From Algoriphagus lutimaris (GTDB taxonomy: Bacteria; Bacteroidota; Bacteroidia; Cytophagales; Cyclobacteriaceae), in contig NZ_JAFIDJ010000002.1 in NCBI RefSeq assembly GCF_017051705.1, positions 124,001 to 188,000 of the forward strand: a stretch of DNA of 64,000 nucleotides. The letters are read 5' to 3'. Made by a program: the position numbers and the translations under genes. Below, one piece after another: positions 1-64,000 of this stretch. Within the stretch, counting starts at the first letter, position 1; the number at the start of each line of letters is the position of its first letter. Under the pieces are notes generated by a model, which had not been told where the DNA came from, searched no databases, and saw nothing but the letters and a program-made list of their open reading frames with translations.

Positions 1-401
1 CTGTCTCCATGGCCCAGTCTTTAGGGGTTAGCGAAAAAATAATCGGATTGACCATTGTTGCTGCAGGAACTTCCCTTCCAGAACTTGCTACTTCAGTGGT
101 AGCATCCATGAAAAAGAATAATGATATCGCCATCGGAAATATTATAGGGTCTAATATTTTCAATCTTTTTTTGATCCTTGGGGTCAGTTCCATTATTAGT
201 CCTCTGGAGTTCAAACAAAGTTTCAATTTGGACATTTACATCCTTTTGGGTGGTACCATTTTTCTTTTTTTAGCAATGTTTACCGGAAAAAGGAAAAACC
301 TTGACAGATGGGAGGCTGCTATCTTGCTTCTAGTTTATTTGGGTTATACGACCTTCCTTGTCTTAAAGGAAATTTCAGGTTCCAATGATCCCCTATTCTA
401 A
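1..401 (+). CDS. Ca2+/Na+ antiporter (CaCA family), C-terminal part
   Basis: The frame is open from the window edge (first full codon at base 3) to the stop at 399-401, so the 5' part lies outside. About 130 residues remain. The segment GTSLPELATS followed by GNIIGSNIFN is the second alpha-repeat signature of K+-independent sodium/calcium exchangers of the YrbG type, where the acidic and Asn residues line the ion path. Two hydrophobic segments follow, ending in a short polar tail. It should sit in the inner membrane and exchange Ca2+ for Na+ or H+. The ATG at base 9 is internal to the family domain and is not the real start. Confidence 0.85.
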   Translation, partial: VSMAQSLGVSEKIIGLTIVAAGTSLPELATSVVASMKKNNDIAIGNIIGSNIFNLFLILGVSSIISPLEFKQSFNLDIYILLGGTIFLFLAMFTGKRKNLDRWEAAILLLVYLGYTTFLVLKEISGSNDPLF

Positions 402-590
402 AATCCTTCTTCATTAGTTTTTCTCAAATTAGAACAGGCTTTCTTTTTATTCTCCTTTCTATCCCTAGTTTTTAGCCTTTGGTCAATTTTTATCTGGAAT
501 CCTCACTTATTCAGAATATCTTTTCAACTAAATACCCCAATTCATAATTTGATTTGGGGATACCAAAAACTCAAACCTAGCCTTCTTCTC

Positions 591-2990
591 ATGATTACAT
601 TCCCAAAATTCAGTTTGGGAAAATCCGGAGCTCTATTTCTCTTTACAATACTTTTAAGCTCAAGCGGGTTTTCTCAACAAAATTTGGCCAAACTCTCAGG
701 AAACATCCAGGAAAAAACTACTGGAAATCCACTTGGGTTTGCCTCAATAGCCATTTATTCAGCTAAAGACAGTTTGGTGGCTGGTGGAATTTCTGAGGAA
801 AATGGAAAATTTTCTATTGAGGTACCGATTGGTGAGTTCTATGCCTTGATTGAATTTATGGGATTTGAATCTTATCAAAGTGAGATGCTAAACTTCTCCA
901 TAGAAAACAACAAGATCGATCTGGGAACCATTGAACTAGAAAGTACTGCTGGTGACTTGGATGAAATAGTGGTCCAAGGCGAGAAAACATTGATGGAATT
1001 ATCCCTCGATAAAAGGATTTTCAACGTAGGAAAGGACCTTGCCAATGCAGGTGGTACTGCAAATGATATTTTGATGAATCTACCTTCTGTGTCAGTGGAC
1101 CCAGAAGGAAATGTTAGGCTTCGAGGTTCTTCGAATGTCAGAATTCTAATCGATGGCAAACCTTCTGGATTAGTAAGTTTTAAAGGAGGAGCTGGACTTA
1201 GGCAGCTTCAAGCCAATATGGTGGAACGAGTAGAAGTAATCACTAATCCCTCCGCTCGTTATGAAGCAGAGGGAATGGCCGGAGTCATCAATATCGTCCT
1301 CAAAAAAGATAATAATCAAGGATTCAACGGATCTTTTGAAGTGATTGTAGGTACTCCTCTGAATCTTGGATTTTCAACAAATCTCAATTACCGAAAAAAT
1401 CGAATCAACTGGTTTATCAATTATAGCCTCGCTCGCAGACACCAGCCAAACGTAAACGAATTATACCAAGAAGTCTACAATGAAGACGGTACAACTTCCA
1501 TTTTAAATCAAAACAATGCAGGAATTCTTAAAGGATTCAATAACAATATCAGAGGAGGACTTGATTATTATTTTAATGAGAAAAGTATTCTGACTGCATC
1601 TTATCTTTGGAGAAGAAGTGATGCGAGACGCATCACCGATATCCGCTATGAAGATTATCTAAATAATTTTGATACTTATTTAGGCTATTCTCTAAGGCAA
1701 CAAGACGAAACTGAAGCGGAGCCAAATTCAGAAGTGATTGTCAGTTACAAAAAAAGTTTTGAGCAGAAGGGTCATGAGCTCACTACTGCATTTACATATT
1801 TGAACTATTGGGAGCGGTCAGATCAGAAATTCACAGAGTCCGCTTACACGCCTGATGATCAACTGATCCCTGGTTCCAATCTCCTTCAGACTTCATTGAA
1901 CGATGAATATGAAAATCAGTATTTACTTCAATTGGATTATATCAAGCCTTTCGCAAAAGAGGGGAAATTTGAAACCGGTTTGCGTACCAGTTTCCGTGAG
2001 ATGGAGAATGACTTTGTAGTCTCAGAAGAAAATGAAAGTGGAGAGTTGATCCCACTCCCTGGTTTGGACAATATTTTCCTTTACAATGAAAACATCCTGG
2101 CTGCATATGGGATTTTGGGAAATAAAACGGGTAAATGGAGCTACCAAGGAGGCTTGAGAGTAGAACATACCGATGTGGAAACCATCTTAGTGGAAACAAA
2201 TGAAAAGAACCCAAGGAAATACACCAACCTCTTTCCAAGTGCTCATTTGACTTACAACATTTCCACAGAAAATGCTTTTCAACTGAGTTATAGCAGAAGA
2301 GTCCGCAGACCTGTTTACAATGATCTAAGCCCATATGTGACCTTCTCAGATCAACGAAATTTCTTTAGTGGAAATCCGGATTTGAATCCAGAATTCACGG
2401 ATGCAATTGAATTGGGGCATATCAAATATTTTAAAAAAGGGACACTTTTCTCTACCATTTATTTTAGAAATACAACAGACAAAATCGAACGCATCCGAAC
2501 CGTAAATGAAGATGGATTTTCTGTTACGGCCCCTTACAATTTAACTGGCGAAAAATCCTTTGGAGTAGAATTCAGTTCAGATTATAGAGTAAACGATTGG
2601 TGGAAGCTAGATCTAAATTTAAACTTCTTTCATGCAAATATTGACGGAAGTAATATTGAAGCTGATTTTCAGGCTAAAACCTATAGTTGGCTTTTAAGGC
2701 AAACATCCCGATTTACCTTAAGCAATGGACTCGATATTCAAGTTCGCGCAAACTACGATGCAAGGCAGAAAACTGCTCAGGGAATCAGAAAAGGGATTTT
2801 CTTTATGGATCTTTCTGCTTCGAAAAGCATCTTTGGGGAGCGGGGTAATCTGATACTGACTGCCAATGATATATTCAATTCTCGCCGAAATCGATATATA
2901 ATCGAAGGTGAAAACTTCTTTACAGAAGGAAACTCACAGTTTATCCGAAGACAGATAAATCTGACGATGAGCTACCGTTTAAGACAATAA
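591..2990 (+). CDS. TonB-dependent outer-membrane receptor (outer membrane beta-barrel family)
   Basis: About 799 residues. I chose the ATG at 591 because it is followed directly by a signal peptide (hydrophobic core then a cut near FSQQ); the frame continues upstream only to a TTG at 549. After the signal comes a carboxypeptidase-regulatory-like beta-sandwich (about residues 30-120), a plug domain (about 130-240, with LRGSSNVRILIDGKPSG), then a long beta-barrel rich in aromatic strands ending in SYRLRQ. Family members import chelated metals, peptides or glycans across the outer membrane using TonB energy. The substrate cannot be told from the sequence. The DUF5916 gene follows 64 bp downstream on the same strand and may be cotranscribed. 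Confidence 0.88.
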   Translation: MITFPKFSLGKSGALFLFTILLSSSGFSQQNLAKLSGNIQEKTTGNPLGFASIAIYSAKDSLVAGGISEENGKFSIEVPIGEFYALIEFMGFESYQSEMLNFSIENNKIDLGTIELESTAGDLDEIVVQGEKTLMELSLDKRIFNVGKDLANAGGTANDILMNLPSVSVDPEGNVRLRGSSNVRILIDGKPSGLVSFKGGAGLRQLQANMVERVEVITNPSARYEAEGMAGVINIVLKKDNNQGFNGSFEVIVGTPLNLGFSTNLNYRKNRINWFINYSLARRHQPNVNELYQEVYNEDGTTSILNQNNAGILKGFNNNIRGGLDYYFNEKSILTASYLWRRSDARRITDIRYEDYLNNFDTYLGYSLRQQDETEAEPNSEVIVSYKKSFEQKGHELTTAFTYLNYWERSDQKFTESAYTPDDQLIPGSNLLQTSLNDEYENQYLLQLDYIKPFAKEGKFETGLRTSFREMENDFVVSEENESGELIPLPGLDNIFLYNENILAAYGILGNKTGKWSYQGGLRVEHTDVETILVETNEKNPRKYTNLFPSAHLTYNISTENAFQLSYSRRVRRPVYNDLSPYVTFSDQRNFFSGNPDLNPEFTDAIELGHIKYFKKGTLFSTIYFRNTTDKIERIRTVNEDGFSVTAPYNLTGEKSFGVEFSSDYRVNDWWKLDLNLNFFHANIDGSNIEADFQAKTYSWLLRQTSRFTLSNGLDIQVRANYDARQKTAQGIRKGIFFMDLSASKSIFGERGNLILTANDIFNSRRNRYIIEGENFFTEGNSQFIRRQINLTMSYRLRQ

Positions 2991-3016
2991 ATTAAAAATA
3001 AACCCAATACATCTCC

Positions 3017-3039
3017 CCTGTAAATCATCGATTTACAGG
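3017..3039. repeat. Perfect inverted repeat between the receptor and DUF5916 genes
   Basis: CCTGTAAATC, 3-nt loop ATC, GATTTACAGG: a perfect 10-bp stem. No T-run follows on either strand, so it does not look like an intrinsic terminator. It lies 15 bp before the DUF5916 start codon. It could be a protein-binding palindrome or an mRNA processing or stability hairpin in an operon; the role is inference. Confidence 0.6.
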
Positions 3040-3054
3040 AAAACTATATAACTC

Positions 3055-5232
3055 ATGTGGAAATTCTCATTGTTGGTACTGATACTTTTCATTACCAGTC
3101 ATTTTCTTCAAGCCCAAAAAATAAACTCCTCCTACCAACTGCATATCCAAAAAGCAAGTTCAGAAATAGTCATTGATGGTGTTTTGGATGAACAGGCTTG
3201 GAAAGATGCGGAAGTCGCTACAGACTTTTTTATGATCACTCCTATGGACACTAGTTTTGCCAGAGTGAAAACAGATGTACGAATGACTTATGATGAGGAA
3301 ACACTCTATCTTATCGTAGTTAATCATCATGCGGTAAAAGGTCCTTACATGGTAGAATCCCTTCGAAGAGATTTCTCATTTGGAAAAAATGATAACTTCC
3401 TATTATTCATGGATCCATTTGATGACCAAACCAATGGCTTTTCTTTTGGCGCCAATGCTGCCGGAGCACAATGGGATGGAATAATGTACAATGGTGGAAG
3501 CGTGGACTTAAGCTGGGATAATAAATGGAGATCCAAAGTGACGAATTATGAGGATAAATGGATTTTTGAAGCTGCAATTCCATTCAAGTCTATCCGGTAC
3601 AAAAAAGGAATTACAGAATGGGGTATTAACTTTTCTAGGCTAGATCTAAAAACCACAGAAAAATCAGGATGGGCTCCTGTACCCAGACAATTCCCTTCTG
3701 CTTCTTTAGCTTATACTGGTTCGTTAATTTGGGATAAAGCTCCACCACAAACAGGGGCCAATATTTCTGTCATTCCCTATGCTCTGGGAGGATTTAGAAC
3801 AGATGTAGCTGGTAGTGGAGAAACTGAATACAGAAGAGAAGTAGGGTTAGATGCAAAAATCGGGTTAACCTCTTCGCTCAACCTGGACTTAACGGTCAAT
3901 CCTGATTTCTCCCAAGTAGAGGTGGATAGGCAGGTCACTAACTTGGATCGATTTGAGCTCTTTTTTCCAGAACGAAGACAATTCTTCCTGGAAAATGGAG
4001 ACCTTTTCGCAAGTTTTGGCTATGAAACCATTCGCCCTTTCTTTTCTAGAAGAATTGGCTTGAATGCCCCCATTCAATTTGGAGCACGACTTAGCGGAAA
4101 AATCAATAAAAACTGGAGAGTGGGTGCCATGAATATGCAAACTGGTGAAGTGAAAGAAGATGCCTTGCCTGCTCAAAACTTTACGGTTCTTTCTGTACAA
4201 CGACAGGTTGGTGCCAGATCAAATATCACAGGAATGTTTATTAACAAACAGTCCTTGAATTACAATCCTGACCCTGACACCGAAAACCCTATCTATTCTC
4301 AATTCAACAGGAATGCCGGAATAGAATATAATTTAGCCTCCTCCAATAATTTATGGACTGGGAAAGCCATGTTTATGAAAAGTTTTGGCCCCGAAAATAT
4401 AGATAATGGTTTTGTCCATGCGGCCAACCTCAAATATTCCTCTGGTAATTTGACTTGGAACTGGGAACATCAATATGTCTCCAAAAACTATACGGCAGAA
4501 GTAGGATATGTACCAAGAAACGGATTTTATAAAATCAATCCGGAAGTCAGCTATTTATTCTTCCCAAAAAGTGATAAGATCCTAAACCATGGGCCAAAGT
4601 TTGGAATCAGGTATTTCTTTAATACTGGCGGAGAGAAAACAGATAACACCACTTCTCTTGCCTATAATGTAAAATGGAGAAGTCAAAGTACTTTCCAGGC
4701 TTGGGTGGCCACAGATTATGTCAAATTGCAACGCCCTTTTGACCCCACAAATTATAGTGGTGACACCTTGGCTAGAGGTACGGAGCACCAATGGTATGCT
4801 GTCGGTGCTGAATTTACTTCCAAACCTCAAAGCGTGTTCACTTATGCATTTACCTCTAGATTTGGAGGATATTATGCAGATGGAAAACGTTACAATGTCA
4901 CTGCCGATATTGGGTATAGATTCCAGCCTTATGTAAGCATCGCGATGAGTGCCAATTACAATGACATTCATCTTCCAGAACCGTGGAATCGCACCAATTT
5001 TTGGTTGGTAGGACCTAGAGTTGATGTCACTATGACCAATACCTTATTTTTCACTGCTTTTGTTCAATACAATGAGCAAATCGAAAATATTAACCTAAAT
5101 ACGCGCTTTCAATGGCGATTTAAACCTGCATCAGATTTATTCTTAGTATACACTGATAATTATCTACCGGCTCCATTTTATACAAAAAACAGATCCTTAG
5201 TCCTAAAATTCACCTATTGGTGGAATATATAA
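3055..5232 (+). CDS. DUF5916 protein with N-terminal CBM9-like domain
   Basis: 725 residues beginning with a Sec signal peptide (cut near LQAQ). Residues about 30-220 resemble the CBM9-like fold, with the typical start IVIDGVLDEQAW and a DPFDD...FSFGANAAG segment. The remainder matches the Bacteroidota DUF5916 family: NPDFSQVEVD, FFPERRQFFLENGDLF and many amphipathic strands ending in FTYWWNI, suggesting an outer-membrane barrel-like C-terminus. The function of the family is not established; members are often found beside TonB receptors or peptidases, as here. I infer an envelope role, perhaps in handling peptides or glycans. Confidence 0.85.
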   Translation: MWKFSLLVLILFITSHFLQAQKINSSYQLHIQKASSEIVIDGVLDEQAWKDAEVATDFFMITPMDTSFARVKTDVRMTYDEETLYLIVVNHHAVKGPYMVESLRRDFSFGKNDNFLLFMDPFDDQTNGFSFGANAAGAQWDGIMYNGGSVDLSWDNKWRSKVTNYEDKWIFEAAIPFKSIRYKKGITEWGINFSRLDLKTTEKSGWAPVPRQFPSASLAYTGSLIWDKAPPQTGANISVIPYALGGFRTDVAGSGETEYRREVGLDAKIGLTSSLNLDLTVNPDFSQVEVDRQVTNLDRFELFFPERRQFFLENGDLFASFGYETIRPFFSRRIGLNAPIQFGARLSGKINKNWRVGAMNMQTGEVKEDALPAQNFTVLSVQRQVGARSNITGMFINKQSLNYNPDPDTENPIYSQFNRNAGIEYNLASSNNLWTGKAMFMKSFGPENIDNGFVHAANLKYSSGNLTWNWEHQYVSKNYTAEVGYVPRNGFYKINPEVSYLFFPKSDKILNHGPKFGIRYFFNTGGEKTDNTTSLAYNVKWRSQSTFQAWVATDYVKLQRPFDPTNYSGDTLARGTEHQWYAVGAEFTSKPQSVFTYAFTSRFGGYYADGKRYNVTADIGYRFQPYVSIAMSANYNDIHLPEPWNRTNFWLVGPRVDVTMTNTLFFTAFVQYNEQIENINLNTRFQWRFKPASDLFLVYTDNYLPAPFYTKNRSLVLKFTYWWNI

Positions 5233-5405
5233 GAAAGGATGTATAACATTTGGTTTTCTGGGTATAGCTCGAAAAGAAATGGAAGTAATTTTAAAAGATT
5301 TGCCAAAAAGTTATAGTCAAATCAAACTAAAGGACACCGAATTTTAATAGGATAAGGATTTGATTTAGGCAAAAAACAATACTTCTTAAACCAGTAATAT
5401 TATTT

Positions 5406-5437
5406 AAAACAGGTCAATCATGACCTGTTTTTCTTTT
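5406..5437 (+). terminator. Intrinsic terminator after the DUF5916 gene
   Basis: An 11-bp perfect stem (AAAACAGGTCA with TGACCTGTTTT, loop ATCA) followed by a TCTTTT tract. It separates the receptor/DUF5916 unit from the peptidase gene. Confidence 0.85.
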
Positions 5438-5508
5438 GGATTAAACTCAAGAGGAAAGTCTACCAATATTATCTTATTTTTAAGACTTCAATTCCACTAA
5501 AAAACGCC

Positions 5509-7743
5509 ATGCGATTCTCAAATCAACTCCTTTTCTTAAGTTTTCTATGTTTTATATTCTGCAACCCGGCAATAGCCCAAACCGCTGATTTACTAAACCT
5601 GGAAAGAATCTACGCCTCGGGCGAATTTCGCCAGGAGAGCCTACAACCTATTCAATGGATAGAAGATGGAGCCGCCTATGTGACAGTAGAGAACGGAAAT
5701 GAACTGGCTCGATGGGACAGTAAAACCTTAGAAAAATCTGTCTTTGTCCCTGGGTCTGCTTTAATCTCCAATGGCAATCCAATTCGAATAGAATCTTTTA
5801 GCCTTTCGGATGACGGCAGTAAGGTGTTGATTTTTACCAACTCAAGCAGGGTTTGGAGGTCCAATACCAAGGGGGATTATTTTGTTTACGACCTCAATTC
5901 CAACTCCCTAAAACAGCTGGGAACTCAATTTGAGCCATCCTCTCTAATGTTTGCAAAATTTTCGGGAGATAATTCACAAGTGGCTTATGTGCAGAAGTTC
6001 AATTTGTATCTGGAGGAATTCGAAACCGGAAAAGTCATTCAATTGACAACAGATGGTACCGACAAAATCATTAATGGCACGTTTGATTGGGCCTATGAAG
6101 AAGAGTTTGGCAAACGAGATGGCTTTGCCTGGAGTCCAAATGCCAAGTACATTTCTTATTGGCAGATCGATGCTTCTAAAATCGGTACCTTTTATATGAT
6201 CAATAACACCGACTCGGTTTATTCCAGACCTATTCCTTTGCAATACCCAAAAGTCGGAGAAGAGCCTGCTGGTGCCAAAATCGGATTGATTGATATGGAA
6301 TCAAAAAAGACCATGTGGATTCCAATCCCTGGAGGTGAAAAAGAAAATTACCTACCTGGAATGCAGTGGATCAATGAAGATTTATTGTTGATCCAACAGA
6401 TGAACAGGAAGCAAAACCAATTGACCATTTGGACTTATCAGCCATCTAATGCTGATTTGAAAAAGGTTTACGTGGAAACAGAAGAGACTTGGGTTGACTT
6501 GGCTTATCCCGATTTGTCTCGATATGGCTGGAGTGATAATAGTTTGCCACTGGTCGATGACGGCAAAGCATTTTTACGCATGACTGAAAATGATGCCTGG
6601 AGACATATTTATAAGGTGAATATAGAGTCTGGAGAAAGGACCTTGATTACTCCAGGTGATTTTGATGTAGCCTCTTTTGGAGGGGTTACTGACAAAGAAG
6701 TCTATTTCATTGCTTCACCTGATAATCCTACCCAGCGCTATTTATTTGCCATTGACCTTGCAGGAAAAGGAAAGCTTCGGAAAATCACACCTGCTTCTTA
6801 CTCCGGAGTCAATACCTATAATATTGCTCCAAATGGTCAAGTAGCAGTTCACAACCATCAGAGCACAAAAGATCCACTCACCGTAAGATTAGTAAGCCTT
6901 CCAAAACATGAAACCATTAAGACTTTAGTAGAAAACAATGCCTATAAACAAAAGCTCGCATCCCTAGCACTACCGGAAATCAAATTCACTACGGTCACTA
7001 CATCAGAAGGAGTTACGCTTGATGCACGAGTGATTTACCCTATTGACTTTGATGAAAATAAAAAATACCCAGTGCTTTTCCATGTCTATGGGGAACCTTG
7101 GAGTACAGTAGCGACAGATACACAGGTGGGATTATTTAACATCATGCTTGCACAAAAAGGCTATGTGATTATTGACATGGATAATCGTGGTACTCCAACA
7201 CTTAAAGGAAGTGCTTGGAGAAAAATCATCTATAGAAACATAGGCAAAGTAAATGCTCAAGATCAGGGGTTGGCAGCTAAGGAAATTTTAAAACTTCCTT
7301 ATTTAGATGAAAACAGAGTAGCTGTTTGGGGTTGGAGCGGCGGAGGCTCAATGACCTTAAACCTGATGTTTAAATTCCCAGAAGTTTATCAAACAGGTAT
7401 GTCTGTAGCTTCTGTATCAAACCAGTTGATATATGATAATATCTATCAAGAGCGATACATGGGATTACCTCAGGAAAATTTAGAAGATTTTATAGAAGGA
7501 TCCCCTATCACTTATGCCAAAAACCTAGAAGGTAATCTGTTGCTAGTACATGGAACGGGTGATGACAATGTACATTATCAAAGTGCTGAAATGCTGATCA
7601 ACGAGCTCATCAAACACAACAAACAATTCCAGGTAATGCCTTACCCGAATAGGTCGCATGGAATCAGGGAAGGAGAGGGAACAAGTCTTCATTTGTATAC
7701 TTTGCTCACAAATTATTTAATAGAGCATACTCCAGTGAATTAA
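5509..7743 (+). CDS. S9 family peptidase, dipeptidyl peptidase IV type
   Basis: 744 residues with a Sec signal peptide (cut near AIAQ). Residues about 60-480 form the DPP-IV N-terminal beta-propeller and carry DWAYEEE at 193-199, the double-Glu motif that holds the substrate's free N-terminus in DPP-IV enzymes. The C-terminal alpha/beta hydrolase has the Ser nucleophile in GWSGGGS (Ser610), Asp in GTGDDNVH (about Asp685) and His in RSHGIREG (His717). Full length with all catalytic residues, so it should release X-Pro-type dipeptides in the periplasm or outside. It stands alone between two terminators. Confidence 0.92.
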   Translation: MRFSNQLLFLSFLCFIFCNPAIAQTADLLNLERIYASGEFRQESLQPIQWIEDGAAYVTVENGNELARWDSKTLEKSVFVPGSALISNGNPIRIESFSLSDDGSKVLIFTNSSRVWRSNTKGDYFVYDLNSNSLKQLGTQFEPSSLMFAKFSGDNSQVAYVQKFNLYLEEFETGKVIQLTTDGTDKIINGTFDWAYEEEFGKRDGFAWSPNAKYISYWQIDASKIGTFYMINNTDSVYSRPIPLQYPKVGEEPAGAKIGLIDMESKKTMWIPIPGGEKENYLPGMQWINEDLLLIQQMNRKQNQLTIWTYQPSNADLKKVYVETEETWVDLAYPDLSRYGWSDNSLPLVDDGKAFLRMTENDAWRHIYKVNIESGERTLITPGDFDVASFGGVTDKEVYFIASPDNPTQRYLFAIDLAGKGKLRKITPASYSGVNTYNIAPNGQVAVHNHQSTKDPLTVRLVSLPKHETIKTLVENNAYKQKLASLALPEIKFTTVTTSEGVTLDARVIYPIDFDENKKYPVLFHVYGEPWSTVATDTQVGLFNIMLAQKGYVIIDMDNRGTPTLKGSAWRKIIYRNIGKVNAQDQGLAAKEILKLPYLDENRVAVWGWSGGGSMTLNLMFKFPEVYQTGMSVASVSNQLIYDNIYQERYMGLPQENLEDFIEGSPITYAKNLEGNLLLVHGTGDDNVHYQSAEMLINELIKHNKQFQVMPYPNRSHGIREGEGTSLHLYTLLTNYLIEHTPVN

Positions 7744-7797
7744 CCAGTCATTAGCTTTTTGGCTAAAAGTTTAGAAGAAGATATCGAATGAATAGTA

Positions 7798-7831
7798 AAA
7801 AAACCTAAAGCGAATGGCTTTAGGTTTTTTA
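7798..7831. terminator. Bidirectional terminator between convergent genes
   Basis: A 12-bp stem (AAAACCTAAAGC with GCTTTAGGTTTT, 5-nt loop 7812-7816) with T-tracts reading out on both strands. It serves the peptidase gene on + and the small CPXCG gene on -. Confidence 0.85.
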
Positions 7832-8011
7832 TTGTTCTATCGACTTAGTCTCGAAAACTATTATTTTTCCTTCTTCAATTTCAATTCTTAATTCTATTGG
7901 ATTACAGCAAACCTCGCAATCTTCTATGTATTGTTGTTTGGAAACTGAGGGATCTATCAGCATTGATATTTCAGCGAGACAATAGGGACATTGAAAGAAA
8001 TGTTCAAGCAT
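7829..8011 (-). CDS. CPXCG motif-containing cysteine-rich protein
   Basis: 60 residues when started at the ATG at 8011. The longer frame from 8107 begins inside the clpB terminator, so the inner start is preferred. It has CPYC near the N-terminus and CEVCC about 28 residues later, the layout of the CPXCG small proteins, which probably bind one Zn2+. The Gly that normally follows the first Cys pair is replaced by Leu. The last third is an acidic beta-rich tail. No function is known; these proteins are usually monocistronic, as here. Confidence 0.75.
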   Translation of the reverse strand: MLEHFFQCPYCLAEISMLIDPSVSKQQYIEDCEVCCNPIELRIEIEEGKIIVFETKSIEQ

Positions 8012-8063
8012 TCGAGAAGTTAAAAAAATACTATTGTATCTAAAAACAGTTCTGCTCCATAAA

Positions 8064-8101
8064 GCAAAAAACCCTCGAAGCCAAAATGCCCGAGGGTTTT
8101 T
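8064..8101 (-). terminator. Intrinsic terminator of clpB
   Basis: On the minus strand: a stem of about 10 bp (ACCCTCG with CGAGGGT plus A/T pairs, 13-nt loop) then a T-tract, 20 bp past the clpB stop. Confidence 0.8.
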
Positions 8102-8120
8102 AATCAAATATACTTTCTAA

Positions 8121-10739
8121 TTACACTTCCACAGGAGCATCTATATTTTTAAAATACACCTGCTTATCTGCATCTAAGTCGACCAATACTGCTGAATCAT
8201 TCTTGACGTAGCCAGAAAGAATCTGCTTTGACAATTCATTCAAAATCAGACGCTGCATGGTTCTTTTCAATGGTCTCGCTCCAAAATTGGGATCAAAACC
8301 AACCTCTCCTAAATAATCCAGAACTTCCGTAGTAGCTTCAATTTCAATATTTGCTTCAGCAAGTCGTTTTTGAATCTCTTTCCATTGAATATCCACAATC
8401 TTTCGGATGATCTTCTTATTTAATGGCTCGAACATGATTACCTCATCAATTCTATTTAGGAATTCCGGTCGCACAGACTGCTTTAATAAATCAAAAGCCT
8501 CCTGTTTGGTTTTTTCCATGATTTCTTCTTTGTTCCATTCCTCAATTTCAGCAAATCGTTCCTGAATCAAGTTGGAACCGATATTGGTAGTCAAAATGAT
8601 AATGGTATTCTTGAAACTCGCAATTCTACCTTTATTATCTGTCAACCTCCCATCATCCAAGACCTGAAGTAAGATATTGAATACATCTGGGTGTGCTTTC
8701 TCAATCTCATCCAACAAGACTACAGAATAAGGCTTTCTCCTAACCGCCTCAGTCAATTGACCACCTTCATCGTATCCCACGTATCCTGGAGGCGCTCCCA
8801 CCAACCTGCTCACTGCATGTCTTTCTTGGTATTCGGACATGTCAATTCTCACCATGGCATTTTCATCATTGAAGAGGTATTCCGCCAAGGCCTTGGCAAG
8901 TTCGGTCTTACCCACTCCTGTAGTACCCATGAAGATGAAGCTTCCAATTGGACGTTTCGGATCCTGTAAGCCTGCTCTACTTCTTCTGACCGCGTCAGAC
9001 AATGCAGTGATAGCTTCTTTTTGCCCGGCCACTCGCTTGCCTAATTCTTCCTCCAAGTGCAATAATTTCTCTCGTTCAGATTGAATCATTTTTGACAAAG
9101 GAATACCAGTCCATTTAGAAACTACTGCGGCAATATCCTCTTGATCTACCTCTTCTTTCAGCAAAGGAGATCCAGATTGCATCTCTGCCAATTGCTTTTT
9201 GAAAGACTCTAGTTTTTGCTCTGCTTCGCCAATTTTTCCATATCGGATTTCGGCAACTTTTCCGAAATCACCGGCTCGCTCCGCTTGTTCAGCTTCCAGT
9301 TTGTAATTATCGATACGCTCCTTTTCACGTTGGATACCGGTAATCACCGCTTTTTCGCTTTCCCACTTAGCTTTCACACTATCTCGCTTCTCAGAAAGCT
9401 CCGCCAATTCCTTACTCAGAACAGTTTCTTTGTCCTTGTTCTTTTCTCTTCGGATCGCTTCACGTTCGATTTCCAGCTGCATGATTCTTCGATTCAGCTC
9501 ATCGAGCTCTTGAGGCAAAGAATCAATTTCCATCCTCAATTTCGCAGCTGCTTCGTCCATTAAGTCAATAGCCTTATCCGGCAAAAAACGATCAGAAATG
9601 TAACGTTGAGACAGCTCTACAGCTGAAATGACTGCATCATCTTTGATTCGAACCCCGTGGTGAACTTCATACTTATCTTTAATTCCCCTTAGAATTGATA
9701 TTGCATCTGCAGCATCTGGTTCATCAACAATCACAGCTTGGAATCTTCTTTCCAAAGCTTTGTCTTTTTCGATATATTTCTGATACTCTTTCAGAGTCGT
9801 TGCACCGATCGCATGCAACTCACCCCTCGCCAAAGCTGGCTTCAACAAGTTGGCTGCATCCATGGCACCTTCTCCTCCTCCACCTGCTCCAATCAGCGTA
9901 TGAATCTCATCGATGAAAAGAATAATTTCTCCTTCTGCATCTGTCACTTCTTTGATCACAGCTTTCAATCGCTCCTCAAATTCTCCTTTGTATTTAGCCC
10001 CAGCTACCAATAAACCCATGTCCAATGAGATCAAGGTTTTGGATTTTAGGTTTTCAGGCACATCACCAGAAACAATTCGCTGAGCCAAACCTTCCACAAT
10101 GGCAGTTTTACCCACACCAGGCTCACCTAATAAGATGGGGTTATTTTTAGTTCTTCTTGCTAAAATTTGAAGAACCCTTCTAATTTCTTCATCTCGACCA
10201 ATAACCGGATCTATTTTTCCTTTCTTGGCCATTTCGTTCAGGTTTTTAGAATACTTCTCTAAAGCCTGATATTTACTTTCTGCATTTGGGTCTGTCACTT
10301 TGTTACCTTTTCTAAGTTCTTTAATTGCCTCGATCAATGGTTTTTCAGAAATACCCTGATCTTTTAAAATCCTTGAAGCAGGATCCCCTGCCGCCAGAAT
10401 GCTCAACAGTAAATGCTCAATTGCCACATATTCATCCCCAAAAGTTTTTAAATAATCTTTTGCTTTGGTCAATACTTGGTTGGCGGCATTACTTAAGTAG
10501 GGTTGTTGTCCTCCACTTACTTTTGGCAAACGCTCTAATTGTTCATCCAATTTTTGATTGAGCAATTGCTTATTTGCACCGAGTTTTTTGAATAAAAAAT
10601 CGGTTACATTTTCATCCTCTGAGAAAATTCCTTTCAGTATATGAGCGGGCTCGATATTAGGCTGACCTGCAGCTGATGCCAACTCCACCGCTTTCTGAAT
10701 CGCCTCTTGGGACTTGATTGTAAATTGTTTGAAATCCAT
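8121..10739 (-). CDS. clpB: ATP-dependent chaperone ClpB
   Basis: 872 residues from the ATG at 10739, which gives the canonical [14 protein letters not shown]-terminus; an in-frame ATG 63 bp upstream adds unrelated residues. Order: Clp-N repeat domain (1-145), first AAA+ module with Walker A GEPGVGKT at 205-212 and Walker [10 protein letters not shown], a long coiled-coil middle domain (about 405-530), a second AAA+ module with GTTGVGKT at 605-612 and LLDEIEKAH, and a small C-terminal domain. ClpB works with DnaK/DnaJ to pull proteins out of aggregates in the cytosol. The length is normal and no ClpP-binding loop is expected. Monocistronic, with its own terminator; I see no clear CIRCE element upstream. 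Confidence 0.97.
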
Positions 10740-10967
10740 TATAGTTGGTTTTTTTAAGTTTCTAATTTGAACGAGTACCCCAGGAAAATCTCTACATTTC
10801 ACCTATCCCGGATGTAACACATTTTTTATTTAGCAAATCCAACTCCAAGTATATTTTCAAGTCATTATGACCGATAAATATCCTTTTTATTCAAAAATTC
10901 GGATTTTTTGGCAGTAAAATAGGCTAGGTAAATAAAAATGAAGGACAAGTTACCAGCGCCTTATAAA

Positions 10968-12437
10968 CTACTTTTGCTCCTTGGCCACGGTCATGTCTCC
11001 AATATCAATTGCTAAGCTAGGATATTCTTCCTCCAATCGACTAACTAACTCCTTGCTCACTTTTGTATTCCACACGTACACACTTTGAAGGCTTTTGATT
11101 TGGGCAAGCAAATTCAGTGTAGAATCCCCTATAGATGTATTATAAAGATTGACAGTTTCTAAGTTCTTCAACCCCCCTAATGCAGATGCACCTTGATCAG
11201 TAATTGGATTATTATCCAATAATAATTTTGTTAGATTCTGGAAATCCGAGATGACACTTAAGGATTCATCTTTTACATCAGATTCACCCAAGTCTAGCCA
11301 AGTGATTTGTTCTCCAATCTCTTTTAACGCCTCAATATTTTCACTTTTCAACTTCCCAATGGCTACTACCTCCAAGAAATTATTTTCTTCGGATAGCGTA
11401 GCAATCCTAAACCCTTGCTTCCTCACTTCATTCAAGGTAGCTTCAGGAGCAGCCTCTAACTTCACTTTTTCATAATGAGCCTTTCTTCGCGTAGAAAGTC
11501 CATAGGTACTCTCGATCAATTCTTTAATTTCTTTTGGAATCACTTCATCTGTCACACTTAACTTTTGATCAATTCCACTTTCTATCCAATACTTCAATAA
11601 GGTTATTTCTCCATAAGAAAGCCCTGCTCCTTTTGGTGGCATAAACTTTTTACTTTCAGGATTCAAGGTCACCCGCTGATACAATTCACTAGTGGACAAA
11701 GAGCCCTCCTCAATCGCAGGACCAGTCTCTCCCCCTTCTTTCAAATCCTCTAATGTCATAATGCTCAGTCCTCCCTTTTTTGATTCTCCCTGATGGCATG
11801 AGGCACATTTTTGAATTAAAGCTGGCTGGATAATATGTTCGAATACCAAAGTGGAATCTGCATCCTCTGGAAAGGAATAATTGGCTTCTTCTGATTCGCT
11901 AATGGAGATAAATCCCTGAATGAAGGACGGGGCATAATCAAAAAGGTATCCTTCACCATGTGTGAGATTTCCTCCCAAATGTCCCGTAATGGAAATACAG
12001 ATTGCCAGCATCCCCAAACAAAACCCAAGCTGCTTTTTCTGCTTGTTTATTTCTGAATCAAGAAAATGAATATTCAATCTTTCCTTGAGTGGTATTCCAG
12101 ATGAATCTTTATCAAAAAAGCCTAAGATCAAAAGCAATGAAATTACAGAAATTAAGGCCACCGCAATGCCCATCCATCTGTGCCAGGACAAGGTCCCTTC
12201 TGGATACCCTCCTTCGGTGGCAAGAAAAAACCCAAATAACACTGCCAAAATTGCACTTATGGCACTCAATAGTAGGATCAAAGGAAGCGAAGTCATTAAG
12301 AATCGAAACTTCTTAAAAAGCGACAAAAGAAAGACAGCAACTCCCAGTAGAATAAAACCAATTGGCAGATGCACTATTAATGAATGAAATCGTCCGAAAA
12401 ATAAGGTAGAATCTGATTGCAAAAAGATATTGAACAT
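10968..12437 (-). CDS. DUF2231 membrane protein with cytochrome c and leucine-rich repeat domains
   Basis: 489 residues. Residues 1-180 hold four or five membrane segments of the DUF2231 type (HSLIVHLPIGFILLG at the start). Residues about 200-285 form a planctomycete-type cytochrome c domain with heme motif CASCH at 211-215 and distal KKFMPPKG, where the Met may be the sixth ligand. The last 130 residues hold leucine-rich repeats (LTKLLLDNNPITD, LETVNLYNTSIGD). The cytochrome and LRR parts should face the periplasm. The gene is divergent from the FG-GAP lipoprotein gene (about 100 bp apart) and near the DUF1501/DUF1553 pair, so it probably belongs to the same electron-transfer or degradation system. 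The substrate is unknown. Confidence 0.82.
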   Translation of the reverse strand: MFNIFLQSDSTLFFGRFHSLIVHLPIGFILLGVAVFLLSLFKKFRFLMTSLPLILLLSAISAILAVLFGFFLATEGGYPEGTLSWHRWMGIAVALISVISLLLILGFFDKDSSGIPLKERLNIHFLDSEINKQKKQLGFCLGMLAICISITGHLGGNLTHGEGYLFDYAPSFIQGFISISESEEANYSFPEDADSTLVFEHIIQPALIQKCASCHQGESKKGGLSIMTLEDLKEGGETGPAIEEGSLSTSELYQRVTLNPESKKFMPPKGAGLSYGEITLLKYWIESGIDQKLSVTDEVIPKEIKELIESTYGLSTRRKAHYEKVKLEAAPEATLNEVRKQGFRIATLSEENNFLEVVAIGKLKSENIEALKEIGEQITWLDLGESDVKDESLSVISDFQNLTKLLLDNNPITDQGASALGGLKNLETVNLYNTSIGDSTLNLLAQIKSLQSVYVWNTKVSKELVSRLEEEYPSLAIDIGDMTVAKEQK

Positions 12438-12536
12438 ACATTTAAAATTGACTTATTTAAAGATAACATTTGTACCTTACATTTATGTAATACAAATTCT
12501 TGTAGATCAAATTAAATTAGGATAATCTTCTTGCCA

Positions 12537-14093
12537 ATGATCAATTTTTTCAAATCATTCATTCTTCTCGGCTCTATTTTTTGTTTTTTAAACTCATGCA
12601 ATAAGCCAAAGCAAGAGCTAGCATCGAAGTTGTCAGATGATTTTCTTTGGGAAGACCAAACTGATATCTACTTACCCAACACAGCAGAATGGACGAATCG
12701 AGTGGAAGCCGCAGACCTAAACAAAGATGGTAAAGTAGATCTGATGTTCGCGAACGGGGGAGATTATTCAGAGCCTGGCAAGTTAGAATCTAGTCGTATT
12801 TTTCTCAACCAAGGTCCCAACTCGCCATTTCTTGAAATCACCAAACAAGTTTTTGGCGAAGATAAATTTTATGCCAGAGTGATTAAAGCCAGAGATTTAA
12901 ACCAAGATGGTTTTACGGATTTGTTGGTAGGCAGCACTTTTCAAACCCAAAGTGAATTATACTTAGGACAGCAAAACGGGCAATTTATAAGAGTAACTGA
13001 GACTCATCTTCCCTCTAAAGTAGCTAGTATAGGAGATTTAGAATTTGGGGATGTGGACGCAGATGGGGATCTTGATGTAGTTTTATCAGATTGGGGCCCT
13101 GGCTCCAACATGGATAATGAAGGAGGCAAAACCCTGTTATGGCTCAATGACGGATCTGGAAAATTTGAAGATGTCACAGATTCCCATATGCCGGATCTAT
13201 TAATCCAATTTTCTTGGGATTTGGAATTTTTTGATTTCGATAATGACTTTGACTTAGATATTGCCATATCATGTAAAAGATGTGGTACAAGTCGAGTTTT
13301 TGAAAATGATGGCAAAGGTCATTTCATAGACAAAAGGATGTTGCCTGCATATACCAATAATTATGAATTTGAAATTGCAGACATCAATCAAGATGGATTC
13401 CTGGATTTAGTTACTGTCAACGATGGAGAAATTGTAGATGGTAAATCATGGTCCAGACGTGAGCATGTTTTTCTAAATGATAGTGCTAAGCGATTTCTTG
13501 ATGCTACTTCTTCACTATGGTTAGATCAGGACAACATAGGAGAGGATGATAACAATGTCGTATTTTTGGATTTTGATTCCGATGGCGATCCTGATTTTAT
13601 CCTCAGCTCGCTTACAGGTGAAGACCGCTTGTTGATCAATGACGGAACTGGAAAATTTAAACTTCAACAAAGCATTCTTTCTGGAGATCCCACTCCCCAT
13701 ACTCTTTCCTTGATCTTCGCTGATCTAAACAATGACTATAAAATGGATATCATTATGGGACAAGGAGAAGGAGAAGAATCCATAGAGGAACGCATCTATA
13801 TCGGTAAAAAAGTCCAAGCAGATACCGCTCCGCCTATTATTTCACATATTGAACAAACATCGTCATCGGATGGGACAAGTAAAGTCTATGCTCGTGTATC
13901 GGACAATAAAAGCCCCAGCATGCCCCAAGACTGGAAAGAGGTAGTAGTGGTCTCAGGCTCAAAAAAAATCTCAATGACATGGTACGGAGAATATTTATGG
14001 TTTGCCGACTTGTCAAAATTGGAAACTGAAAACCCCATTGAAATTTGTGCCACTGATGCAGCGGGAAACCAAGCCTGTAGAAAGATCGATTGA
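12537..14093 (+). CDS. FG-GAP/VCBS repeat lipoprotein, seven-bladed propeller
   Basis: 518 residues. Start set at the ATG at 12537 because it leads into a lipoprotein signal with lipobox LNSC (Cys21); the TTG at 12531 only adds two residues. Seven Ca2+-binding loops of the DxNxDG type occur at regular spacing (DLNKDGKVD, DLNQDGFTD, DVDADGDLD, DFDNDFDLD, DINQDGFLD, DFDSDGDPD, DLNNDYKMD), which predicts an integrin-alpha-like seven-bladed propeller. A small C-terminal beta domain of about 90 residues follows. It should be anchored in the envelope. It ends 4 bp from the convergent DUF1501 gene and is divergent from the DUF2231-cytochrome gene; I infer a shared role, perhaps substrate binding. 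Confidence 0.85.
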   Translation: MINFFKSFILLGSIFCFLNSCNKPKQELASKLSDDFLWEDQTDIYLPNTAEWTNRVEAADLNKDGKVDLMFANGGDYSEPGKLESSRIFLNQGPNSPFLEITKQVFGEDKFYARVIKARDLNQDGFTDLLVGSTFQTQSELYLGQQNGQFIRVTETHLPSKVASIGDLEFGDVDADGDLDVVLSDWGPGSNMDNEGGKTLLWLNDGSGKFEDVTDSHMPDLLIQFSWDLEFFDFDNDFDLDIAISCKRCGTSRVFENDGKGHFIDKRMLPAYTNNYEFEIADINQDGFLDLVTVNDGEIVDGKSWSRREHVFLNDSAKRFLDATSSLWLDQDNIGEDDNNVVFLDFDSDGDPDFILSSLTGEDRLLINDGTGKFKLQQSILSGDPTPHTLSLIFADLNNDYKMDIIMGQGEGEESIEERIYIGKKVQADTAPPIISHIEQTSSSDGTSKVYARVSDNKSPSMPQDWKEVVVVSGSKKISMTWYGEYLWFADLSKLETENPIEICATDAAGNQACRKID

Positions 14094-14097
14094 AAAT

Positions 14098-15510
14098 TTA
14101 GCTCAAAATATCCCTGACAACATTTCCTTCCACATCGGTTAATCTGAATCTTCTACCTTGGAATTTATAAGTCAACCGCTCGTGATCCAATCCCATTAAA
14201 TGAAGTAATGTCGCATTTAGATCATGGACATGAACAGGGTTTTCTACCACGTGATATCCAAAATCATCTGTTCTTCCATAAGTCAAACCCTTTTTCACTC
14301 CTGCTCCTGCCAATAGCATGGTATAGGCGTCTGGATGATGATCCCTTCCAAAATTATCCTTTGTCAGCTCTCCTTGCGAAAAACAGGTCCTACCAAATTC
14401 TCCTCCCCAAACCACTAAAGTATCTTCCAATAAACCTCTTTGTTTTAAGTCCATAATTAAGGCGGCACTCGCTTGGTCAACTTCCTTGGCACGCTTCGCA
14501 ATACTTTTAGGCAAATCATTATGATGATCCCAACCTCCATGATACACTTGGATAAATTTCACACCACGCTCCGCTAATCTCCTCGCTAATAAACAATTAC
14601 TGGCAAAAGTACCGGACTTTTTGCTATCCTCTCCATATTGCTCATAAATGTAATCTGGCTCACCTTTGGTATCAACCACTTCTGGAACAGAGGTCTGCAT
14701 TCTAAAGGCCATTTCATATTGAGCCATTTTTGCCTTGATAGATGGGTCTTCCCAAAATTCAAAAGCTCCTTCCTGCATTTTTTTCAAATAATCCAACTGT
14801 TCTCTCCTAACTGATTCAGTTACTCCAGGAGGATTCGTCAAGTATAAAACAGGATCCTTCCCTCCACGAAATCGAACACCTTGATGCTCTGCGGGTAAAA
14901 ATGCGCTGGAATATAACCCTGCAAATCCTCCTTCTAACCCTTCGGTTTTCAAGACAATAAACGCAGGTAAATTCTCATTATCAGATCCTAATCCATAGCT
15001 AATCCAAGATCCAAAAGAAGGCCTGCCAGGAAGTTCAGATCCGGTATTGGTAAACATCTGCGCAGGTTCATGTTGAACAGATGCCGTATGCATGGATTGA
15101 ATTTTACACAACTCATCAGTGATTTTTGACATATTAGGCAACAAATCACTCATCCACATTCCACTTTCTCCATGCTGCTTAAAATTCCATCGCGTCCCCA
15201 CCATGGGAAAAGAATTTTGGGTAGCTGCGGTTCCAGTCAGTCTATCTCCAAATACGCTTGAAGGCAGATTTTCTCCATTCATTTTAACCAACTGTGGCTT
15301 GTAATCAAATAAGTCCAGTTGAGAAGGTGCCCCCGCCATATAGAGGTATATGATTCTTTTAGCTTTTGGGACGAAATGAGGTTTATTTCCAAATGCGAAA
15401 AGAGAAGAAGGGTCCAGTAAGGAAGCGAGTGAAACAGCTCCTATCCCCAAAGATGTTTTAGTCAAAAACTCTCTCCTAGTCAAAGGTAAATGTATATGAT
15501 TATGTCCCAT
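14098..15510 (-). CDS. DUF1501 protein, Tat-exported
   Basis: 470 residues. The N-terminus has a twin-arginine signal, TRREFLTK with Arg12-Arg13, followed by a hydrophobic stretch, so it should cross the inner membrane folded. The rest is the DUF1501 domain, distantly related to the sulfatase/alkaline phosphatase fold, with YMAGAPSQLDLFD, VYHGGWDHH and GGEFGRTCFS. DUF1501 genes are almost always paired with DUF1549/DUF1553 cytochrome genes in Planctomycetota and many Bacteroidota; here that gene ends only 2 bp upstream, so the two form an operon. The reaction is not established; a role in polysaccharide or sulfate-ester breakdown has been suggested for this gene pair. Confidence 0.88.
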   Translation of the reverse strand: MGHNHIHLPLTRREFLTKTSLGIGAVSLASLLDPSSLFAFGNKPHFVPKAKRIIYLYMAGAPSQLDLFDYKPQLVKMNGENLPSSVFGDRLTGTAATQNSFPMVGTRWNFKQHGESGMWMSDLLPNMSKITDELCKIQSMHTASVQHEPAQMFTNTGSELPGRPSFGSWISYGLGSDNENLPAFIVLKTEGLEGGFAGLYSSAFLPAEHQGVRFRGGKDPVLYLTNPPGVTESVRREQLDYLKKMQEGAFEFWEDPSIKAKMAQYEMAFRMQTSVPEVVDTKGEPDYIYEQYGEDSKKSGTFASNCLLARRLAERGVKFIQVYHGGWDHHNDLPKSIAKRAKEVDQASAALIMDLKQRGLLEDTLVVWGGEFGRTCFSQGELTKDNFGRDHHPDAYTMLLAGAGVKKGLTYGRTDDFGYHVVENPVHVHDLNATLLHLMGLDHERLTYKFQGRRFRLTDVEGNVVRDILS

Positions 15511-15512
15511 AG

Positions 15513-18500
15513 TTACCTTTTCATATAAGTTTCATCAAAATTTAAAATCGAATTTGCTACTAAGGTTAATGCAGCAGTTTGCGTCTTGTCAAGGGCTTGA
15601 TCTCTAGGTAATTCTCCTACGGCCAGTAAAGAATCAGCTGACATCGGATTTTCCTGAAAATGCGCATAGGCACTTTCATAATATTCTTTTAGAGTAGCCA
15701 GTAATTTCTCATTCGGAGTAACGCCTGTGGCCAATCGAAAACTTAGTTTAAGCTGATCTTCAATGGCCTCTTCCTCTTTAATTACCCGTTCAGACATGAA
15801 CCTGGAAGCCTCAATAAACTGAGGCCCGTTCAATAAATTAAGCGCTTGAAGGGGAGTATTTGTATTGACCCTTTTCGTAATACAGATCTCCCGGTTTGAT
15901 GCATCGAACGTAATCATGTAAGGCGCTGGAGAAAATCTTCTGGTAAACGTATAGAGGCTTCTTCTATGGAGGTTACTCCCCGTATCTTGTCTGTATTTAT
16001 GTAGCTTAAATGAGAAATCTCCCAATTCCTCCCATAATCCTTCTGGCTGATATGGTTTAACACTCGGCCCACCGATTTTTTTATCTAAAATACCACTGGA
16101 TGCCAATGCATTATCACGGATAAATTCTGCCGGCAGTCTATAACTACTTGACCTGGCGTAATATTTATTTTCAGGATCTGCTTCGTATTTCTCAGGATCT
16201 GCAAAAGAAGATTGCTGATAGGTAGCAGACATCACCATCAATTTTAGCATACTCCTCAAATCCCATCCGCTATCCATAAACTCATACGCCAACCAATCCA
16301 ATAACTCTGGATGAGTAGGTAAGTCTCCTTGAATACCAAAGTCTCCAGAAGTCTTGACAATCCCAGTACCAAAAATCATTTGCCAATATCTATTGATGAT
16401 CACACGGGAAGGCAAAGGATTCTCTGGATTTATGATCCATTTAGCCAACCCCAATCTATTTTGAGGATAATCTTCCGGAAACGGAAGGACATTTTCTGGA
16501 GTACTTGGTAAAACTTTTTCCCCATAATCATTATAAACTCCCCTCTTTAACAAAAAGGTAGGTCTGGGTTCAGGCATATCTTCCATTACCATCACTTCTT
16601 GGGTCGTTTCCAAAATCTCCAATTTCGCTTTTCTTAGGGAGCGAATTTCATTCCTAAGCTCTATGGCTTTTCTTTCCTGTGCCAACAGGTATTCCTTAGA
16701 GGATTCGGAAGACAATGGCCTGGAAGTATCCCCCACTAAACTTGCCATTTCCAAACTAGTAAGTTCCCTGTCAAAAAGTTTTACCTCATCCATGTATCCT
16801 TTATAAATACCAGGATCAAAGGAAAAAAGACGATAGCTTTTTCCTAATCGAAGGGGCAGGGTATCAATTTTGGCAGTGTATTCATCAATGGGTAAAATAC
16901 TACGCGAAAGCTGATCTGAAACAACTTTCATTTGTTGACTCTCCCCTTCTATATAAAGTGTAACACCTGTTGCTTTTCCTGTTCCATCATAGGAAAACCC
17001 TACTTGAGTCCATGCCTCAAATTTCACAGGCTCCTCCGTTTTCACTTCCAGATAATCATCGGGAAGTCTATGAATGAGACGTACAGATAGATGGTTTGTG
17101 GAATCTAAGAACATTTCCCATCCTCGGTAGAATCCCAAAAAATTATTGCTGTTCCCAATGATGTTCTGAATATGCCTTTTCTCATTTCCTTGAGGTTTAA
17201 TCCAAACACTTGCAGAGAATGAATCATATTGATCAAAAAAGCCAACCTTATTCAAACTGACATAATCGTAATCATCATCAAATAATAACCCTTTCCCTTT
17301 CCAGCCATTCACCAATTCTACACCTAGCGTTGCCTCAGCATTTTTATTATTATCAAGGATCAAGATTTCCTCGTATTCTTTTTTCTTTTTTTTGTTAGCC
17401 TTTTTCAGGGAATCAATTTTAGCTTTTTCCTTTGCGGTTTTAGTCTTGTACTCCTCTGCTTCTTCCTCAGCAAATGGGTTCTTTCTTTTCTTTTCCTTTT
17501 TTATCTTTTCAAAAGATTCAAACGAATATGAAGCAATTTCTTTTGGAAGTAACTTATCGGGAGATATTGTCGCCACATAATCCTTGATTTCATTCACTTC
17601 ATATTCATTTAAAGCCTTCTCCTTTTGCAGAATTAATTGATCCAAGGAGTCCAAACTTTGCCGCTGATGTTCCTTAAAAAGCAACAAAGTGGGAGCTCTA
17701 TTCAAATCGGTTGGCCCTAATCCAAACTCGTCTATGCTATTGAAAAATGCAGAAAGCTGAAAAAAATTCTTTTGGCTGATAGGGTCAAATTTGTGGTCAT
17801 GACATCTGGCGCATCCAATTGTCAGCCCCAAAAAAGCAGTACCTGTTGTAGCTGTTCTTTCTGCCACATATTCAACCCTGTATTCTTCTTGAATTGAACC
17901 TGCAGAAGCCTCCATGGGATTGAGCCTATAAAATGCAGTGGCCAACTTATCCTCTGTAGTCCCATTTGGCAGCAAGTCTCCAGCAACTTGCTTAGTAATA
18001 AAGTCACTGATAGGAATATTATTTTTAAAGGCATTAATTACCCAATCCCGATAAGGCCAAACCTCCCTGTAACCGTCAAAGGAAACCCCATGAGAATCGG
18101 CATATCTGGCTATATCTAACCATTCCATGGTCAATCTTTCTGCATGTTCTTGAGAGGCAAGCAGCCGATCCACTACCTTTTCATAAGCACGTTCAGAGTT
18201 GTCATTTAAAAAATCATCAATCTGTTGGATGGTGGGTGGAAGGCCTGTCAAATCCATCGTCACTCTTCTCAAAAGTCTTTCCTTGTCTGCTTGAGGATTA
18301 GGAGAAAGTCCTTGCCTAAGCAATTCAGCTTGAACAAAATAATCAATCTCATTATTCCTTTTCCAGTCTTCTTTAACTTCAGGGACAGCAGGAGACTCCA
18401 CTTTCAAGAAAGACCAATGCTCTTTCCACTCCGCTCCTTGCTCCACCCATTTGGCAATGGTCGCGATTTCGGCTGGAGTAAGAGAGAGATTCGATTCCGG

Positions 18501-18863
18501 AGGAGGCATGACAGTCTCAGGATCTAAACTAATCATCCTGTGGTATACCTCACTACCTCCTAAACTCCCTTTTGAAAATGCCTTATTTCCGGAGGACAAC
18601 TTCATAAACGCATCTTCCTCAATATCCAATCTCAATCCCGCTTTTCGGGATCCTTCGTCTGGTCCATGACAAGCATAGCAACGATCAGCCAAAATTGGTT
18701 TTACATGGAAATTATAATCTATTTTTTCTGGTAAAGTCTCATAAGCCAACTCCACCTCTTCTGGTAATGAAGGCTGACAAGCAAAAACCAAGAGGAGACC
18801 AAACAAAGAAAATATAGGGATATGGGCCGCCAAACGAGACGATGAAAAGCTATTTGGGTTCAT
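15513..18863 (-). CDS. DUF1549/DUF1553 cytochrome lipoprotein with LamG domain
   Basis: 1116 residues. Lipoprotein signal with lipobox VFAC (Cys29), then a planctomycete-type cytochrome c domain with CYACH at 62-66 and MPPPES, DUF1549 (about 170-370) with a second heme-type motif CARCH at 351-355, a Lys/Glu-rich linker (about 450-495), a LamG/concanavalin-like domain (about 510-710, FSASVWIKP to GYMDEVKLFDRE), and DUF1553 (about 780-1060, NRYWQMIFGTGIVKTSGDFG). It is first in an operon with the DUF1501 gene. Likely an envelope redox protein; the LamG domain suggests glycan or protein binding. Substrate and electron partner are unknown. Confidence 0.88.
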   Translation of the reverse strand: MNPNSFSSSRLAAHIPIFSLFGLLLVFACQPSLPEEVELAYETLPEKIDYNFHVKPILADRCYACHGPDEGSRKAGLRLDIEEDAFMKLSSGNKAFSKGSLGGSEVYHRMISLDPETVMPPPESNLSLTPAEIATIAKWVEQGAEWKEHWSFLKVESPAVPEVKEDWKRNNEIDYFVQAELLRQGLSPNPQADKERLLRRVTMDLTGLPPTIQQIDDFLNDNSERAYEKVVDRLLASQEHAERLTMEWLDIARYADSHGVSFDGYREVWPYRDWVINAFKNNIPISDFITKQVAGDLLPNGTTEDKLATAFYRLNPMEASAGSIQEEYRVEYVAERTATTGTAFLGLTIGCARCHDHKFDPISQKNFFQLSAFFNSIDEFGLGPTDLNRAPTLLLFKEHQRQSLDSLDQLILQKEKALNEYEVNEIKDYVATISPDKLLPKEIASYSFESFEKIKKEKKRKNPFAEEEAEEYKTKTAKEKAKIDSLKKANKKKKKEYEEILILDNNKNAEATLGVELVNGWKGKGLLFDDDYDYVSLNKVGFFDQYDSFSASVWIKPQGNEKRHIQNIIGNSNNFLGFYRGWEMFLDSTNHLSVRLIHRLPDDYLEVKTEEPVKFEAWTQVGFSYDGTGKATGVTLYIEGESQQMKVVSDQLSRSILPIDEYTAKIDTLPLRLGKSYRLFSFDPGIYKGYMDEVKLFDRELTSLEMASLVGDTSRPLSSESSKEYLLAQERKAIELRNEIRSLRKAKLEILETTQEVMVMEDMPEPRPTFLLKRGVYNDYGEKVLPSTPENVLPFPEDYPQNRLGLAKWIINPENPLPSRVIINRYWQMIFGTGIVKTSGDFGIQGDLPTHPELLDWLAYEFMDSGWDLRSMLKLMVMSATYQQSSFADPEKYEADPENKYYARSSSYRLPAEFIRDNALASSGILDKKIGGPSVKPYQPEGLWEELGDFSFKLHKYRQDTGSNLHRRSLYTFTRRFSPAPYMITFDASNREICITKRVNTNTPLQALNLLNGPQFIEASRFMSERVIKEEEAIEDQLKLSFRLATGVTPNEKLLATLKEYYESAYAHFQENPMSADSLLAVGELPRDQALDKTQTAALTLVANSILNFDETYMKR

Positions 18864-18972
18864 AAAAAATATTTACATCCAATTTAACAAAATACTCTTA
18901 ATACACTGAGAAATAGATAAATAATTATCTTAAAAAAATGCAATTAAAAGTATAGTGAAAGGTATTAACTCA

Positions 18973-19012
18973 TAAAAAAAGCCCCCAAAAAGTATCTTCC
19001 TTTTTGAGGGCT
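18973..19012 (-). terminator. Intrinsic terminator of the 19037-19540 gene
   Basis: Stem of about 12 bp with one mismatch (GCCCCCAAAAAG with CTTTTTGAGGGC, 7-nt loop) and a long A-run at 18974-18980 that reads as a T-tract on the minus strand. Confidence 0.8.
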
Positions 19013-19036
19013 TTTCATATTTAGAGATTTTATGAA

Positions 19037-19540
19037 TTACTTTCCATCGGACTTCAATAAGATGCTAGCCGGGGGTGCTTTTTTATTTCCCCCATGATCC
19101 GGATGAATAAATGTGTGGAAAAATAAACGAAGAAAATACTTTTCCTGTGTCTGAAAAACATTGCTCATTCCATCTGTAATCAAAAACAAATTTTGCAAAT
19201 CCTGTTCTTCTAACCAATCCTGGTCGAGCGACTTAAACATCCTCTGGTAAGGCACATAAGTACCATCCGATTTTTGTATACTAACCGGATTCACAATTTT
19301 CCCATCTTTAACAGTTGCTTTAGCCATGTAGCATTCACTTTTTCCTTGATTGATTACCGTCATCACAGCCTCATGTTCTCCGTCTGAAACTTCATAAGCC
19401 CCTCTCTCATGAAAAGAAATATAATAGTTGCTATAGCAACCTTGTACCCCTGAAGCAAAAATACTTTCTGCTCCTTGACTTTGCGAAAAGGATTTGAAAG
19501 AAATAAGAATTATTGCCGAAAATAAAATTCTGAATTTCAT
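19037..19540 (-). CDS. Secreted protein of unknown function
   Basis: 167 residues with a Sec signal peptide (hydrophobic core, cut near SFSQ). I do not recognise a family. The mature part is mixed alpha/beta with two Cys residues (in GCYSNYY and ECYMA) that could form a disulfide, and a basic, Pro-rich end. It sits 118 bp downstream of the M19 dipeptidase gene on the same strand, has its own terminator and could be part of that transcript. Length and signal support a real gene. Confidence 0.65.
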   Translation of the reverse strand: MKFRILFSAIILISFKSFSQSQGAESIFASGVQGCYSNYYISFHERGAYEVSDGEHEAVMTVINQGKSECYMAKATVKDGKIVNPVSIQKSDGTYVPYQRMFKSLDQDWLEEQDLQNLFLITDGMSNVFQTQEKYFLRLFFHTFIHPDHGGNKKAPPASILLKSDGK

Positions 19541-19658
19541 AAATAAACTGATTAATAAATTACAGGTTTAAATTGGGTAAAAAAATTTAAAAATCAAGCT
19601 TAAAAAGAAAATTAGCTCCTCCAAAAAGAGAAGCTAAACTTAAACCGATATTAGGCCT

Positions 19659-20909
19659 TTAACCTTGAGATTTAGCATATTCCTCCACAGCTCGCCACAC
19701 CCTAAATATATTCCCTGAACAAATTTTTTGTATATCCTCTTCAGAGTAACCTCTTTTCAATAATTCAGCAATCAAATTGGGATACATAGAAACATCTTTC
19801 AATCCGGTAGGCAAGGAATCCCCCACTCCATCAAAATCAGATCCAAGCCCCACATAGTCTATACCTACCAAAGCTACTACATGATCAATATGGTCGGCAA
19901 CTTTCTGTACGGTGGGAAAAGGATTATTGGCAGCAGTATATTCGGCAATATAAGCCTGAGCGGCAGAATCACTTCTACTGAGGTTATTCTCAGCAAGCCA
20001 GTTGACAATATGCTCTCTGACTTTAGCGGAGCCAGCAGCATATGCGGAGTCTATGAAACTACCCCCAAAATTGATCATCATTACTCCACCATTCTTCGCC
20101 ATGGCTTGGATCAGTTCATCACTCATATTTCTCTCAAATCCAGGAGTGAATTTTCTTACTGAAGAATGCGAAGCTATAACCGGCACTTTGGTCACCTCCA
20201 AAGCATCCAAAAATGTTTCATCAGAAACGTGAGAAACATCTACCATAATCCCTACTCGGTTCATTTCTTGAACGACTTGTTTCCCATACTCGCTAAGACC
20301 ATTGTATAGCCTTACCGTATCGTAACTACTATCTCCAATAAGGTTTGCCTTTCCGTGTGTGAGTGTGATGTATCGAATCCCTCTACCATGAAAATATTCA
20401 ACATTGGCAATATCATCTTCTAATCCAGCACCATTTTCCATCCCCATAGGAAGAGAAATCTTTCCTGCAGCAAAATTGGCCTCGATGTCTGCTGGGCTAT
20501 AAGCTATAGCAAATTTGTCAGGAAAAGTCTCTGTCAGTCTTTCGGTCATTAGGATAAGAGAATCCGCCAGGGCTTTGGAAGCGCCAGGGATTTGTTGATT
20601 TACTGCTGGGATATAAATAGACATAAAAGGAGCATCTAACCCTCCCTCTTTGGTTCTAGGATAGTCAAAATTCCCTCCATCAGTTCTTACAGAAACATCA
20701 AGAATTTCTCTTTGCAAGGTAAATCCGCCTACCTTCATTCGATAAGGCAAATCTACATGTCCGTCTACCATGATCGTTTTATGGGCAATTTCTGTAGCTG
20801 CTTGGAGCCGCTCTTCATCGCTCATGCTGGTATAATCAACTGCTACCTCTTTTGGCTGGCATGCCCAGGCCATTAAGCCAATTAATAATAGGGAATAGTT
20901 TTTCTTCAT
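19659..20909 (-). CDS. Membrane dipeptidase (peptidase M19) lipoprotein
   Basis: 416 residues with lipobox AWAC (Cys17). The renal-dipeptidase TIM barrel carries the Zn-binding HxD motif in DGHVDLPYR (His51, Asp53), a Glu in the MGMENGAGLED segment, His in VDVSHVSDE and IASHSSVR, and GLGSDFDG near the end, all typical of M19. It should hydrolyse dipeptides, including ones with a C-terminal D-residue, in the periplasm. Full length. Transcribed away from the esterase gene at 21083, sharing a 173-bp intergenic region. Confidence 0.93.
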   Translation of the reverse strand: MKKNYSLLLIGLMAWACQPKEVAVDYTSMSDEERLQAATEIAHKTIMVDGHVDLPYRMKVGGFTLQREILDVSVRTDGGNFDYPRTKEGGLDAPFMSIYIPAVNQQIPGASKALADSLILMTERLTETFPDKFAIAYSPADIEANFAAGKISLPMGMENGAGLEDDIANVEYFHGRGIRYITLTHGKANLIGDSSYDTVRLYNGLSEYGKQVVQEMNRVGIMVDVSHVSDETFLDALEVTKVPVIASHSSVRKFTPGFERNMSDELIQAMAKNGGVMMINFGGSFIDSAYAAGSAKVREHIVNWLAENNLSRSDSAAQAYIAEYTAANNPFPTVQKVADHIDHVVALVGIDYVGLGSDFDGVGDSLPTGLKDVSMYPNLIAELLKRGYSEEDIQKICSGNIFRVWRAVEEYAKSQG

Positions 20910-21082
20910 ATTGGTTGGTGGTTATTAAAGAGAGAAAGATACTTTCTTTTTATGACTACTTTCAAAAAATTCCACTAAAGGCCATTTCAACCTTTTTAGA
21001 ATTCATATCTTTTCATTTTTCACCCTTGTATTGTTCCATCTAGCAGTTAATCATTAACTTTTAATAGAAAAACCACCTTCAA

Positions 21083-22813
21083 ATGAAAAAACTCATCTAC
21101 TTAATTTTATTATCAGCGCTATTTTCTTCTTGTAATAGCAATGATGATTTACCGGAAATAAAAATCGAAATAGCCTCTGACCTTAGTCAAGATATTTCTG
21201 ATGGAAGACTACTCTTGTTTTTCTCAAAAGACGATTCAAGAGAACCCCGCTTTTCTGTTTCCGACAATGTAAATACTGCCCAAGTTTTCGGAATGGATGT
21301 AGAGAATTTTGAACCTGGGTCTGTCATTGAGTTCAAAATGGATAGTTTTGGATACCCATTAGAGCAACTTTCTAATTTGGAGGAAGGAGACTATTTAGTA
21401 CAAGCATTTTTCATCAAGTACGAAACCTTTGACCGAGGGGATGGCCATCAAGTAAAACTAGCCATGGATCAAGGGGAAGGAAGAAAATGGACCAGTACTC
21501 CAGGAAACACCTATTCATTGCCTATCTCCATTGAATGGAAGAAAGGAAATGACTACCAGCTAATTATCGATCAAAAAATCCCTCCAGTAGAAGAGCCAGA
21601 GGACACTAAGTTCATTAAGCATATCAAGATGAAATCCGAACTTTTGTCCGAGTTCTGGGGTAGGGATATGTTTTTAGGTGCCCATGTCTTATTGCCTGAG
21701 GGATTTGATGAAAACCCTAACCAATATTATCCTTTGATGGTATTTCATGGGCATTTCCCAAGTGATTTTGGGGGATTTCGTACCAGTCCACCAGATCCTA
21801 ATTTAAGTGAAGACGATTTCTCTGCTCGTTTTGGAATCTATGGTTATGAGAAAATCCAACAGCAAGAAGCCTATGATTTTTACCAAAAATGGATATCGCC
21901 TGATTTCAAACGTTTTATTATTATCCAGATACAACATGCCAACCCATTTTACGATGACAGCTATGCCGTAAATTCTGCCAACCTTGGACCTTATGGTGAT
22001 GCCATTACCTATGAACTTATCCCCTATATAGAAAAAGAATTTAGGGGAATTGGCGAAGGTTGGGCCAGGATCCTTTATGGGGGATCCACAGGAGGTTGGG
22101 AAGCTTTAGCTGCTCAGGTATTTTATCCAGATGAATATAATGGTTGCTTCGCAGCTTGTCCTGACCCCATTGATTTTAGAGCATTTACTACCATTAACCT
22201 TTATGAGGACCAAAATGCCTATTATCAGGATGGGGACTTTAAAAAGATTTTACGTCCTGGACATAGGGATTACCTGGGACATGTTTCTTCCATGGTGAAA
22301 GACATGAACCATAGAGAATTAGCAATTGGCGGGGTACAAACCAGATCAGGAGAGCAATTTGACATTTGGCAAGCTGTATATTCCCCGGTAGGACAAGATG
22401 GCTACCCGAAACCGATTTGGAATAAGAAAACGGGTGAAATTGATTCCGAAGTTGCTGAATATTGGAAAGAGAATTACGACCTTCGCTATATCATGGAAAG
22501 AGACTGGGAAACATTAGGGCCAAAATTAGAGGGTAAGGTGAATATTTATTGTGGAGATATGGATAATTACTATTTAAACAATGCGGTTTACCTCACGGAA
22601 GAATTTTTGGAGCAAACTCAAAACCCTTACTACAATGGAGAAGTGGCCTATGGAGATAGGGCTGAACATTGTTGGAATGGAGACCCTACCCTCCCAAATT
22701 ACATTTCCAGACTCCGATACAATACGATGTACTTGGATAAAATCGAGGACCGATTCAAGGCCTCTGCACCTTCCAATTTTAATCAACAAAATTGGACGAT
22801 CACTAAAAATTAA
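21083..22813 (+). CDS. Lipoprotein alpha/beta hydrolase, putative esterase
   Basis: 576 residues with lipobox SSC (Cys17). An N-terminal beta-rich region of about 170 residues precedes an esterase-like alpha/beta hydrolase domain. The nucleophile elbow is GGSTGG (Ser335), preceded by a typical YELIPYIEKEFRG helix, and a likely catalytic His is in RAEHCWNGD near the end. It resembles the Esterase D/feruloyl-esterase-like family (PF00756) but is longer. It may remove ester groups from sugars or peptides outside the inner membrane. The next gene starts 6 bp after its stop, so the two form an operon. Confidence 0.75.
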   Translation: MKKLIYLILLSALFSSCNSNDDLPEIKIEIASDLSQDISDGRLLLFFSKDDSREPRFSVSDNVNTAQVFGMDVENFEPGSVIEFKMDSFGYPLEQLSNLEEGDYLVQAFFIKYETFDRGDGHQVKLAMDQGEGRKWTSTPGNTYSLPISIEWKKGNDYQLIIDQKIPPVEEPEDTKFIKHIKMKSELLSEFWGRDMFLGAHVLLPEGFDENPNQYYPLMVFHGHFPSDFGGFRTSPPDPNLSEDDFSARFGIYGYEKIQQQEAYDFYQKWISPDFKRFIIIQIQHANPFYDDSYAVNSANLGPYGDAITYELIPYIEKEFRGIGEGWARILYGGSTGGWEALAAQVFYPDEYNGCFAACPDPIDFRAFTTINLYEDQNAYYQDGDFKKILRPGHRDYLGHVSSMVKDMNHRELAIGGVQTRSGEQFDIWQAVYSPVGQDGYPKPIWNKKTGEIDSEVAEYWKENYDLRYIMERDWETLGPKLEGKVNIYCGDMDNYYLNNAVYLTEEFLEQTQNPYYNGEVAYGDRAEHCWNGDPTLPNYISRLRYNTMYLDKIEDRFKASAPSNFNQQNWTITKN

Positions 22814-22819
22814 TAGAAT

Positions 22820-23707
22820 ATGAAAAATGTATTAAAACCATGTCTTTACGGCTTGGGAGCTACTTTACTTCTTACTCAATGTAATCCTCAAAAAACAGAA
22901 GAATCCAACGAATCTGAAACTATGGTAGTGGAAGATGCCAAAACTCCCACATTAACCATGGTTTGGGAAACACCAGATAGTCTAATCACCTGTGAATCTA
23001 TTTTATACGACCCTTATACAGGTAAAATCTACGTTTCCAATATTGAAGGAACTCCTACTGACAAGGATGGAAAGGGATCAATCTCCATCATTGATAAAAA
23101 TGGAACCATCGTCACTCAAGATTGGGTAACTGGCTTAAATGCCCCAAAAGGAATGGCTATATCAGATGGAAAGCTTTATGTTACTGATATAGATCAATTG
23201 GTGGAGATTGACATTGAATCTGCTACAATCTCTAATAAATATCCAGTGGAAGGAGCCGAATTCTTAAATGATGTGGCTCAATACGAGGGCAAAATTTACT
23301 TCTCAGGAATGAACAAAGGCTTGTTACATGTACTAGATGGAGGCACAGTCACCACCATTTCAGAAGGAAACGCCTCCTTGAATGGAATAGCGATTGATTC
23401 GAATGGAACTATTTATGGACTAGATGGATCAGGATTGAAAAGATTTTTACCAGATGGAAGTTCTGAAATCATCAATGGAACAGTGACTGGAGGAGACGGT
23501 TTGATTATCTTGGGAGAGGGAAATTACGTCGCTTCAAGGTGGGTAGGAGAAATCTATTTTGTGAGCGGAGATGGGGAAACACTTCTTTTGGATACAAAAG
23601 ATATAGAATCCAACACAGCGGATATTGGTTTTATTCCCGAGGAGAATTTAATTTTAGTACCAACTTTCTTTAAAAATAAAGTAGTTGCCTATAAATTAGA
23701 TTACTAA
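22820..23707 (+). CDS. SMP-30/NHL-like beta-propeller lipoprotein
   Basis: 295 residues with lipobox LTQC (Cys21). The body shows about six repeats of a short beta-sheet pattern (LYVTDIDQLVEID, IYFSGMNKGLLHV, IYGLDGSGLKRF), as in SMP-30/gluconolactonase-like or NHL propellers. I do not see a clear set of lactonase metal ligands, so an enzyme role is uncertain; it may bind a ligand. Cotranscribed with the esterase, it is likely its partner in the same envelope compartment. Confidence 0.7.
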   Translation: MKNVLKPCLYGLGATLLLTQCNPQKTEESNESETMVVEDAKTPTLTMVWETPDSLITCESILYDPYTGKIYVSNIEGTPTDKDGKGSISIIDKNGTIVTQDWVTGLNAPKGMAISDGKLYVTDIDQLVEIDIESATISNKYPVEGAEFLNDVAQYEGKIYFSGMNKGLLHVLDGGTVTTISEGNASLNGIAIDSNGTIYGLDGSGLKRFLPDGSSEIINGTVTGGDGLIILGEGNYVASRWVGEIYFVSGDGETLLLDTKDIESNTADIGFIPEENLILVPTFFKNKVVAYKLDY

Positions 23708-23971
23708 CAGGTATTCGAAATTTAGAAAGAGGTTGTATCCTAATTGATGTTTTCACATTTTGACACTGCTCAATGTGACAATATGATTATTGAAACAGCC
23801 CCTTTTTTTTTATCTGTCAATAAGGAAACTACTCGAATGTCAAGTTTGAAATCTCCTTATCTGGTTTTTTGTCCGTATCTTGTAGAAGATTTATACGTTA
23901 GATAAAATAAGTAACTTTTAATAGCAACTATCTAAAACCGAATCAATCACTTCACCCTAAGAAGTATTATT

Positions 23972-24973
23972 ATGAGAAATATAAAACCAATAGATTACGA
24001 GCTGGAGAAAAACATGGAGGTTATCTCCCAATTAGATGACCAGGTGGGAGAGGCTGTTGAAAATATTTTGGTAGATCCGGAAACTTGCTGGCAGCCATCT
24101 GACTTTTTGCCTGATTTTGGTAATCCAGATATTCACGACGAAATCAAAGCTTTACAAAAAAGAGCTGAAGGAATTCCCGATACAGTTCTTACCTCTTTGG
24201 TAGGAAATATGATCACTGAGGAGGCCCTACCTTCCTATCAAACTTATTTCAATTTATTAGAAGGCATCAATGAGGATAGAAGCTTAGTTTCTCCCTCTGG
24301 TTGGGTAAGATGGTCAAAAGCGTGGACTGCTGAAGAAAATAGACATGGGGACCTGTTGAACAAATACTTGTATATGACGGGCCGAGTAGACATGAAAGCG
24401 GTAGAAATCACGATCCATAGATTATTGACTAATGGCTTTGACCCGAAATCTGAAAGTGACCCTTACCAGGCCATGATTTATACATCTTTCCAAGAAAGAG
24501 CTACTAAAATATCTCATGTAAACACAGGCAAACTTGCTGATAAAGCTGGGGACCCAGTCCTTTCCAGAATTTGTAAAACGATTGCAGGTGATGAAGCAAG
24601 ACATGAAAAGGCTTATAAATCATTTATGTCAAGCATCTTTGAAATTGATCCTAACGGAGCCATTCTTGCTTTTGAAAAAATGATGAAAAAGCAAATTGTC
24701 ATGCCGGCAGTATTGATGGGAGAAGGCGGTCCTAATCCATCTATTTATACTAGATTTTCTGAAATCACACAAAAAGTTGGGATCTACACTGGCTGGGATT
24801 ATGCCAGAATCATCGATCATTTGGTAAAACTTTGGAAAATCGAAAACTTAACTGGATTGAATGATGCTGCTTCCAAAGCGCAAATATATCTCTCCAAATT
24901 AGCTGAAAGATACATGAGGGTGGCTGATCGAATGAAAGCACCTGATGAAATCCAACTTGCTTGGTTAAAATAA
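23972..24973 (+). CDS. Acyl-[acyl-carrier-protein] desaturase
   Basis: 333 residues of the ferritin-like diiron desaturase family. The iron motifs EENRHG (Glu122, His125) and DEARHE (Glu208, His211) match those of plastid stearoyl-ACP desaturase, with further Glu ligands in the helices between. No signal or membrane segments, so it is soluble and acts on acyl-ACP using O2 and ferredoxin, introducing a cis double bond. Monocistronic, with its own terminator and a 264-bp AT-rich upstream region. It gives an aerobic route to unsaturated fatty acids. Confidence 0.92.
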   Translation: MRNIKPIDYELEKNMEVISQLDDQVGEAVENILVDPETCWQPSDFLPDFGNPDIHDEIKALQKRAEGIPDTVLTSLVGNMITEEALPSYQTYFNLLEGINEDRSLVSPSGWVRWSKAWTAEENRHGDLLNKYLYMTGRVDMKAVEITIHRLLTNGFDPKSESDPYQAMIYTSFQERATKISHVNTGKLADKAGDPVLSRICKTIAGDEARHEKAYKSFMSSIFEIDPNGAILAFEKMMKKQIVMPAVLMGEGGPNPSIYTRFSEITQKVGIYTGWDYARIIDHLVKLWKIENLTGLNDAASKAQIYLSKLAERYMRVADRMKAPDEIQLAWLK

Positions 24974-25002
24974 TCAACTCTCAAATTGATAAACCAATTG
25001 GG

Positions 25003-25036
25003 AAAACCTCTTCATTACTGGAGAGGTTTTTTTTTA
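25003..25036 (+). terminator. Intrinsic terminator of the acyl-ACP desaturase gene
   Basis: Stem AAAACCTCT with AGAGGTTTT, extended by a G-T and a C-G pair around a 6-nt loop, followed by a T-run to 25035. It lies 29 bp after the stop codon. Confidence 0.85.
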
Positions 25037-25094
25037 CTTTATCCATAGAAACAAGTAACTTTTTACACCAAACAAATATCGCAGGACAGCAGCC

Positions 25095-26387
25095 ATGAAA
25101 AAGATTATCCTACCTTTTCTCTTTTTGATAGTAATAGGAATGACCCAAGCTCAATCCGTTCTAAAAGTCAATCAGGAAAGACTTTTCAATTCTATCCAAC
25201 AACTTGCTACCTATGGAAAAAACCCAGCCGGAGGTTCAGATCGTGTAGCATACAGTAAACATGATATTGCTGCTAGAGCCTATGTCAAAGAATTGATGAT
25301 TGGGGCGGGATTGGAAGTAAGTGTGGATTATGCAGGAAACCTGATCGGAAAAAAGGCAGGGAAAAACCCTAACCTGAAACCTATTGCATTTGGGTCACAC
25401 ATCGACGAAGTCCCCAATGGGGGTGATTATGATGGACCTGTCGGGTCTATGAGTGCCATAGAGGTTGTACAAACTCTTTCTGAGAATCAAGTGACCACTA
25501 ACCACCCTTTGGAAGTCATTTTATTCACCAATGAAGAAGGGGGCGTAGTAGGAAGCCGAGCTTTAGTGGGTCAATTAAGTACAGAAGCTCTACAGGTTAG
25601 AAGTTCCAGCGGCTTGACTCAATATGAAGGTATCAAAGCGGTAGAAGGCAACCCAGATCGAATTGAGGACATCAAAAGAAACAAAGGTGATCTCGCTGCT
25701 TTTTTAGAATTACACATTGAACAAGGAGGCAATTTGGATCGAGAAGGAGTAGCTATTGGAGTGGTGGAAGGTATTGTTGCAATTCAATGGTATGAATTTA
25801 CTTTTAAAGGGTTTGCAAATCATGCAGGAACCACTCCAATGAATATGAGAAAAGACCCCATGCTTCCAGCTGCAAGGTTGATTCTTGCTGTAAATGAAAT
25901 TGTTAATTCATTTGATGGTGCACAAGTCGCCACTGTAGGAAAAATCGAAGCCTTCCCAGGAGCAGGAAATGTAATTCCCGGAGAGGTGAAATTGAATGTA
26001 GAAATCCGGGACTTATCTTCTGAAAAAATCCATCAGGTGTACCAAGCTATTGAAAAGAAAGCTCAGATGCTAGCAAAAGAAAGCGGTACCGAAGTCAGTG
26101 TCCACCATATTGAAGTAGCCAGTAAACCGGCTTTGGCCAACCCTGAAATTCAAAAAGTTATTGAATCATCCGCTAAGGAATTAGGCCTAAGCAGCATGTA
26201 CCTACCTAGTGGAGCAGGTCATGATGCCCAAGAAATGGCACGGCTTGCCCCTATAGGGATGATTTTTATTCCTAGCAAAGATGGGATCAGCCATTCCCCT
26301 CAGGAATATTCCTCTCCTGAAGATATCGGCAATGGAGCCAATGTATTACTAAGGACCATTTTAACCTTGGATAAACAGCTTCAATAA
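25095..26387 (+). CDS. M20 family Zn-dependent amidohydrolase, exported
   Basis: 430 residues with a Sec signal (cut near TQAQ). It belongs to the hydantoinase/carbamoylase (N-carbamoyl-L-amino acid hydrolase, allantoate amidohydrolase) branch of M20: metal motif GSHIDEVPNGGDYDGP (His102, Asp113), NEEGG, then the dimerisation domain and FANHAGTTPM, and a late GAGHDAQ. The usual Thr after the first Asp-containing motif (GSHLDTV) is Glu here. The signal peptide is unusual for carbamoylases and suggests a periplasmic N-carbamoyl or amide substrate. Which substrate is not clear. Confidence 0.85.
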   Translation: MKKIILPFLFLIVIGMTQAQSVLKVNQERLFNSIQQLATYGKNPAGGSDRVAYSKHDIAARAYVKELMIGAGLEVSVDYAGNLIGKKAGKNPNLKPIAFGSHIDEVPNGGDYDGPVGSMSAIEVVQTLSENQVTTNHPLEVILFTNEEGGVVGSRALVGQLSTEALQVRSSSGLTQYEGIKAVEGNPDRIEDIKRNKGDLAAFLELHIEQGGNLDREGVAIGVVEGIVAIQWYEFTFKGFANHAGTTPMNMRKDPMLPAARLILAVNEIVNSFDGAQVATVGKIEAFPGAGNVIPGEVKLNVEIRDLSSEKIHQVYQAIEKKAQMLAKESGTEVSVHHIEVASKPALANPEIQKVIESSAKELGLSSMYLPSGAGHDAQEMARLAPIGMIFIPSKDGISHSPQEYSSPEDIGNGANVLLRTILTLDKQLQ

Positions 26388-26453
26388 ATCATCAAACACT
26401 AAACTTTTTTAATCCCAATTTCATTTAATGTATATACATCAAAAATTTTCGTC

Positions 26454-27308
26454 ATGTCTCAAATCAAGAAAATTCACCCTGCCGAATATAGACCAATAGC
26501 AGACCTTATTACTTATAGTCCAATGCCTACCCGGCAGCTTCAACAAATTGATCCTTTTATCTTTTTGAACCACCATGGTTTTCAAACCTATCCTGCTACT
26601 AATAATGGTTTGCCTTTTGGCCCCCATCCGCATCGAGGAATGGAAACAGTTACCTTTATTTTGGAAGGAGATATCATGCATTTAGATTCCTCTGGTCATG
26701 AATCTGTCATAGGCCCTGGCGGAGTCCAATACATGACCGCAGGGAGAGGATTAATTCACTCAGAAGTCAGCAGTTCAGAATTCAAGAAAAATGGAGGAGA
26801 TTTAGAAATCCTTCAGCTATGGTTGAATTTACCGGCTAAGTTAAAAATGACTGACCCCTTGTATGTTGGGCTTCAAAAAGAGGAAATCCCCAGCTTTACA
26901 TTGGACGAGGGAAAAGTAACAGTTCAACAGCTTTTCGGAGAATGGAATGGGGTAAATGGAGCTTTTAAAGAATCCTTTCCTCTTAACATGAGCACTATTT
27001 ACCTAAAAGAAGGAGGAACCTTCAAAAAACAAATCCCGGCATCAGACAACATCTTTTTCTACATAGTCCGTGGTGAACTTGCCGTAAATGGGCAATCAGT
27101 GCCTTTTAGAAATCTGGTAGAATTTAAACTTGGAGAAGTGGAATTGGAAGTCACAGCATCTTCCGATGCCATTTTAATCTTGGGACATGCTCAACCATTT
27201 AATGAGCCTATGGTCGCCCAAGGTCCATTTGTCATGAATTCTGAGGAAGAGATTCACCAAGCATATGAAGATTACCGGAATGGTAAATTTGGTTCTTGGA
27301 AGCATTAA
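26454..27308 (+). CDS. Pirin family protein
   Basis: 284 residues, two cupin folds. The N-terminal cupin has the metal ligands in PHPHRGMET and GLIHSE, typical of pirins with quercetin 2,3-dioxygenase-like activity. The C-terminal cupin lacks metal ligands, as usual. Cytosolic. Its TAA stop overlaps the stop of the convergent DUF2520 gene by two bases. Confidence 0.92.
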   Translation: MSQIKKIHPAEYRPIADLITYSPMPTRQLQQIDPFIFLNHHGFQTYPATNNGLPFGPHPHRGMETVTFILEGDIMHLDSSGHESVIGPGGVQYMTAGRGLIHSEVSSSEFKKNGGDLEILQLWLNLPAKLKMTDPLYVGLQKEEIPSFTLDEGKVTVQQLFGEWNGVNGAFKESFPLNMSTIYLKEGGTFKKQIPASDNIFFYIVRGELAVNGQSVPFRNLVEFKLGEVELEVTASSDAILILGHAQPFNEPMVAQGPFVMNSEEEIHQAYEDYRNGKFGSWKH

Positions 27309-28078
27309 CTATCGATAATATCCTGGGAAATCAACCGATAGATTTCAGCAAAAGACTCATTGTAATTCAAAAATCTATGATGGTTTTCCAGGGTCTCATA
27401 ATCTTCCCTACTTGCAGGTCCAGTCTGTGCATTTTTAGCTCCTATTTGTAATGCTTTGGATATTTGCTCGATAATTAATGGTTTCAACATTTCAAAGTCT
27501 AGCCCCTGTCTTCGCATGATTTCTTCACTCATTCGAATCATATGATTGGTAAAATTGCTTGCAAAAACAGCCGCAACGTGAATAGCCAATCGGTCCTTGG
27601 ACCTGACATTGTAATAATGGGATTTCATGCTTTTTGCCAACTTCCGAAGCTTTTGGAGGGTTTCTTCATCATCAGATTCCAGCAAAAATGCTACATCCTC
27701 AAAATCAATTTTTCTGGATTTGGTAAAAGACTGTAATGGATAAAATATCCCTGTATAAGTCGCCGAACTATAACCTAAAACATCCAAAGGCATAGCACCA
27801 GAGGTATGCACCAAAATACTTCCTTCTGGTAAAATCACTGAATCTGCCAACTCTGGTATTGCCTGATCACTCACTGCCAAAATAAAAATTTCTGCCTCAG
27901 ATTCAGAAAAATCTAATTCATCTTTTGGCTCTGCAGTATATACCCTTTCTGTAATTTTTCTGGCACAAGAAAGATCCCTAGCATACACCTCTGTCACTTC
28001 ATGCCCTGCATCTTCAATTGCCGGTGCTAAGTGCCAAGCCACATTTCCTGCACCAAGAATGGCTATTTTAAACTTCAT
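27305..28078 (-). CDS. Rossmann-fold and DUF2520 domain protein
   Basis: 257 residues from the ATG at 28078, which starts MKFKIAILGAGNVAWH, a clean Rossmann motif. An upstream start would add nine unrelated residues. The N-terminal 120 residues bind NAD(P); the C-terminal half is the helical DUF2520 domain (AAVFASNFTNHMI). It resembles a beta-hydroxyacid or ketopantoate-type dehydrogenase. Its substrate is unknown. It converges with the pirin gene. Confidence 0.88.
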   Translation of the reverse strand: MKFKIAILGAGNVAWHLAPAIEDAGHEVTEVYARDLSCARKITERVYTAEPKDELDFSESEAEIFILAVSDQAIPELADSVILPEGSILVHTSGAMPLDVLGYSSATYTGIFYPLQSFTKSRKIDFEDVAFLLESDDEETLQKLRKLAKSMKSHYYNVRSKDRLAIHVAAVFASNFTNHMIRMSEEIMRRQGLDFEMLKPLIIEQISKALQIGAKNAQTGPASREDYETLENHHRFLNYNESFAEIYRLISQDIIDS

Positions 28079-28163
28079 AAACGAAATAAGGCAAAAAATA
28101 AGCACAATGAAAAGAGTGGGCTTTTTAGATCGATTCTTCTTGTTAATTTGAGCCGATTAGCGA

Positions 28164-28201
28164 CCAAAAAAAAGCCATTCCTTTTGAATAAGGAATGGCG
28201 T
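28164..28201 (-). terminator. Intrinsic terminator of lpd
   Basis: Perfect 10-bp stem GCCATTCCTT with AAGGAATGGC (loop 6 nt), with an eight-base A-run at 28167-28174 that becomes a T-tract on the minus strand. It lies 22 bp after the lpd stop. Confidence 0.88.
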
Positions 28202-28222
28202 ATAATTTAAGACTTGAATCTC

Positions 28223-29620
28223 TTAAATATGCAAAGCCCTATTGTCGGTAGCTGCTAAACAGGCTTCTTTGAAAGCTTCAGTATAGGTTGGGTGTGCATG
28301 GGACATTCTAGCGATATCCTCTGCTGATGCTCGGTATTCCATCGCTACTACTGCTTCGGCAATCATATCAGCTGTTCTTGGGCCAATCATATGGACACCA
28401 AGAATCTCATCCGTTTCAGCATCTGCCAAGACTTTCACCAAGCCATCTGTATCCATAGAAGCTCTTGCTCTTCCAGATGCCATAAAAGGAAATTTACCAG
28501 CTTTGTATTTAATCCCTTTCTCCTTCAATTGCTCTTCAGTATATCCTACTGCAGCCACTTCTGGCCAGGTATACACTACCCCAGGAATTAGATTATAATT
28601 GATATGTGGTTTTTGGCCTACCAAAGTTTCCGCAACAAAAACTCCTTCTTCTTCCGCCTTATGAGCAAGCATCGCTCCTTTTACCACATCCCCAATAGCA
28701 TAAATATTTGGCACGTTAGTTTGTAAATGATCATTTACTTCGATCTGTCCACGCTCTGTCAACTTCACTCCTGCTGCTTCTGCATTCAACCCATCGGTAT
28801 AAGGCCTTCTACCAATAGAAACCAACACATAATCACCTTTCACTTCTACTGTTTCTCCTTTGTCATTATCAGCCTTCACCGTTACTTCTTTGCCTTTTTT
28901 CTCAACCGAGGTCACCTTATGCTTCAGGTAAAATTCAAAGCCCAATTTTTTCAAGGATTTTTGAAGCTCTTTGCCCATGGTTTTATCCATCGTTGGGATC
29001 AGAGAATCCATAAATTCAATCACTGAAACTTTGGCTCCTAGTCTTGCATAAACAGAACCAAGTTCAAGACCGATCACTCCTCCTCCAATCACAACCAAAT
29101 GCTTTGGAATCTCTTTCAGGTTCAATGCTTCCGTAGAAGTAATCACCCGATCTTTATCTAATTTAATAAATGGCAGCGAGGATGGCTTCGAGCCAGTGGC
29201 AATGATAATGTTCTTTCCTTCAATTTCAGAAGAAGAACCATCATCTTTTGTTACTTTGACGGTAGTTGAATTGACAAAAGAGCCCAATCCTTGATGAACA
29301 TCAATCTTATTCTTTTTCATCAGGTATTGGATACCGTCCGTATTTTGCTTCACCACATCGTTTTTACGAGTGATCATTTGCTTCAAATTAACCTTCAAAT
29401 TACTCAGGCCTATTCCGTGAGTTTCAAAAGTATGTGCAGCATTATGATAATGTTCAGAGGAATCCAATAAAGCTTTGGAAGGGATACATCCAACATTTAA
29501 ACAGGTACCTCCTAAGGTGGAATATTTTTCTATTAAAGCGGTTTTCATCCCTAGTTGCGCGCAACGGATTGCTGCTACGTATCCTCCAGGGCCAGAACCG
29601 ATAACTATTACGTCGTACAT
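28223..29620 (-). CDS. lpdA: Dihydrolipoyl dehydrogenase (E3)
   Basis: 465 residues. FAD motif GSGPGGYVAA at the N-terminus, redox-active disulfide in GGTCLNVGC (Cys40, Cys45), NAD motif GGGVIGLELG, and the C-terminal HAHPTYTEAFKEA with catalytic His and Glu. It reoxidises dihydrolipoamide on E2 of 2-oxoacid dehydrogenases. It is the last gene after sucB and sucA on the same strand, so it probably serves 2-oxoglutarate dehydrogenase and perhaps pyruvate dehydrogenase. A 148-bp spacer with inverted repeats separates it from sucB. Confidence 0.97.
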   Translation of the reverse strand: MYDVIVIGSGPGGYVAAIRCAQLGMKTALIEKYSTLGGTCLNVGCIPSKALLDSSEHYHNAAHTFETHGIGLSNLKVNLKQMITRKNDVVKQNTDGIQYLMKKNKIDVHQGLGSFVNSTTVKVTKDDGSSSEIEGKNIIIATGSKPSSLPFIKLDKDRVITSTEALNLKEIPKHLVVIGGGVIGLELGSVYARLGAKVSVIEFMDSLIPTMDKTMGKELQKSLKKLGFEFYLKHKVTSVEKKGKEVTVKADNDKGETVEVKGDYVLVSIGRRPYTDGLNAEAAGVKLTERGQIEVNDHLQTNVPNIYAIGDVVKGAMLAHKAEEEGVFVAETLVGQKPHINYNLIPGVVYTWPEVAAVGYTEEQLKEKGIKYKAGKFPFMASGRARASMDTDGLVKVLADAETDEILGVHMIGPRTADMIAEAVVAMEYRASAEDIARMSHAHPTYTEAFKEACLAATDNRALHI

Positions 29621-29640
29621 TTTTCTTTAGATTTTAGTAG

Positions 29641-29766
29641 CAAGTAGCAAGTATCAAAACCTGTACTTCCATTCAATTTATATACTTAAGTACCAAGAGG
29701 GGGAATAAACAACGAGCTCTATTGAATTCCCCCATACTTGATACTCTGTACTAGTGACTAGATACT
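29641..29766. repeat. Intergenic inverted repeats between lpd and sucB
   Basis: The spacer has an 8-bp GGGGGAAT/ATTCCCCC hairpin (29699-29706 with 29726-29733, 19-nt loop). It is flanked by AGTATCAA and its complement TTGATACT and by short reiterated units such as AGTAGCAAGTAGCAAGTA. It looks like a small mobile or structured repeat rather than a promoter. It is too short for an insertion sequence. Confidence 0.5.
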
Positions 29767-29768
29767 TT

Positions 29769-31295
29769 TTAAACTCCAAACAACAATCTAGTCGGATCCT
29801 CAAGTAGCTCTTTTACTCTCACCAAGAAGCTTACAGACTCGCGACCATCGATAATTCTATGATCATAGGATAATGCTACGTACATCATTGGAAGAATTTT
29901 AACCTCTCCATTCACCGCCATTGGTCTCTGCACAATATTGTGCATTCCCAAAATAGCAGATTGAGGAGCATTGATGATTGGAGTAGACATCATGGATCCA
30001 AATACTCCACCATTGGTGATGGTGAACGTTCCTCCTGTCATTTCTTCAATAGAAAGTTTATTATCTCTGGCTTTTACTGCCAAACGCACCACTTCTTTTT
30101 CAATCTGATCAAAGCTCATTGCCTCAGCATTTCTGATGACTGGAACCACTAATCCTTTTGGAGCAGAAACTGCGATAGAAATATCACAGTAGTCATTAAA
30201 GACCATTTCATTTCCATCTATCTTGGCATTCACTGCTGGCCACTCTTGAAGAGCCACGCAAACCGCTTTGGTAAAGAAGGACATGAATCCAAGTCCCACT
30301 CCATGCTTCTCTTTAAATTGTTCTTTGAACTTAGATCTCAAATCCATGATCGGTTTCATGTTCACCTCATTAAATGTGGTCAACATAGCCGTTTCATTTT
30401 TCACAGAAACCAATCTTTTGGCAACCGTTTTACGAAGAGAAGACATTCTTTCTCTTCTTTCATTTCTAGAGCCAAGCACTGGTGCTGGCGCTTCTGCCGC
30501 TGGTGCAGGTGCGGCTTTGGCAGGTGCTGGCGCAGGAGCTGCTTTCTGGGCAGATTGGGCATCCTCTTTTGTGATTCTACCGTCTTTGCCTGTTCCTGAT
30601 ACAGATTCAGCGGAAATACCTTTCTCTGCTAATATTTTTGATGCCGCTGGAGAAGCATGTCCAGTCGCATAATTTGTGGATCCTGAAGCAGCTGCTGGTG
30701 AAGCACCTGCAGGAGCACTTGATTCGGCTGCTGCTTTAGGCGCTCCATCTGTCACTTCAATTTTGCAGATCAATCCACCAATTTCCAATACATCTCCTTC
30801 TTGAGCTACATGTCTTAAAATCCCTGAAGCTTCTGCAGGTAATTCAAACGTCGCTTTATCAGAGTCTACCTCAGCAATAATTTCGTCCAAGGCAACATAA
30901 TCTCCATCATTCTTCAACCAATTGGCAAGAGTCACTTCTGTAATAGATTCTCCTACTGTTGGTACAATCATTTCTTTAATTTCCCCAGTAGTGGAAGGCC
31001 CTGCACTCTTGGGTTCTTCTTTTTTTGGTGCTTCTGCAGGAGAGGAAGTAGCCGCAACTCCTTCTTCATCGATCGTACAGATAACAGCTCCAATTTCTAA
31101 GGTATCACCTGCTTGCGCATTGATTTTTAATATTCCGGTTGCTTCTGCTGGCAGTTCAAAAGTTGCTTTATCAGATTCCAATTCACAAAGGATCTCATCC
31201 ATCTGAACCTGGTCTCCATCATTTTTAAACCATTGACCAACGGTAACCTCGGTAATGGATTCGCCTACTGCAGGCACTTTAATTTCTTTGCTCAT
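29769..31295 (-). CDS. sucB: 2-oxoglutarate dehydrogenase E2 (dihydrolipoyl succinyltransferase), two lipoyl domains
   Basis: 508 residues. Two lipoyl domains in tandem, each with the [11 protein letters not shown] site (lipoyl Lys43 and Lys147), joined by a charged Pro/Ala-rich linker. Then a peripheral-subunit-binding domain ([13 protein letters not shown]), another Ala/Pro-rich linker and the catalytic domain ending [12 protein letters not shown] with the catalytic His and Asp. Most E2o proteins have one lipoyl domain; two are found in some Bacteroidota. The sucA gene lies 69 bp upstream, and the pair identifies it as the succinyl-transferring E2. Confidence 0.95.
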
Positions 31296-31364
31296 GAGTT
31301 TTTCTTTTTTACTCTAACTAACTCAGTAGTGAGAGTTGGAACAAAATGATATGATTATTTCGGA

Positions 31365-34157
31365 TTATTTCAGTTTTAAAGCTTTAGCAACAATTGTTTT
31401 TTGCTCTTCCACGTGCACTTTATTGTAACCTGTTGCAGGAGATGCAGATGATTTTCTAGCAACTACATCCATTGGAAGCTCTTTATAAAGCAATCTTAGG
31501 ATATAATTCCAATATCCCATGTTTTCCGGTTCCTCTTGAACCCAAACCACTTCAGCTCCTTTATATTCCGCCAAAACGTCTATAATCTGCTTCTTTGGAA
31601 GCGGGTGAATTTGCTCAATTCTTACAATTGCTACATCTTCTACTTTTTCTTTTTCTCTAGCTTCATCCAAATCATAGTAAATTTTTCCAGAGCAAAGAAT
31701 AACACGTTTTACCTTTTTGGCATCCACTGCTGAATCTTTAATTACCTCCCGGAATGAGCCCGATGTAAACTCTGCAATAGGAGATACCACTTTTGGGTGA
31801 CGTAACAAAGATTTTGGAGACATAACCACACATGGTTTTCTAAATTCCCAAGCAAGTTGTCTTCTTAGCAAATGGAAGAAATTGGAAGGCTCTGTAATAT
31901 TGGCCACGACCATATTGTACTCCGCAGACAACTGTAAGAATCGTTCAGGTCTGGCATTGGAGTGCTCAGGACCCTGACCTTCATATCCATGAGGAAGAAG
32001 CATTACCAACCCATTCATTCGTTGCCATTTTGATTCACCAGAAGAAATAAACTGGTCAATCATTGTTTGGGCACCATTCGCAAAGTCTCCAAATTGTGCT
32101 TCCCAAATAGTCAATGAGTTAGGATTAGCCATCCCGTAGCCATACTCAAAACCAAGCACGGCATATTCTGAAAGCAAAGAATTATAAATCTGAAACAACC
32201 CTTTTCTTTCCTTCATCTCTAATAAAGAGTTGTAAGGTTGATTAGTATTCGCATCATGGATCACCGCATGTCTATGCGAAAAAGTTCCTCTCTGACAATC
32301 CTGACCAGTAATTCTTACTTGCTTCCCTTCAGTCAGTAGAGAGCCATAAGCCAATAATTCTGCAGCAGCCCAATTCAATTCTTTGGACTTAAAGAACATA
32401 TCTTTTCGTTGCTTCATTTGTGCTTCAATCTGCTTGATTGGCTTGAATCCTTTCGGCACAGTGGTCAAAGCATCAGCCACCACTTTTATGGTTTTCTCAT
32501 CAATCCCTGTTTCGGGAGATTGGTCAAAATCAGCAGGAGTTGATCTACGTAAGTTGCCCCATTCTTGCTCAAACTTGGTAGCTTGATATGGCAATGGTTT
32601 TTCTTTGACCATATTCAATCTATCCTGAAGCAACTGACGGAATTCAGCGTCCATTTGAGAGGCAATCTTAGCATCTATATCCCCTCTTTCAGTCAATCTT
32701 TTTACATAGATCTCTCTTGGATTAGGATGCTTAGAAATCAAGTTGTAAAGCTCCGGTTGGGTAAATTTGGGCTCGTCAGATTCATTGTGTCCATGACGTC
32801 TGTAGCAAACCATGTCTACGAAAATATCTCTGCTGAATTTCTGTCTGAATTCTGCAGCCAGTTTCGCTGCAAAAACCACCTCTTCTGCATTATCCCCATT
32901 GACATGGATCACAGGAGCATCAATGATTTTAGCTACATCGGTACAATAGATTGAAGATCTTGCATCATCAAAATCCGTGGTGAAACCCACCTGATTATTG
33001 ATCACAAAATGTATGGTACCTCCCGTGTTATATCCCTTAAGATCTGCCATCTGGGTTACTTCATACACAATTCCTTGACCAGCCACAGCCGCATCCCCAT
33101 GAATTAATATAGGAAGGGCTTTTGTCTTATCCCCTTTATGCTCTGTATCAATTTTTGCTCTAATAAATCCTTCTACTACAGGATTGACAGCTTCTAAATG
33201 AGAAGGGTTTGGAGCTAATTTCAAATGAACTTTTTTGGAATCTGGAGTCACAATATCACTGGAGTATCCCATATGATATTTCACGTCTCCATCCCCCATT
33301 GTCAAATCAGGCTTGGCAGTCCCCTCAAACTCAGAGAAAATTTGTTCATAGGTTTTTCCCATGATATTAGCCAACACGTTCAATCTACCTCTGTGGGCCA
33401 TACCAATCATCACTTCTTCTACTCCAAGTGAAGCAGCGGTAGTGATCACTGCATCCAAAAATGGAATAGTACTTTCTCCTCCTTCGAGGGAAAACCTTTT
33501 CTGACCTAGGTATTTAGTATGAAGGAAGTTTTCAAATACGACCGCCTGATTCAGCTTAAAAAGAATTCTTTTCTTTTCTTCTACTTTTGGATTGAAGGCC
33601 AAGGCTTCTTTTTCAACCTTTGTCTTGAACCAATCCAGCATCTCAGGATCACGGATATATAAATATTCAAATCCTATTGGACCTTCATATATCTTCTTCA
33701 AAGAATCCACGATGGTGGAAAGCTTAGCTTTACCAATACCAATTTCATTTCCTGCCTGGAACTCAGTATTCATGTCTTCTGATCCCAATCCAAAATATTC
33801 TGGATCAATTAGAGCTTTTCTATCTCTTCTTTCCCGTACAGGATTAGTTTTTGATCTCAAGTGGGCTCTAGATCGATACGCATGAATCAAGGCTCTCACC
33901 TTAATTTCTTTTGGAAGTTGCTCCATGTCCATGATGGTACCTGGAGTAGCCAAAGCACCATTTTTAGGCTGAGGCTTTCCATTAGAAGAAGAAGCTACAT
34001 CCGAAGATTCAACATCGTAATTCGTCAATGCAAAATCAAAACCTTCGAAAAACTCTTTCCAGCTAGGATCAATTGAATTAGGTTCGCTTTTGTATGAAGC
34101 GTAAAGCTCATCGATATAGGATACATGAGCGTTGGCAATAAATGAAAATTTATCCAT
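31365..34157 (-). CDS. sucA: 2-oxoglutarate dehydrogenase E1 component
   Basis: 930 residues, normal for the family. The N-terminus (MDKFSFIANAHVSYIDELYASY) is the short E2-binding segment. The thiamine diphosphate region carries GMAHRGRLNVL, GDAAVAGQG and NNQVGFTT, and the C-terminal transketolase-like half has RGTFSHRHA and LLPHGYEGQGPEHSNAR. It decarboxylates 2-oxoglutarate in the TCA cycle and reductively succinylates the lipoyl groups of SucB. First gene of the sucA-sucB-lpd unit. Confidence 0.97.
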   Translation of the reverse strand: MDKFSFIANAHVSYIDELYASYKSEPNSIDPSWKEFFEGFDFALTNYDVESSDVASSSNGKPQPKNGALATPGTIMDMEQLPKEIKVRALIHAYRSRAHLRSKTNPVRERRDRKALIDPEYFGLGSEDMNTEFQAGNEIGIGKAKLSTIVDSLKKIYEGPIGFEYLYIRDPEMLDWFKTKVEKEALAFNPKVEEKKRILFKLNQAVVFENFLHTKYLGQKRFSLEGGESTIPFLDAVITTAASLGVEEVMIGMAHRGRLNVLANIMGKTYEQIFSEFEGTAKPDLTMGDGDVKYHMGYSSDIVTPDSKKVHLKLAPNPSHLEAVNPVVEGFIRAKIDTEHKGDKTKALPILIHGDAAVAGQGIVYEVTQMADLKGYNTGGTIHFVINNQVGFTTDFDDARSSIYCTDVAKIIDAPVIHVNGDNAEEVVFAAKLAAEFRQKFSRDIFVDMVCYRRHGHNESDEPKFTQPELYNLISKHPNPREIYVKRLTERGDIDAKIASQMDAEFRQLLQDRLNMVKEKPLPYQATKFEQEWGNLRRSTPADFDQSPETGIDEKTIKVVADALTTVPKGFKPIKQIEAQMKQRKDMFFKSKELNWAAAELLAYGSLLTEGKQVRITGQDCQRGTFSHRHAVIHDANTNQPYNSLLEMKERKGLFQIYNSLLSEYAVLGFEYGYGMANPNSLTIWEAQFGDFANGAQTMIDQFISSGESKWQRMNGLVMLLPHGYEGQGPEHSNARPERFLQLSAEYNMVVANITEPSNFFHLLRRQLAWEFRKPCVVMSPKSLLRHPKVVSPIAEFTSGSFREVIKDSAVDAKKVKRVILCSGKIYYDLDEAREKEKVEDVAIVRIEQIHPLPKKQIIDVLAEYKGAEVVWVQEEPENMGYWNYILRLLYKELPMDVVARKSSASPATGYNKVHVEEQKTIVAKALKLK

Positions 34158-34550
34158 GATAGGTTATTCAGATCTCCACAAAACTATGGTGTTACTTTGA
34201 CATAAAAAAACTGCATATTTGCATTTTCAAATATTCAATTCACTTTCACGAATTTCTTTAATAATCAGACATCTAGTGAATTTAAGAAGGAAATTTTGTA
34301 AGAGAATTAACAACATTTGTTTCCCAGCAAATACTTACGTATTAACTTAAAATATCCTAATAATGTTTGGCGATTTAAGTGTCTTCCAATGAAGATTTCT
34401 GTGAAAAGCATACCATCTTCAATCAAGCTAAAAAATCTATTAAACTTAATATATGGTTTATAAAAAGGGGGTTTACCAAAAAAATAAAAGTCTTCTGAAA
34501 TTAGTATGATTACCGGAACTTAAAAAGAGATTTGATTTCAAATACAGATT
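34158..34550. other. Intergenic region upstream of sucA
   Basis: About 390 bp without a supportable gene between sucA and the terminator of the downstream SusCD operon. Very AT-rich with short frames only. It should hold the sucA promoter. On the minus strand TAGTTTTG (34179-34186) fits the Bacteroidota -7 element TAnnTTTG, but the -33 position has only a T-run instead of TTTG. I see no tRNA or riboswitch here. Confidence 0.5.
34179..34209 (-). promoter_or_regulatory. Possible sucA promoter
   Basis: On the minus strand TAGTTTTG matches the Bacteroidota -7 consensus exactly and a T-run lies about 19 bp upstream. The predicted transcript would start about 15 nt before the sucA ATG. Weak evidence because the -33 element is imperfect and the region is AT-rich. 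Confidence 0.3.
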
Positions 34551-34587
34551 AAACAAAAAAAAGCGGTGCTAAAATTAGCACCGCTTA
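34551..34587 (-). terminator. Intrinsic terminator of the SusCD operon
   Basis: Stem AAGCGGTGCT with AGCACCGCTT (10 bp, extended by A/T pairs), preceded on the plus strand by an A-run (34551-34562) that is the T-tract on the minus strand. It lies 18 bp after the stop of the lipoprotein gene. Confidence 0.9.
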
Positions 34588-34604
34588 ATATAAGATACCT
34601 CTAA

Positions 34605-35549
34605 TTAGTTAAGAGGAGGAAAAGGCTTTCCAGACTGAGCCTTAAGTGTAACTTCACCAGTTTCACCATCAGAATTCAGCCAAGTGAATACTAATTCTTC
34701 TGGAGAGCTGCTTATTACAGTCATAGAATAACTAGCTCCATATTTATCGGAACCAGACATTGTCAAATTACCACAAGCGTCGTTAATTCTAACGTTTCCA
34801 GAACCCCAAGAGTCTCCATAGCAATTCCAGAAACCGAAGGTACCATCAGTAATGGTATAAGATCCTGGAGAACTAGCAACTGGAGTAAATGTCGTAGTAC
34901 CAGAAATAGTACCAGGACAAGACCCGTAGATAGAATCCATATTAGTAGCAGTGAATTCATAAGTACCTCCTAGGTCAGAAGGACAGATCACATTTACAAA
35001 ATATTGGAAAGGTGAATCATAGAAAGGAGCACCTGACACGTTTCCAGAAACATTTTCTCTATTGAAGGATCTACCTTTATTATCATTCAGAGTTAAGCTG
35101 AATTCAAACACATCACCACCTTCAATATCACCTGGGGTAAGCCCCACAGCTGAGATGGCTTCAGAAGCAGAAATTTCAAAAGAAGTTCTTAAGAATCTTG
35201 ACTCTGTATTAGGAGCAAAATCAGAAGCAGAAAGTGTCTTGATCAATACAGGCTCAGAAGGAGTATACTCCAAACCAACTCCTGTGATCAATCTTCTATG
35301 CTGCACTTTAATTTCTACAGTTTCCACTGTACCTCCATCCTCTATATCCACTGCCTCGAGGGTTAAGGCAAACTTCGAACTACCTAAACTAAAGTAGTTG
35401 AATGTGGTACTGGTTCTCGCAATGGTTCTCAAGTAAGCCGCAGTATCAAATTCCGAATATGGAATATTTGGTTCTACGAAGTCTCTACATGAGCTTAGGA
35501 ATACTAAGGCACCGAGCAATAAACCAAAAGTATATTTTAACATTTTCAT
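34605..35549 (-). CDS. Surface lipoprotein of unknown function in the SusCD operon
   Basis: 314 residues with lipobox LSSC (Cys21). It has an immunoglobulin-like region in its first half (VETVEIKVQHRR, LIKTLSASDF) and a second beta-rich part with four Cys residues. I do not recognise a named family; position and type resemble SusE/F-like accessory lipoproteins that bind the substrate at the cell surface. The susD-like gene ends 19 bp upstream and a strong terminator follows, so it is the last gene of the operon. Confidence 0.75.
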   Translation of the reverse strand: MKMLKYTFGLLLGALVFLSSCRDFVEPNIPYSEFDTAAYLRTIARTSTTFNYFSLGSSKFALTLEAVDIEDGGTVETVEIKVQHRRLITGVGLEYTPSEPVLIKTLSASDFAPNTESRFLRTSFEISASEAISAVGLTPGDIEGGDVFEFSLTLNDNKGRSFNRENVSGNVSGAPFYDSPFQYFVNVICPSDLGGTYEFTATNMDSIYGSCPGTISGTTTFTPVASSPGSYTITDGTFGFWNCYGDSWGSGNVRINDACGNLTMSGSDKYGASYSMTVISSSPEELVFTWLNSDGETGEVTLKAQSGKPFPPLN

Positions 35550-35568
35550 ATTATATCAATTTTTTTGG

Positions 35569-37212
35569 TTAGTAAACCCAAGAATTACCTGCAGGATTAT
35601 TATCCCAGAATACTTGTACATCAAGCCCAGACTTTTGAGTTGCATTTGTATTGGTTACCATGTAATTGTTTGGATACAAGAAAGATCTTGGGAAATTACC
35701 TGGATTAGCCTCAAGAGCAGGTTGCATATTACCTGGCTCACCAGTTCTCTTGTAAAGATTGTAGGCTTCAACACCATTTCCGAAAAGAGATAACCAGTAT
35801 TCACGTCCTATGATATACATCTTGTCAGAAGCGTTATCATATTCAGCACCTACATAACCTAAGTATGCTTCGATGTCCTCATCTAATGAAGTATCTTGAG
35901 AATCAAAGAAATCATTAATAGCCCCAGCCTCACGAGTACTCAAAGCAAAGCTAGTTACATAGCTAATATGCTTCTCAATACCAGACATCATGAAGTCCTT
36001 AGCAGCAGCAGTATTGCCATCTATTTCTAGGGCAGCCTCAGCAAGCATGAAGTCAACATAAGCAGCCAACATAATTGGATATAGACCTTCACCTTGAGCT
36101 CCTAAAGCAGGGTTGTTAGTAGGAGAAGCAGAATCATTATCGAATCTACCACCTACAGGATAAATACCCCATACAGTTCTCTTCAAACCATCTGGTGGAA
36201 CACCGTCTGGATCAAGGTGATCTCTACCCCAATATCCTCTTTCGCCTGGAAGACAGTAAATAAATCCACCAGCTAGGTAATGAGGAGGAGCGATTTGAGC
36301 GATACACTCAATTTCATCCACATTGGTTGAATTTACCAATACTTGACGATACCAGTAGAATCTAGCTCTTGGATCATCAAATCCTTTGGCTTCAGTCATA
36401 TGCCACATGTAATAAGTGGAATGATAAGTACCTCCACCAGAAGTATAGGAACCAGCGAAGTTACCATGTCTAGAATCAGGGTTTGCACTAGAAGTACCGA
36501 ATCTGAAGATAAAATCATCTCCTGTTTTCAGCATATTATTTTCTGCTTTCAACGCATCAATACCTGCTTTTGCAGCACCTTCCTGAGTCAATCTAAGATT
36601 TAAGAAATATCTTAGTTTTAAGGTATTAACCAATCTAGTCCACTTAGTATAATTTCTACCATAGTAGTAATCATTAGGAGAACCGGATCCTGCAGTAGCG
36701 AAGTGAGTTTTAGCTTCATCTAATAAAGTAGCAGCAGCTTCGTAAACAGATTGCCCTGGATCAACTTCTGGATTGAAGTTTGCAGCATCAACTGCTTGAG
36801 AATAAGGAACATCTCCATAAACATCCACCAAGTGGAATAACACCATTGCTTTAATGGTCTTCGCAATACCTAAATGTTTTTGCAAGTTACCTTCTTCAGC
36901 CAAAGGCTCTAAGAAAGCGATATCAGCAAGAATATTAGAGTAAGAATTAGACCACCAACCATTAGTAGACTGCACAGTATAAGCATTTTCATACAACGCG
37001 CTACCTTGGTTCACGATTCTTGTCAAAGACATTCCCGTATTTGAAATTCCTTGATAGAAGTCTTTATAATCTAGTTGAATCCTATTAAGTAGGAAATCTG
37101 GAGAAGCTGTTGATGCAGTTACCGCATTTGGGTTGTCTAGCAAATCTAAGTCGCAAGACGTCGCAAATAACATGGTTGCTGCACACAACAAACTATATAT
37201 TAATTTTTTCAT
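35569..37212 (-). CDS. SusD/RagB family nutrient-binding lipoprotein
   Basis: 547 residues from the ATG at 37212, which gives a lipoprotein signal with lipobox ATSC (Cys20); a longer frame begins at a TTG inside the susC-like gene. The N-terminal NPNAVTASTASPDFLL and the tetratricopeptide-like helices (GIAKTIKAMVLFHLVDVYGDVPYSQA, TLKLRYFLNLRL) are typical of SusD proteins, closest to the SusD-like_2 branch. It caps the SusC barrel on the cell surface and captures an oligosaccharide or peptide. Substrate unknown; no glycosidase gene is adjacent. Confidence 0.92.
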   Translation of the reverse strand: MKKLIYSLLCAATMLFATSCDLDLLDNPNAVTASTASPDFLLNRIQLDYKDFYQGISNTGMSLTRIVNQGSALYENAYTVQSTNGWWSNSYSNILADIAFLEPLAEEGNLQKHLGIAKTIKAMVLFHLVDVYGDVPYSQAVDAANFNPEVDPGQSVYEAAATLLDEAKTHFATAGSGSPNDYYYGRNYTKWTRLVNTLKLRYFLNLRLTQEGAAKAGIDALKAENNMLKTGDDFIFRFGTSSANPDSRHGNFAGSYTSGGGTYHSTYYMWHMTEAKGFDDPRARFYWYRQVLVNSTNVDEIECIAQIAPPHYLAGGFIYCLPGERGYWGRDHLDPDGVPPDGLKRTVWGIYPVGGRFDNDSASPTNNPALGAQGEGLYPIMLAAYVDFMLAEAALEIDGNTAAAKDFMMSGIEKHISYVTSFALSTREAGAINDFFDSQDTSLDEDIEAYLGYVGAEYDNASDKMYIIGREYWLSLFGNGVEAYNLYKRTGEPGNMQPALEANPGNFPRSFLYPNNYMVTNTNATQKSGLDVQVFWDNNPAGNSWVY

Positions 37213-37231
37213 AGTAGTTTCAGTTTTGGGA

Positions 37232-40200
37232 TTAGAATGCAAGAGTTACAGTTCCACCAAATCTTCTGGAGCTAGGACCAGTCACAAAGTCGAAACCTAG
37301 ACCGTTACCAACACCAGTACCCAACACGTCCACATCGTAGTTCATGTTTGGAGGGAAGTTCAATGCTCTGAACCACAAGTTGCTACCACTAACTGCGATA
37401 GAAGCTCTCTTGAAAGGAGTTTTCGCCATCAAGCTTGTAGGCAATTCATACCCCAAAGAAAGTTCACGTAGACGAATCATAGAACCATCAAATACGTTTG
37501 CTTCATCTGCTCCTAGGTGATAACCACCGAAGAAATAATCAGAAGCGGAGATTTGAATATCGTTAGGAGTTCCATCCTCTTTCACACCTGGCATGATGAA
37601 TGTCATCTCTCTATCTACCACTGGGTCTTTGGTTACACCTCTAGCCAATGTAGCAGTTACTGTATTAGAGAATACTGCTCCCTTATGTCTGTATTCCAAC
37701 ATTGCATTCAAAGTAAATCCTTTGAAAGTAAATGTGTTAATCCAAGAACCATTCCATCTTGGGTTTGGATCACCTAAGATTTGAAGGTCTGGATCTTGCT
37801 TTTGAAGACCGTTAGACAAGATGATTGGCAAACCAGTTTGCTCATCTCTTTCAAATCCAGAACCTTTAATAATGTTGAAAGGCTCTCCTGGAATAGCAAA
37901 GTTACCTAAGGTAGTAAAACCAGCTACTACGATTTCTTCCAATCCCTCACCCAATTCCACGGTTACTGATCTGTAAAGACCGAAGTTGACAGTAGAATTC
38001 CAAGTAAAGCCTGAAGCTGTAGATACCGGAGTAACTGTAGCTTGGAATTCAACCCCTCTAGTTCTAATCTTACCAATGTTGATATCAGTAGAAGTAAAAC
38101 CAGTTGCTGGATCAATTGGAGCAGAAGTAATCAAGTCTCTTGTATTCTTCTCATACAATGAAAGGTCAAATCTCAATTTGTTGTTAAACATTACTGCTTC
38201 CACACCAAATTCCAATTCTTGCTGAAGCTCTGGCTTCAAGTTAGGGTTACCCAATCTATTACTTACAGAGTGAGTTTGAGTCAGTTGACCACCTCTTAGG
38301 AATGCCTGAGGATCTTGTACCAAAATATTTCTTGTTCTGTATGGACTTGGGAAACCAGCAGATGTACCATATCCTAATCTCAATTTCAAGTCATTCAAGG
38401 TAGAAGAGTTCCAGTCAAATGCAGTAGTTGGAATGAAGGAAACGGAAGCTCCTGGATACAAGATTCTTCTATTTTCTTTCTCTACAGTAGATGTCCAGTC
38501 ATTTCTAGCAGAAAGATTGAAATACAAATAATTTGCATAATCAAATGTCAAGTTGGCATAAACCCCCATTCTTCTTTCTTCTTGGTTGTAGTTCAAGCCT
38601 CCAGAAGATTGACTTGTGAAGTTAGAGTGATTAAATAACCCGAAAGCCAATTGATTTTGGGATTCAATACCGGTTCTGTTGAATACGTCATATCTTGAGT
38701 TCCCACCCAATAATGCACTCATACCGAACTTATCTGAAAAATCTTTCTTCCAGTTTAAGATCAAATCCTGGTTCCAGATCGTATTTACAATATTTGCAGT
38801 TTCATAAAGACCAGACTGAATTGCCGCACTACCCGATCCAGCACCTCTGTTATATTTTTTCTCTTGCGTTTCAGAGTAAGTATCCAAACCGATTCTATAG
38901 GTAATAGAGAAATCATCAGTCAAATCATAAATTAAAGAGGTAGAGTTGAAGAAACGCTTCACGTCAGAAGTATTTTGATAATACTTCACTAACCACAATG
39001 GGTTCACGATATCATTACCTCCTCTATAGTATACAGATCCTCTAGTGATTGGATTTTCAAAAGGAAGTCCACCTAAATCAACTGATCTTGGAGTGTACAA
39101 CACGTGCGAAAACGCAGATGGAACACCTCCGGATGGTCCTGAACCAAACGCAGCGTTTACTGGAGGAGACTGCAAGTCAGTGATCGCAAACGTAAAGGAA
39201 GACTTCACAGATAATTTATCAGAAATCGCTGAATTCACACCCAATCCGAAGTTGTACTTTTTCAATTCGTTACCTGGAGTAAATCCTTCCTCATCGGTGT
39301 AACCGAAACTTGCACTGTAACCAGTTCTGTCTGATCCACCCGCAATTTGAACGGAAGTATTACTGATCAAACCAGTTCTAAAGAACACTTCAGATGGATC
39401 AGCATATGCTTTGTAATCATACTTGATAGGTGTACCACCTACGATTCCACCTTCCCAAAACTCTGGGAATGCTTCTCTTACAGACGCTACAGAAGAAGAA
39501 GCGTAAGGGTGATTTACTTGTCTACCTTCATCCAATCTAGGACCGAAGTTAGAGAAGAAGAATCCTGGAGCTTGCTGGAAACCGTTACCGTAAGTAGTTC
39601 CATAAGTTGGCAATGATGCCGCTGTATTAGAGAATACAGACTGGTTAATGGTTACTTCAGCAGCTTTTCTTTTAGATGCACCAGACTTGGTAGTAATCAA
39701 AATTACACCATTTCTACCTTGGTCACCATAAAGTACAGTTGCAGAAAGACCTTTCAATACAGACATACTCTCAATGTTGTTTGGATCGATATCCAAGAAA
39801 CGAGAAGAGGTAGTAGCACCACCTCGGGTAAATCCGTCGGTTGCGTTAGTGCTTGTGTTGAAAGGCACACCATCTACAACGAATAAAGGCTGGTTAGAAC
39901 CAGTAGCAGAAGAGTAACCTCTGATTACCATGTTCGTACCAGAACCAGACATACCGTTAGTAGAGGTAATGTTTACACCCGGAACTTTACCTTGCAAAAC
40001 GCGGGCAACGTCTTGCTCAGGACGATTTTCAAGTTGCTCGTCACCTACTGTGGTAACTGCATAACCTAAGGCTTTTTTCTCCCTTTCGATACCGATCGCA
40101 GTTACTACCACTTCGGATAGTTGAGCAGCGTCAGTTGTCAGGGTGACATTAATAATGGTTCTATTACCAATCGTCTCTTCAGCAGTCTCAAGACCGACAA

Positions 40201-40429
40201 AAGAGAAAATCAATACGTCAGAACCCGCAGGAACGTTAATGGAATAATTACCATCCAAATCGGTGGTAGTACCCACTGTCGTACCTTTCACGAGGACGGT
40301 TGCACCCGGCAAACCTAGTCCGTCTTCCTCGGAAATTACCGTACCGGTAATTACCCGTTGTTGCGCCGACACCTCATAACTGAGGGCCATGGTGAAAAGC
40401 GCAACAACAAAGAGTAAAGCTTTTCTCAT
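37232..40429 (-). CDS. SusC/RagA family TonB-linked outer-membrane transporter
   Basis: 1065 residues: Sec signal (cut near VSAQ), carboxypeptidase-regulatory-like domain (about 25-105), TonB box region and plug (about 115-245) with the SusC signatures LQGKVPGVNI and VDGVPF, then a large beta-barrel ending in GTVTLAF with a terminal Phe. The usual motif around NGVILITTKSG is kept, but the preceding residues are GDQGR instead of the common GSRAA. With the SusD partner 19 bp downstream it forms an uptake complex. No sigma/anti-sigma pair or hybrid two-component gene is next to it. Confidence 0.95.
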   Translation of the reverse strand: MRKALLFVVALFTMALSYEVSAQQRVITGTVISEEDGLGLPGATVLVKGTTVGTTTDLDGNYSINVPAGSDVLIFSFVGLETAEETIGNRTIINVTLTTDAAQLSEVVVTAIGIEREKKALGYAVTTVGDEQLENRPEQDVARVLQGKVPGVNITSTNGMSGSGTNMVIRGYSSATGSNQPLFVVDGVPFNTSTNATDGFTRGGATTSSRFLDIDPNNIESMSVLKGLSATVLYGDQGRNGVILITTKSGASKRKAAEVTINQSVFSNTAASLPTYGTTYGNGFQQAPGFFFSNFGPRLDEGRQVNHPYASSSVASVREAFPEFWEGGIVGGTPIKYDYKAYADPSEVFFRTGLISNTSVQIAGGSDRTGYSASFGYTDEEGFTPGNELKKYNFGLGVNSAISDKLSVKSSFTFAITDLQSPPVNAAFGSGPSGGVPSAFSHVLYTPRSVDLGGLPFENPITRGSVYYRGGNDIVNPLWLVKYYQNTSDVKRFFNSTSLIYDLTDDFSITYRIGLDTYSETQEKKYNRGAGSGSAAIQSGLYETANIVNTIWNQDLILNWKKDFSDKFGMSALLGGNSRYDVFNRTGIESQNQLAFGLFNHSNFTSQSSGGLNYNQEERRMGVYANLTFDYANYLYFNLSARNDWTSTVEKENRRILYPGASVSFIPTTAFDWNSSTLNDLKLRLGYGTSAGFPSPYRTRNILVQDPQAFLRGGQLTQTHSVSNRLGNPNLKPELQQELEFGVEAVMFNNKLRFDLSLYEKNTRDLITSAPIDPATGFTSTDINIGKIRTRGVEFQATVTPVSTASGFTWNSTVNFGLYRSVTVELGEGLEEIVVAGFTTLGNFAIPGEPFNIIKGSGFERDEQTGLPIILSNGLQKQDPDLQILGDPNPRWNGSWINTFTFKGFTLNAMLEYRHKGAVFSNTVTATLARGVTKDPVVDREMTFIMPGVKEDGTPNDIQISASDYFFGGYHLGADEANVFDGSMIRLRELSLGYELPTSLMAKTPFKRASIAVSGSNLWFRALNFPPNMNYDVDVLGTGVGNGLGFDFVTGPSSRRFGGTVTLAF

Positions 40430-41005
40430 AAGGTATTTAGTTTAGTTGATAAGCGTAAAGAAAAATTATTTGATTTTAATTTCAAAATAGTCCTAACGAA
40501 CAAAAAATACTTCCCAAAGTATAATATTAAATTACAAAATTCACATTAGAGATTTTAAAGTTACTTTAATCCATATTTTTTTATTTTAATTACAATTTTA
40601 ACGAAAAATTGTCAACTAGCGGTTGATTATTTGTTTTAGCGGCGGCAAACAGTAATAATTTGGTTTATTGTGTCATTTTAACAAATATTAACCGATTTGT
40701 AAGCAATAATTGATTTTTTCAAAACATTATTTTGAAAAATCTTAAAAATCAGGTTTCGAAAAAAAAAATAAAGATTGAAAAAAAAATTTTTCTGGAATTT
40801 CCAACCTATTTATACTTGATTTTAGGAATTTTTACAATGGCTTACAGATATTTACCAAATTTTATTCTTATTATTTTAATTTAACAAGAGATAAAAACGA
40901 TATTTCTGTTAAAACCAATCGTCTTGGGTCTAAAAAATTATTTTTCCCACTCTTTTTTTGTCAAAAATTTAAAAACAGGTTTGAAAATCGAGAGATTTCG
41001 TAAAA
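40430..41005. other. AT-rich intergenic region upstream of the SusC gene
   Basis: 576 bp without a supportable gene. It is among the most AT-rich parts of the window, with several A-runs of 8-9 bases. It should contain the SusC promoter and leader. I looked for the TTTG/TAnnTTTG pair and found only near-matches with wrong spacing (for example TATACTTTG on the minus strand at 40515-40523). No tRNA, hairpin terminator or coding frame is evident. Confidence 0.5.
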
Positions 41006-41506
41006 TTAGAAGGAATATCTTAAAGTGAAGGCTGTTTCATCCCACCAAAGGTTAGTAAAGTCTTGAAAATTGTACGATGGTTTCCAATCAAGGCTGATAA
41101 ACCAGTTGGAATGGTCAATATTGTAATCTAGCCCCACGATTAAATCCAATCCAAATGCAGCATAGTCTTCGGTTGCTTTGTAGACCCATGGCGGCTCGCT
41201 TTTCCCAACTTTCCACATACCATAATGTCCTCCAGCCCCAACATACCATTCCAACCCTTCAAACTCCCGGATATCCATATGACGCTCATACAACAAATTA
41301 CCAACCCATCCTTTCCAACGAGTATATACCATCAACTCCACAGCATCACGATCAGTCACAAATCGTTTTGCAGATCCACCTACACTCGTTCCTCCTCTAA
41401 TTCCAATTGACGTATTATATGCTTTCAATTGGGCCTTTGCAGCCGGAATACCAGTAAAAAAGGCAACAAAAAGTACTGCCGCCACAAACAAGTGTTTCAT
41501 CATCAT
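41006..41506 (-). CDS. Small outer-membrane beta-barrel protein, unknown function
   Basis: 166 residues; three Met codons in a row at the start, then a Sec signal (cut near AKAQ). The mature part has alternating amphipathic strands (SIGIRGGTS, AVELMVYTRW, WYVGAGGHYG, WFISLDWKPSY) and ends in LRYSF with a terminal Phe, typical of eight-stranded porin-like proteins. It lies 24 bp downstream of the folate cyclo-ligase gene on the same strand. Family not recognised beyond the fold. Confidence 0.7.
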   Translation of the reverse strand: MMMKHLFVAAVLFVAFFTGIPAAKAQLKAYNTSIGIRGGTSVGGSAKRFVTDRDAVELMVYTRWKGWVGNLLYERHMDIREFEGLEWYVGAGGHYGMWKVGKSEPPWVYKATEDYAAFGLDLIVGLDYNIDHSNWFISLDWKPSYNFQDFTNLWWDETAFTLRYSF

Positions 41507-41530
41507 CTTAGGTATAGAAATAATAAACTG

Positions 41531-42103
41531 CTAAAAATTAAAAACTTTTTCGCTAGTTATACAATAATCTAATGGGATATCGTGCGTTTCGGAAGGAATA
41601 TGAGCTACTGGATCAAAAAAACTCAACCCTACTTTAAGCACCTTCTCATCTAAACCAGAAAGAAAAACATCATAATACCCTTTTCCAAAACCAATCCGAT
41701 TGCCCTTTATATCAAAGGCCAAAAGTGGTATTAATACTAATTGAATCTTATTTGGACTTATGGGTTTACTGTTTTCGGGAATTGGTATCCCCCATTTATT
41801 AATAGCAAACACGGTATTGGAGTCAATCTTTACTGTATCCAATTGAAGTGTTCCTGCTTTTACCACAGAAGTATAAATAGATTTTCCTTTATCCATCAAA
41901 AAATCACGAATCAATAACGTATTGATCTCATTTTGATGGGCAATGGGTAAATAAATATGAATATGGAAGATCTCAGGATGTAAATTAAACCAAAATTGAA
42001 ACTGTCTACATATCAATTGGGAACGCCTCTGAACCTCTTCTATTGAGAGAGACTTCCTTTTATCTCTAAACAATTGCCTGATCCGTTCCTTTTCAGTACT
42101 CAT
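41531..42103 (-). CDS. 5-formyltetrahydrofolate cyclo-ligase
   Basis: 190 residues. N-terminal KERIRQLFRDKRK for nucleotide binding and the signature GFGKGYYDVFL near residue 140. It converts 5-formyl-THF to 5,10-methenyl-THF with ATP. Its start codon overlaps the stop of bshC by 4 bp (ATGA), indicating translational coupling. Confidence 0.92.
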   Translation of the reverse strand: MSTEKERIRQLFRDKRKSLSIEEVQRRSQLICRQFQFWFNLHPEIFHIHIYLPIAHQNEINTLLIRDFLMDKGKSIYTSVVKAGTLQLDTVKIDSNTVFAINKWGIPIPENSKPISPNKIQLVLIPLLAFDIKGNRIGFGKGYYDVFLSGLDEKVLKVGLSFFDPVAHIPSETHDIPLDYCITSEKVFNF

Positions 42104-43659
42104 AGATCTAAAACCATCATTCTGAAATCCAAGGGATCAAAGCAGGCTAGCAAATCGTCAATAAGTTCAGGAGAGGACAAATAAAACTGCATCATGTTTA
42201 CCACCCTTTCCTGTGGTGACCCATGTGGCTTTGTAAATGCATAAATGGCCAATGCCCGATCGAGCTGGACTTGCTGTTTCTTTTCCTCCGCCTTCCTTAG
42301 TTTACGGCTCATCTGGTCCAAAATCTTTAAAGACCTTACTTTACCTGCCGAAAAAGCTTCCTTCAAACTTCCTTCTAGCAACGCTGCTTCCTCTCCTTTC
42401 TTCTCAAACACTGAAGAAATCAAATCTTTTTCTTCCTGGAGTTCCAAGTCTATACTGGCCTCAGAACGAACAAACTCTTTTTTCCAAGAATTATAATCAT
42501 CAAAGATTTGAGTCTCATCCCATCCCAATTGAGCTATTTTCTTTCTTATAAGAGGAGTTATTAACAAGGCGAAGTTTCTTGGCAATAAGATAGGGAACGG
42601 AACCTCAAAATAATCAAACACACCTTTTAGTTGCAACCAATAGATGACTTCCGCCGGCCCGCCCAAATAGGCCAAATTGGGAAGAATTATCTCTTGATAT
42701 AGGGGCCTTAATACCACATTCGGACTAAAGCGCTCTGGATTTGTCTCAATTAACTTTTCTAGTTCAGGTTTCGAAAACTTTAGCTCGGTATTCAACACCT
42801 TAAACTCTTCTCCCGATCGCTCTATTCGCTCTCTTTTCCCTTGATGCAAATAAAAGAAGTTGATTTCTCTTGGGAAAATCTGTCCCTTATACCCTAACTC
42901 TTCCAGCTTTTTTGTGGCCTCTTCAGCTTTTTGGTTCGAATTATGAAGGAATAGATCATCCTTGATCACGTCTTTGAATTGACTTTTTAGTGCTGGACTA
43001 TTCCCATCCAGTATCACCAATCCCTGTTCTTCAAATAGATGATTTACATATTTTCTAACGGCCTCAGCGAGGGTGTTAGATGTGGAGTAGGCTTCCTTAA
43101 AAAAATCAGGAGCAAAGGAAACAGTCTTTAAAAAGGATTGAAAAGAATCGTCCAACATAAAATCCCCCACCGCCCCGGTCTGATCAGAATTCCATTGGTA
43201 TTTTTTCCCATCCAACCTGAAATAGTTGATTTCATCAAAATCATGGTCCTCACTGGCCATCCAATACACAGGAACAAACTTATTTGCCGGATACTTTGCA
43301 GCTAATTGTTTTGCCAAATTGATGGTGGATACAATTTTGTAAATGAAATACAAAGGTCCAGTAAATAAATTTAGCTGATGCCCTGTTGTGACAGTAAAGG
43401 TTTGATCAAGTGCCAGAGACTGAATATTTACCTTTACTTTCTCACTGATATTAATTCCCCCATATTGAAATAGAAGTTCATTTACCAATGTTTCCCTAGC
43501 ACTTTTAGAGAAATTCTTATTCTTGATCGCCCCAGAAAAACTTTCCAACTTCGGCTCGAGCGAATAAAAAGGTCTTAACTCCTCCTTCCCATTTAAGTAA
43601 TCCAAAAAAAAATCTGAAAATTGTCCTGTTTCTTGAAGACTTACACAATGTTTTTTCAT
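42100..43659 (-). CDS. bshC: Bacillithiol biosynthesis cysteine-adding enzyme BshC
   Basis: 519 residues. Motifs TTGHQLNLFTGPLYFIYKI and PVYWMASEDHDFDEI near residues 95-155 are strong markers of BshC, and the C-terminal coiled coil is also typical. It adds cysteine to glucosaminyl-malate, the last step of bacillithiol synthesis, so the organism probably uses bacillithiol as its main low-molecular-weight thiol. bshA and bshB are not in the window. It is upstream of and overlaps the folate cyclo-ligase gene. Confidence 0.95.
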   Translation of the reverse strand: MKKHCVSLQETGQFSDFFLDYLNGKEELRPFYSLEPKLESFSGAIKNKNFSKSARETLVNELLFQYGGINISEKVKVNIQSLALDQTFTVTTGHQLNLFTGPLYFIYKIVSTINLAKQLAAKYPANKFVPVYWMASEDHDFDEINYFRLDGKKYQWNSDQTGAVGDFMLDDSFQSFLKTVSFAPDFFKEAYSTSNTLAEAVRKYVNHLFEEQGLVILDGNSPALKSQFKDVIKDDLFLHNSNQKAEEATKKLEELGYKGQIFPREINFFYLHQGKRERIERSGEEFKVLNTELKFSKPELEKLIETNPERFSPNVVLRPLYQEIILPNLAYLGGPAEVIYWLQLKGVFDYFEVPFPILLPRNFALLITPLIRKKIAQLGWDETQIFDDYNSWKKEFVRSEASIDLELQEEKDLISSVFEKKGEEAALLEGSLKEAFSAGKVRSLKILDQMSRKLRKAEEKKQQVQLDRALAIYAFTKPHGSPQERVVNMMQFYLSSPELIDDLLACFDPLDFRMMVLDL

Positions 43660-43862
43660 GGTTGGATGGGGTGAAGTATATTTTGGGAAGCTAACTTAGT
43701 GTATTGAACCAAAGTTCGGTTTTTTTTGTAAAAAAATTTAAAAGCTTCGATTAACGGTAATTTCTTGGGATGATACATTCGAAATATTACTATCCAAACG
43801 GAGTTTTAAGCTTTCTGTTTCACCCAATTTCAGGAAAACCTTAGCTTTGCCAGCCAAATAAC

Positions 43863-45104
43863 ATGCTACCATACCATCAATTTTTCTTAAACAACGGACT
43901 TGAGGTAATTGTCCATGAAGACTCGAGCAGTAAAATGGCGGTCTTTAATTTACTTTATAAAGTCGGGTCCAGAAATGAACAGGTCGGAAAAACAGGACTT
44001 GCTCACTTTTTTGAGCATTTAATGTTTGGAAGTTCCAAAAATGTCCCTGTGTTTGACCGGGAATTAGAACGCGTAGGTGGTTCATGTAACGCATTTACCA
44101 GTCCTGACATTACCAACTATTACATCACCCTTCCTGCCAGCAATATAGAAACGGCCTTCTGGTTAGAATCTGATCGTATGCTCCAACTCACGTTAAGTGA
44201 TAAAACTATCGAGACCCAGAGAAAAGTTGTAATAGAAGAATACAAACAACGGTACTTAAACCAACCCTATGGTGACATCTGGCATCATTTAAGGGATTTA
44301 GCTTATGAAAAACACCCCTACAGATGGCCTACTATCGGGCAACACCTGACTGATATAGAAAACTATCAGCGTGAAGACGTATGGGATTTTTACCAGTCAA
44401 ATTACAGCCCAGAAAATGCGATTTTAGTCGTGGGAGGAAATGTTACCAAATCCCAAATCGAACAATTATCAAAAAAATGGTTTGGCCCTATCCAAGCAAA
44501 AAAACAAGAATTGTTAACTATAGTTCCTGAACCTAGCCAACAAGAAAAGCGCGTCAAAACAATAGAAGCTAAAGTTCCTACGGATGCACTGTATAAAGCG
44601 TACAAAATGCCAGGTAAACTGGCAGAAGGTTATGCAGCCACAGATTTGATATCGGATTTATTAGGTTTTGGCAAATCGTCCATTTTGGAGCAAAAACTAG
44701 TAAAAAAAGGAAAACTATTCGCTTCCATTGGTGCTTATGTTTTGGGTTCCGTGGACCCAGGTCTTTTGGTGTTTTCAGGAAAAATGGACTCTGGGGTTTC
44801 TTCTGAAGAAGGAGAACAAGCCTTAGAAGAAGAAATCCAGGCTTTTCTCAGCAAGGAAATCACTGAGGGATCCCTTCAAAAAATCAAAAATCAAGGCGAA
44901 GCCATGAAATCCTATGAATCTATCCAGCTGCTAAACAGGGTATTTAACCTTGCCTATTATGCATCCTTGGGTAGCCCGGAACTATATATGACTGAGTTTG
45001 AAAATAAATCAAAAATTAAGGCGGAGGAAATTTCTAAATGGGCGTCCAAACTCCTAGTGGAAGAAAATTCCAATGTCATACATTATAAATCTCTTCCTTT
45101 ATGA
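43863..45104 (+). CDS. M16 family zinc peptidase
   Basis: 413 residues, a single M16 unit pair with inverted zinc motif HFFEH (His48, Glu51, His52) and a downstream Glu in VVIEEYKQR. Full catalytic N-terminal domain and a second structural domain. No signal peptide seen. Members degrade small peptides or processed signal sequences, often with a second M16 subunit. It is the first gene of a three-gene unit with ispF and mnmD, overlapping ispF by 4 bp. Confidence 0.92.
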   Translation: MLPYHQFFLNNGLEVIVHEDSSSKMAVFNLLYKVGSRNEQVGKTGLAHFFEHLMFGSSKNVPVFDRELERVGGSCNAFTSPDITNYYITLPASNIETAFWLESDRMLQLTLSDKTIETQRKVVIEEYKQRYLNQPYGDIWHHLRDLAYEKHPYRWPTIGQHLTDIENYQREDVWDFYQSNYSPENAILVVGGNVTKSQIEQLSKKWFGPIQAKKQELLTIVPEPSQQEKRVKTIEAKVPTDALYKAYKMPGKLAEGYAATDLISDLLGFGKSSILEQKLVKKGKLFASIGAYVLGSVDPGLLVFSGKMDSGVSSEEGEQALEEEIQAFLSKEITEGSLQKIKNQGEAMKSYESIQLLNRVFNLAYYASLGSPELYMTEFENKSKIKAEEISKWASKLLVEENSNVIHYKSLPL

Positions 45105-45583
45105 ACACATTTAAAATAGGCATGGGATACGACGTGCATCAGCTGAAAGAAGGTTATGACTTTTGGCTTGGTGGCATCAAGTTAGCACATGAAAAAGGAG
45201 CTGTTGGTCACTCGGATGCAGATGTATTAATTCATGTGATATGTGATGCACTTTTAGGCGCAGCAAATCTGAGAGACATAGGCTATCATTTTTCGGATAA
45301 AGACCCCCAGTTTAAAGGAATAGACAGTAAAGTACTGTTGAAAGAAGTCATGGAAAAAATCAGGGAGGCTGGATTTGAAGTAGGAAACATAGATTCCACT
45401 ATTTGTCTTCAAGTGCCGAAAGTAAATCCCCACATTCCAACCATGAAAACATGCTTAGCTGAAGTAATGAAAATTCCTGAAAGCTCAATTTCTATCAAAG
45501 CTACCACCACCGAATGGCTTGGTTTCGTAGGCAGAGAAGAGGGAGTTTCAGCATATTGTGTGGCATTAATCTATCATGTATGA
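45101..45583 (+). CDS. ispF: 2-C-methyl-D-erythritol 2,4-cyclodiphosphate synthase
   Basis: 160 residues. Metal and substrate motifs GYDVHQL (Asp11, His13), GHSDADVLIH and the C-terminal ATTTEWLGFVGREEG are complete. It closes the cyclodiphosphate ring in the MEP isoprenoid pathway. Starts inside the end of the M16 gene (ATGA overlap) and overlaps mnmD in the same way. Confidence 0.96.
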   Translation: MNTFKIGMGYDVHQLKEGYDFWLGGIKLAHEKGAVGHSDADVLIHVICDALLGAANLRDIGYHFSDKDPQFKGIDSKVLLKEVMEKIREAGFEVGNIDSTICLQVPKVNPHIPTMKTCLAEVMKIPESSISIKATTTEWLGFVGREEGVSAYCVALIYHV

Positions 45584-46263
45584 GCAGCAAGTTAAAAATC
45601 ATCACTACCGAAGACGGTTCCCATTCATTATATAATGAAGAGCTCAAAGAAACCTATCATAGCTTTCATGGAGCCCTTAAAGAATCTGTGCATGTCTTCA
45701 TGCTATATGGGATAGACTCTTGGTTGATGGAAAACCCCAACAAAAAACCCTTACGGATTTTTGAGGTTGGTTTTGGTACAGGCCTCAATGCTTGGCTTAC
45801 CTTAATTTGGGCAGAACAAAATCAAATCCCTGTTTTATACCATACCATCGAACCATTTCCACTTTCTGAGGAAATATATTCTCAGTTGAACTACGGAGAT
45901 CTCGACGATGGCTTCTTCCATTACAAGCCATACCTACAAAAATTGCATAAAATGGAATGGGATCAAGGCGCCATAGTTTCGGAATATTTCAACATGAAAA
46001 AGGAAAAAACCAGCCTTGAACAAGTCATTTTATACCCGAGCGATGTGGTGTTTTTTGACGCCTTTGCGCCTAGCAAACAACCTGAATTATGGGAAAAACC
46101 CTTATTACAGAAGGTTTTTGATTCTATGAACCCAGGTGGAATTTTCACGACCTACTGTGCCCAAGGACAATTAAAAAGAGACTTAAAAGAAATTGGATTG
46201 GAAGTGGAAACCTTACCAGGACCTCCAGGAAAAAAAGAAATGACCCGGGGGTGGAAAAAATAA
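45580..46263 (+). CDS. mnmD: tRNA 5-methylaminomethyl-2-thiouridine methyltransferase (MnmD)
   Basis: 227 residues from the ATG at 45580, giving MSSKLKIITTEDGSHSLYNEEL; upstream codons overlap ispF in another frame. It has the SAM-binding FEVGFGTGLNAWLT and VFFDAFAPSKQPELW motifs of the DUF752 family. It lacks the C-terminal oxidase half found in fused MnmC, so it is the stand-alone methylating half that completes mnm5s2U at the tRNA wobble base. Overlaps the ispF stop. Confidence 0.88.
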   Translation: MSSKLKIITTEDGSHSLYNEELKETYHSFHGALKESVHVFMLYGIDSWLMENPNKKPLRIFEVGFGTGLNAWLTLIWAEQNQIPVLYHTIEPFPLSEEIYSQLNYGDLDDGFFHYKPYLQKLHKMEWDQGAIVSEYFNMKKEKTSLEQVILYPSDVVFFDAFAPSKQPELWEKPLLQKVFDSMNPGGIFTTYCAQGQLKRDLKEIGLEVETLPGPPGKKEMTRGWKK

Positions 46264-46503
46264 CTCCTTATTAGGAATACGCTTTGAAAGATGTGAGAGG
46301 AAACCAACCTTATTCATTTAGGAATTTCTACTTCCCTTTCAAATAATTACCCACGTTCCAGTAGCATTTTTTTTTGCAAGGGCATCAAAGCTTACTTTAC
46401 CAACTTCAAGAAACCAAAAGAAACACTCCCTCCAAGTGGGGAGTGGGCTTTAGCATCCCACCCTTCGCCCGCAGGAAGCTTGGCGATGCAGATAATCGTA
46501 TAA
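46264..46503. other. Intergenic region with a GC-rich hairpin block
   Basis: No supportable gene. 46424-46445 forms CACTCCC/GGGAGTG (7 bp, 8-nt loop). Next to it GCATC (46453-46457) can pair with GATGC (46485-46489) around a GC-rich loop. This 70-bp block is clearly richer in G+C than its AT-rich surroundings, so it could be a structured RNA or the remains of a repeat. No T-run follows the first hairpin. Confidence 0.5.
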
Positions 46504-46746
46504 GACAATGCAATCTTTCAAAAGCTACAATTGAGTGATAGAATTGACCATTCTTCTATTATTTCCGAAAATAGCCAATATAAAACCATCACACTTTCGA
46601 AGTAGCAGGATATCCAAAAATTCAAAAATGCATTGACTCAAAAAGGTTAGGAGGTGAATGTATCTAGCCTGGAAAAACGCGAATTTGAATTAGTGACTCT
46701 TATATTTTTCATCGGAACGATCACTTTTGGTTGGCTTTTTGTCTGA
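46504..46746 (+). pseudogene. Probable decayed gene fragment
   Basis: Three consecutive frames join into one protein-like string if two frameshifts and one stop are ignored: DNAIFQKLQLSDRIDHSS..., then FEVAGYPKIQK, then ALTQKG, a TAG codon, and EVNVSSLEKREFELV... ending in a hydrophobic membrane-like segment TLIFFIGTITFGWLFV. The frame changes fall near 46600 and 46630. The family is not recognised. The alternative is chance coding potential in a non-coding spacer; GYPKIQKALTQKG looks like a real helical segment. Confidence 0.4.
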
Positions 46747-46807
46747 GATAAGACATCTTCTGGTAGTCCAACACAATTATCTTCCATTCAAATTTCACAG
46801 AAAAAAA

Positions 46808-47281
46808 ATGATACTCGGCTTTCTACTATTGATATTATCCCTTACTCCACCCCAATTCACCAAGGCAGGTGAAGCTAAACTGGAACGTATGATCCAAGAA
46901 CGCGATGCCTTGACCGCAGAATGGAAAAAAAGTGAAAGTAAGAAGTCGGGGATTTTTGGGAACCGCACCAAAAAAGACATGATCGAGACCAATGAATGGC
47001 TGGAAAGAATTCTAGCCAAGGACAATCTGATCATGGACGAACTTCGAATGATCGGCGATATTGAAACCACTGTCGCCACTCAAACCGGAGAGGATTATAA
47101 AGCAATTACCTTGAAACTGGAGCAGGATGTACAGGCATTGAAAAGAGCATTGGCGGAACGAGACAAAACCATCAACGGAATGCTTGAAACGCGTAGGACA
47201 TTTGAATGGACTACTGTTATTTTTTTCCTAAGTACACTTGGGCTAGGGTATTGGATTTACAGAATTAAGAAAGGATCCTAA
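46808..47281 (+). CDS. Membrane-anchored coiled-coil protein of unknown function
   Basis: 157 residues from the ATG at 46808; the frame upstream runs only to a TTG. It has a signal peptide or signal anchor (hydrophobic residues about 2-15), then a long charged helical region likely to form a coiled coil (about 20-125, for example LEQDVQALKRALAERDKTI), and a C-terminal transmembrane segment (TTVIFFLSTLGLGYWIYRI) with a short basic tail. This predicts a periplasmic coiled coil held by one or two membrane anchors. Family not recognised; it follows the decayed stretch. Confidence 0.6.
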   Translation: MILGFLLLILSLTPPQFTKAGEAKLERMIQERDALTAEWKKSESKKSGIFGNRTKKDMIETNEWLERILAKDNLIMDELRMIGDIETTVATQTGEDYKAITLKLEQDVQALKRALAERDKTINGMLETRRTFEWTTVIFFLSTLGLGYWIYRIKKGS

Positions 47282-47364
47282 TCTACTCTATTAAAAGTCA
47301 GATTTAGTTGATGTGCACATATTGCGTAATTAAACTATAATGACAAACAACTACCCTTCTCTTC

Positions 47365-48024
47365 TTATTTCAATCTTGCAATAGGAGTTCTAGCGCCTTT
47401 GGTTTTTTGCTCCAAATCTACCAAAATCTCCGCATCCAAAGGCAGAAACAAATCAACTCTGGATCCGAATTTAATAAACCCGAACTCTCCTCCCTGCTCT
47501 AATTCAGAACCAGGCTTTACATACCATTTGATTCTTCTCGCTACAGCTCCTGCAATTTGTCTCACCAAAATCTGAGTTCCTTTAGCATTACGAATCACCA
47601 TGGTAGTTCTTTCATTTTCGGTACTGGATTTTGGATGCCAAGCTACTAGGTATTTGCCAGGATGGTATTGAAAAAAATCAACCACACCTTTGATTGGGGA
47701 ACGGTTTACATGAACATTTATAGGAGACATAAAAATAGAAACCTGTCTTCTGTTTTCTTTTAAATATTCTTCTTCAAAGGTCTCTTCTATGACCACTACT
47801 TTCCCATCAGCTGGAGCATATACTAAATTTTCATCATTAGGAAGCGGAAAAACCGGATTTCTAAAGAACTGAAGTACCAGCAAATAAATAATAATACTGC
47901 CTAACATGGATATGTTTAGCAAAACTATTTGCTCCGGCAAGAAATAATAAAGCAAGTAATTCAACGCTACTAGGATGATCATCATCCAAAAAAGCAAAAC
48001 TCTACCTTCTCTGTGTATTGTCAT
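47365..48024 (-). CDS. psd: Phosphatidylserine decarboxylase family protein
   Basis: 219 residues, the short prokaryotic form. Two hydrophobic segments at the N-terminus, then the catalytic part with FMSPINVHVNRSP and the C-terminal processing site KFGSRVDLF, where self-cleavage before Ser makes the pyruvoyl cofactor. It makes phosphatidylethanolamine in the inner membrane. It starts 74 bp after gdhA and beyond that gene's terminator; cdsA lies a little further upstream on the same strand. Confidence 0.92.
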   Translation of the reverse strand: MTIHREGRVLLFWMMIILVALNYLLYYFLPEQIVLLNISMLGSIIIYLLVLQFFRNPVFPLPNDENLVYAPADGKVVVIEETFEEEYLKENRRQVSIFMSPINVHVNRSPIKGVVDFFQYHPGKYLVAWHPKSSTENERTTMVIRNAKGTQILVRQIAGAVARRIKWYVKPGSELEQGGEFGFIKFGSRVDLFLPLDAEILVDLEQKTKGARTPIARLK

Positions 48025-48033
48025 ATCTGGGTC

Positions 48034-48066
48034 AAATAAAAGGCGTGGAGTTTAGATCCACGCCTC
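48034..48066 (-). terminator. Intrinsic terminator of gdhA
   Basis: Perfect 9-bp stem AGGCGTGGA with TCCACGCCT (7-nt loop) between gdhA and psd; TTTTATTT follows on the minus strand. Confidence 0.8.
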
Positions 48067-48098
48067 AAAGATAAACTATTCTATGGATTGATTAAAAA

Positions 48099-49376
48099 TT
48101 AGAATCCTCCGCGGTAAGTATAAGTTTTAGCAACTTTATCAATTGCTACAATATAAGCAGCAATTCTCATCGGCACATCATATTTCTGAGACGCCTGATA
48201 CACATGGTCAAAAGCATCTTTCATTATCCGGTCGGAACGTCTGTTGACACGATCAGCAGTCCATTTATAACCTAATCTATTTTGAACCCACTCAAAGTAA
48301 GAGACGGTCACTCCACCAGCATTGGCTAAAATATCCGGCACAGCCATGATTCCTTTATCATTGATAATGGCATCTGCTTTCGCTGAGGTCGGTCCATTGG
48401 CACCTTCTACAATCAGTTTGGCTTTGATTTTCTCCACATTGTGGATGGTAATAACATCCTCTACCGCTGCAGGAACCAACACATCTACCTCTAAAAGTAG
48501 CAGTTCACCTGGATCAGATAATTTCTCTGCTCCTTTGAAACCTTCCAAGGTTCCGTTATTGGTGTCCCTATATGCCACAGCCTCCTGGATATTTATTCCA
48601 TTACTATTGTAATAAGCACCGGAAATATCCGATACCGAAACGATTTTCAATCCTCTTTCTTCCAACAACAGTGCGGCCCATGATCCCACATTTCCAAATC
48701 CTTGTACCGCACAGGTAGCTTGGAAAGGGTTGATTTTCAATTTTTGCATGGCAGCCATGGCAGAAACCATCACACCACGACCGGTCGCTTCTGTTCTACC
48801 CAAAGAACCTCCTAATACCAAAGGCTTTCCAGTTACTACTGCGTTGATCGTCATCCCTTGGGCTTTGGAGTACTCATCCATCAACCAAGCCATCTCCCTT
48901 GGGCCTGTCCCCATATCAGGAGCAGGAATATCCTTATCAGGTCCGAATACATCAATCATTGCCAAAGTATAAGCTCGAACTAATCGCTCAATCTCTCCTT
49001 TTGACATTTCTCTAGGATTGCAACGAACTCCACCTTTACCACCGCCGTAGGGAATATCCACGACAGCACACTTCCAGGTCATCCAAGCGGCCAAGGCCTT
49101 CACCTCGTCCAAATGAACATCCGGAGCGAATCGGATACCTCCTTTAGCAGGACCTAGAATGTTTGAATGAATTACTCTGATTCCTTCGAAAACCTGAATT
49201 TTTCCATTATCCATGGTAATCGGCAAGGAAACGATTACTTGTTTAGCGGGATTTTTTAAGACGCTATAAACCTCATCAGAAAGACCAAGTTTTTCGGCGG
49301 CAATGTTAAATCTCTCCATCATTGACTCCAATGGATTTTCTTTATCCATTATTGGAGCCGGTTCGATATAAGCCAT
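48099..49376 (-). CDS. gdhA: Glu/Leu/Phe/Val family dehydrogenase (glutamate dehydrogenase)
   Basis: 425 residues. Substrate and catalytic Lys motif PYGGGKGGVRCNP and GPAKGGIRFAP, and the nucleotide motif GFGNVGSWAA. The size is typical of NAD-type hexameric glutamate dehydrogenase. It interconverts glutamate and 2-oxoglutarate and links amino acid breakdown with the TCA enzymes encoded at 28-34 kb. Monocistronic with its own terminator. Confidence 0.93.
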   Translation of the reverse strand: MAYIEPAPIMDKENPLESMMERFNIAAEKLGLSDEVYSVLKNPAKQVIVSLPITMDNGKIQVFEGIRVIHSNILGPAKGGIRFAPDVHLDEVKALAAWMTWKCAVVDIPYGGGKGGVRCNPREMSKGEIERLVRAYTLAMIDVFGPDKDIPAPDMGTGPREMAWLMDEYSKAQGMTINAVVTGKPLVLGGSLGRTEATGRGVMVSAMAAMQKLKINPFQATCAVQGFGNVGSWAALLLEERGLKIVSVSDISGAYYNSNGINIQEAVAYRDTNNGTLEGFKGAEKLSDPGELLLLEVDVLVPAAVEDVITIHNVEKIKAKLIVEGANGPTSAKADAIINDKGIMAVPDILANAGGVTVSYFEWVQNRLGYKWTADRVNRRSDRIMKDAFDHVYQASQKYDVPMRIAAYIVAIDKVAKTYTYRGGF

Positions 49377-49446
49377 ATTGGGTTTTTATTTAGAATATCA
49401 AATTCGACGCAAAATTAAGTAGATTTTCAGTATACAGATGCAGGAA

Positions 49447-50286
49447 TTAGAATATTTTCAAAAACGCGGTAATAAAAGGGGCCGAAAGTAACAATCCGTC
49501 AAAACGGTCCATAAATCCTCCATGCCCAGGCAAAATATGACCACTGTCTTTAATTTCTATAGAACGCTTAAACAGGGATTCAATCAAATCTCCATAAGTT
49601 CCCGCGATGATAATAATTCCTGCAATAACCAGCCATTTCCAATCTTCAATTACATGAAAATATCTTGCCAACACAAAAGCTACGGCTATGGCTGAAAATG
49701 CTCCACCCAAAAACCCTTCCCAGGATTTCTTTGGAGACACACGTTCAAATAACTTTGTTTTACCAAACTTTGTTCCTGCAAAATAGGCCCCGGTATCACT
49801 TGCCCATAAAATCAACAAACAGCCAATTAAGATTTCAAAATGGTACACTTGGTCCACAGAAAAGACTGCCAGATTCAATAAAGAAAAGGGAACGGCTACA
49901 TAAAATATACCCAAATACGTAAATGCGACTCCGGTAAATGGTTTTTTGTCTGTTTTCCTATACAGCTTAATAAATAAGGTTAGGGAAACCAAGGGGAACA
50001 TGAGATACAGGTACTCATGAGGGAACTGCTCTTTTTCTATCAAAAATGTAAGGGTGAAAATCATGAGCCCCAAAAAGGTCCCAAAACTTTTCAAAGGTAA
50101 CATTCCATCCAAGCCAGACAGTTTGTAAAACTCCATTTGAGAGAAGCCAAGGATGACTGCAAAAATGAAGAAATAGGTCCAATCTGAATAAATGCTTCCC
50201 CCTACAACTACTAAGGCTCCGAAAAATGCGGTGATGGCTCTTTGCCCTAAATTGCTGTAATTATTGATATTAAAACGTGATCTCAT
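49447..50286 (-). CDS. cdsA: Phosphatidate cytidylyltransferase
   Basis: 279 residues, about eight membrane segments, with the CdsA signature SDTGAYFAGTKFGKTKLF followed by SPKKSWEG and DLIESLFKRS. It makes CDP-diacylglycerol, the precursor of the phosphatidylserine that Psd uses. Its start overlaps the end of the DUF2007 gene by 17 bp. Confidence 0.94.
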   Translation of the reverse strand: MRSRFNINNYSNLGQRAITAFFGALVVVGGSIYSDWTYFFIFAVILGFSQMEFYKLSGLDGMLPLKSFGTFLGLMIFTLTFLIEKEQFPHEYLYLMFPLVSLTLFIKLYRKTDKKPFTGVAFTYLGIFYVAVPFSLLNLAVFSVDQVYHFEILIGCLLILWASDTGAYFAGTKFGKTKLFERVSPKKSWEGFLGGAFSAIAVAFVLARYFHVIEDWKWLVIAGIIIIAGTYGDLIESLFKRSIEIKDSGHILPGHGGFMDRFDGLLLSAPFITAFLKIF

Positions 50287-50476
50287 TCTGGATTATATTG
50301 TTTGCAAGCAGCAGATCTTTCTTCTGTACCAGTACTTCGTAAGTACCAAACACATGATAGATCGTTTCTTTTTTATTTAAAACTACTGCGTTAATTTCAT
50401 TTTCTTCCAGGACTCCTTTGACTATCTCCGCCCGGACCTGCATGTCACTTTCAAATACTTTAATCCAATTTTCCAT
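50270..50476 (-). CDS. DUF2007 putative signal-transducing protein
   Basis: 68 residues, one ferredoxin-like alpha/beta unit: IKVFESDMQVRAEIVKGVLEENEINAVVLNK then a beta strand with YEVLVQKKDLLLA. It resembles small DUF2007 proteins in fold and length. It overlaps the CPBP gene upstream and cdsA downstream by 17 bp each, so the three are translationally coupled. Function unknown. Confidence 0.8.
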   Translation of the reverse strand: MENWIKVFESDMQVRAEIVKGVLEENEINAVVLNKKETIYHVFGTYEVLVQKKDLLLANNIIQNEITF

Positions 50477-51404
50477 TTTCGGGCAAATTAATTTTCTTAA
50501 GGTAATAGATTCCTACTACAAGTACCAATAAGCCCAAAAATGCAGCTGAATAAGATACGTCATCAGTAGACTCCAAATCAAAATCAATCATCCCTTGATT
50601 GGACAGGTATACCATGATGACAGTAAAGCTATTGTTGAAAATATGGGCTAGAATTGGATAAAGCAGACTTCCGGTAAACAGATATAAATATCCGAAAATC
50701 GCCCCTAAGAAAACTCTAGGTAAGAACCCATAAAACTGAAGGTGTATAGCAGAGAAAATAATGGCTGTCATCCAAACTCCCCAATGCCCGGATTTTAGAT
50801 AGCGGTGCATTTTGGCTTGAACCAACCCTCTAAAAAACATTTCTTCACCAATTCCTGCTAAGACCCCGATGACTAAAATCCCCATGACCAACTCAGGAAT
50901 CGTCTGGAAATCTGTCAAAAATTTGGTCAATTCCATCAATTGCTCCTCTGTAGATTTCATCCAGGCCTCCAGTTCTGACATGGATTCAGGAAGTGCTAGG
51001 TTAGAATTCAAGTAAACCAAGAGAGAATTAAAGAACATTCCGCCAACCGTTATGGCTAGAACAATTAACAAGGCATTCCACTGAAATCTGGAATTTTGAA
51101 CCTCCCAGTGAAGGTCCGCCTTATCAATAAATCTAATAATCACCCAAGCGGCCACCCAAAATCCAATGCCCGAACCAATTCCTTGAACAAAAAGCATGGC
51201 CATTCTACCATTAGGCACATCAAATTCTCCATTTATTAGTCCCAAAAGGTCTTCTACAGGGATATTAAATAAGGCCGGAACAAGAGCCAAAGCGATTCCC
51301 TGCAATAAAACTAATACTCCAATAGCAACTAAAACAATGACAATCAGGGATAAAAGCCAGTTTTTCCGTTGAGCTATTTCTGAGTTGGTTTCGTAAATCT
51401 CCAT
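50460..51404 (-). CDS. CPBP family intramembrane glutamic endopeptidase
   Basis: 314 residues, about eight transmembrane segments. The Abi/CAAX-protease motif is EEMFFRGLVQ (Glu-Glu...Arg), followed by FSAIHLQFYGF and ILAHIFNNS, the three conserved sites of the family. Substrate unknown; such enzymes act in prenyl-protein processing, bacteriocin immunity or membrane protein turnover. First gene of an overlapping trio with DUF2007 and cdsA. Confidence 0.9.
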   Translation of the reverse strand: MEIYETNSEIAQRKNWLLSLIVIVLVAIGVLVLLQGIALALVPALFNIPVEDLLGLINGEFDVPNGRMAMLFVQGIGSGIGFWVAAWVIIRFIDKADLHWEVQNSRFQWNALLIVLAITVGGMFFNSLLVYLNSNLALPESMSELEAWMKSTEEQLMELTKFLTDFQTIPELVMGILVIGVLAGIGEEMFFRGLVQAKMHRYLKSGHWGVWMTAIIFSAIHLQFYGFLPRVFLGAIFGYLYLFTGSLLYPILAHIFNNSFTVIMVYLSNQGMIDFDLESTDDVSYSAAFLGLLVLVVGIYYLKKINLPENGKLD

Positions 51405-51442
51405 ATTTGAGGTAAATTTACGCGCAAATTTATAATACAGAA

Positions 51443-52432
51443 GTGGTTAAGATAGGAAAGTTGGAATTGGGAGAGTTTCCCTTGCTGTTAGCACCGATGG
51501 AAGATGTGAGTGATCCGCCTTTCAGAGCCGTGTGTAAACAAAATGGTGCTGATCTCATGTATACAGAATTTATCAGTTCAGAAGGACTGATTCGTGATGC
51601 TGCCAAAAGCGTCCAAAAACTCGATATTTTCGATTATGAGAAACCTATTGGGATTCAAATTTTTGGAAATGACATCGAATCCATGCGTGAAGCAGCCGCG
51701 ATCGCTGCGGAGGCTGGACCGGATATTTTGGACATCAATTACGGTTGCCCGGTCAATAAAGTAGCCTGCAAGGGAGCCGGAGCAGGCATATTGCTGGATA
51801 TTGATAAAATGGTCTCCATGACAGCCGAAATCGTGAAAGCAGTAAATATCCCTGTTACTGTCAAAACCCGATTAGGTTGGGATAATGACACCATCCGTAT
51901 CGTGGAAGTAGCCGAACGATTACAAGATGTAGGAATTCAAGCCATCAGCATACACGCTCGTACCAGGAAACAAATGTACAAGGGAGAGGCAGATTGGAGC
52001 TATTTAAATTTGGTAAAAGACAATCCTCGACTTCATATTCCTGTCTTTGGAAATGGAGATATTGATTCTCCTGAGAAAGCTCTGGAATATAAAAACAAGT
52101 ACAATGTGGATGGAATGATGATCGGAAGAGCAGCAATTGGCTACCCTTGGATTTTCGATGAAATCAAACATTTCTTAGCTTCAGGAAAAAAACTGGAGGC
52201 ACCTACCATTGAGGAGCGAATCGCAGTAACCAAAAAACATTTGGACTTTTCGGTAGAATGGAAAGGCGAGAAGCAGGGTATTTTGGAAATGAGAAGACAC
52301 TACACCAATTATTTCCGTGGAATGCCCAACTTTAAAACGATACGAACCGAAATGGTCACGGCAGATAGTTACGAGCATGTCTGTCAATTGTTAGACCAAG
52401 TGGCAGATCAATATGCTGACTACGTTTTCTAA
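51443..52432 (+). CDS. dusB: tRNA dihydrouridine synthase (DusB type)
   Basis: 329 residues starting at a GTG at 51443 that leads into KIGKLELGEFPLLLAPMEDVSD. FMN barrel with LDINYGCPVNKV and the catalytic Cys in KVACKGAGAG, SIHARTRKQMYKG and GRAAIGYPW. It reduces uridines in the tRNA D-loop. Divergent from the CPBP gene, separated by 38 bp. Ends at a strong terminator. Confidence 0.93.
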   Translation: MVKIGKLELGEFPLLLAPMEDVSDPPFRAVCKQNGADLMYTEFISSEGLIRDAAKSVQKLDIFDYEKPIGIQIFGNDIESMREAAAIAAEAGPDILDINYGCPVNKVACKGAGAGILLDIDKMVSMTAEIVKAVNIPVTVKTRLGWDNDTIRIVEVAERLQDVGIQAISIHARTRKQMYKGEADWSYLNLVKDNPRLHIPVFGNGDIDSPEKALEYKNKYNVDGMMIGRAAIGYPWIFDEIKHFLASGKKLEAPTIEERIAVTKKHLDFSVEWKGEKQGILEMRRHYTNYFRGMPNFKTIRTEMVTADSYEHVCQLLDQVADQYADYVF

Positions 52433-52442
52433 AAATTATAAA

Positions 52443-52478
52443 AGGGCTTGAAATTTATTTTTTTCAAGCCCTACTTTT
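52443..52478 (+). terminator. Intrinsic terminator of dusB
   Basis: Perfect 11-bp stem AGGGCTTGAAA with TTTCAAGCCCT (8-nt loop), then ACTTTTT. Confidence 0.85.
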
Positions 52479-52538
52479 TGAAACAAATATTATTTGGTTT
52501 TGCTTCCTTTGTAAGAGCTTTTTAAAGCAGGGCGATCC

Positions 52539-53435
52539 ATGAAAACTACCACCAACGATGAATCTCTGAAAAACTGGGGAATGCTTATCCTTTTGGCATT
52601 GGTATGGGGAAGTTCCTTTATCCTTATCAAAAGGGGCTTGGAAGTTTTCTCTCCAGGGGAAGTCGGTGCCTATAGAATTGTAGCGGCAGCGACATTTCTG
52701 CTTCCCTTATCACTTCCAAGAATAAAAAACCTCAACAAACATCAGATTATCTATTTAATCATTGTAGGGTTGGTAGGAAGTTTTATTCCTGCTTTTCTTT
52801 TTGCCAAAGCACAAACCCAACTTAGCAGCTCCCTGACAGGAGTACTCAATGCCCTTACTCCATTATTTGTTGTGATCATAGGAGCTATTTTCTTTGGTTC
52901 CAGGATTACTAGAAGGAATGGAATTGGCTTAGCTATTGCATTTATAGGCGTTTTTATTCTAGTTACCGTCAAAGAAGGGGAAGACTTTAACGCATTCTCT
53001 GGTATCAATGCCTATGCATTATTCGTGATTCTAGCATGTATTTGTTATGGGTTCAATTTGAACATCATCAAATTTAAATTTGAACTGTTGAAGCCCATAG
53101 AAATTACCGCTATTTCGCTCTTAATGGTCCTCCCAATAGCCTTGGTATTCCTATTTACAAGTACCGATTTTTCATATAAAGTGGTGAACGTTCCTGGAGC
53201 ATTAACAGCCCTGGGTTTCCTGACTCTCCTAGGAGTTTTAGGAACAGCCTTAGCCCTCATCATCTTCAATATCATGGTAAAGAGAGTCACTCCTGTCTTT
53301 GCCAGCTCGGTAACTTACCTCATTCCAATCGTCGCCATTATGTGGGGAGTATTAGATGGTGAAATATTATTAGTTGGCCATTATATAGGAATCGCGGCAG
53401 TAATTTTAGGTGTTTGGTATGGGAATAGAAAATAA
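52539..53435 (+). CDS. EamA/DMT superfamily transporter
   Basis: 298 residues, ten hydrophobic segments in two EamA repeats (GMLILLALVWGSSFILIKRG at the start and AYALFVILACICYGFNLNI at the midpoint). Exports amino acids, nucleotides or other metabolites; the substrate cannot be told. Monocistronic, converging with the DUF3810 gene. Confidence 0.9.
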   Translation: MKTTTNDESLKNWGMLILLALVWGSSFILIKRGLEVFSPGEVGAYRIVAAATFLLPLSLPRIKNLNKHQIIYLIIVGLVGSFIPAFLFAKAQTQLSSSLTGVLNALTPLFVVIIGAIFFGSRITRRNGIGLAIAFIGVFILVTVKEGEDFNAFSGINAYALFVILACICYGFNLNIIKFKFELLKPIEITAISLLMVLPIALVFLFTSTDFSYKVVNVPGALTALGFLTLLGVLGTALALIIFNIMVKRVTPVFASSVTYLIPIVAIMWGVLDGEILLVGHYIGIAAVILGVWYGNRK

Positions 53436-53516
53436 GACTAGTAGAATTCCTCTCAAATTTTCACAAATGATTTTAGTTTTACCGCTATAACCTCTTTTAA
53501 AAATATAAAACCAAAT

Positions 53517-54590
53517 TTACTCTCCATTCATTCTCTTCCTCCAGGCATAAGCCAACATAGGAAGTTGTTGGTAACTTTTCACCCCAGCTTTTACTCCTTG
53601 GGATTTCAAAAATATATCATTGGACTTTCGGCTCAATTCATAAGAAATTGGTTGAATAGCCTCGCTGGCTTCTCGGATAGAAAGAATATCTTTTTTCACT
53701 CCAAGGTCCAAACTTTGAATAAACACTTTGTAATCCTCAGGATCCATTCGATAATAATCGCGGATTTGATACATCAGTAACCTCAATTGCCCAGAATATT
53801 TTAACAGAGGATCATCACTATTTCCACAAATCACCCAAGCGATAAAATTCGCCTCTCCTTCATTGGTCACTCCATAGCTATGGGCCATTTCATGTGCAAC
53901 TGTGAAGGGTTGCTCCAAGGGATGCAGGGTAGGGTCGATATAACTCTCTCCAGTAAATGGAAAGTAGATTCCCAAAATTCCCATTCTTCGCATGAATCCC
54001 GGTGGTGGAAATAATTTGGTTCTAGGCCTACCGGTAAAATTCAATCCCAACATATCCAAATTCTCTCCCATATTGATCCGTACCACCTTTTCCAACTCTG
54101 GGTAAGGCAAAATTTCAGTAATGGCAACTGTATCAGTGGTAATCAAACTTCTATATTGCTCTACCAAACGTTGGGTGATCAATACTTCCTCCTTAAGTTT
54201 CTCCAAATCCAAAGATTCGGTTTTTAAACCTAATTGCTGGAAAATCGGTGTGCGCTGATAATTGTAGCCCCACAGCACCAAAAAGAAAAATATCAAGGCA
54301 CCCAATCCATTGGCCAAAGCCCGAAATGAATATAAGTACCTTCTTTTCCAACCATTTTTTTCTCTAAGTCGGTGGATATAAATTCCAAAAACAAGAACTA
54401 CGGTGATGATAAAAAAATAGACGCTGGGAAATGGCAAATACCCCAGCGTCTGATCTATGACATTCCGAATTACCGGAAAGAACTTTCTTGAATAAATCTC
54501 ATCTGTTGCCTCTGGGTTGAGAGATGCCAAATATCGAATTCCCAGTGCAATCACACCAAGAATTGCCCAAGACCAATCTCTTTTCCCCAT
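53517..54590 (-). CDS. DUF3810 membrane protein with zinc-protease-like motif
   Basis: 357 residues with two or three N-terminal membrane segments, then a soluble domain carrying HEMAHSYGVTNEGEAN, a HExxH-like site in which a Glu follows the first His, plus a later Glu. The DUF3810 family is typical of Bacteroidota and other Gram-negatives and may be a membrane-bound peptidase; activity is unproven. The Nfu gene ends 14 bp upstream. Confidence 0.85.
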   Translation of the reverse strand: MGKRDWSWAILGVIALGIRYLASLNPEATDEIYSRKFFPVIRNVIDQTLGYLPFPSVYFFIITVVLVFGIYIHRLREKNGWKRRYLYSFRALANGLGALIFFFLVLWGYNYQRTPIFQQLGLKTESLDLEKLKEEVLITQRLVEQYRSLITTDTVAITEILPYPELEKVVRINMGENLDMLGLNFTGRPRTKLFPPPGFMRRMGILGIYFPFTGESYIDPTLHPLEQPFTVAHEMAHSYGVTNEGEANFIAWVICGNSDDPLLKYSGQLRLLMYQIRDYYRMDPEDYKVFIQSLDLGVKKDILSIREASEAIQPISYELSRKSNDIFLKSQGVKAGVKSYQQLPMLAYAWRKRMNGE

Positions 54591-54604
54591 CAGTACAGAT
54601 TTGC

Positions 54605-55186
54605 TTAAATTCCTTCTGCCTCCACTTCCTTCACTTCCGGAAGCATTCTAGTCAAAAGGTTTTGAATTCCAGCTTTTAGCGTAACCGTGCTAGAAGGACA
54701 TCCTGAGCATGAACCTTGAAGCAATACCTTTACCACTCCATCGTGGAATGAATGGAATACAATCGCTCCACCGTCCTGCTCTACAGCCGGCCTGATATAT
54801 TCATCCAGAATCCCTTTGATTTTCTTCACTACCTCTGAATCATTCTCATCAAATAAAGGATCCTTATCAAAATTTGCTTTTACTACAGGCTGCCCTGATT
54901 CTAAATAAGCCTTGATATGATCTCTAAATATATTCTGAACTTCAGACCATTCAACATCTTCAGATTTGGTTATGGTCACAAAATTGGACGCAACAAAAAC
55001 TCTCCGAACAGCTGCAAAATTAAACAGTTCCTGAGCCAAAGGACTATTTTCTGCACTTGCAGCATCTGGGTAATCAAAACTTACTCCATCTTCGGCCAAC
55101 ATAAAATTAGCTACAAACTTTAGGGAGTTCGGGTTTGGATTAGCCTCCATGTATAAATGGACAGGTCTCGCTTGTGCTTTTAGCAT
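54605..55186 (-). CDS. NifU/Nfu family Fe-S cluster carrier
   Basis: 193 residues from the ATG at 55186; the longer frame starts at a TTG. The N-terminal Nfu_N domain (YMEANPNPNSLKF) and the C-terminal NifU-like domain with GSCSGCPSSTV, whose CxxC pair binds a [4Fe-4S] cluster, are both present. It delivers Fe-S clusters to client proteins. The ThuA gene lies 77 bp upstream and DUF3810 14 bp downstream on the same strand. Confidence 0.92.
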   Translation of the reverse strand: MLKAQARPVHLYMEANPNPNSLKFVANFMLAEDGVSFDYPDAASAENSPLAQELFNFAAVRRVFVASNFVTITKSEDVEWSEVQNIFRDHIKAYLESGQPVVKANFDKDPLFDENDSEVVKKIKGILDEYIRPAVEQDGGAIVFHSFHDGVVKVLLQGSCSGCPSSTVTLKAGIQNLLTRMLPEVKEVEAEGI

Positions 55187-55263
55187 GGTATTCTCTTTTT
55201 TGTTTAGAAAACCGAAATCATAGGATTTAGTTCCGGAAGCTGCAAATTTCAACAAGAAATCTC

Positions 55264-55998
55264 TTATTTCATAGGATGACCTGTAGCGGCATACCAGATC
55301 CCTCCATAAAGATGCTTCAAGAAATCAGGATCTTCCCAAGCAGACTCCACGTGTCCCAACGCGGTATAAAATACTCTTCCTCCATCAAATTCATGGTACC
55401 AGGCCATTGGGTGGTTTTCGCCATTTCCCTTCGCGACCTTATAAGTACTTTCGTCAGCTTTTACCAAGACTTTGATATCTGGATTGATCTCTCTGAATTC
55501 ATATAATTCATCTGTCCAGAGCCAGTTTTTAGGCAAATGCCAAGTCGCTGGGTGATTCTGATCCACCACTTCTAATCTTAAGGTTTGTTGAGCTGGGTGA
55601 GATAGGAAATAAGCTCCAATCATCTTATTATACCATGGCCACTCGTATTCAGTATCTGTCGCTGAGTGAATCCCAACTACCCCTTTACCACTTTGAACAA
55701 ATTTCTGGAAGGCCGCTTTTTGTTCCGCGTTGAAGATGGTACCCGTGGTAGTGGTCAGGATCACCACATCGTATTTTGCCAAGTTTTCATCTGTAAATAC
55801 GCTGGCATCTTCTGTAGTATACACACTAAATACATGCGTTTTCCCCATTTTCTTCAAGGCAACTACCGCATCGGAAATAGATTGATGACGGAATCCAGCG
55901 GTTTTACTGAATACCAATGCTCTGAATTGTTGAGCAGGAGCTACTAGAGCAATACTGAAAATCAGCCCTAGTGTGAGCAAAGATTTTTTTAGGTTCAT
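55264..55998 (-). CDS. ThuA domain-containing exported protein
   Basis: 244 residues with a Sec signal (cut near VAPAQQ) and a ThuA-like class I glutamine amidotransferase-type fold: LVFSKTAGFRHQSI, VVGIHSATDTEYEWPWYN, GRVFYTALGH. Bacteroidota secrete many such proteins; a role in sugar metabolism is suggested by the trehalose-utilisation name only. Substrate unknown. Confidence 0.85.
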   Translation of the reverse strand: MNLKKSLLTLGLIFSIALVAPAQQFRALVFSKTAGFRHQSISDAVVALKKMGKTHVFSVYTTEDASVFTDENLAKYDVVILTTTTGTIFNAEQKAAFQKFVQSGKGVVGIHSATDTEYEWPWYNKMIGAYFLSHPAQQTLRLEVVDQNHPATWHLPKNWLWTDELYEFREINPDIKVLVKADESTYKVAKGNGENHPMAWYHEFDGGRVFYTALGHVESAWEDPDFLKHLYGGIWYAATGHPMK

Positions 55999-56035
55999 TG
56001 GTTCTTAGATTTGATTATAAAGTAATTGATAAATT

Positions 56036-56803
56036 TTACTTGATGATTTGAAATTTCTCTCCGGCTTCCTTTCTAGAAAATGCATTGAAATGCCACCATT
56101 CAGAACCAATTCCCATAAAACCGGAATTAGTCATCACTTTTCGGAGGATTTCTCTATTTGCAATTTGAGCAGAAGTGATCACCCCTTCTTTCAACATCTG
56201 GCTTTCCCGATCAGGATAGGCAGCATAGCCAAAGAAATCATAGCCAGTTCCCATATCCAAAGGTTCTGATTTGGAGGTATCAAAAATGGTCAGATCAACT
56301 GCTACTCCATAATTATGTAAGCTCCCAACTTTTGGGTCGGCCACATACAAAGGCTTGATACTATCTGGTTTATCCAAGTTGTCCCATAGAATTTGTTGTA
56401 CGCTGAGAGGACGTGCTCCATCATAAATCAATAGGGTATAATCCGGATATTCTGACTGTAGCAGCTGTTGCGCTTTTTTTAAATTCTCCGCTACTTCTGG
56501 CTGCAAATAAGCATGGATTAACTCTCCGTAAACGTCTTTCCCAAAAAAATTGTCTTCAGTAGAATATTTCAATTCCACTCTGACTCCAGGAACTACCTCC
56601 TCTACATTGACTAAATTTTGGTCTATCATTTGTCTTTCCAACACTGGAATTTCAGATGATTGGATAGTAGTTTCATGATTGCCAAGTTGCTCAGCAATTT
56701 CCTTTTCCAACTCTCCTTCAATCGATCTCAATTCCTTTTGGTTACATCCCAAAAGAATGAGTCCAAACACCAATAAAACAAAAGGGAATCTCACCAAAAT
56801 CAT
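56036..56803 (-). CDS. VanX-like D-Ala-D-Ala dipeptidase lipoprotein
   Basis: 255 residues with lipobox LLGC (Cys20). The M15D zinc enzyme core shows SLHNYGVAVDLTIFD (Ser, His and Asp ligands) and GSEWWHFN (Glu and second His). It probably cuts D-Ala-D-Ala dipeptide in the periplasm, either in cell-wall recycling or as scavenging. It is not evidence for vancomycin resistance because no vanH or vanA is nearby. It overlaps the SDR gene by 4 bp. Confidence 0.88.
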   Translation of the reverse strand: MILVRFPFVLLVFGLILLGCNQKELRSIEGELEKEIAEQLGNHETTIQSSEIPVLERQMIDQNLVNVEEVVPGVRVELKYSTEDNFFGKDVYGELIHAYLQPEVAENLKKAQQLLQSEYPDYTLLIYDGARPLSVQQILWDNLDKPDSIKPLYVADPKVGSLHNYGVAVDLTIFDTSKSEPLDMGTGYDFFGYAAYPDRESQMLKEGVITSAQIANREILRKVMTNSGFMGIGSEWWHFNAFSRKEAGEKFQIIK

Positions 56804-57558
56804 AGTTTTTTATTCACAATAGTAGAAGAAGCTTGAGCAGTAGGTAAGACTACCACATCAGCAATGACCACATGAGGAGGTCTAGTTACGGCAAATTCCA
56901 CAATGTCTGCAATATCCTGAGCGAGCAATGGTTCAAATCCCTGATAAACAGACTCAGATCTCTTCTCATCTCCTTTGAATCGAACCAATGAAAACTCAGT
57001 TTCCACCAAACCAGGGTGAATAGCTATTACTTTTAATCCAAAAGGATTTAAATCAATTCGCATTCCTTTGGTAATGGCATCTACGGCATGTTTGCTTCCG
57101 CAATACACATTTCCATTAGGGTACACTTCTTTCCCTGCAATAGACCCGATATTAATAATGGTTCCGGATTTTCGCTCCGTCATCCCTGGAATGATGGCCT
57201 TAGAGACATACAACAATCCTTTCACATTGATGTCCATCATGGCATCCCAATCATCTAGATTTCCGGTCTGAATAGGGTCTAGTCCATGTGCATTCCCGGC
57301 GTTATTGATCAATATATCAATGGCTTTCCACTCCTCAGGCAAAGCTCCCAAAATATCCAACACTTTCTCCCGATCCCGTACATCAAACACCAAAGGAAGG
57401 TAATTAATGGTATCTGGAAGTTCATGTTCTAATTCCTGAAGTCTTTCTGACCTTCTTCCTGTAGCAATGATATGGTATCCCAATTTGGCTAAAGTGAGGA
57501 CACAGGCTTTTCCTATTCCTGAAGTAGCCCCAGTGACCAAAGCAATTTTATTTTCCAT
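56800..57558 (-). CDS. Short-chain dehydrogenase (YdfG-like)
   Basis: 252 residues. NAD(P) motif GATSGIGKA, NNAGNAHG and catalytic YCGSK (Tyr and Lys). Sequence features such as YPNGNVYCGSKHAVDAITK and HPGLVETEFSLVRF resemble YdfG, an NADP-dependent 3-hydroxy acid or serine dehydrogenase. Cytosolic. First of a coupled pair with the VanX-like gene. Confidence 0.9.
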   Translation of the reverse strand: MENKIALVTGATSGIGKACVLTLAKLGYHIIATGRRSERLQELEHELPDTINYLPLVFDVRDREKVLDILGALPEEWKAIDILINNAGNAHGLDPIQTGNLDDWDAMMDINVKGLLYVSKAIIPGMTERKSGTIINIGSIAGKEVYPNGNVYCGSKHAVDAITKGMRIDLNPFGLKVIAIHPGLVETEFSLVRFKGDEKRSESVYQGFEPLLAQDIADIVEFAVTRPPHVVIADVVVLPTAQASSTIVNKKL

Positions 57559-57662
57559 GCTGAAAGATAATTAGATTTGTATGGATGCTAAAATTCAATC
57601 CCAATACAATTCCTAAGGTGCAATAAAAAAGTGCAAACTATCTTTTCACAAAATGAAAAAAC

Positions 57663-58463
57663 CTACTGAAAATTCAAATAAAGGGTAATTGACTTTCTTT
57701 TAATGGAAGAAATGGCATCTGCAAGTTCAGGGATCGTATTTTCCCTTCTAAAGGCATTGTTCAAGCCATGGGAAAAACGGATTTCCGGTGCAAATTTGAA
57801 GTATTTGAAATAGATCTCGAATCCCATTCCCATCTCCAAAGACACATCCTGTCCAGTGGTCACCAGGTCCTCAATATCTGCTTCATCTTGGGCCTTGGTA
57901 CGGAAATTATAGCTGGCTCCCCCTAAGAAATACATTCGTGTATTGTTAAATCGCTGTGATCGATATTTAAAAAGTAATGGCAGCTCCACCATAGTAGCTT
58001 CTGAGGTAAGCATTTGAGTCCTTGTCGTATTTACCTGTGTATTTTCATCAGGCGTATTAATTAAGGAAGGATCCTCAGCCCCAAAATAACTAACTTCTGT
58101 TTTATATTCATAGAAACCTACTTTTGGGGTAAATAGCAACTGAACCTGATCATGAAAGCGTAACATTCCGATAAATCCCAAAGAGAATCCAGGAGAGTAT
58201 TTAGGAAAGACCGCTCTGACTCCAGCCGAACTCGTAGTGGCAGGATTCATAAAGGCATCTGAATATTTAATTTGGTATGCATTGGTATGCGCTGCCAGAA
58301 AAAAACCATAAGACAGTGTCTTATTATCCGAACCAGACCCTGAGGTAAGTCCAAACATTCCTTGCCCAAAAGAGGACAAGCTCATAATCATTATCAAAAA
58401 AACTGTCAGGCTTATTTCACGCCCACATAAATGGAGCTGATGCCGAATGTAAGTGGTTTGCAT
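57663..58463 (-). CDS. porT: PorT-type outer-membrane protein of the type IX secretion system
   Basis: 266 residues. A long N-terminal hydrophobic segment ([16 protein letters not shown], cut near FGQ) is followed by an outer-membrane beta-barrel with amphipathic strands and ending in LYLNFQ. PorT is an essential part of type IX secretion and is commonly next to ubiE in Bacteroidota, as here. The start at 58463 is needed to include the signal peptide and gives a 52-bp overlap with the end of ubiE in another frame. A shorter start would lose the signal. Confidence 0.82.
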
Positions 58464-59134
58464 AGAGTACAGGTAAATCCGACCTTATTCAATACAGCCA
58501 GAAAATCTTCTCCGTCAGGAAAGGCCTGAACGGATTCAGGAAGATAAGTATAAGCAGAATTGTCTTTGGATACAATTTTACCGATCTGAGGAAGCACAAA
58601 ATTGGAGTAAAATCCATAAGCCTGCTTCATAGGGAAACTCCTAGGCTTGCTGAACTCCAAAATTACTGCTTTTCCTCCAGGTTTTAAGACCCGATACATA
58701 TCTGCTAACCCCTTCTCCAGGTTTTCAAAGTTTCTAACTCCAAAAGAAACGATGACAGCATCAAACTTATTATCTTCAAAGAGTAAACCTTCGGAATCTC
58801 CAAGTTGAAGATCAATTTTATCATCCAGACCTCTTTTGGTCATTTTCTTCCTTCCTTCGGCAAGCATCCCTTCAGAGATATCCACTCCGATTATCTTTTC
58901 AGGATTGAGCGCTAATGCCTCTATGGCAAAATCTCCAGTTCCAGTAGCAATATCCAAAATCAGTTTGGGCTGATCTTGTTTGAGATAGCTGATGGCTTTT
59001 TTTCTCCAAATAATATCAATCCCCATGCTGAGCACGTGATTGAGCAGGTCATACTTGCCTGAAATATTGTTAAACATCTCAGCAACCTGAGCTTTTTTAG
59101 GGTCTTGCTTATCTTTGTAAGGTACTACAGACAT
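58412..59134 (-). CDS. ubiE: Demethylmenaquinone methyltransferase (UbiE/MenG)
   Basis: 240 residues from the ATG at 59134 (a GTG lies one codon earlier). Motifs [38 protein letters not shown] (SAM site), [15 protein letters not shown] and [10 protein letters not shown] are diagnostic. It methylates demethylmenaquinone in the last step of menaquinone synthesis. The 3' end overlaps the porT start by 52 bp. Confidence 0.94.
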
Positions 59135-59255
59135 CACGAATCGTTCTTTGAAGGCGCAATAATACTCAAGAAACCCGAGGATTGGAAAATTGTTGCCATT
59201 TATGAGAAATACATTCCTAAACTATTATTAGTATTTTTGCCACAAATCCACATTT

Positions 59256-59867
59256 ATGATCCAAAAAGCACAATTTGTAGTCAGTAACACCAACCCCGGA
59301 AATTGTCCAAAACCCGATCGGGCGGAAGTAGCATTTATCGGAAGATCAAATGTAGGAAAAAGCTCCCTGATCAACATGCTGACAGGAAAAAATGACTTGG
59401 CCAAAACTTCCCAAAAACCAGGAAAAACCCAATTGATCAATCATTTTATGATCAATGATCGTTGGTATTTAGTGGATTTACCCGGATATGGTTTCGCCAA
59501 AGTCAATGTGAAAGTGAAACAAGGCTGGGAAAACATGATCAGTACTTATTTGACCAAAAGAGAGAATTTATGTGGAGTATTTGTATTGGTAGATAGCCGT
59601 TTGGAGCCACAAAAAATAGATTTGGAATTTTTACTTTGGTGCGGAACGGAAGGCGTTCCTGCTGCTTTGGTCTTTACCAAGGCCGACAAGCAGTCAAAAA
59701 CCAAAACCGATCAAAATATCCGGAAGTTTCTGAAAAAGATGGAAGAGATTTTTGAGGAAGCTCCTGATTATTTCATTACTTCTGCTGAAAATGGGCAGGG
59801 GAAAGAACAATTGACCACATTTATTGAAGAACTGGTACAAGAATATGAATCTGGGAAAATCATTTAA
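59256..59867 (+). CDS. engB: Ribosome biogenesis GTPase EngB (YihA/YsxC)
   Basis: 203 residues with the P-loop GRSNVGKSSLIN, switch region KPGKTQLINHF, DLPGYG, and TKAD for guanine recognition. Essential GTPase in assembly of the large ribosomal subunit. The DUF5606 gene follows 39 bp downstream on the same strand. Confidence 0.95.
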   Translation: MIQKAQFVVSNTNPGNCPKPDRAEVAFIGRSNVGKSSLINMLTGKNDLAKTSQKPGKTQLINHFMINDRWYLVDLPGYGFAKVNVKVKQGWENMISTYLTKRENLCGVFVLVDSRLEPQKIDLEFLLWCGTEGVPAALVFTKADKQSKTKTDQNIRKFLKKMEEIFEEAPDYFITSAENGQGKEQLTTFIEELVQEYESGKII

Positions 59868-59906
59868 TTGATAATCCTATATTTGCAGCCTGAAAAAAAC
59901 AAACCA

Positions 59907-60326
59907 ATGAATTTTAAAGACATCGCAACAGTAGCCGGAAAGCCGGGTTTATTCAAAGTTTTGAAACCATCTAGATCAGGAGTGATCTTGGAAAGTTTGG
60001 ATGATAAGAAAGCTAAACTAGTAGCAGGAATGTCTCAGCGCGTTTCTATCCTTAGCGATATTTCCATTTATACTATGACTGAGGAAGGTGCTGAACCATT
60101 GGAATCCATCATGAAAAAAATCGAGACTGAATTTCAAGGAGACTTAGGTTTGGATACCAATCCAGATGATTCTGAATTAAGAGCCTTTATGAAACATGTT
60201 CTTCCAGAAGTGGATGAATCCAGAGTGTATACCTCCGACATCAAAAAATTGATCTCTTGGTATAAAATCATCAGAGCCCAGGTTCCTGAAACTCTAGAGG
60301 AAAGCAAAGAAGACAAAGAAGATTGA
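59907..60326 (+). CDS. DUF5606 protein
   Basis: 139 residues from the ATG at 59907 (MNFKDIATVAGKPGLFKVLK), with an upstream TTG discounted. It matches the Bacteroidota DUF5606 family, with an N-terminal SH3-like part and a C-terminal helical part ending in an acidic tail. Function unknown; it is often near translation genes and here follows engB. A terminator hairpin lies just after its stop. Confidence 0.85.
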   Translation: MNFKDIATVAGKPGLFKVLKPSRSGVILESLDDKKAKLVAGMSQRVSILSDISIYTMTEEGAEPLESIMKKIETEFQGDLGLDTNPDDSELRAFMKHVLPEVDESRVYTSDIKKLISWYKIIRAQVPETLEESKEDKED

Positions 60327-60333
60327 ATTTACA

Positions 60334-60356
60334 GCCCTGCCATGCGGGGCTTTTTT
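60334..60356 (+). terminator. Intrinsic terminator after the DUF5606 gene
   Basis: Stem GCCCTGC with GCGGGGC (7 bp, one G-T pair, loop CAT) and a T6 tract. The start of the next gene at 60365 is only nine bases after the T-tract. Confidence 0.8.
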
Positions 60357-60364
60357 GATGTACT

Positions 60365-60664
60365 ATGGCCAACTCACTTATTCAAGAAACCTTTCAGCTA
60401 CTGGAAAAAGATTTTCAGTTGCCCGAGGCAAAAACTACTTTTGATGAGGTAAAAGCGATTGATTTTCTCTCCAAAGTTATCCGCCAAATGCTGGATAGGG
60501 ATTTTGAACGCCTCCTCCAAATATGCTATCGAGTCGATTTGGGAGAAGAAAAACTAAAGAGGATTCTACATGAATCCGAACCGGACCAAGTCGCACCTGA
60601 TCTCGCCCGTGCACTTTGGGAACGACAAAAAATGAAGGTAGAGATCCGAAGAAGGTATTCTTGA
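60365..60664 (+). CDS. Conserved small helical protein, unknown function
   Basis: 99 residues, all alpha, with many Glu, Lys and Arg (KAIDFLSKVIRQMLDRDFERLLQICYRVDLGEE, ALWERQKMKVEIRRRYS). No signal peptide. I do not recognise a named family. It starts just after a terminator, so either some transcripts read through or it has its own promoter within the DUF5606 gene. Coding character is good for its whole length. Confidence 0.65.
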   Translation: MANSLIQETFQLLEKDFQLPEAKTTFDEVKAIDFLSKVIRQMLDRDFERLLQICYRVDLGEEKLKRILHESEPDQVAPDLARALWERQKMKVEIRRRYS

Positions 60665-60741
60665 CTTTTGATTTCGGATATATGAGTTGAGATTTATTAA
60701 TTTAGAAGTGTACTTTCATTTTTCATTTTAAAATCACCCCT

Positions 60742-61863
60742 ATGGCAAATCCGATTTGGATCATGACATCCGCCTTCGACCAACTCAACCTAGAACAAAC
60801 CATTGAAAAAGCGACGGAAATAGGCGTGCAAGGTCTAGACCTATGCGTTTTTAGAAAAGACGGTACCCGAGATGATTTTGTGGCTACGCATTTGGACTAT
60901 GAAAATTTTGGTCCAGAGGAAGCAAAATATCTAATTGAGCAGTTCAACGGAGCTAAACTCCGACTTTCAATTGGAGCTTTTGACAATTTGATAGGTGGTG
61001 ACCCCGCCCAGCGCATCAAGAATCAAAATCACTTACTTCGTCTGATCCGCATGGCCTATTTGTTAGGCGGAGATGAAAACGATGTAAAAGTGGGAACCTT
61101 TGTTGGTTATAACCATGAATTAGGAAATCAAGAAGGGGGATTTGAGAAAAATCTATTAGAATACCAACGGATTTTTGGACCGATCATTCGATATGCCAAC
61201 AGTTTGGGAGTTACCGTTCTGTATGAAAACTGCCCTATGGAAGGATGGAGAAGTTCTGGACACTTTGGAACCTTCAATAACCTTACAGGGGTTTTGGCAG
61301 CACGAAAAATCATGTATGAGTTGGTTCCCGAATCCAACCATGGAGAAATCTACGATCCATCCCATGACATTTGGCAACATACCGATCCAGTTTCTGTCAT
61401 CCAGCACACAGATATGAATCGGCTTAAAAGAATCCACGTAAAGTCCACTAGAAACAACCCTGATCCTTTCTGGGGAAATATGTACCCCATGCAGGAAGTA
61501 CAAGCAGAATGGGCAGAGAAGTTGGGAATTCCTTCCAGTACCAACCCATGGGACAGGCACCACTATGAAGCCACCTTGCCAGGTTTTGGTTTAGGCGATT
61601 CTATGGACTGGAGGGCCTTTATTAATGTATTGAAAAACCGAGGATTTTCTGGCCCCTTTGAAATCGAAAATGAGGCAGTCCTTTCAAAGCAAACCGGAAA
61701 CATGGGAGCTATTGTTCAAGGTTGTAAAGCGGCTGTTCAGAATCTCTCCCCTTTGCTATATGAATTAGGAGATGAAGGCTGGCAATATCCGCAATCAGAA
61801 TATAAACCTCTTTTAGAAGTAAGCCGAGCAGATATTCCACTGCAAACAATGGACAAATTATAA
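60742..61863 (+). CDS. Sugar phosphate isomerase/epimerase family TIM-barrel protein
   Basis: 373 residues, a xylose-isomerase-like TIM barrel. Likely metal ligands are in VLYENCPM (Glu), IYDPSHDIW (Asp), RIHVKS (His) and FEIENEA (Glu), as in this superfamily. The exact sugar is unknown. It is longer than the usual 260-300-residue members. Cytosolic; it ends at a 12-bp inverted repeat. Confidence 0.82.
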   Translation: MANPIWIMTSAFDQLNLEQTIEKATEIGVQGLDLCVFRKDGTRDDFVATHLDYENFGPEEAKYLIEQFNGAKLRLSIGAFDNLIGGDPAQRIKNQNHLLRLIRMAYLLGGDENDVKVGTFVGYNHELGNQEGGFEKNLLEYQRIFGPIIRYANSLGVTVLYENCPMEGWRSSGHFGTFNNLTGVLAARKIMYELVPESNHGEIYDPSHDIWQHTDPVSVIQHTDMNRLKRIHVKSTRNNPDPFWGNMYPMQEVQAEWAEKLGIPSSTNPWDRHHYEATLPGFGLGDSMDWRAFINVLKNRGFSGPFEIENEAVLSKQTGNMGAIVQGCKAAVQNLSPLLYELGDEGWQYPQSEYKPLLEVSRADIPLQTMDKL

Positions 61864-61866
61864 ATT

Positions 61867-61905
61867 GAGAAGTGAGAAGTTTAAAATTTCAGCCTTCTCA
61901 CTTCT
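61867..61905. repeat. Perfect 12-bp inverted repeat between convergent genes
   Basis: AGAAGTGAGAAG (61868-61879) with CTTCTCACTTCT (61894-61905), 14-nt loop, made of reiterated AGAAGTG-like units. No long T-run follows, so it may act as a bidirectional transcription stop by structure or be a small mobile repeat. Confidence 0.55.
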
Positions 61906-61918
61906 GACTTCCTTACTT

Positions 61919-62386
61919 TTATCGCTGGCTTTCTTCATACCCTACATCAGCTGGCAAGTTAAAACCTTCTGCCGCTGCCACCGCCAATTGGTCACATCGT
62001 TCATTTTCAGGATTACCTGCATGTCCTTTTACCCAAATAAACTTGGGTTTATATTTCAAATGAAGCGGAATATACCGTAGCCACAGGTCTGGATTCTTTT
62101 TATCCTTAAATCCCTTCTTTTGCCAACCCCAAAGCCAACCTTTCTCGATGGCATCCACCACATATTTACTATCGGAAAAAATCCTAACAGGAATCCCCGT
62201 CACTTTTAAGGCCTGTAGAGCCCGAATTACGGCCAGTAATTCCATGCGGTTGTTGGTAGTCAAACGAAATCCTTCAGAAAGTTCCTTACGGAGAATTTCT
62301 CCTTTATTGTTGAAAAGTAAAACAGCGCCATAGCCTCCCGGACCGGGATTTCCTTTGGCTGCCCCGTCTGTATAAATGGTAATCAT
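61919..62386 (-). CDS. rnhA: Ribonuclease HI
   Basis: 155 residues with acidic active-site residues in IYTDGAAKGNPGPGG, TTNNRMELLAVIRAL, FSDSKYVVDAI and GHAGNPENERCDQLA, the D-E-D-D set. It cuts RNA in RNA-DNA hybrids. Cytosolic, single domain, normal length. Confidence 0.96.
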   Translation of the reverse strand: MITIYTDGAAKGNPGPGGYGAVLLFNNKGEILRKELSEGFRLTTNNRMELLAVIRALQALKVTGIPVRIFSDSKYVVDAIEKGWLWGWQKKGFKDKKNPDLWLRYIPLHLKYKPKFIWVKGHAGNPENERCDQLAVAAAEGFNLPADVGYEESQR

Positions 62387-62422
62387 GTAGCAAAGAAAGA
62401 TAAAATGCTTGAGAGAACAGGG

Positions 62423-63013
62423 TTAAATTCCAGATTCTACTATGACAGGAAAGGCATTTGTCTTGAAAATTTTCACAGCTATGGAAAGAAGTATAATTCC
62501 GAAAATTCTTCTCAGCACATCCAACCCGGTCTTGCCCAGCTTTCTTTCCAGCCAACTGGTACTTTTCAACACCCCATAGACAAAGATTAAATTCAATAAA
62601 ATACCTATGGCAATATTGAGCTGGGCAAATTCCGCCTTTAGCGTAAGAATTGTTGTCAAAGTACCTGCACCAGCTATCAATGGAAAGGCAATGGGAACAA
62701 TGGAAGCTCCTTCAGTAGCATCCGGATCAGGCTTAAAAAGTTCAATGCCTAAAATCATTTCTGCTCCTATCGCAAAAATGATCAATGCACCTGCAATCGC
62801 AAAGTCCTCTACCCCGATACCAAAAAGGTTCAAAACTGACTTCCCGCCAATCAAAAACAAGATCATCAATATCCCCGCCGCCAAGGTGGCTTTTTCGGAC
62901 TGGATATGCCCTACTTTTTTCCGCAAATTGACTATGATCGGAATAGAACCTAGAATATCAATCACTGAAAATAAGATCAGTGATACAGATAAAATTTCCT
63001 TGACATCAAACAT
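62423..63013 (-). CDS. MarC family integral membrane protein
   Basis: 196 residues, six membrane segments (DVKEILSVSLILFSVIDILGSIPIIVNL at the start). The MarC/UPF0056 family has no firm function. 36 bp upstream of rnhA on the same strand, so they may be cotranscribed. Confidence 0.9.
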   Translation of the reverse strand: MFDVKEILSVSLILFSVIDILGSIPIIVNLRKKVGHIQSEKATLAAGILMILFLIGGKSVLNLFGIGVEDFAIAGALIIFAIGAEMILGIELFKPDPDATEGASIVPIAFPLIAGAGTLTTILTLKAEFAQLNIAIGILLNLIFVYGVLKSTSWLERKLGKTGLDVLRRIFGIILLSIAVKIFKTNAFPVIVESGI

Positions 63014-63032
63014 GCCGCGAAAGTAGTTATTT

Positions 63033-63063
63033 AACCTTTGAGGTTTTCAAAACCTCGAAGGTT
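63033..63063. repeat. REP-like palindrome, left copy
   Basis: 31-bp near-perfect palindrome: AACCTTTGAGGTTTT, central C, AAAACCTCGAAGGTT, with one T-G pair at the seventh position from each end. It lies 46 bp beyond the stop codon of the transposase gene. Confidence 0.8.
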
Positions 63064-63108
63064 TTTTCTTTGTAAAAGTAACTTGATTGCGCATAAACTA
63101 ATTAACAG

Positions 63109-63606
63109 TTAACTATCTAATTGATATTCCACTGGCAAATACTCCTCAACAGAATTTTCATGGATTTTCAAAAATTCAGAGAGTCCTTCAAACCATCCTA
63201 AACCTAATTCTTTAGAAATCTTTGAATGGTTATCGGAATAATAAGCGCCAAATGAAGAATATTTCCAATCATTGGTTTTTTTAACTAGACCGTGTTTGAT
63301 TGGGTTTAAGTGAATATATAGGATAATACGACTTAGATAACTATCATTTTCAATCAATTTTCTTTTGAATTTCCTCTGGAATAGACTACCATTCCTGTCC
63401 ATTGCTTTATTAAATGCTTTCGCGTAGCTATTAAGAAAATTAGAAAATGATTGTACAATTTCTTTGTCTTCCTGATTCGGTTTTACCCTTACTAAAAAAT
63501 GAAAATGATTTGGAAGCAAACAATATGCAATTGTTTCAAAACAATCACTGCAATAAAGCCCAAACTTTTCTAAGAAATAGATGTAATTCTCATCACTTAG
63601 AAACAA
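63109..63606 (-). CDS. REP-associated tyrosine transposase (IS200/Y1 family)
   Basis: 165 residues from the TTG at 63606. The HUH motif NHFHFLV holds the two His residues, and the likely catalytic Tyr is in NSYAKAFNK, followed by GSLFQRKFKRK and YIHLNPIKHGLV, all typical of RAYT proteins. In-frame coding similarity extends upstream to 63675: EFFEANRIYHLYSRSIGNQN resembles the usual FEPGKYYHIYNRG N-terminus, but there is no ATG or GTG before a stop. Either it uses the TTG and loses the conserved start, or the start codon has been lost and the gene is dying. Two 31-bp REP-like palindromes flank it. Confidence 0.8.
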   Translation of the reverse strand: MFLSDENYIYFLEKFGLYCSDCFETIAYCLLPNHFHFLVRVKPNQEDKEIVQSFSNFLNSYAKAFNKAMDRNGSLFQRKFKRKLIENDSYLSRIILYIHLNPIKHGLVKKTNDWKYSSFGAYYSDNHSKISKELGLGWFEGLSEFLKIHENSVEEYLPVEYQLDS

Positions 63607-63704
63607 ATTCTGATTTCCAATAGATCTGGAATATAGATGGTAGATTCTGTTAGCCTCAAAAAATTCAGAGGAATTTTAAAAAGTCATTTCAGAAGGAAAA
63701 ATTA

Positions 63705-63735
63705 GACCTTCGGGGTTTTTAAAACCCCAAAGGTC
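63705..63735. repeat. REP-like palindrome, right copy
   Basis: 31-bp palindrome GACCTTCGGGGTTTT, central T, AAAACCCCAAAGGTC, with a single mismatch at the seventh position. It has the same geometry as the copy at 63033-63063. From the asymmetric base pair, the two copies are in opposite orientation around the transposase gene. Confidence 0.8.
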
Positions 63736-63741
63736 GTCCTA

Positions 63742-64000
63742 TTAATATTTCGATAAAAAACTCATCAATTTATCCATTTCAGCATTGGTGATGGCTGGAA
63801 AATTAGCAATCCTAAAACTGGTTGGTTTTAAGGGTCCATATCCGGATCCTAATTGCATTCCCTCCTTTTCCGCATCTTTCTTAACAGTAGAGACCAACTC
63901 CTCTGGACCAGCAACTGCTAAAACAGTCACACTTCTAGTTTCGGAATTATCCACTAGCATCCTGAAAGATTTGGTATGAGCAATACAGCTTTCCAATTGT
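63742..64000 (-). CDS. serC: Aminotransferase class V, C-terminal end (phosphoserine aminotransferase-like)
   Basis: About 86 residues; the frame is open through the window end, so the start is outside. The end contains SFRIANFPAITNAEMDKLMSFL, characteristic of SerC-like class V aminotransferases, and ESCIAHTKSFRMLVDN before it. It would transaminate 3-phosphohydroxypyruvate in serine synthesis. With so little of the protein visible, the exact member of the family is less sure. Confidence 0.7.
   Translation of the reverse strand, partial: QLESCIAHTKSFRMLVDNSETRSVTVLAVAGPEELVSTVKKDAEKEGMQLGSGYGPLKPTSFRIANFPAITNAEMDKLMSFLSKY

Follow-up and report, generated by a model that had tools for sequence, protein, structure and literature searches.

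A recurrent DUF1549/DUF1553, DUF1501 and DUF2231 cytochrome gene unit in Algoriphagus lutimaris and its possible role in envelope redox chemistry

Gene order and linkage

Genes for a DUF1549/DUF1553 protein, a DUF1501 protein and a DUF2231-PSCyt1 membrane cytochrome form a recurrent linked unit, hereafter the kit, one copy of which lies in the window, the 64,000-nucleotide stretch of A. lutimaris DNA analyzed here. With a probability just short of even, we propose that the locus is an envelope redox module in which a DUF1501/DUF1553 substrate unit would pass electrons through c-type hemes and the DUF2231 membrane domain to quinones.

On the minus strand, the gene for the DUF1549/DUF1553 lipoprotein (15513-18863) is followed by the DUF1501 gene (14098-15510) and the membrane cytochrome gene (10968-12437); between the last two lies a gene for an FG-GAP lipoprotein (12531-14093, plus strand), antisense to the other three. 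The domains that the first-pass annotation had assigned to these four genes are borne out by Pfam-A matches for every gene, as is, by coordinates, the 2-bp gap that it gave between the DUF1501 and DUF1553 genes. The FG-GAP gene ends 4 bp from the DUF1501 gene and starts 93 bp from the membrane gene, and this spacer between the divergent starts (12438-12530) may serve as a promoter region. Because the FG-GAP gene runs antisense, the four genes are not one operon. Its start is likely the ATG at 12537, two codons inside the listed TTG frame. On the other side of the kit, genes for a 167-aa unknown protein, an M19 dipeptidase, an esterase-like protein and a 295-aa lipoprotein-like protein (19037-23707) also adjoin the kit at locus L100, which is conservation within the same genus.

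In the genome that contains the window, DUF1501 and DUF1553 are encoded by five genes each, all of them in DUF1501/DUF1553 pairs, so that the arrangement is more than chance. The genome's eight PSCyt1 domains are distributed over the five DUF1553 proteins and three membrane proteins, which adjoin three of the pairs. In the fifth pair (L015), a single 825-aa frame encodes DUF2231, PSCyt1, DUF1549 and DUF1553, and the same one-frame fusion is found in two other genomes (L116 and L118; L117, ended by its contig, is a further candidate).

Co-occurrence was surveyed in 148 Bacteroidota genomes, one of which is the window's own. Bit-score thresholds were set after the gaps in the scores had been seen (DUF1501, at least 239 versus at most 113; DUF2231 model, at least 100 versus at most 58), and the second parts of two split DUF1553 genes, together with a 34-residue DUF2231 fragment in genome G064, were left out. 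DUF1553, high-scoring DUF1501 and kit-type DUF2231 are all found in the same 12 of the 148 genomes, with 34 copies of high-scoring DUF1501 and 29 of high-scoring kit-type DUF2231. PSCyt1 alone is more widespread (49/148), and weak DUF1501 matches alone occur in 56 further genomes; at 10 of the 14 low-scoring DUF1501 loci that were fetched, a DUF1800 neighbor is confirmed by Pfam. A DUF1553 gene lies within 6 kb of every full-length DUF1501 gene (34/34) and a DUF1501 gene within 7.5 kb of every DUF1553 gene (35/35), while the membrane protein is within 6 kb for 26/34 DUF1501 genes and DUF1501 within 6 kb for 26/29 DUF2231 genes. A second set comprised the 80 best of 587 confirmed loci, ranked by similarity to DUF1501. 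In 78 of these best 80, DUF1501 has a co-oriented DUF1549/DUF1553 gene at most 600 bp away (median gap, 6 bp), and each of the 41 membrane cytochrome genes of the set has the same orientation as the DUF1501 gene nearest to it. Fifty loci with long flanks include a membrane cytochrome in 31, a Tat-type NHL propeller in 22 and an FG-GAP protein in 2. The common envelope system of four co-occurring genes suggested in the first-pass annotation thus holds for three of them; the four-gene form is confined to one of the DUF1501 clades examined.

That clade was delimited with a rapidly built tree of 103 DUF1501 rows that has long branches, the most extreme being L019, and that leaves out partial or odd-length DUF1501 proteins, L095 among them. 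The window groups with L100, L020 and L124 at 100% SH-aLRT, and an FG-GAP protein of 518-527 aa is encoded opposite the kit strand in all four and also in L095, an Algoriphagus MAG that is the nearest named relative (DUF1501 97% identical). In L020 and L124 the FG-GAP gene comes after the membrane gene, not before it. All other FG-GAP proteins in the 80 loci exceed 1000 aa (L041, L084, L086). The FG-GAP gene, identified by Pfam-A (FG-GAP_3, 2e-43) and by a count of seven calcium-type D-x-[DN]-x-[DN] motifs, is a clade-specific accessory of the kit. An NHL propeller is encoded at three of the four nearest loci (L021, L026, L086). In the PDB, the best matches to the NHL propeller found in other clades are TRIM-type NHL proteins (best 1.4e-15), and peptidylglycine amidating lyase (3fvz, 1.3e-11) is matched too. 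A clade without LamG often adds a protein with a chitobiase-like domain, and at least two members of a third clade (L014 and L050) have a TIM barrel. The five DUF1501 paralogs of the window's genome occupy five different places in the tree, which may mean that they act on different substrates. In the L095 MAG, near-identical to the window, the DUF1501 gene (around 10001-11406) is split over two frames, possibly by an assembly error. In the stretch of L114, genes for a Tat-type propeller-like protein, a chitobiase-like protein and a DUF2231 cytochrome (4530-8507) occur without a DUF1553/DUF1501 pair.

DUF1553 clusters are already known from PVC bacteria. In the portions of the literature available to us, the planctomycete-specific cytochrome genes PSCyt1/PSCyt2-PSD1 are attributed to Studholme et al. 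(as cited), Rhodopirellula baltica is reported to carry PSD1 and PSC2 at 41 copies each (PMC2754498), such genes are reported in Verrucomicrobia (PMC5615132), and a role in carbohydrate metabolism is suggested for Verrucomicrobia (He et al., 2017). The present kit resembles these systems in having the same domains, scored above the Pfam cut-offs, LamG or CBM domains and a neighboring gene of a second unknown family; however, it is a Bacteroidota system, and its linked DUF2231-PSCyt1-LRR protein and clade-specific propellers are unmentioned in those portions. A literature search, with most subscription papers outside its coverage, found no description of the DUF2231 membrane partner; DUF2231 is named in a single paper, and among the papers listed none names both DUF1501 and DUF1553.

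The membrane cytochrome

The DUF2231-PSCyt1-LRR protein has 489 residues, with Pfam-A matches to DUF2231 (2.8e-7), PSCyt1 (4.7e-12) and LRR_4 (6.7e-7). Alignment and AlphaFold2 modeling place a four-helix membrane domain at residues 1-165 (11943-12437, minus strand, as for the other domains of this protein). It is followed by the PSCyt1 domain at residues 211-270 (11628-11807), with a CxxCH motif at 11793-11807 and an invariant Met266, and by an LRR region at residues 400-455 (11073-11240). The AlphaFold2 model of residues 1-185 has a mean pLDDT of 90.4 and four long helices; its fold comparison yields a generic match that does not settle function. Five histidines of the membrane domain (H18, H23, H86, H153 and H160) are invariant in 40 kit-type DUF2231 sequences, and all five are kept in 8 further kit-type proteins. 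Our reading of the sequence is that the five histidines probably face one side of the membrane and the positively charged loops the other, so that the histidines are predicted to lie on the periplasmic side, where the cytochrome c domain is also placed.

Stand-alone DUF2231 proteins (PF09990) share with the kit type H18 (14/14), H23 (13/14) and H86 (14/14), but they differ in H153 (3/14) and in the H153-H160 pair, which is present in only two proteins (L134 and L136). These two are the only ones of the 14 with all five histidines, and none of the 14 has a CxxCH motif. The motif GHxGxxxTHG thus marks kit-type DUF2231 and is not exclusive to it. By eye, the genes near L134 and L136 look like metal-handling genes. 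Comparison with further genomes gave a five-histidine DUF2231 with PSCyt1 in a Verrucomicrobiota genome (G150), as well as a protein in a Pirellulaceae genome (L142) in which PSCyt1 is fused before DUF2231, the reverse of the window order, and in which tyrosine replaces both H153 and H160. A third genome gave DUF2231 without cytochrome or motif, and two more gave no match.

In Saccharobesus, the DUF1501/DUF1553 pair is followed by a cytochrome c gene and a cytochrome b561 gene (PF01292, 1.7e-25), and the plasmid that carries this kit has no DUF2231 match. Prokaryotic cytochrome b561 is a membrane protein regarded as an electron carrier, and its family has conserved histidines for hemes on both sides of the membrane. 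The window protein, in contrast, has no PF01292 match at E ≤ 0.001, and the invariant histidines of kit-type DUF2231 lie near helix ends on one predicted membrane face only. Taken together, the histidine pattern, the G150 and L142 forms and the Saccharobesus replacement appear to favor a redox role of the membrane domain. From linkage, fusion and replacement, the passage of electrons to the membrane cytochrome, which the first-pass annotation had put forward, is plausible.

The DUF1549/DUF1553 and DUF1501 proteins

The DUF1549/DUF1553 (PSCyt2-PSD1) protein has 1116 residues and a lipoprotein signal recognized by eye. Pfam-A and alignment delimit an N-terminal PSCyt1 domain (residues 62-123, 18495-18680; 1.1e-13), with CxxCH at 18666-18680 and an invariant Met119, and the DUF1549 (PSCyt2) domain (residues 172-378, 17730-18350; 2.2e-80), with a second CxxCH at 17799-17813. 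Pfam-A further places an inserted LamG (Laminin_G_3) domain at residues 530-705 (16749-17276; 7.8e-14) and the DUF1553 (PSD1) domain at residues 802-1061 (15681-16460; 5.6e-93), all on the minus strand. Bit scores are well above the curated cut-offs for PSCyt1 (52 versus 22), DUF1549 (270 versus 29.8) and DUF1553 (311.3 versus 28.5). The two CxxCH motifs, of the type expected to bind heme covalently (C62/C65/H66 and C351/C354/H355), do not vary across an alignment of 76 sequences. All four domain labels, LamG included, are found on 61 of the 88 DUF1553 proteins of the cluster, and by the DUF1501 tree and locus comparison the LamG insert is absent from a subclade of relatives. Searches of the literature and, by profile, of the PDB found no reaction and no close solved structure for DUF1549/DUF1553. 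Homology between DUF1553 and DUF1800 was considered, and the suggestive local match is not significant (hhalign 6.6%, P 0.0055; 2.8%, P 0.016); PF08811 is absent among the 25 of 32 Pfam families listed for 20 DUF1553 members. For one relative, a fatty-acid isomerase (CTI) identity was rejected, as the match spans no more than the last part of the cytochrome domain. Weak matches to PSD2/DUF1585 in 2/10 DUF1800 proteins (best E 0.0099) hint that the partners of DUF1501-type proteins may share ancestry.

The DUF1501 protein (Pfam-A, 8.9e-154) has a twin-arginine signal, with R12 in 100% and R13 in 98% of 87 aligned sequences, and by profile comparison it appears to belong with the alkaline-phosphatase superfamily. 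Its hhalign comparison with sulfatase-like proteins (14 in all, named by look) gave 91% and 94% (P 1.3e-7 for the latter; C-terminal part alone in both). Members have weak Pfam matches to PF01663 (6/9, best 0.003) and PF00884 (4/9, best 0.0024), and the PDB matches of the profile, to arylsulfatases, ENPP4 and LtaS, are distant superfamily matches only (best E 0.0085). Across both DUF1501 classes, all 42 aligned rows (41 of them distinct) keep H147, D328, H330, F372 and R374 and have Thr or Ser at position 156. H147 is followed by Thr/Ser at +9, mostly by Gly at +10 and, in the DUF1553-paired class, by Pro at +2. By eye this spacing resembles the sulfatase CxPxR...TG motif, but profile comparison does not align the N-terminal half with the superfamily (P 0.45); we therefore assign no nucleophile and put no metal ligands in register.

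These matches, together with the conserved Thr/Ser156, H147, D328 and H330, are what would be expected if DUF1501 were a phosphatase- or sulfatase-like hydrolase or lyase of the alkaline-phosphatase superfamily, with the DUF1553 cytochrome as sensor or structural partner and electron transfer secondary. The occurrence of DUF1501 elsewhere beside heme-free DUF1800, at the weak loci counted above and in PMC5122149, points the same way. However, both DUF1553 heme motifs are invariant, a membrane cytochrome is linked, and the N-terminal half, where the nucleophile would be expected, does not align. We therefore regard the hydrolase or lyase explanation as unlikely. According to PMC5122149, DUF1800-DUF1501 genes were co-transferred with a bacterial chitin synthase and a sugar epimerase; that pair is similar in that the partner gene next to the Tat-type DUF1501 is about as long or longer, but the DUF1800 partner is without a cytochrome domain. 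The co-transfer could suggest that the pair builds or modifies the cell's own surface polysaccharide rather than serving in feeding. DUF1800-paired DUF1501, however, is in our sample the low-scoring class (at most 113 bits to PF07394), not that of the kit, and no glycosyltransferase is among the Pfam-scanned neighbors of the window's kit, which makes this explanation quite improbable.

Substrate and proposed mechanism

The glycan-like substrate proposed in the first-pass annotation finds no backing in the gene neighborhoods of the 34 kits, and a glycan locus defined by its neighbors was rejected. SusD genes within 10 kb are found at 0/34 kits, the window's included (1.75 expected; some contigs end sooner), and sulfatases are about at chance, with 3 genes at 2 kits by hand count among the matches listed versus 2.6 expected (the chance computation was run with 2). 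Sugar-isomerase-like PF01261 genes within 10 kb number at least 6 (5 and one further, hand-counted among the matches listed) versus 2.2 expected, a marginal excess (P 0.025) in one of three tests. Among the 80 DUF1501 loci, for which there is no control set, SusC-like proteins occur in 11, sulfatase-like in 9 and SusD-like in 5, all named by look. Near another kit of the window's genome, L011 has two sulfatase genes (3075-5786).

A carbohydrate-utilization module that oxidizes glycans or their sugars is nevertheless a possibility, if a somewhat doubtful one. LamG is present in most DUF1553 proteins and CBM6 in 2/20 by Pfam. Two Catenovulum kits have GH115, GH98, GH43 and fucP genes nearby, the Saccharobesus kit has pectate lyase and GH88 genes nearby, and SusC and SusD genes lie at a distance of 6-9 kb from a Haliscomenobacter kit. 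In L014 and L050 the TIM barrel is of the xylose-isomerase type and lies between DUF1501 and the cytochrome. The PF01261 excess speaks for this explanation as well. Against it stand the SusD and sulfatase counts, the marginality of that excess and the genes adjoining the window's kit, none of which is carbohydrate-related by Pfam. LamG, CBM6, the sugar-isomerase-like and chitobiase-like neighbors and the glycoside hydrolases near some plasmid-borne kits leave a carbohydrate among the possible substrates, and an extracellular carbohydrate is the first candidate, though no more than a guess.

In the envelope redox module proposed here, DUF1501, exported folded by Tat, would form a substrate-binding unit with the DUF1549/DUF1553 protein. 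The heme of DUF1549, those of PSCyt1 and the DUF2231 membrane domain would exchange electrons. This membrane domain may hold a cofactor among its histidines on the periplasmic side, with heme b as the most likely one, and would link the module to the quinone pool. The module probably runs toward oxidation of the substrate, and the FG-GAP protein perhaps takes the role that the NHL propeller has in other clades. A bolder version, to which we assign a low probability, is a new class of quinone-linked periplasmic oxidoreductase, in which the substrate subunit would have an alkaline-phosphatase fold rather than flavin, PQQ or molybdenum, the DUF1549 heme would lie at or near the active site, and DUF2231-PSCyt1, with its GHxGxxxTHG motif, would be a new b/c-type cytochrome family.

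DUF1549/DUF1553 domains occur tens of times in some planctomycetes, as the R. baltica count (PMC2754498) illustrates. The three-part unit, its membrane partner and the histidine pattern make the proposal testable, by asking whether b-type heme is present and what reduces it. If true, the redox module would provide an additional route into the respiratory chain, present in Bacteroidota as well as in some Verrucomicrobiota and some Gammaproteobacteria.
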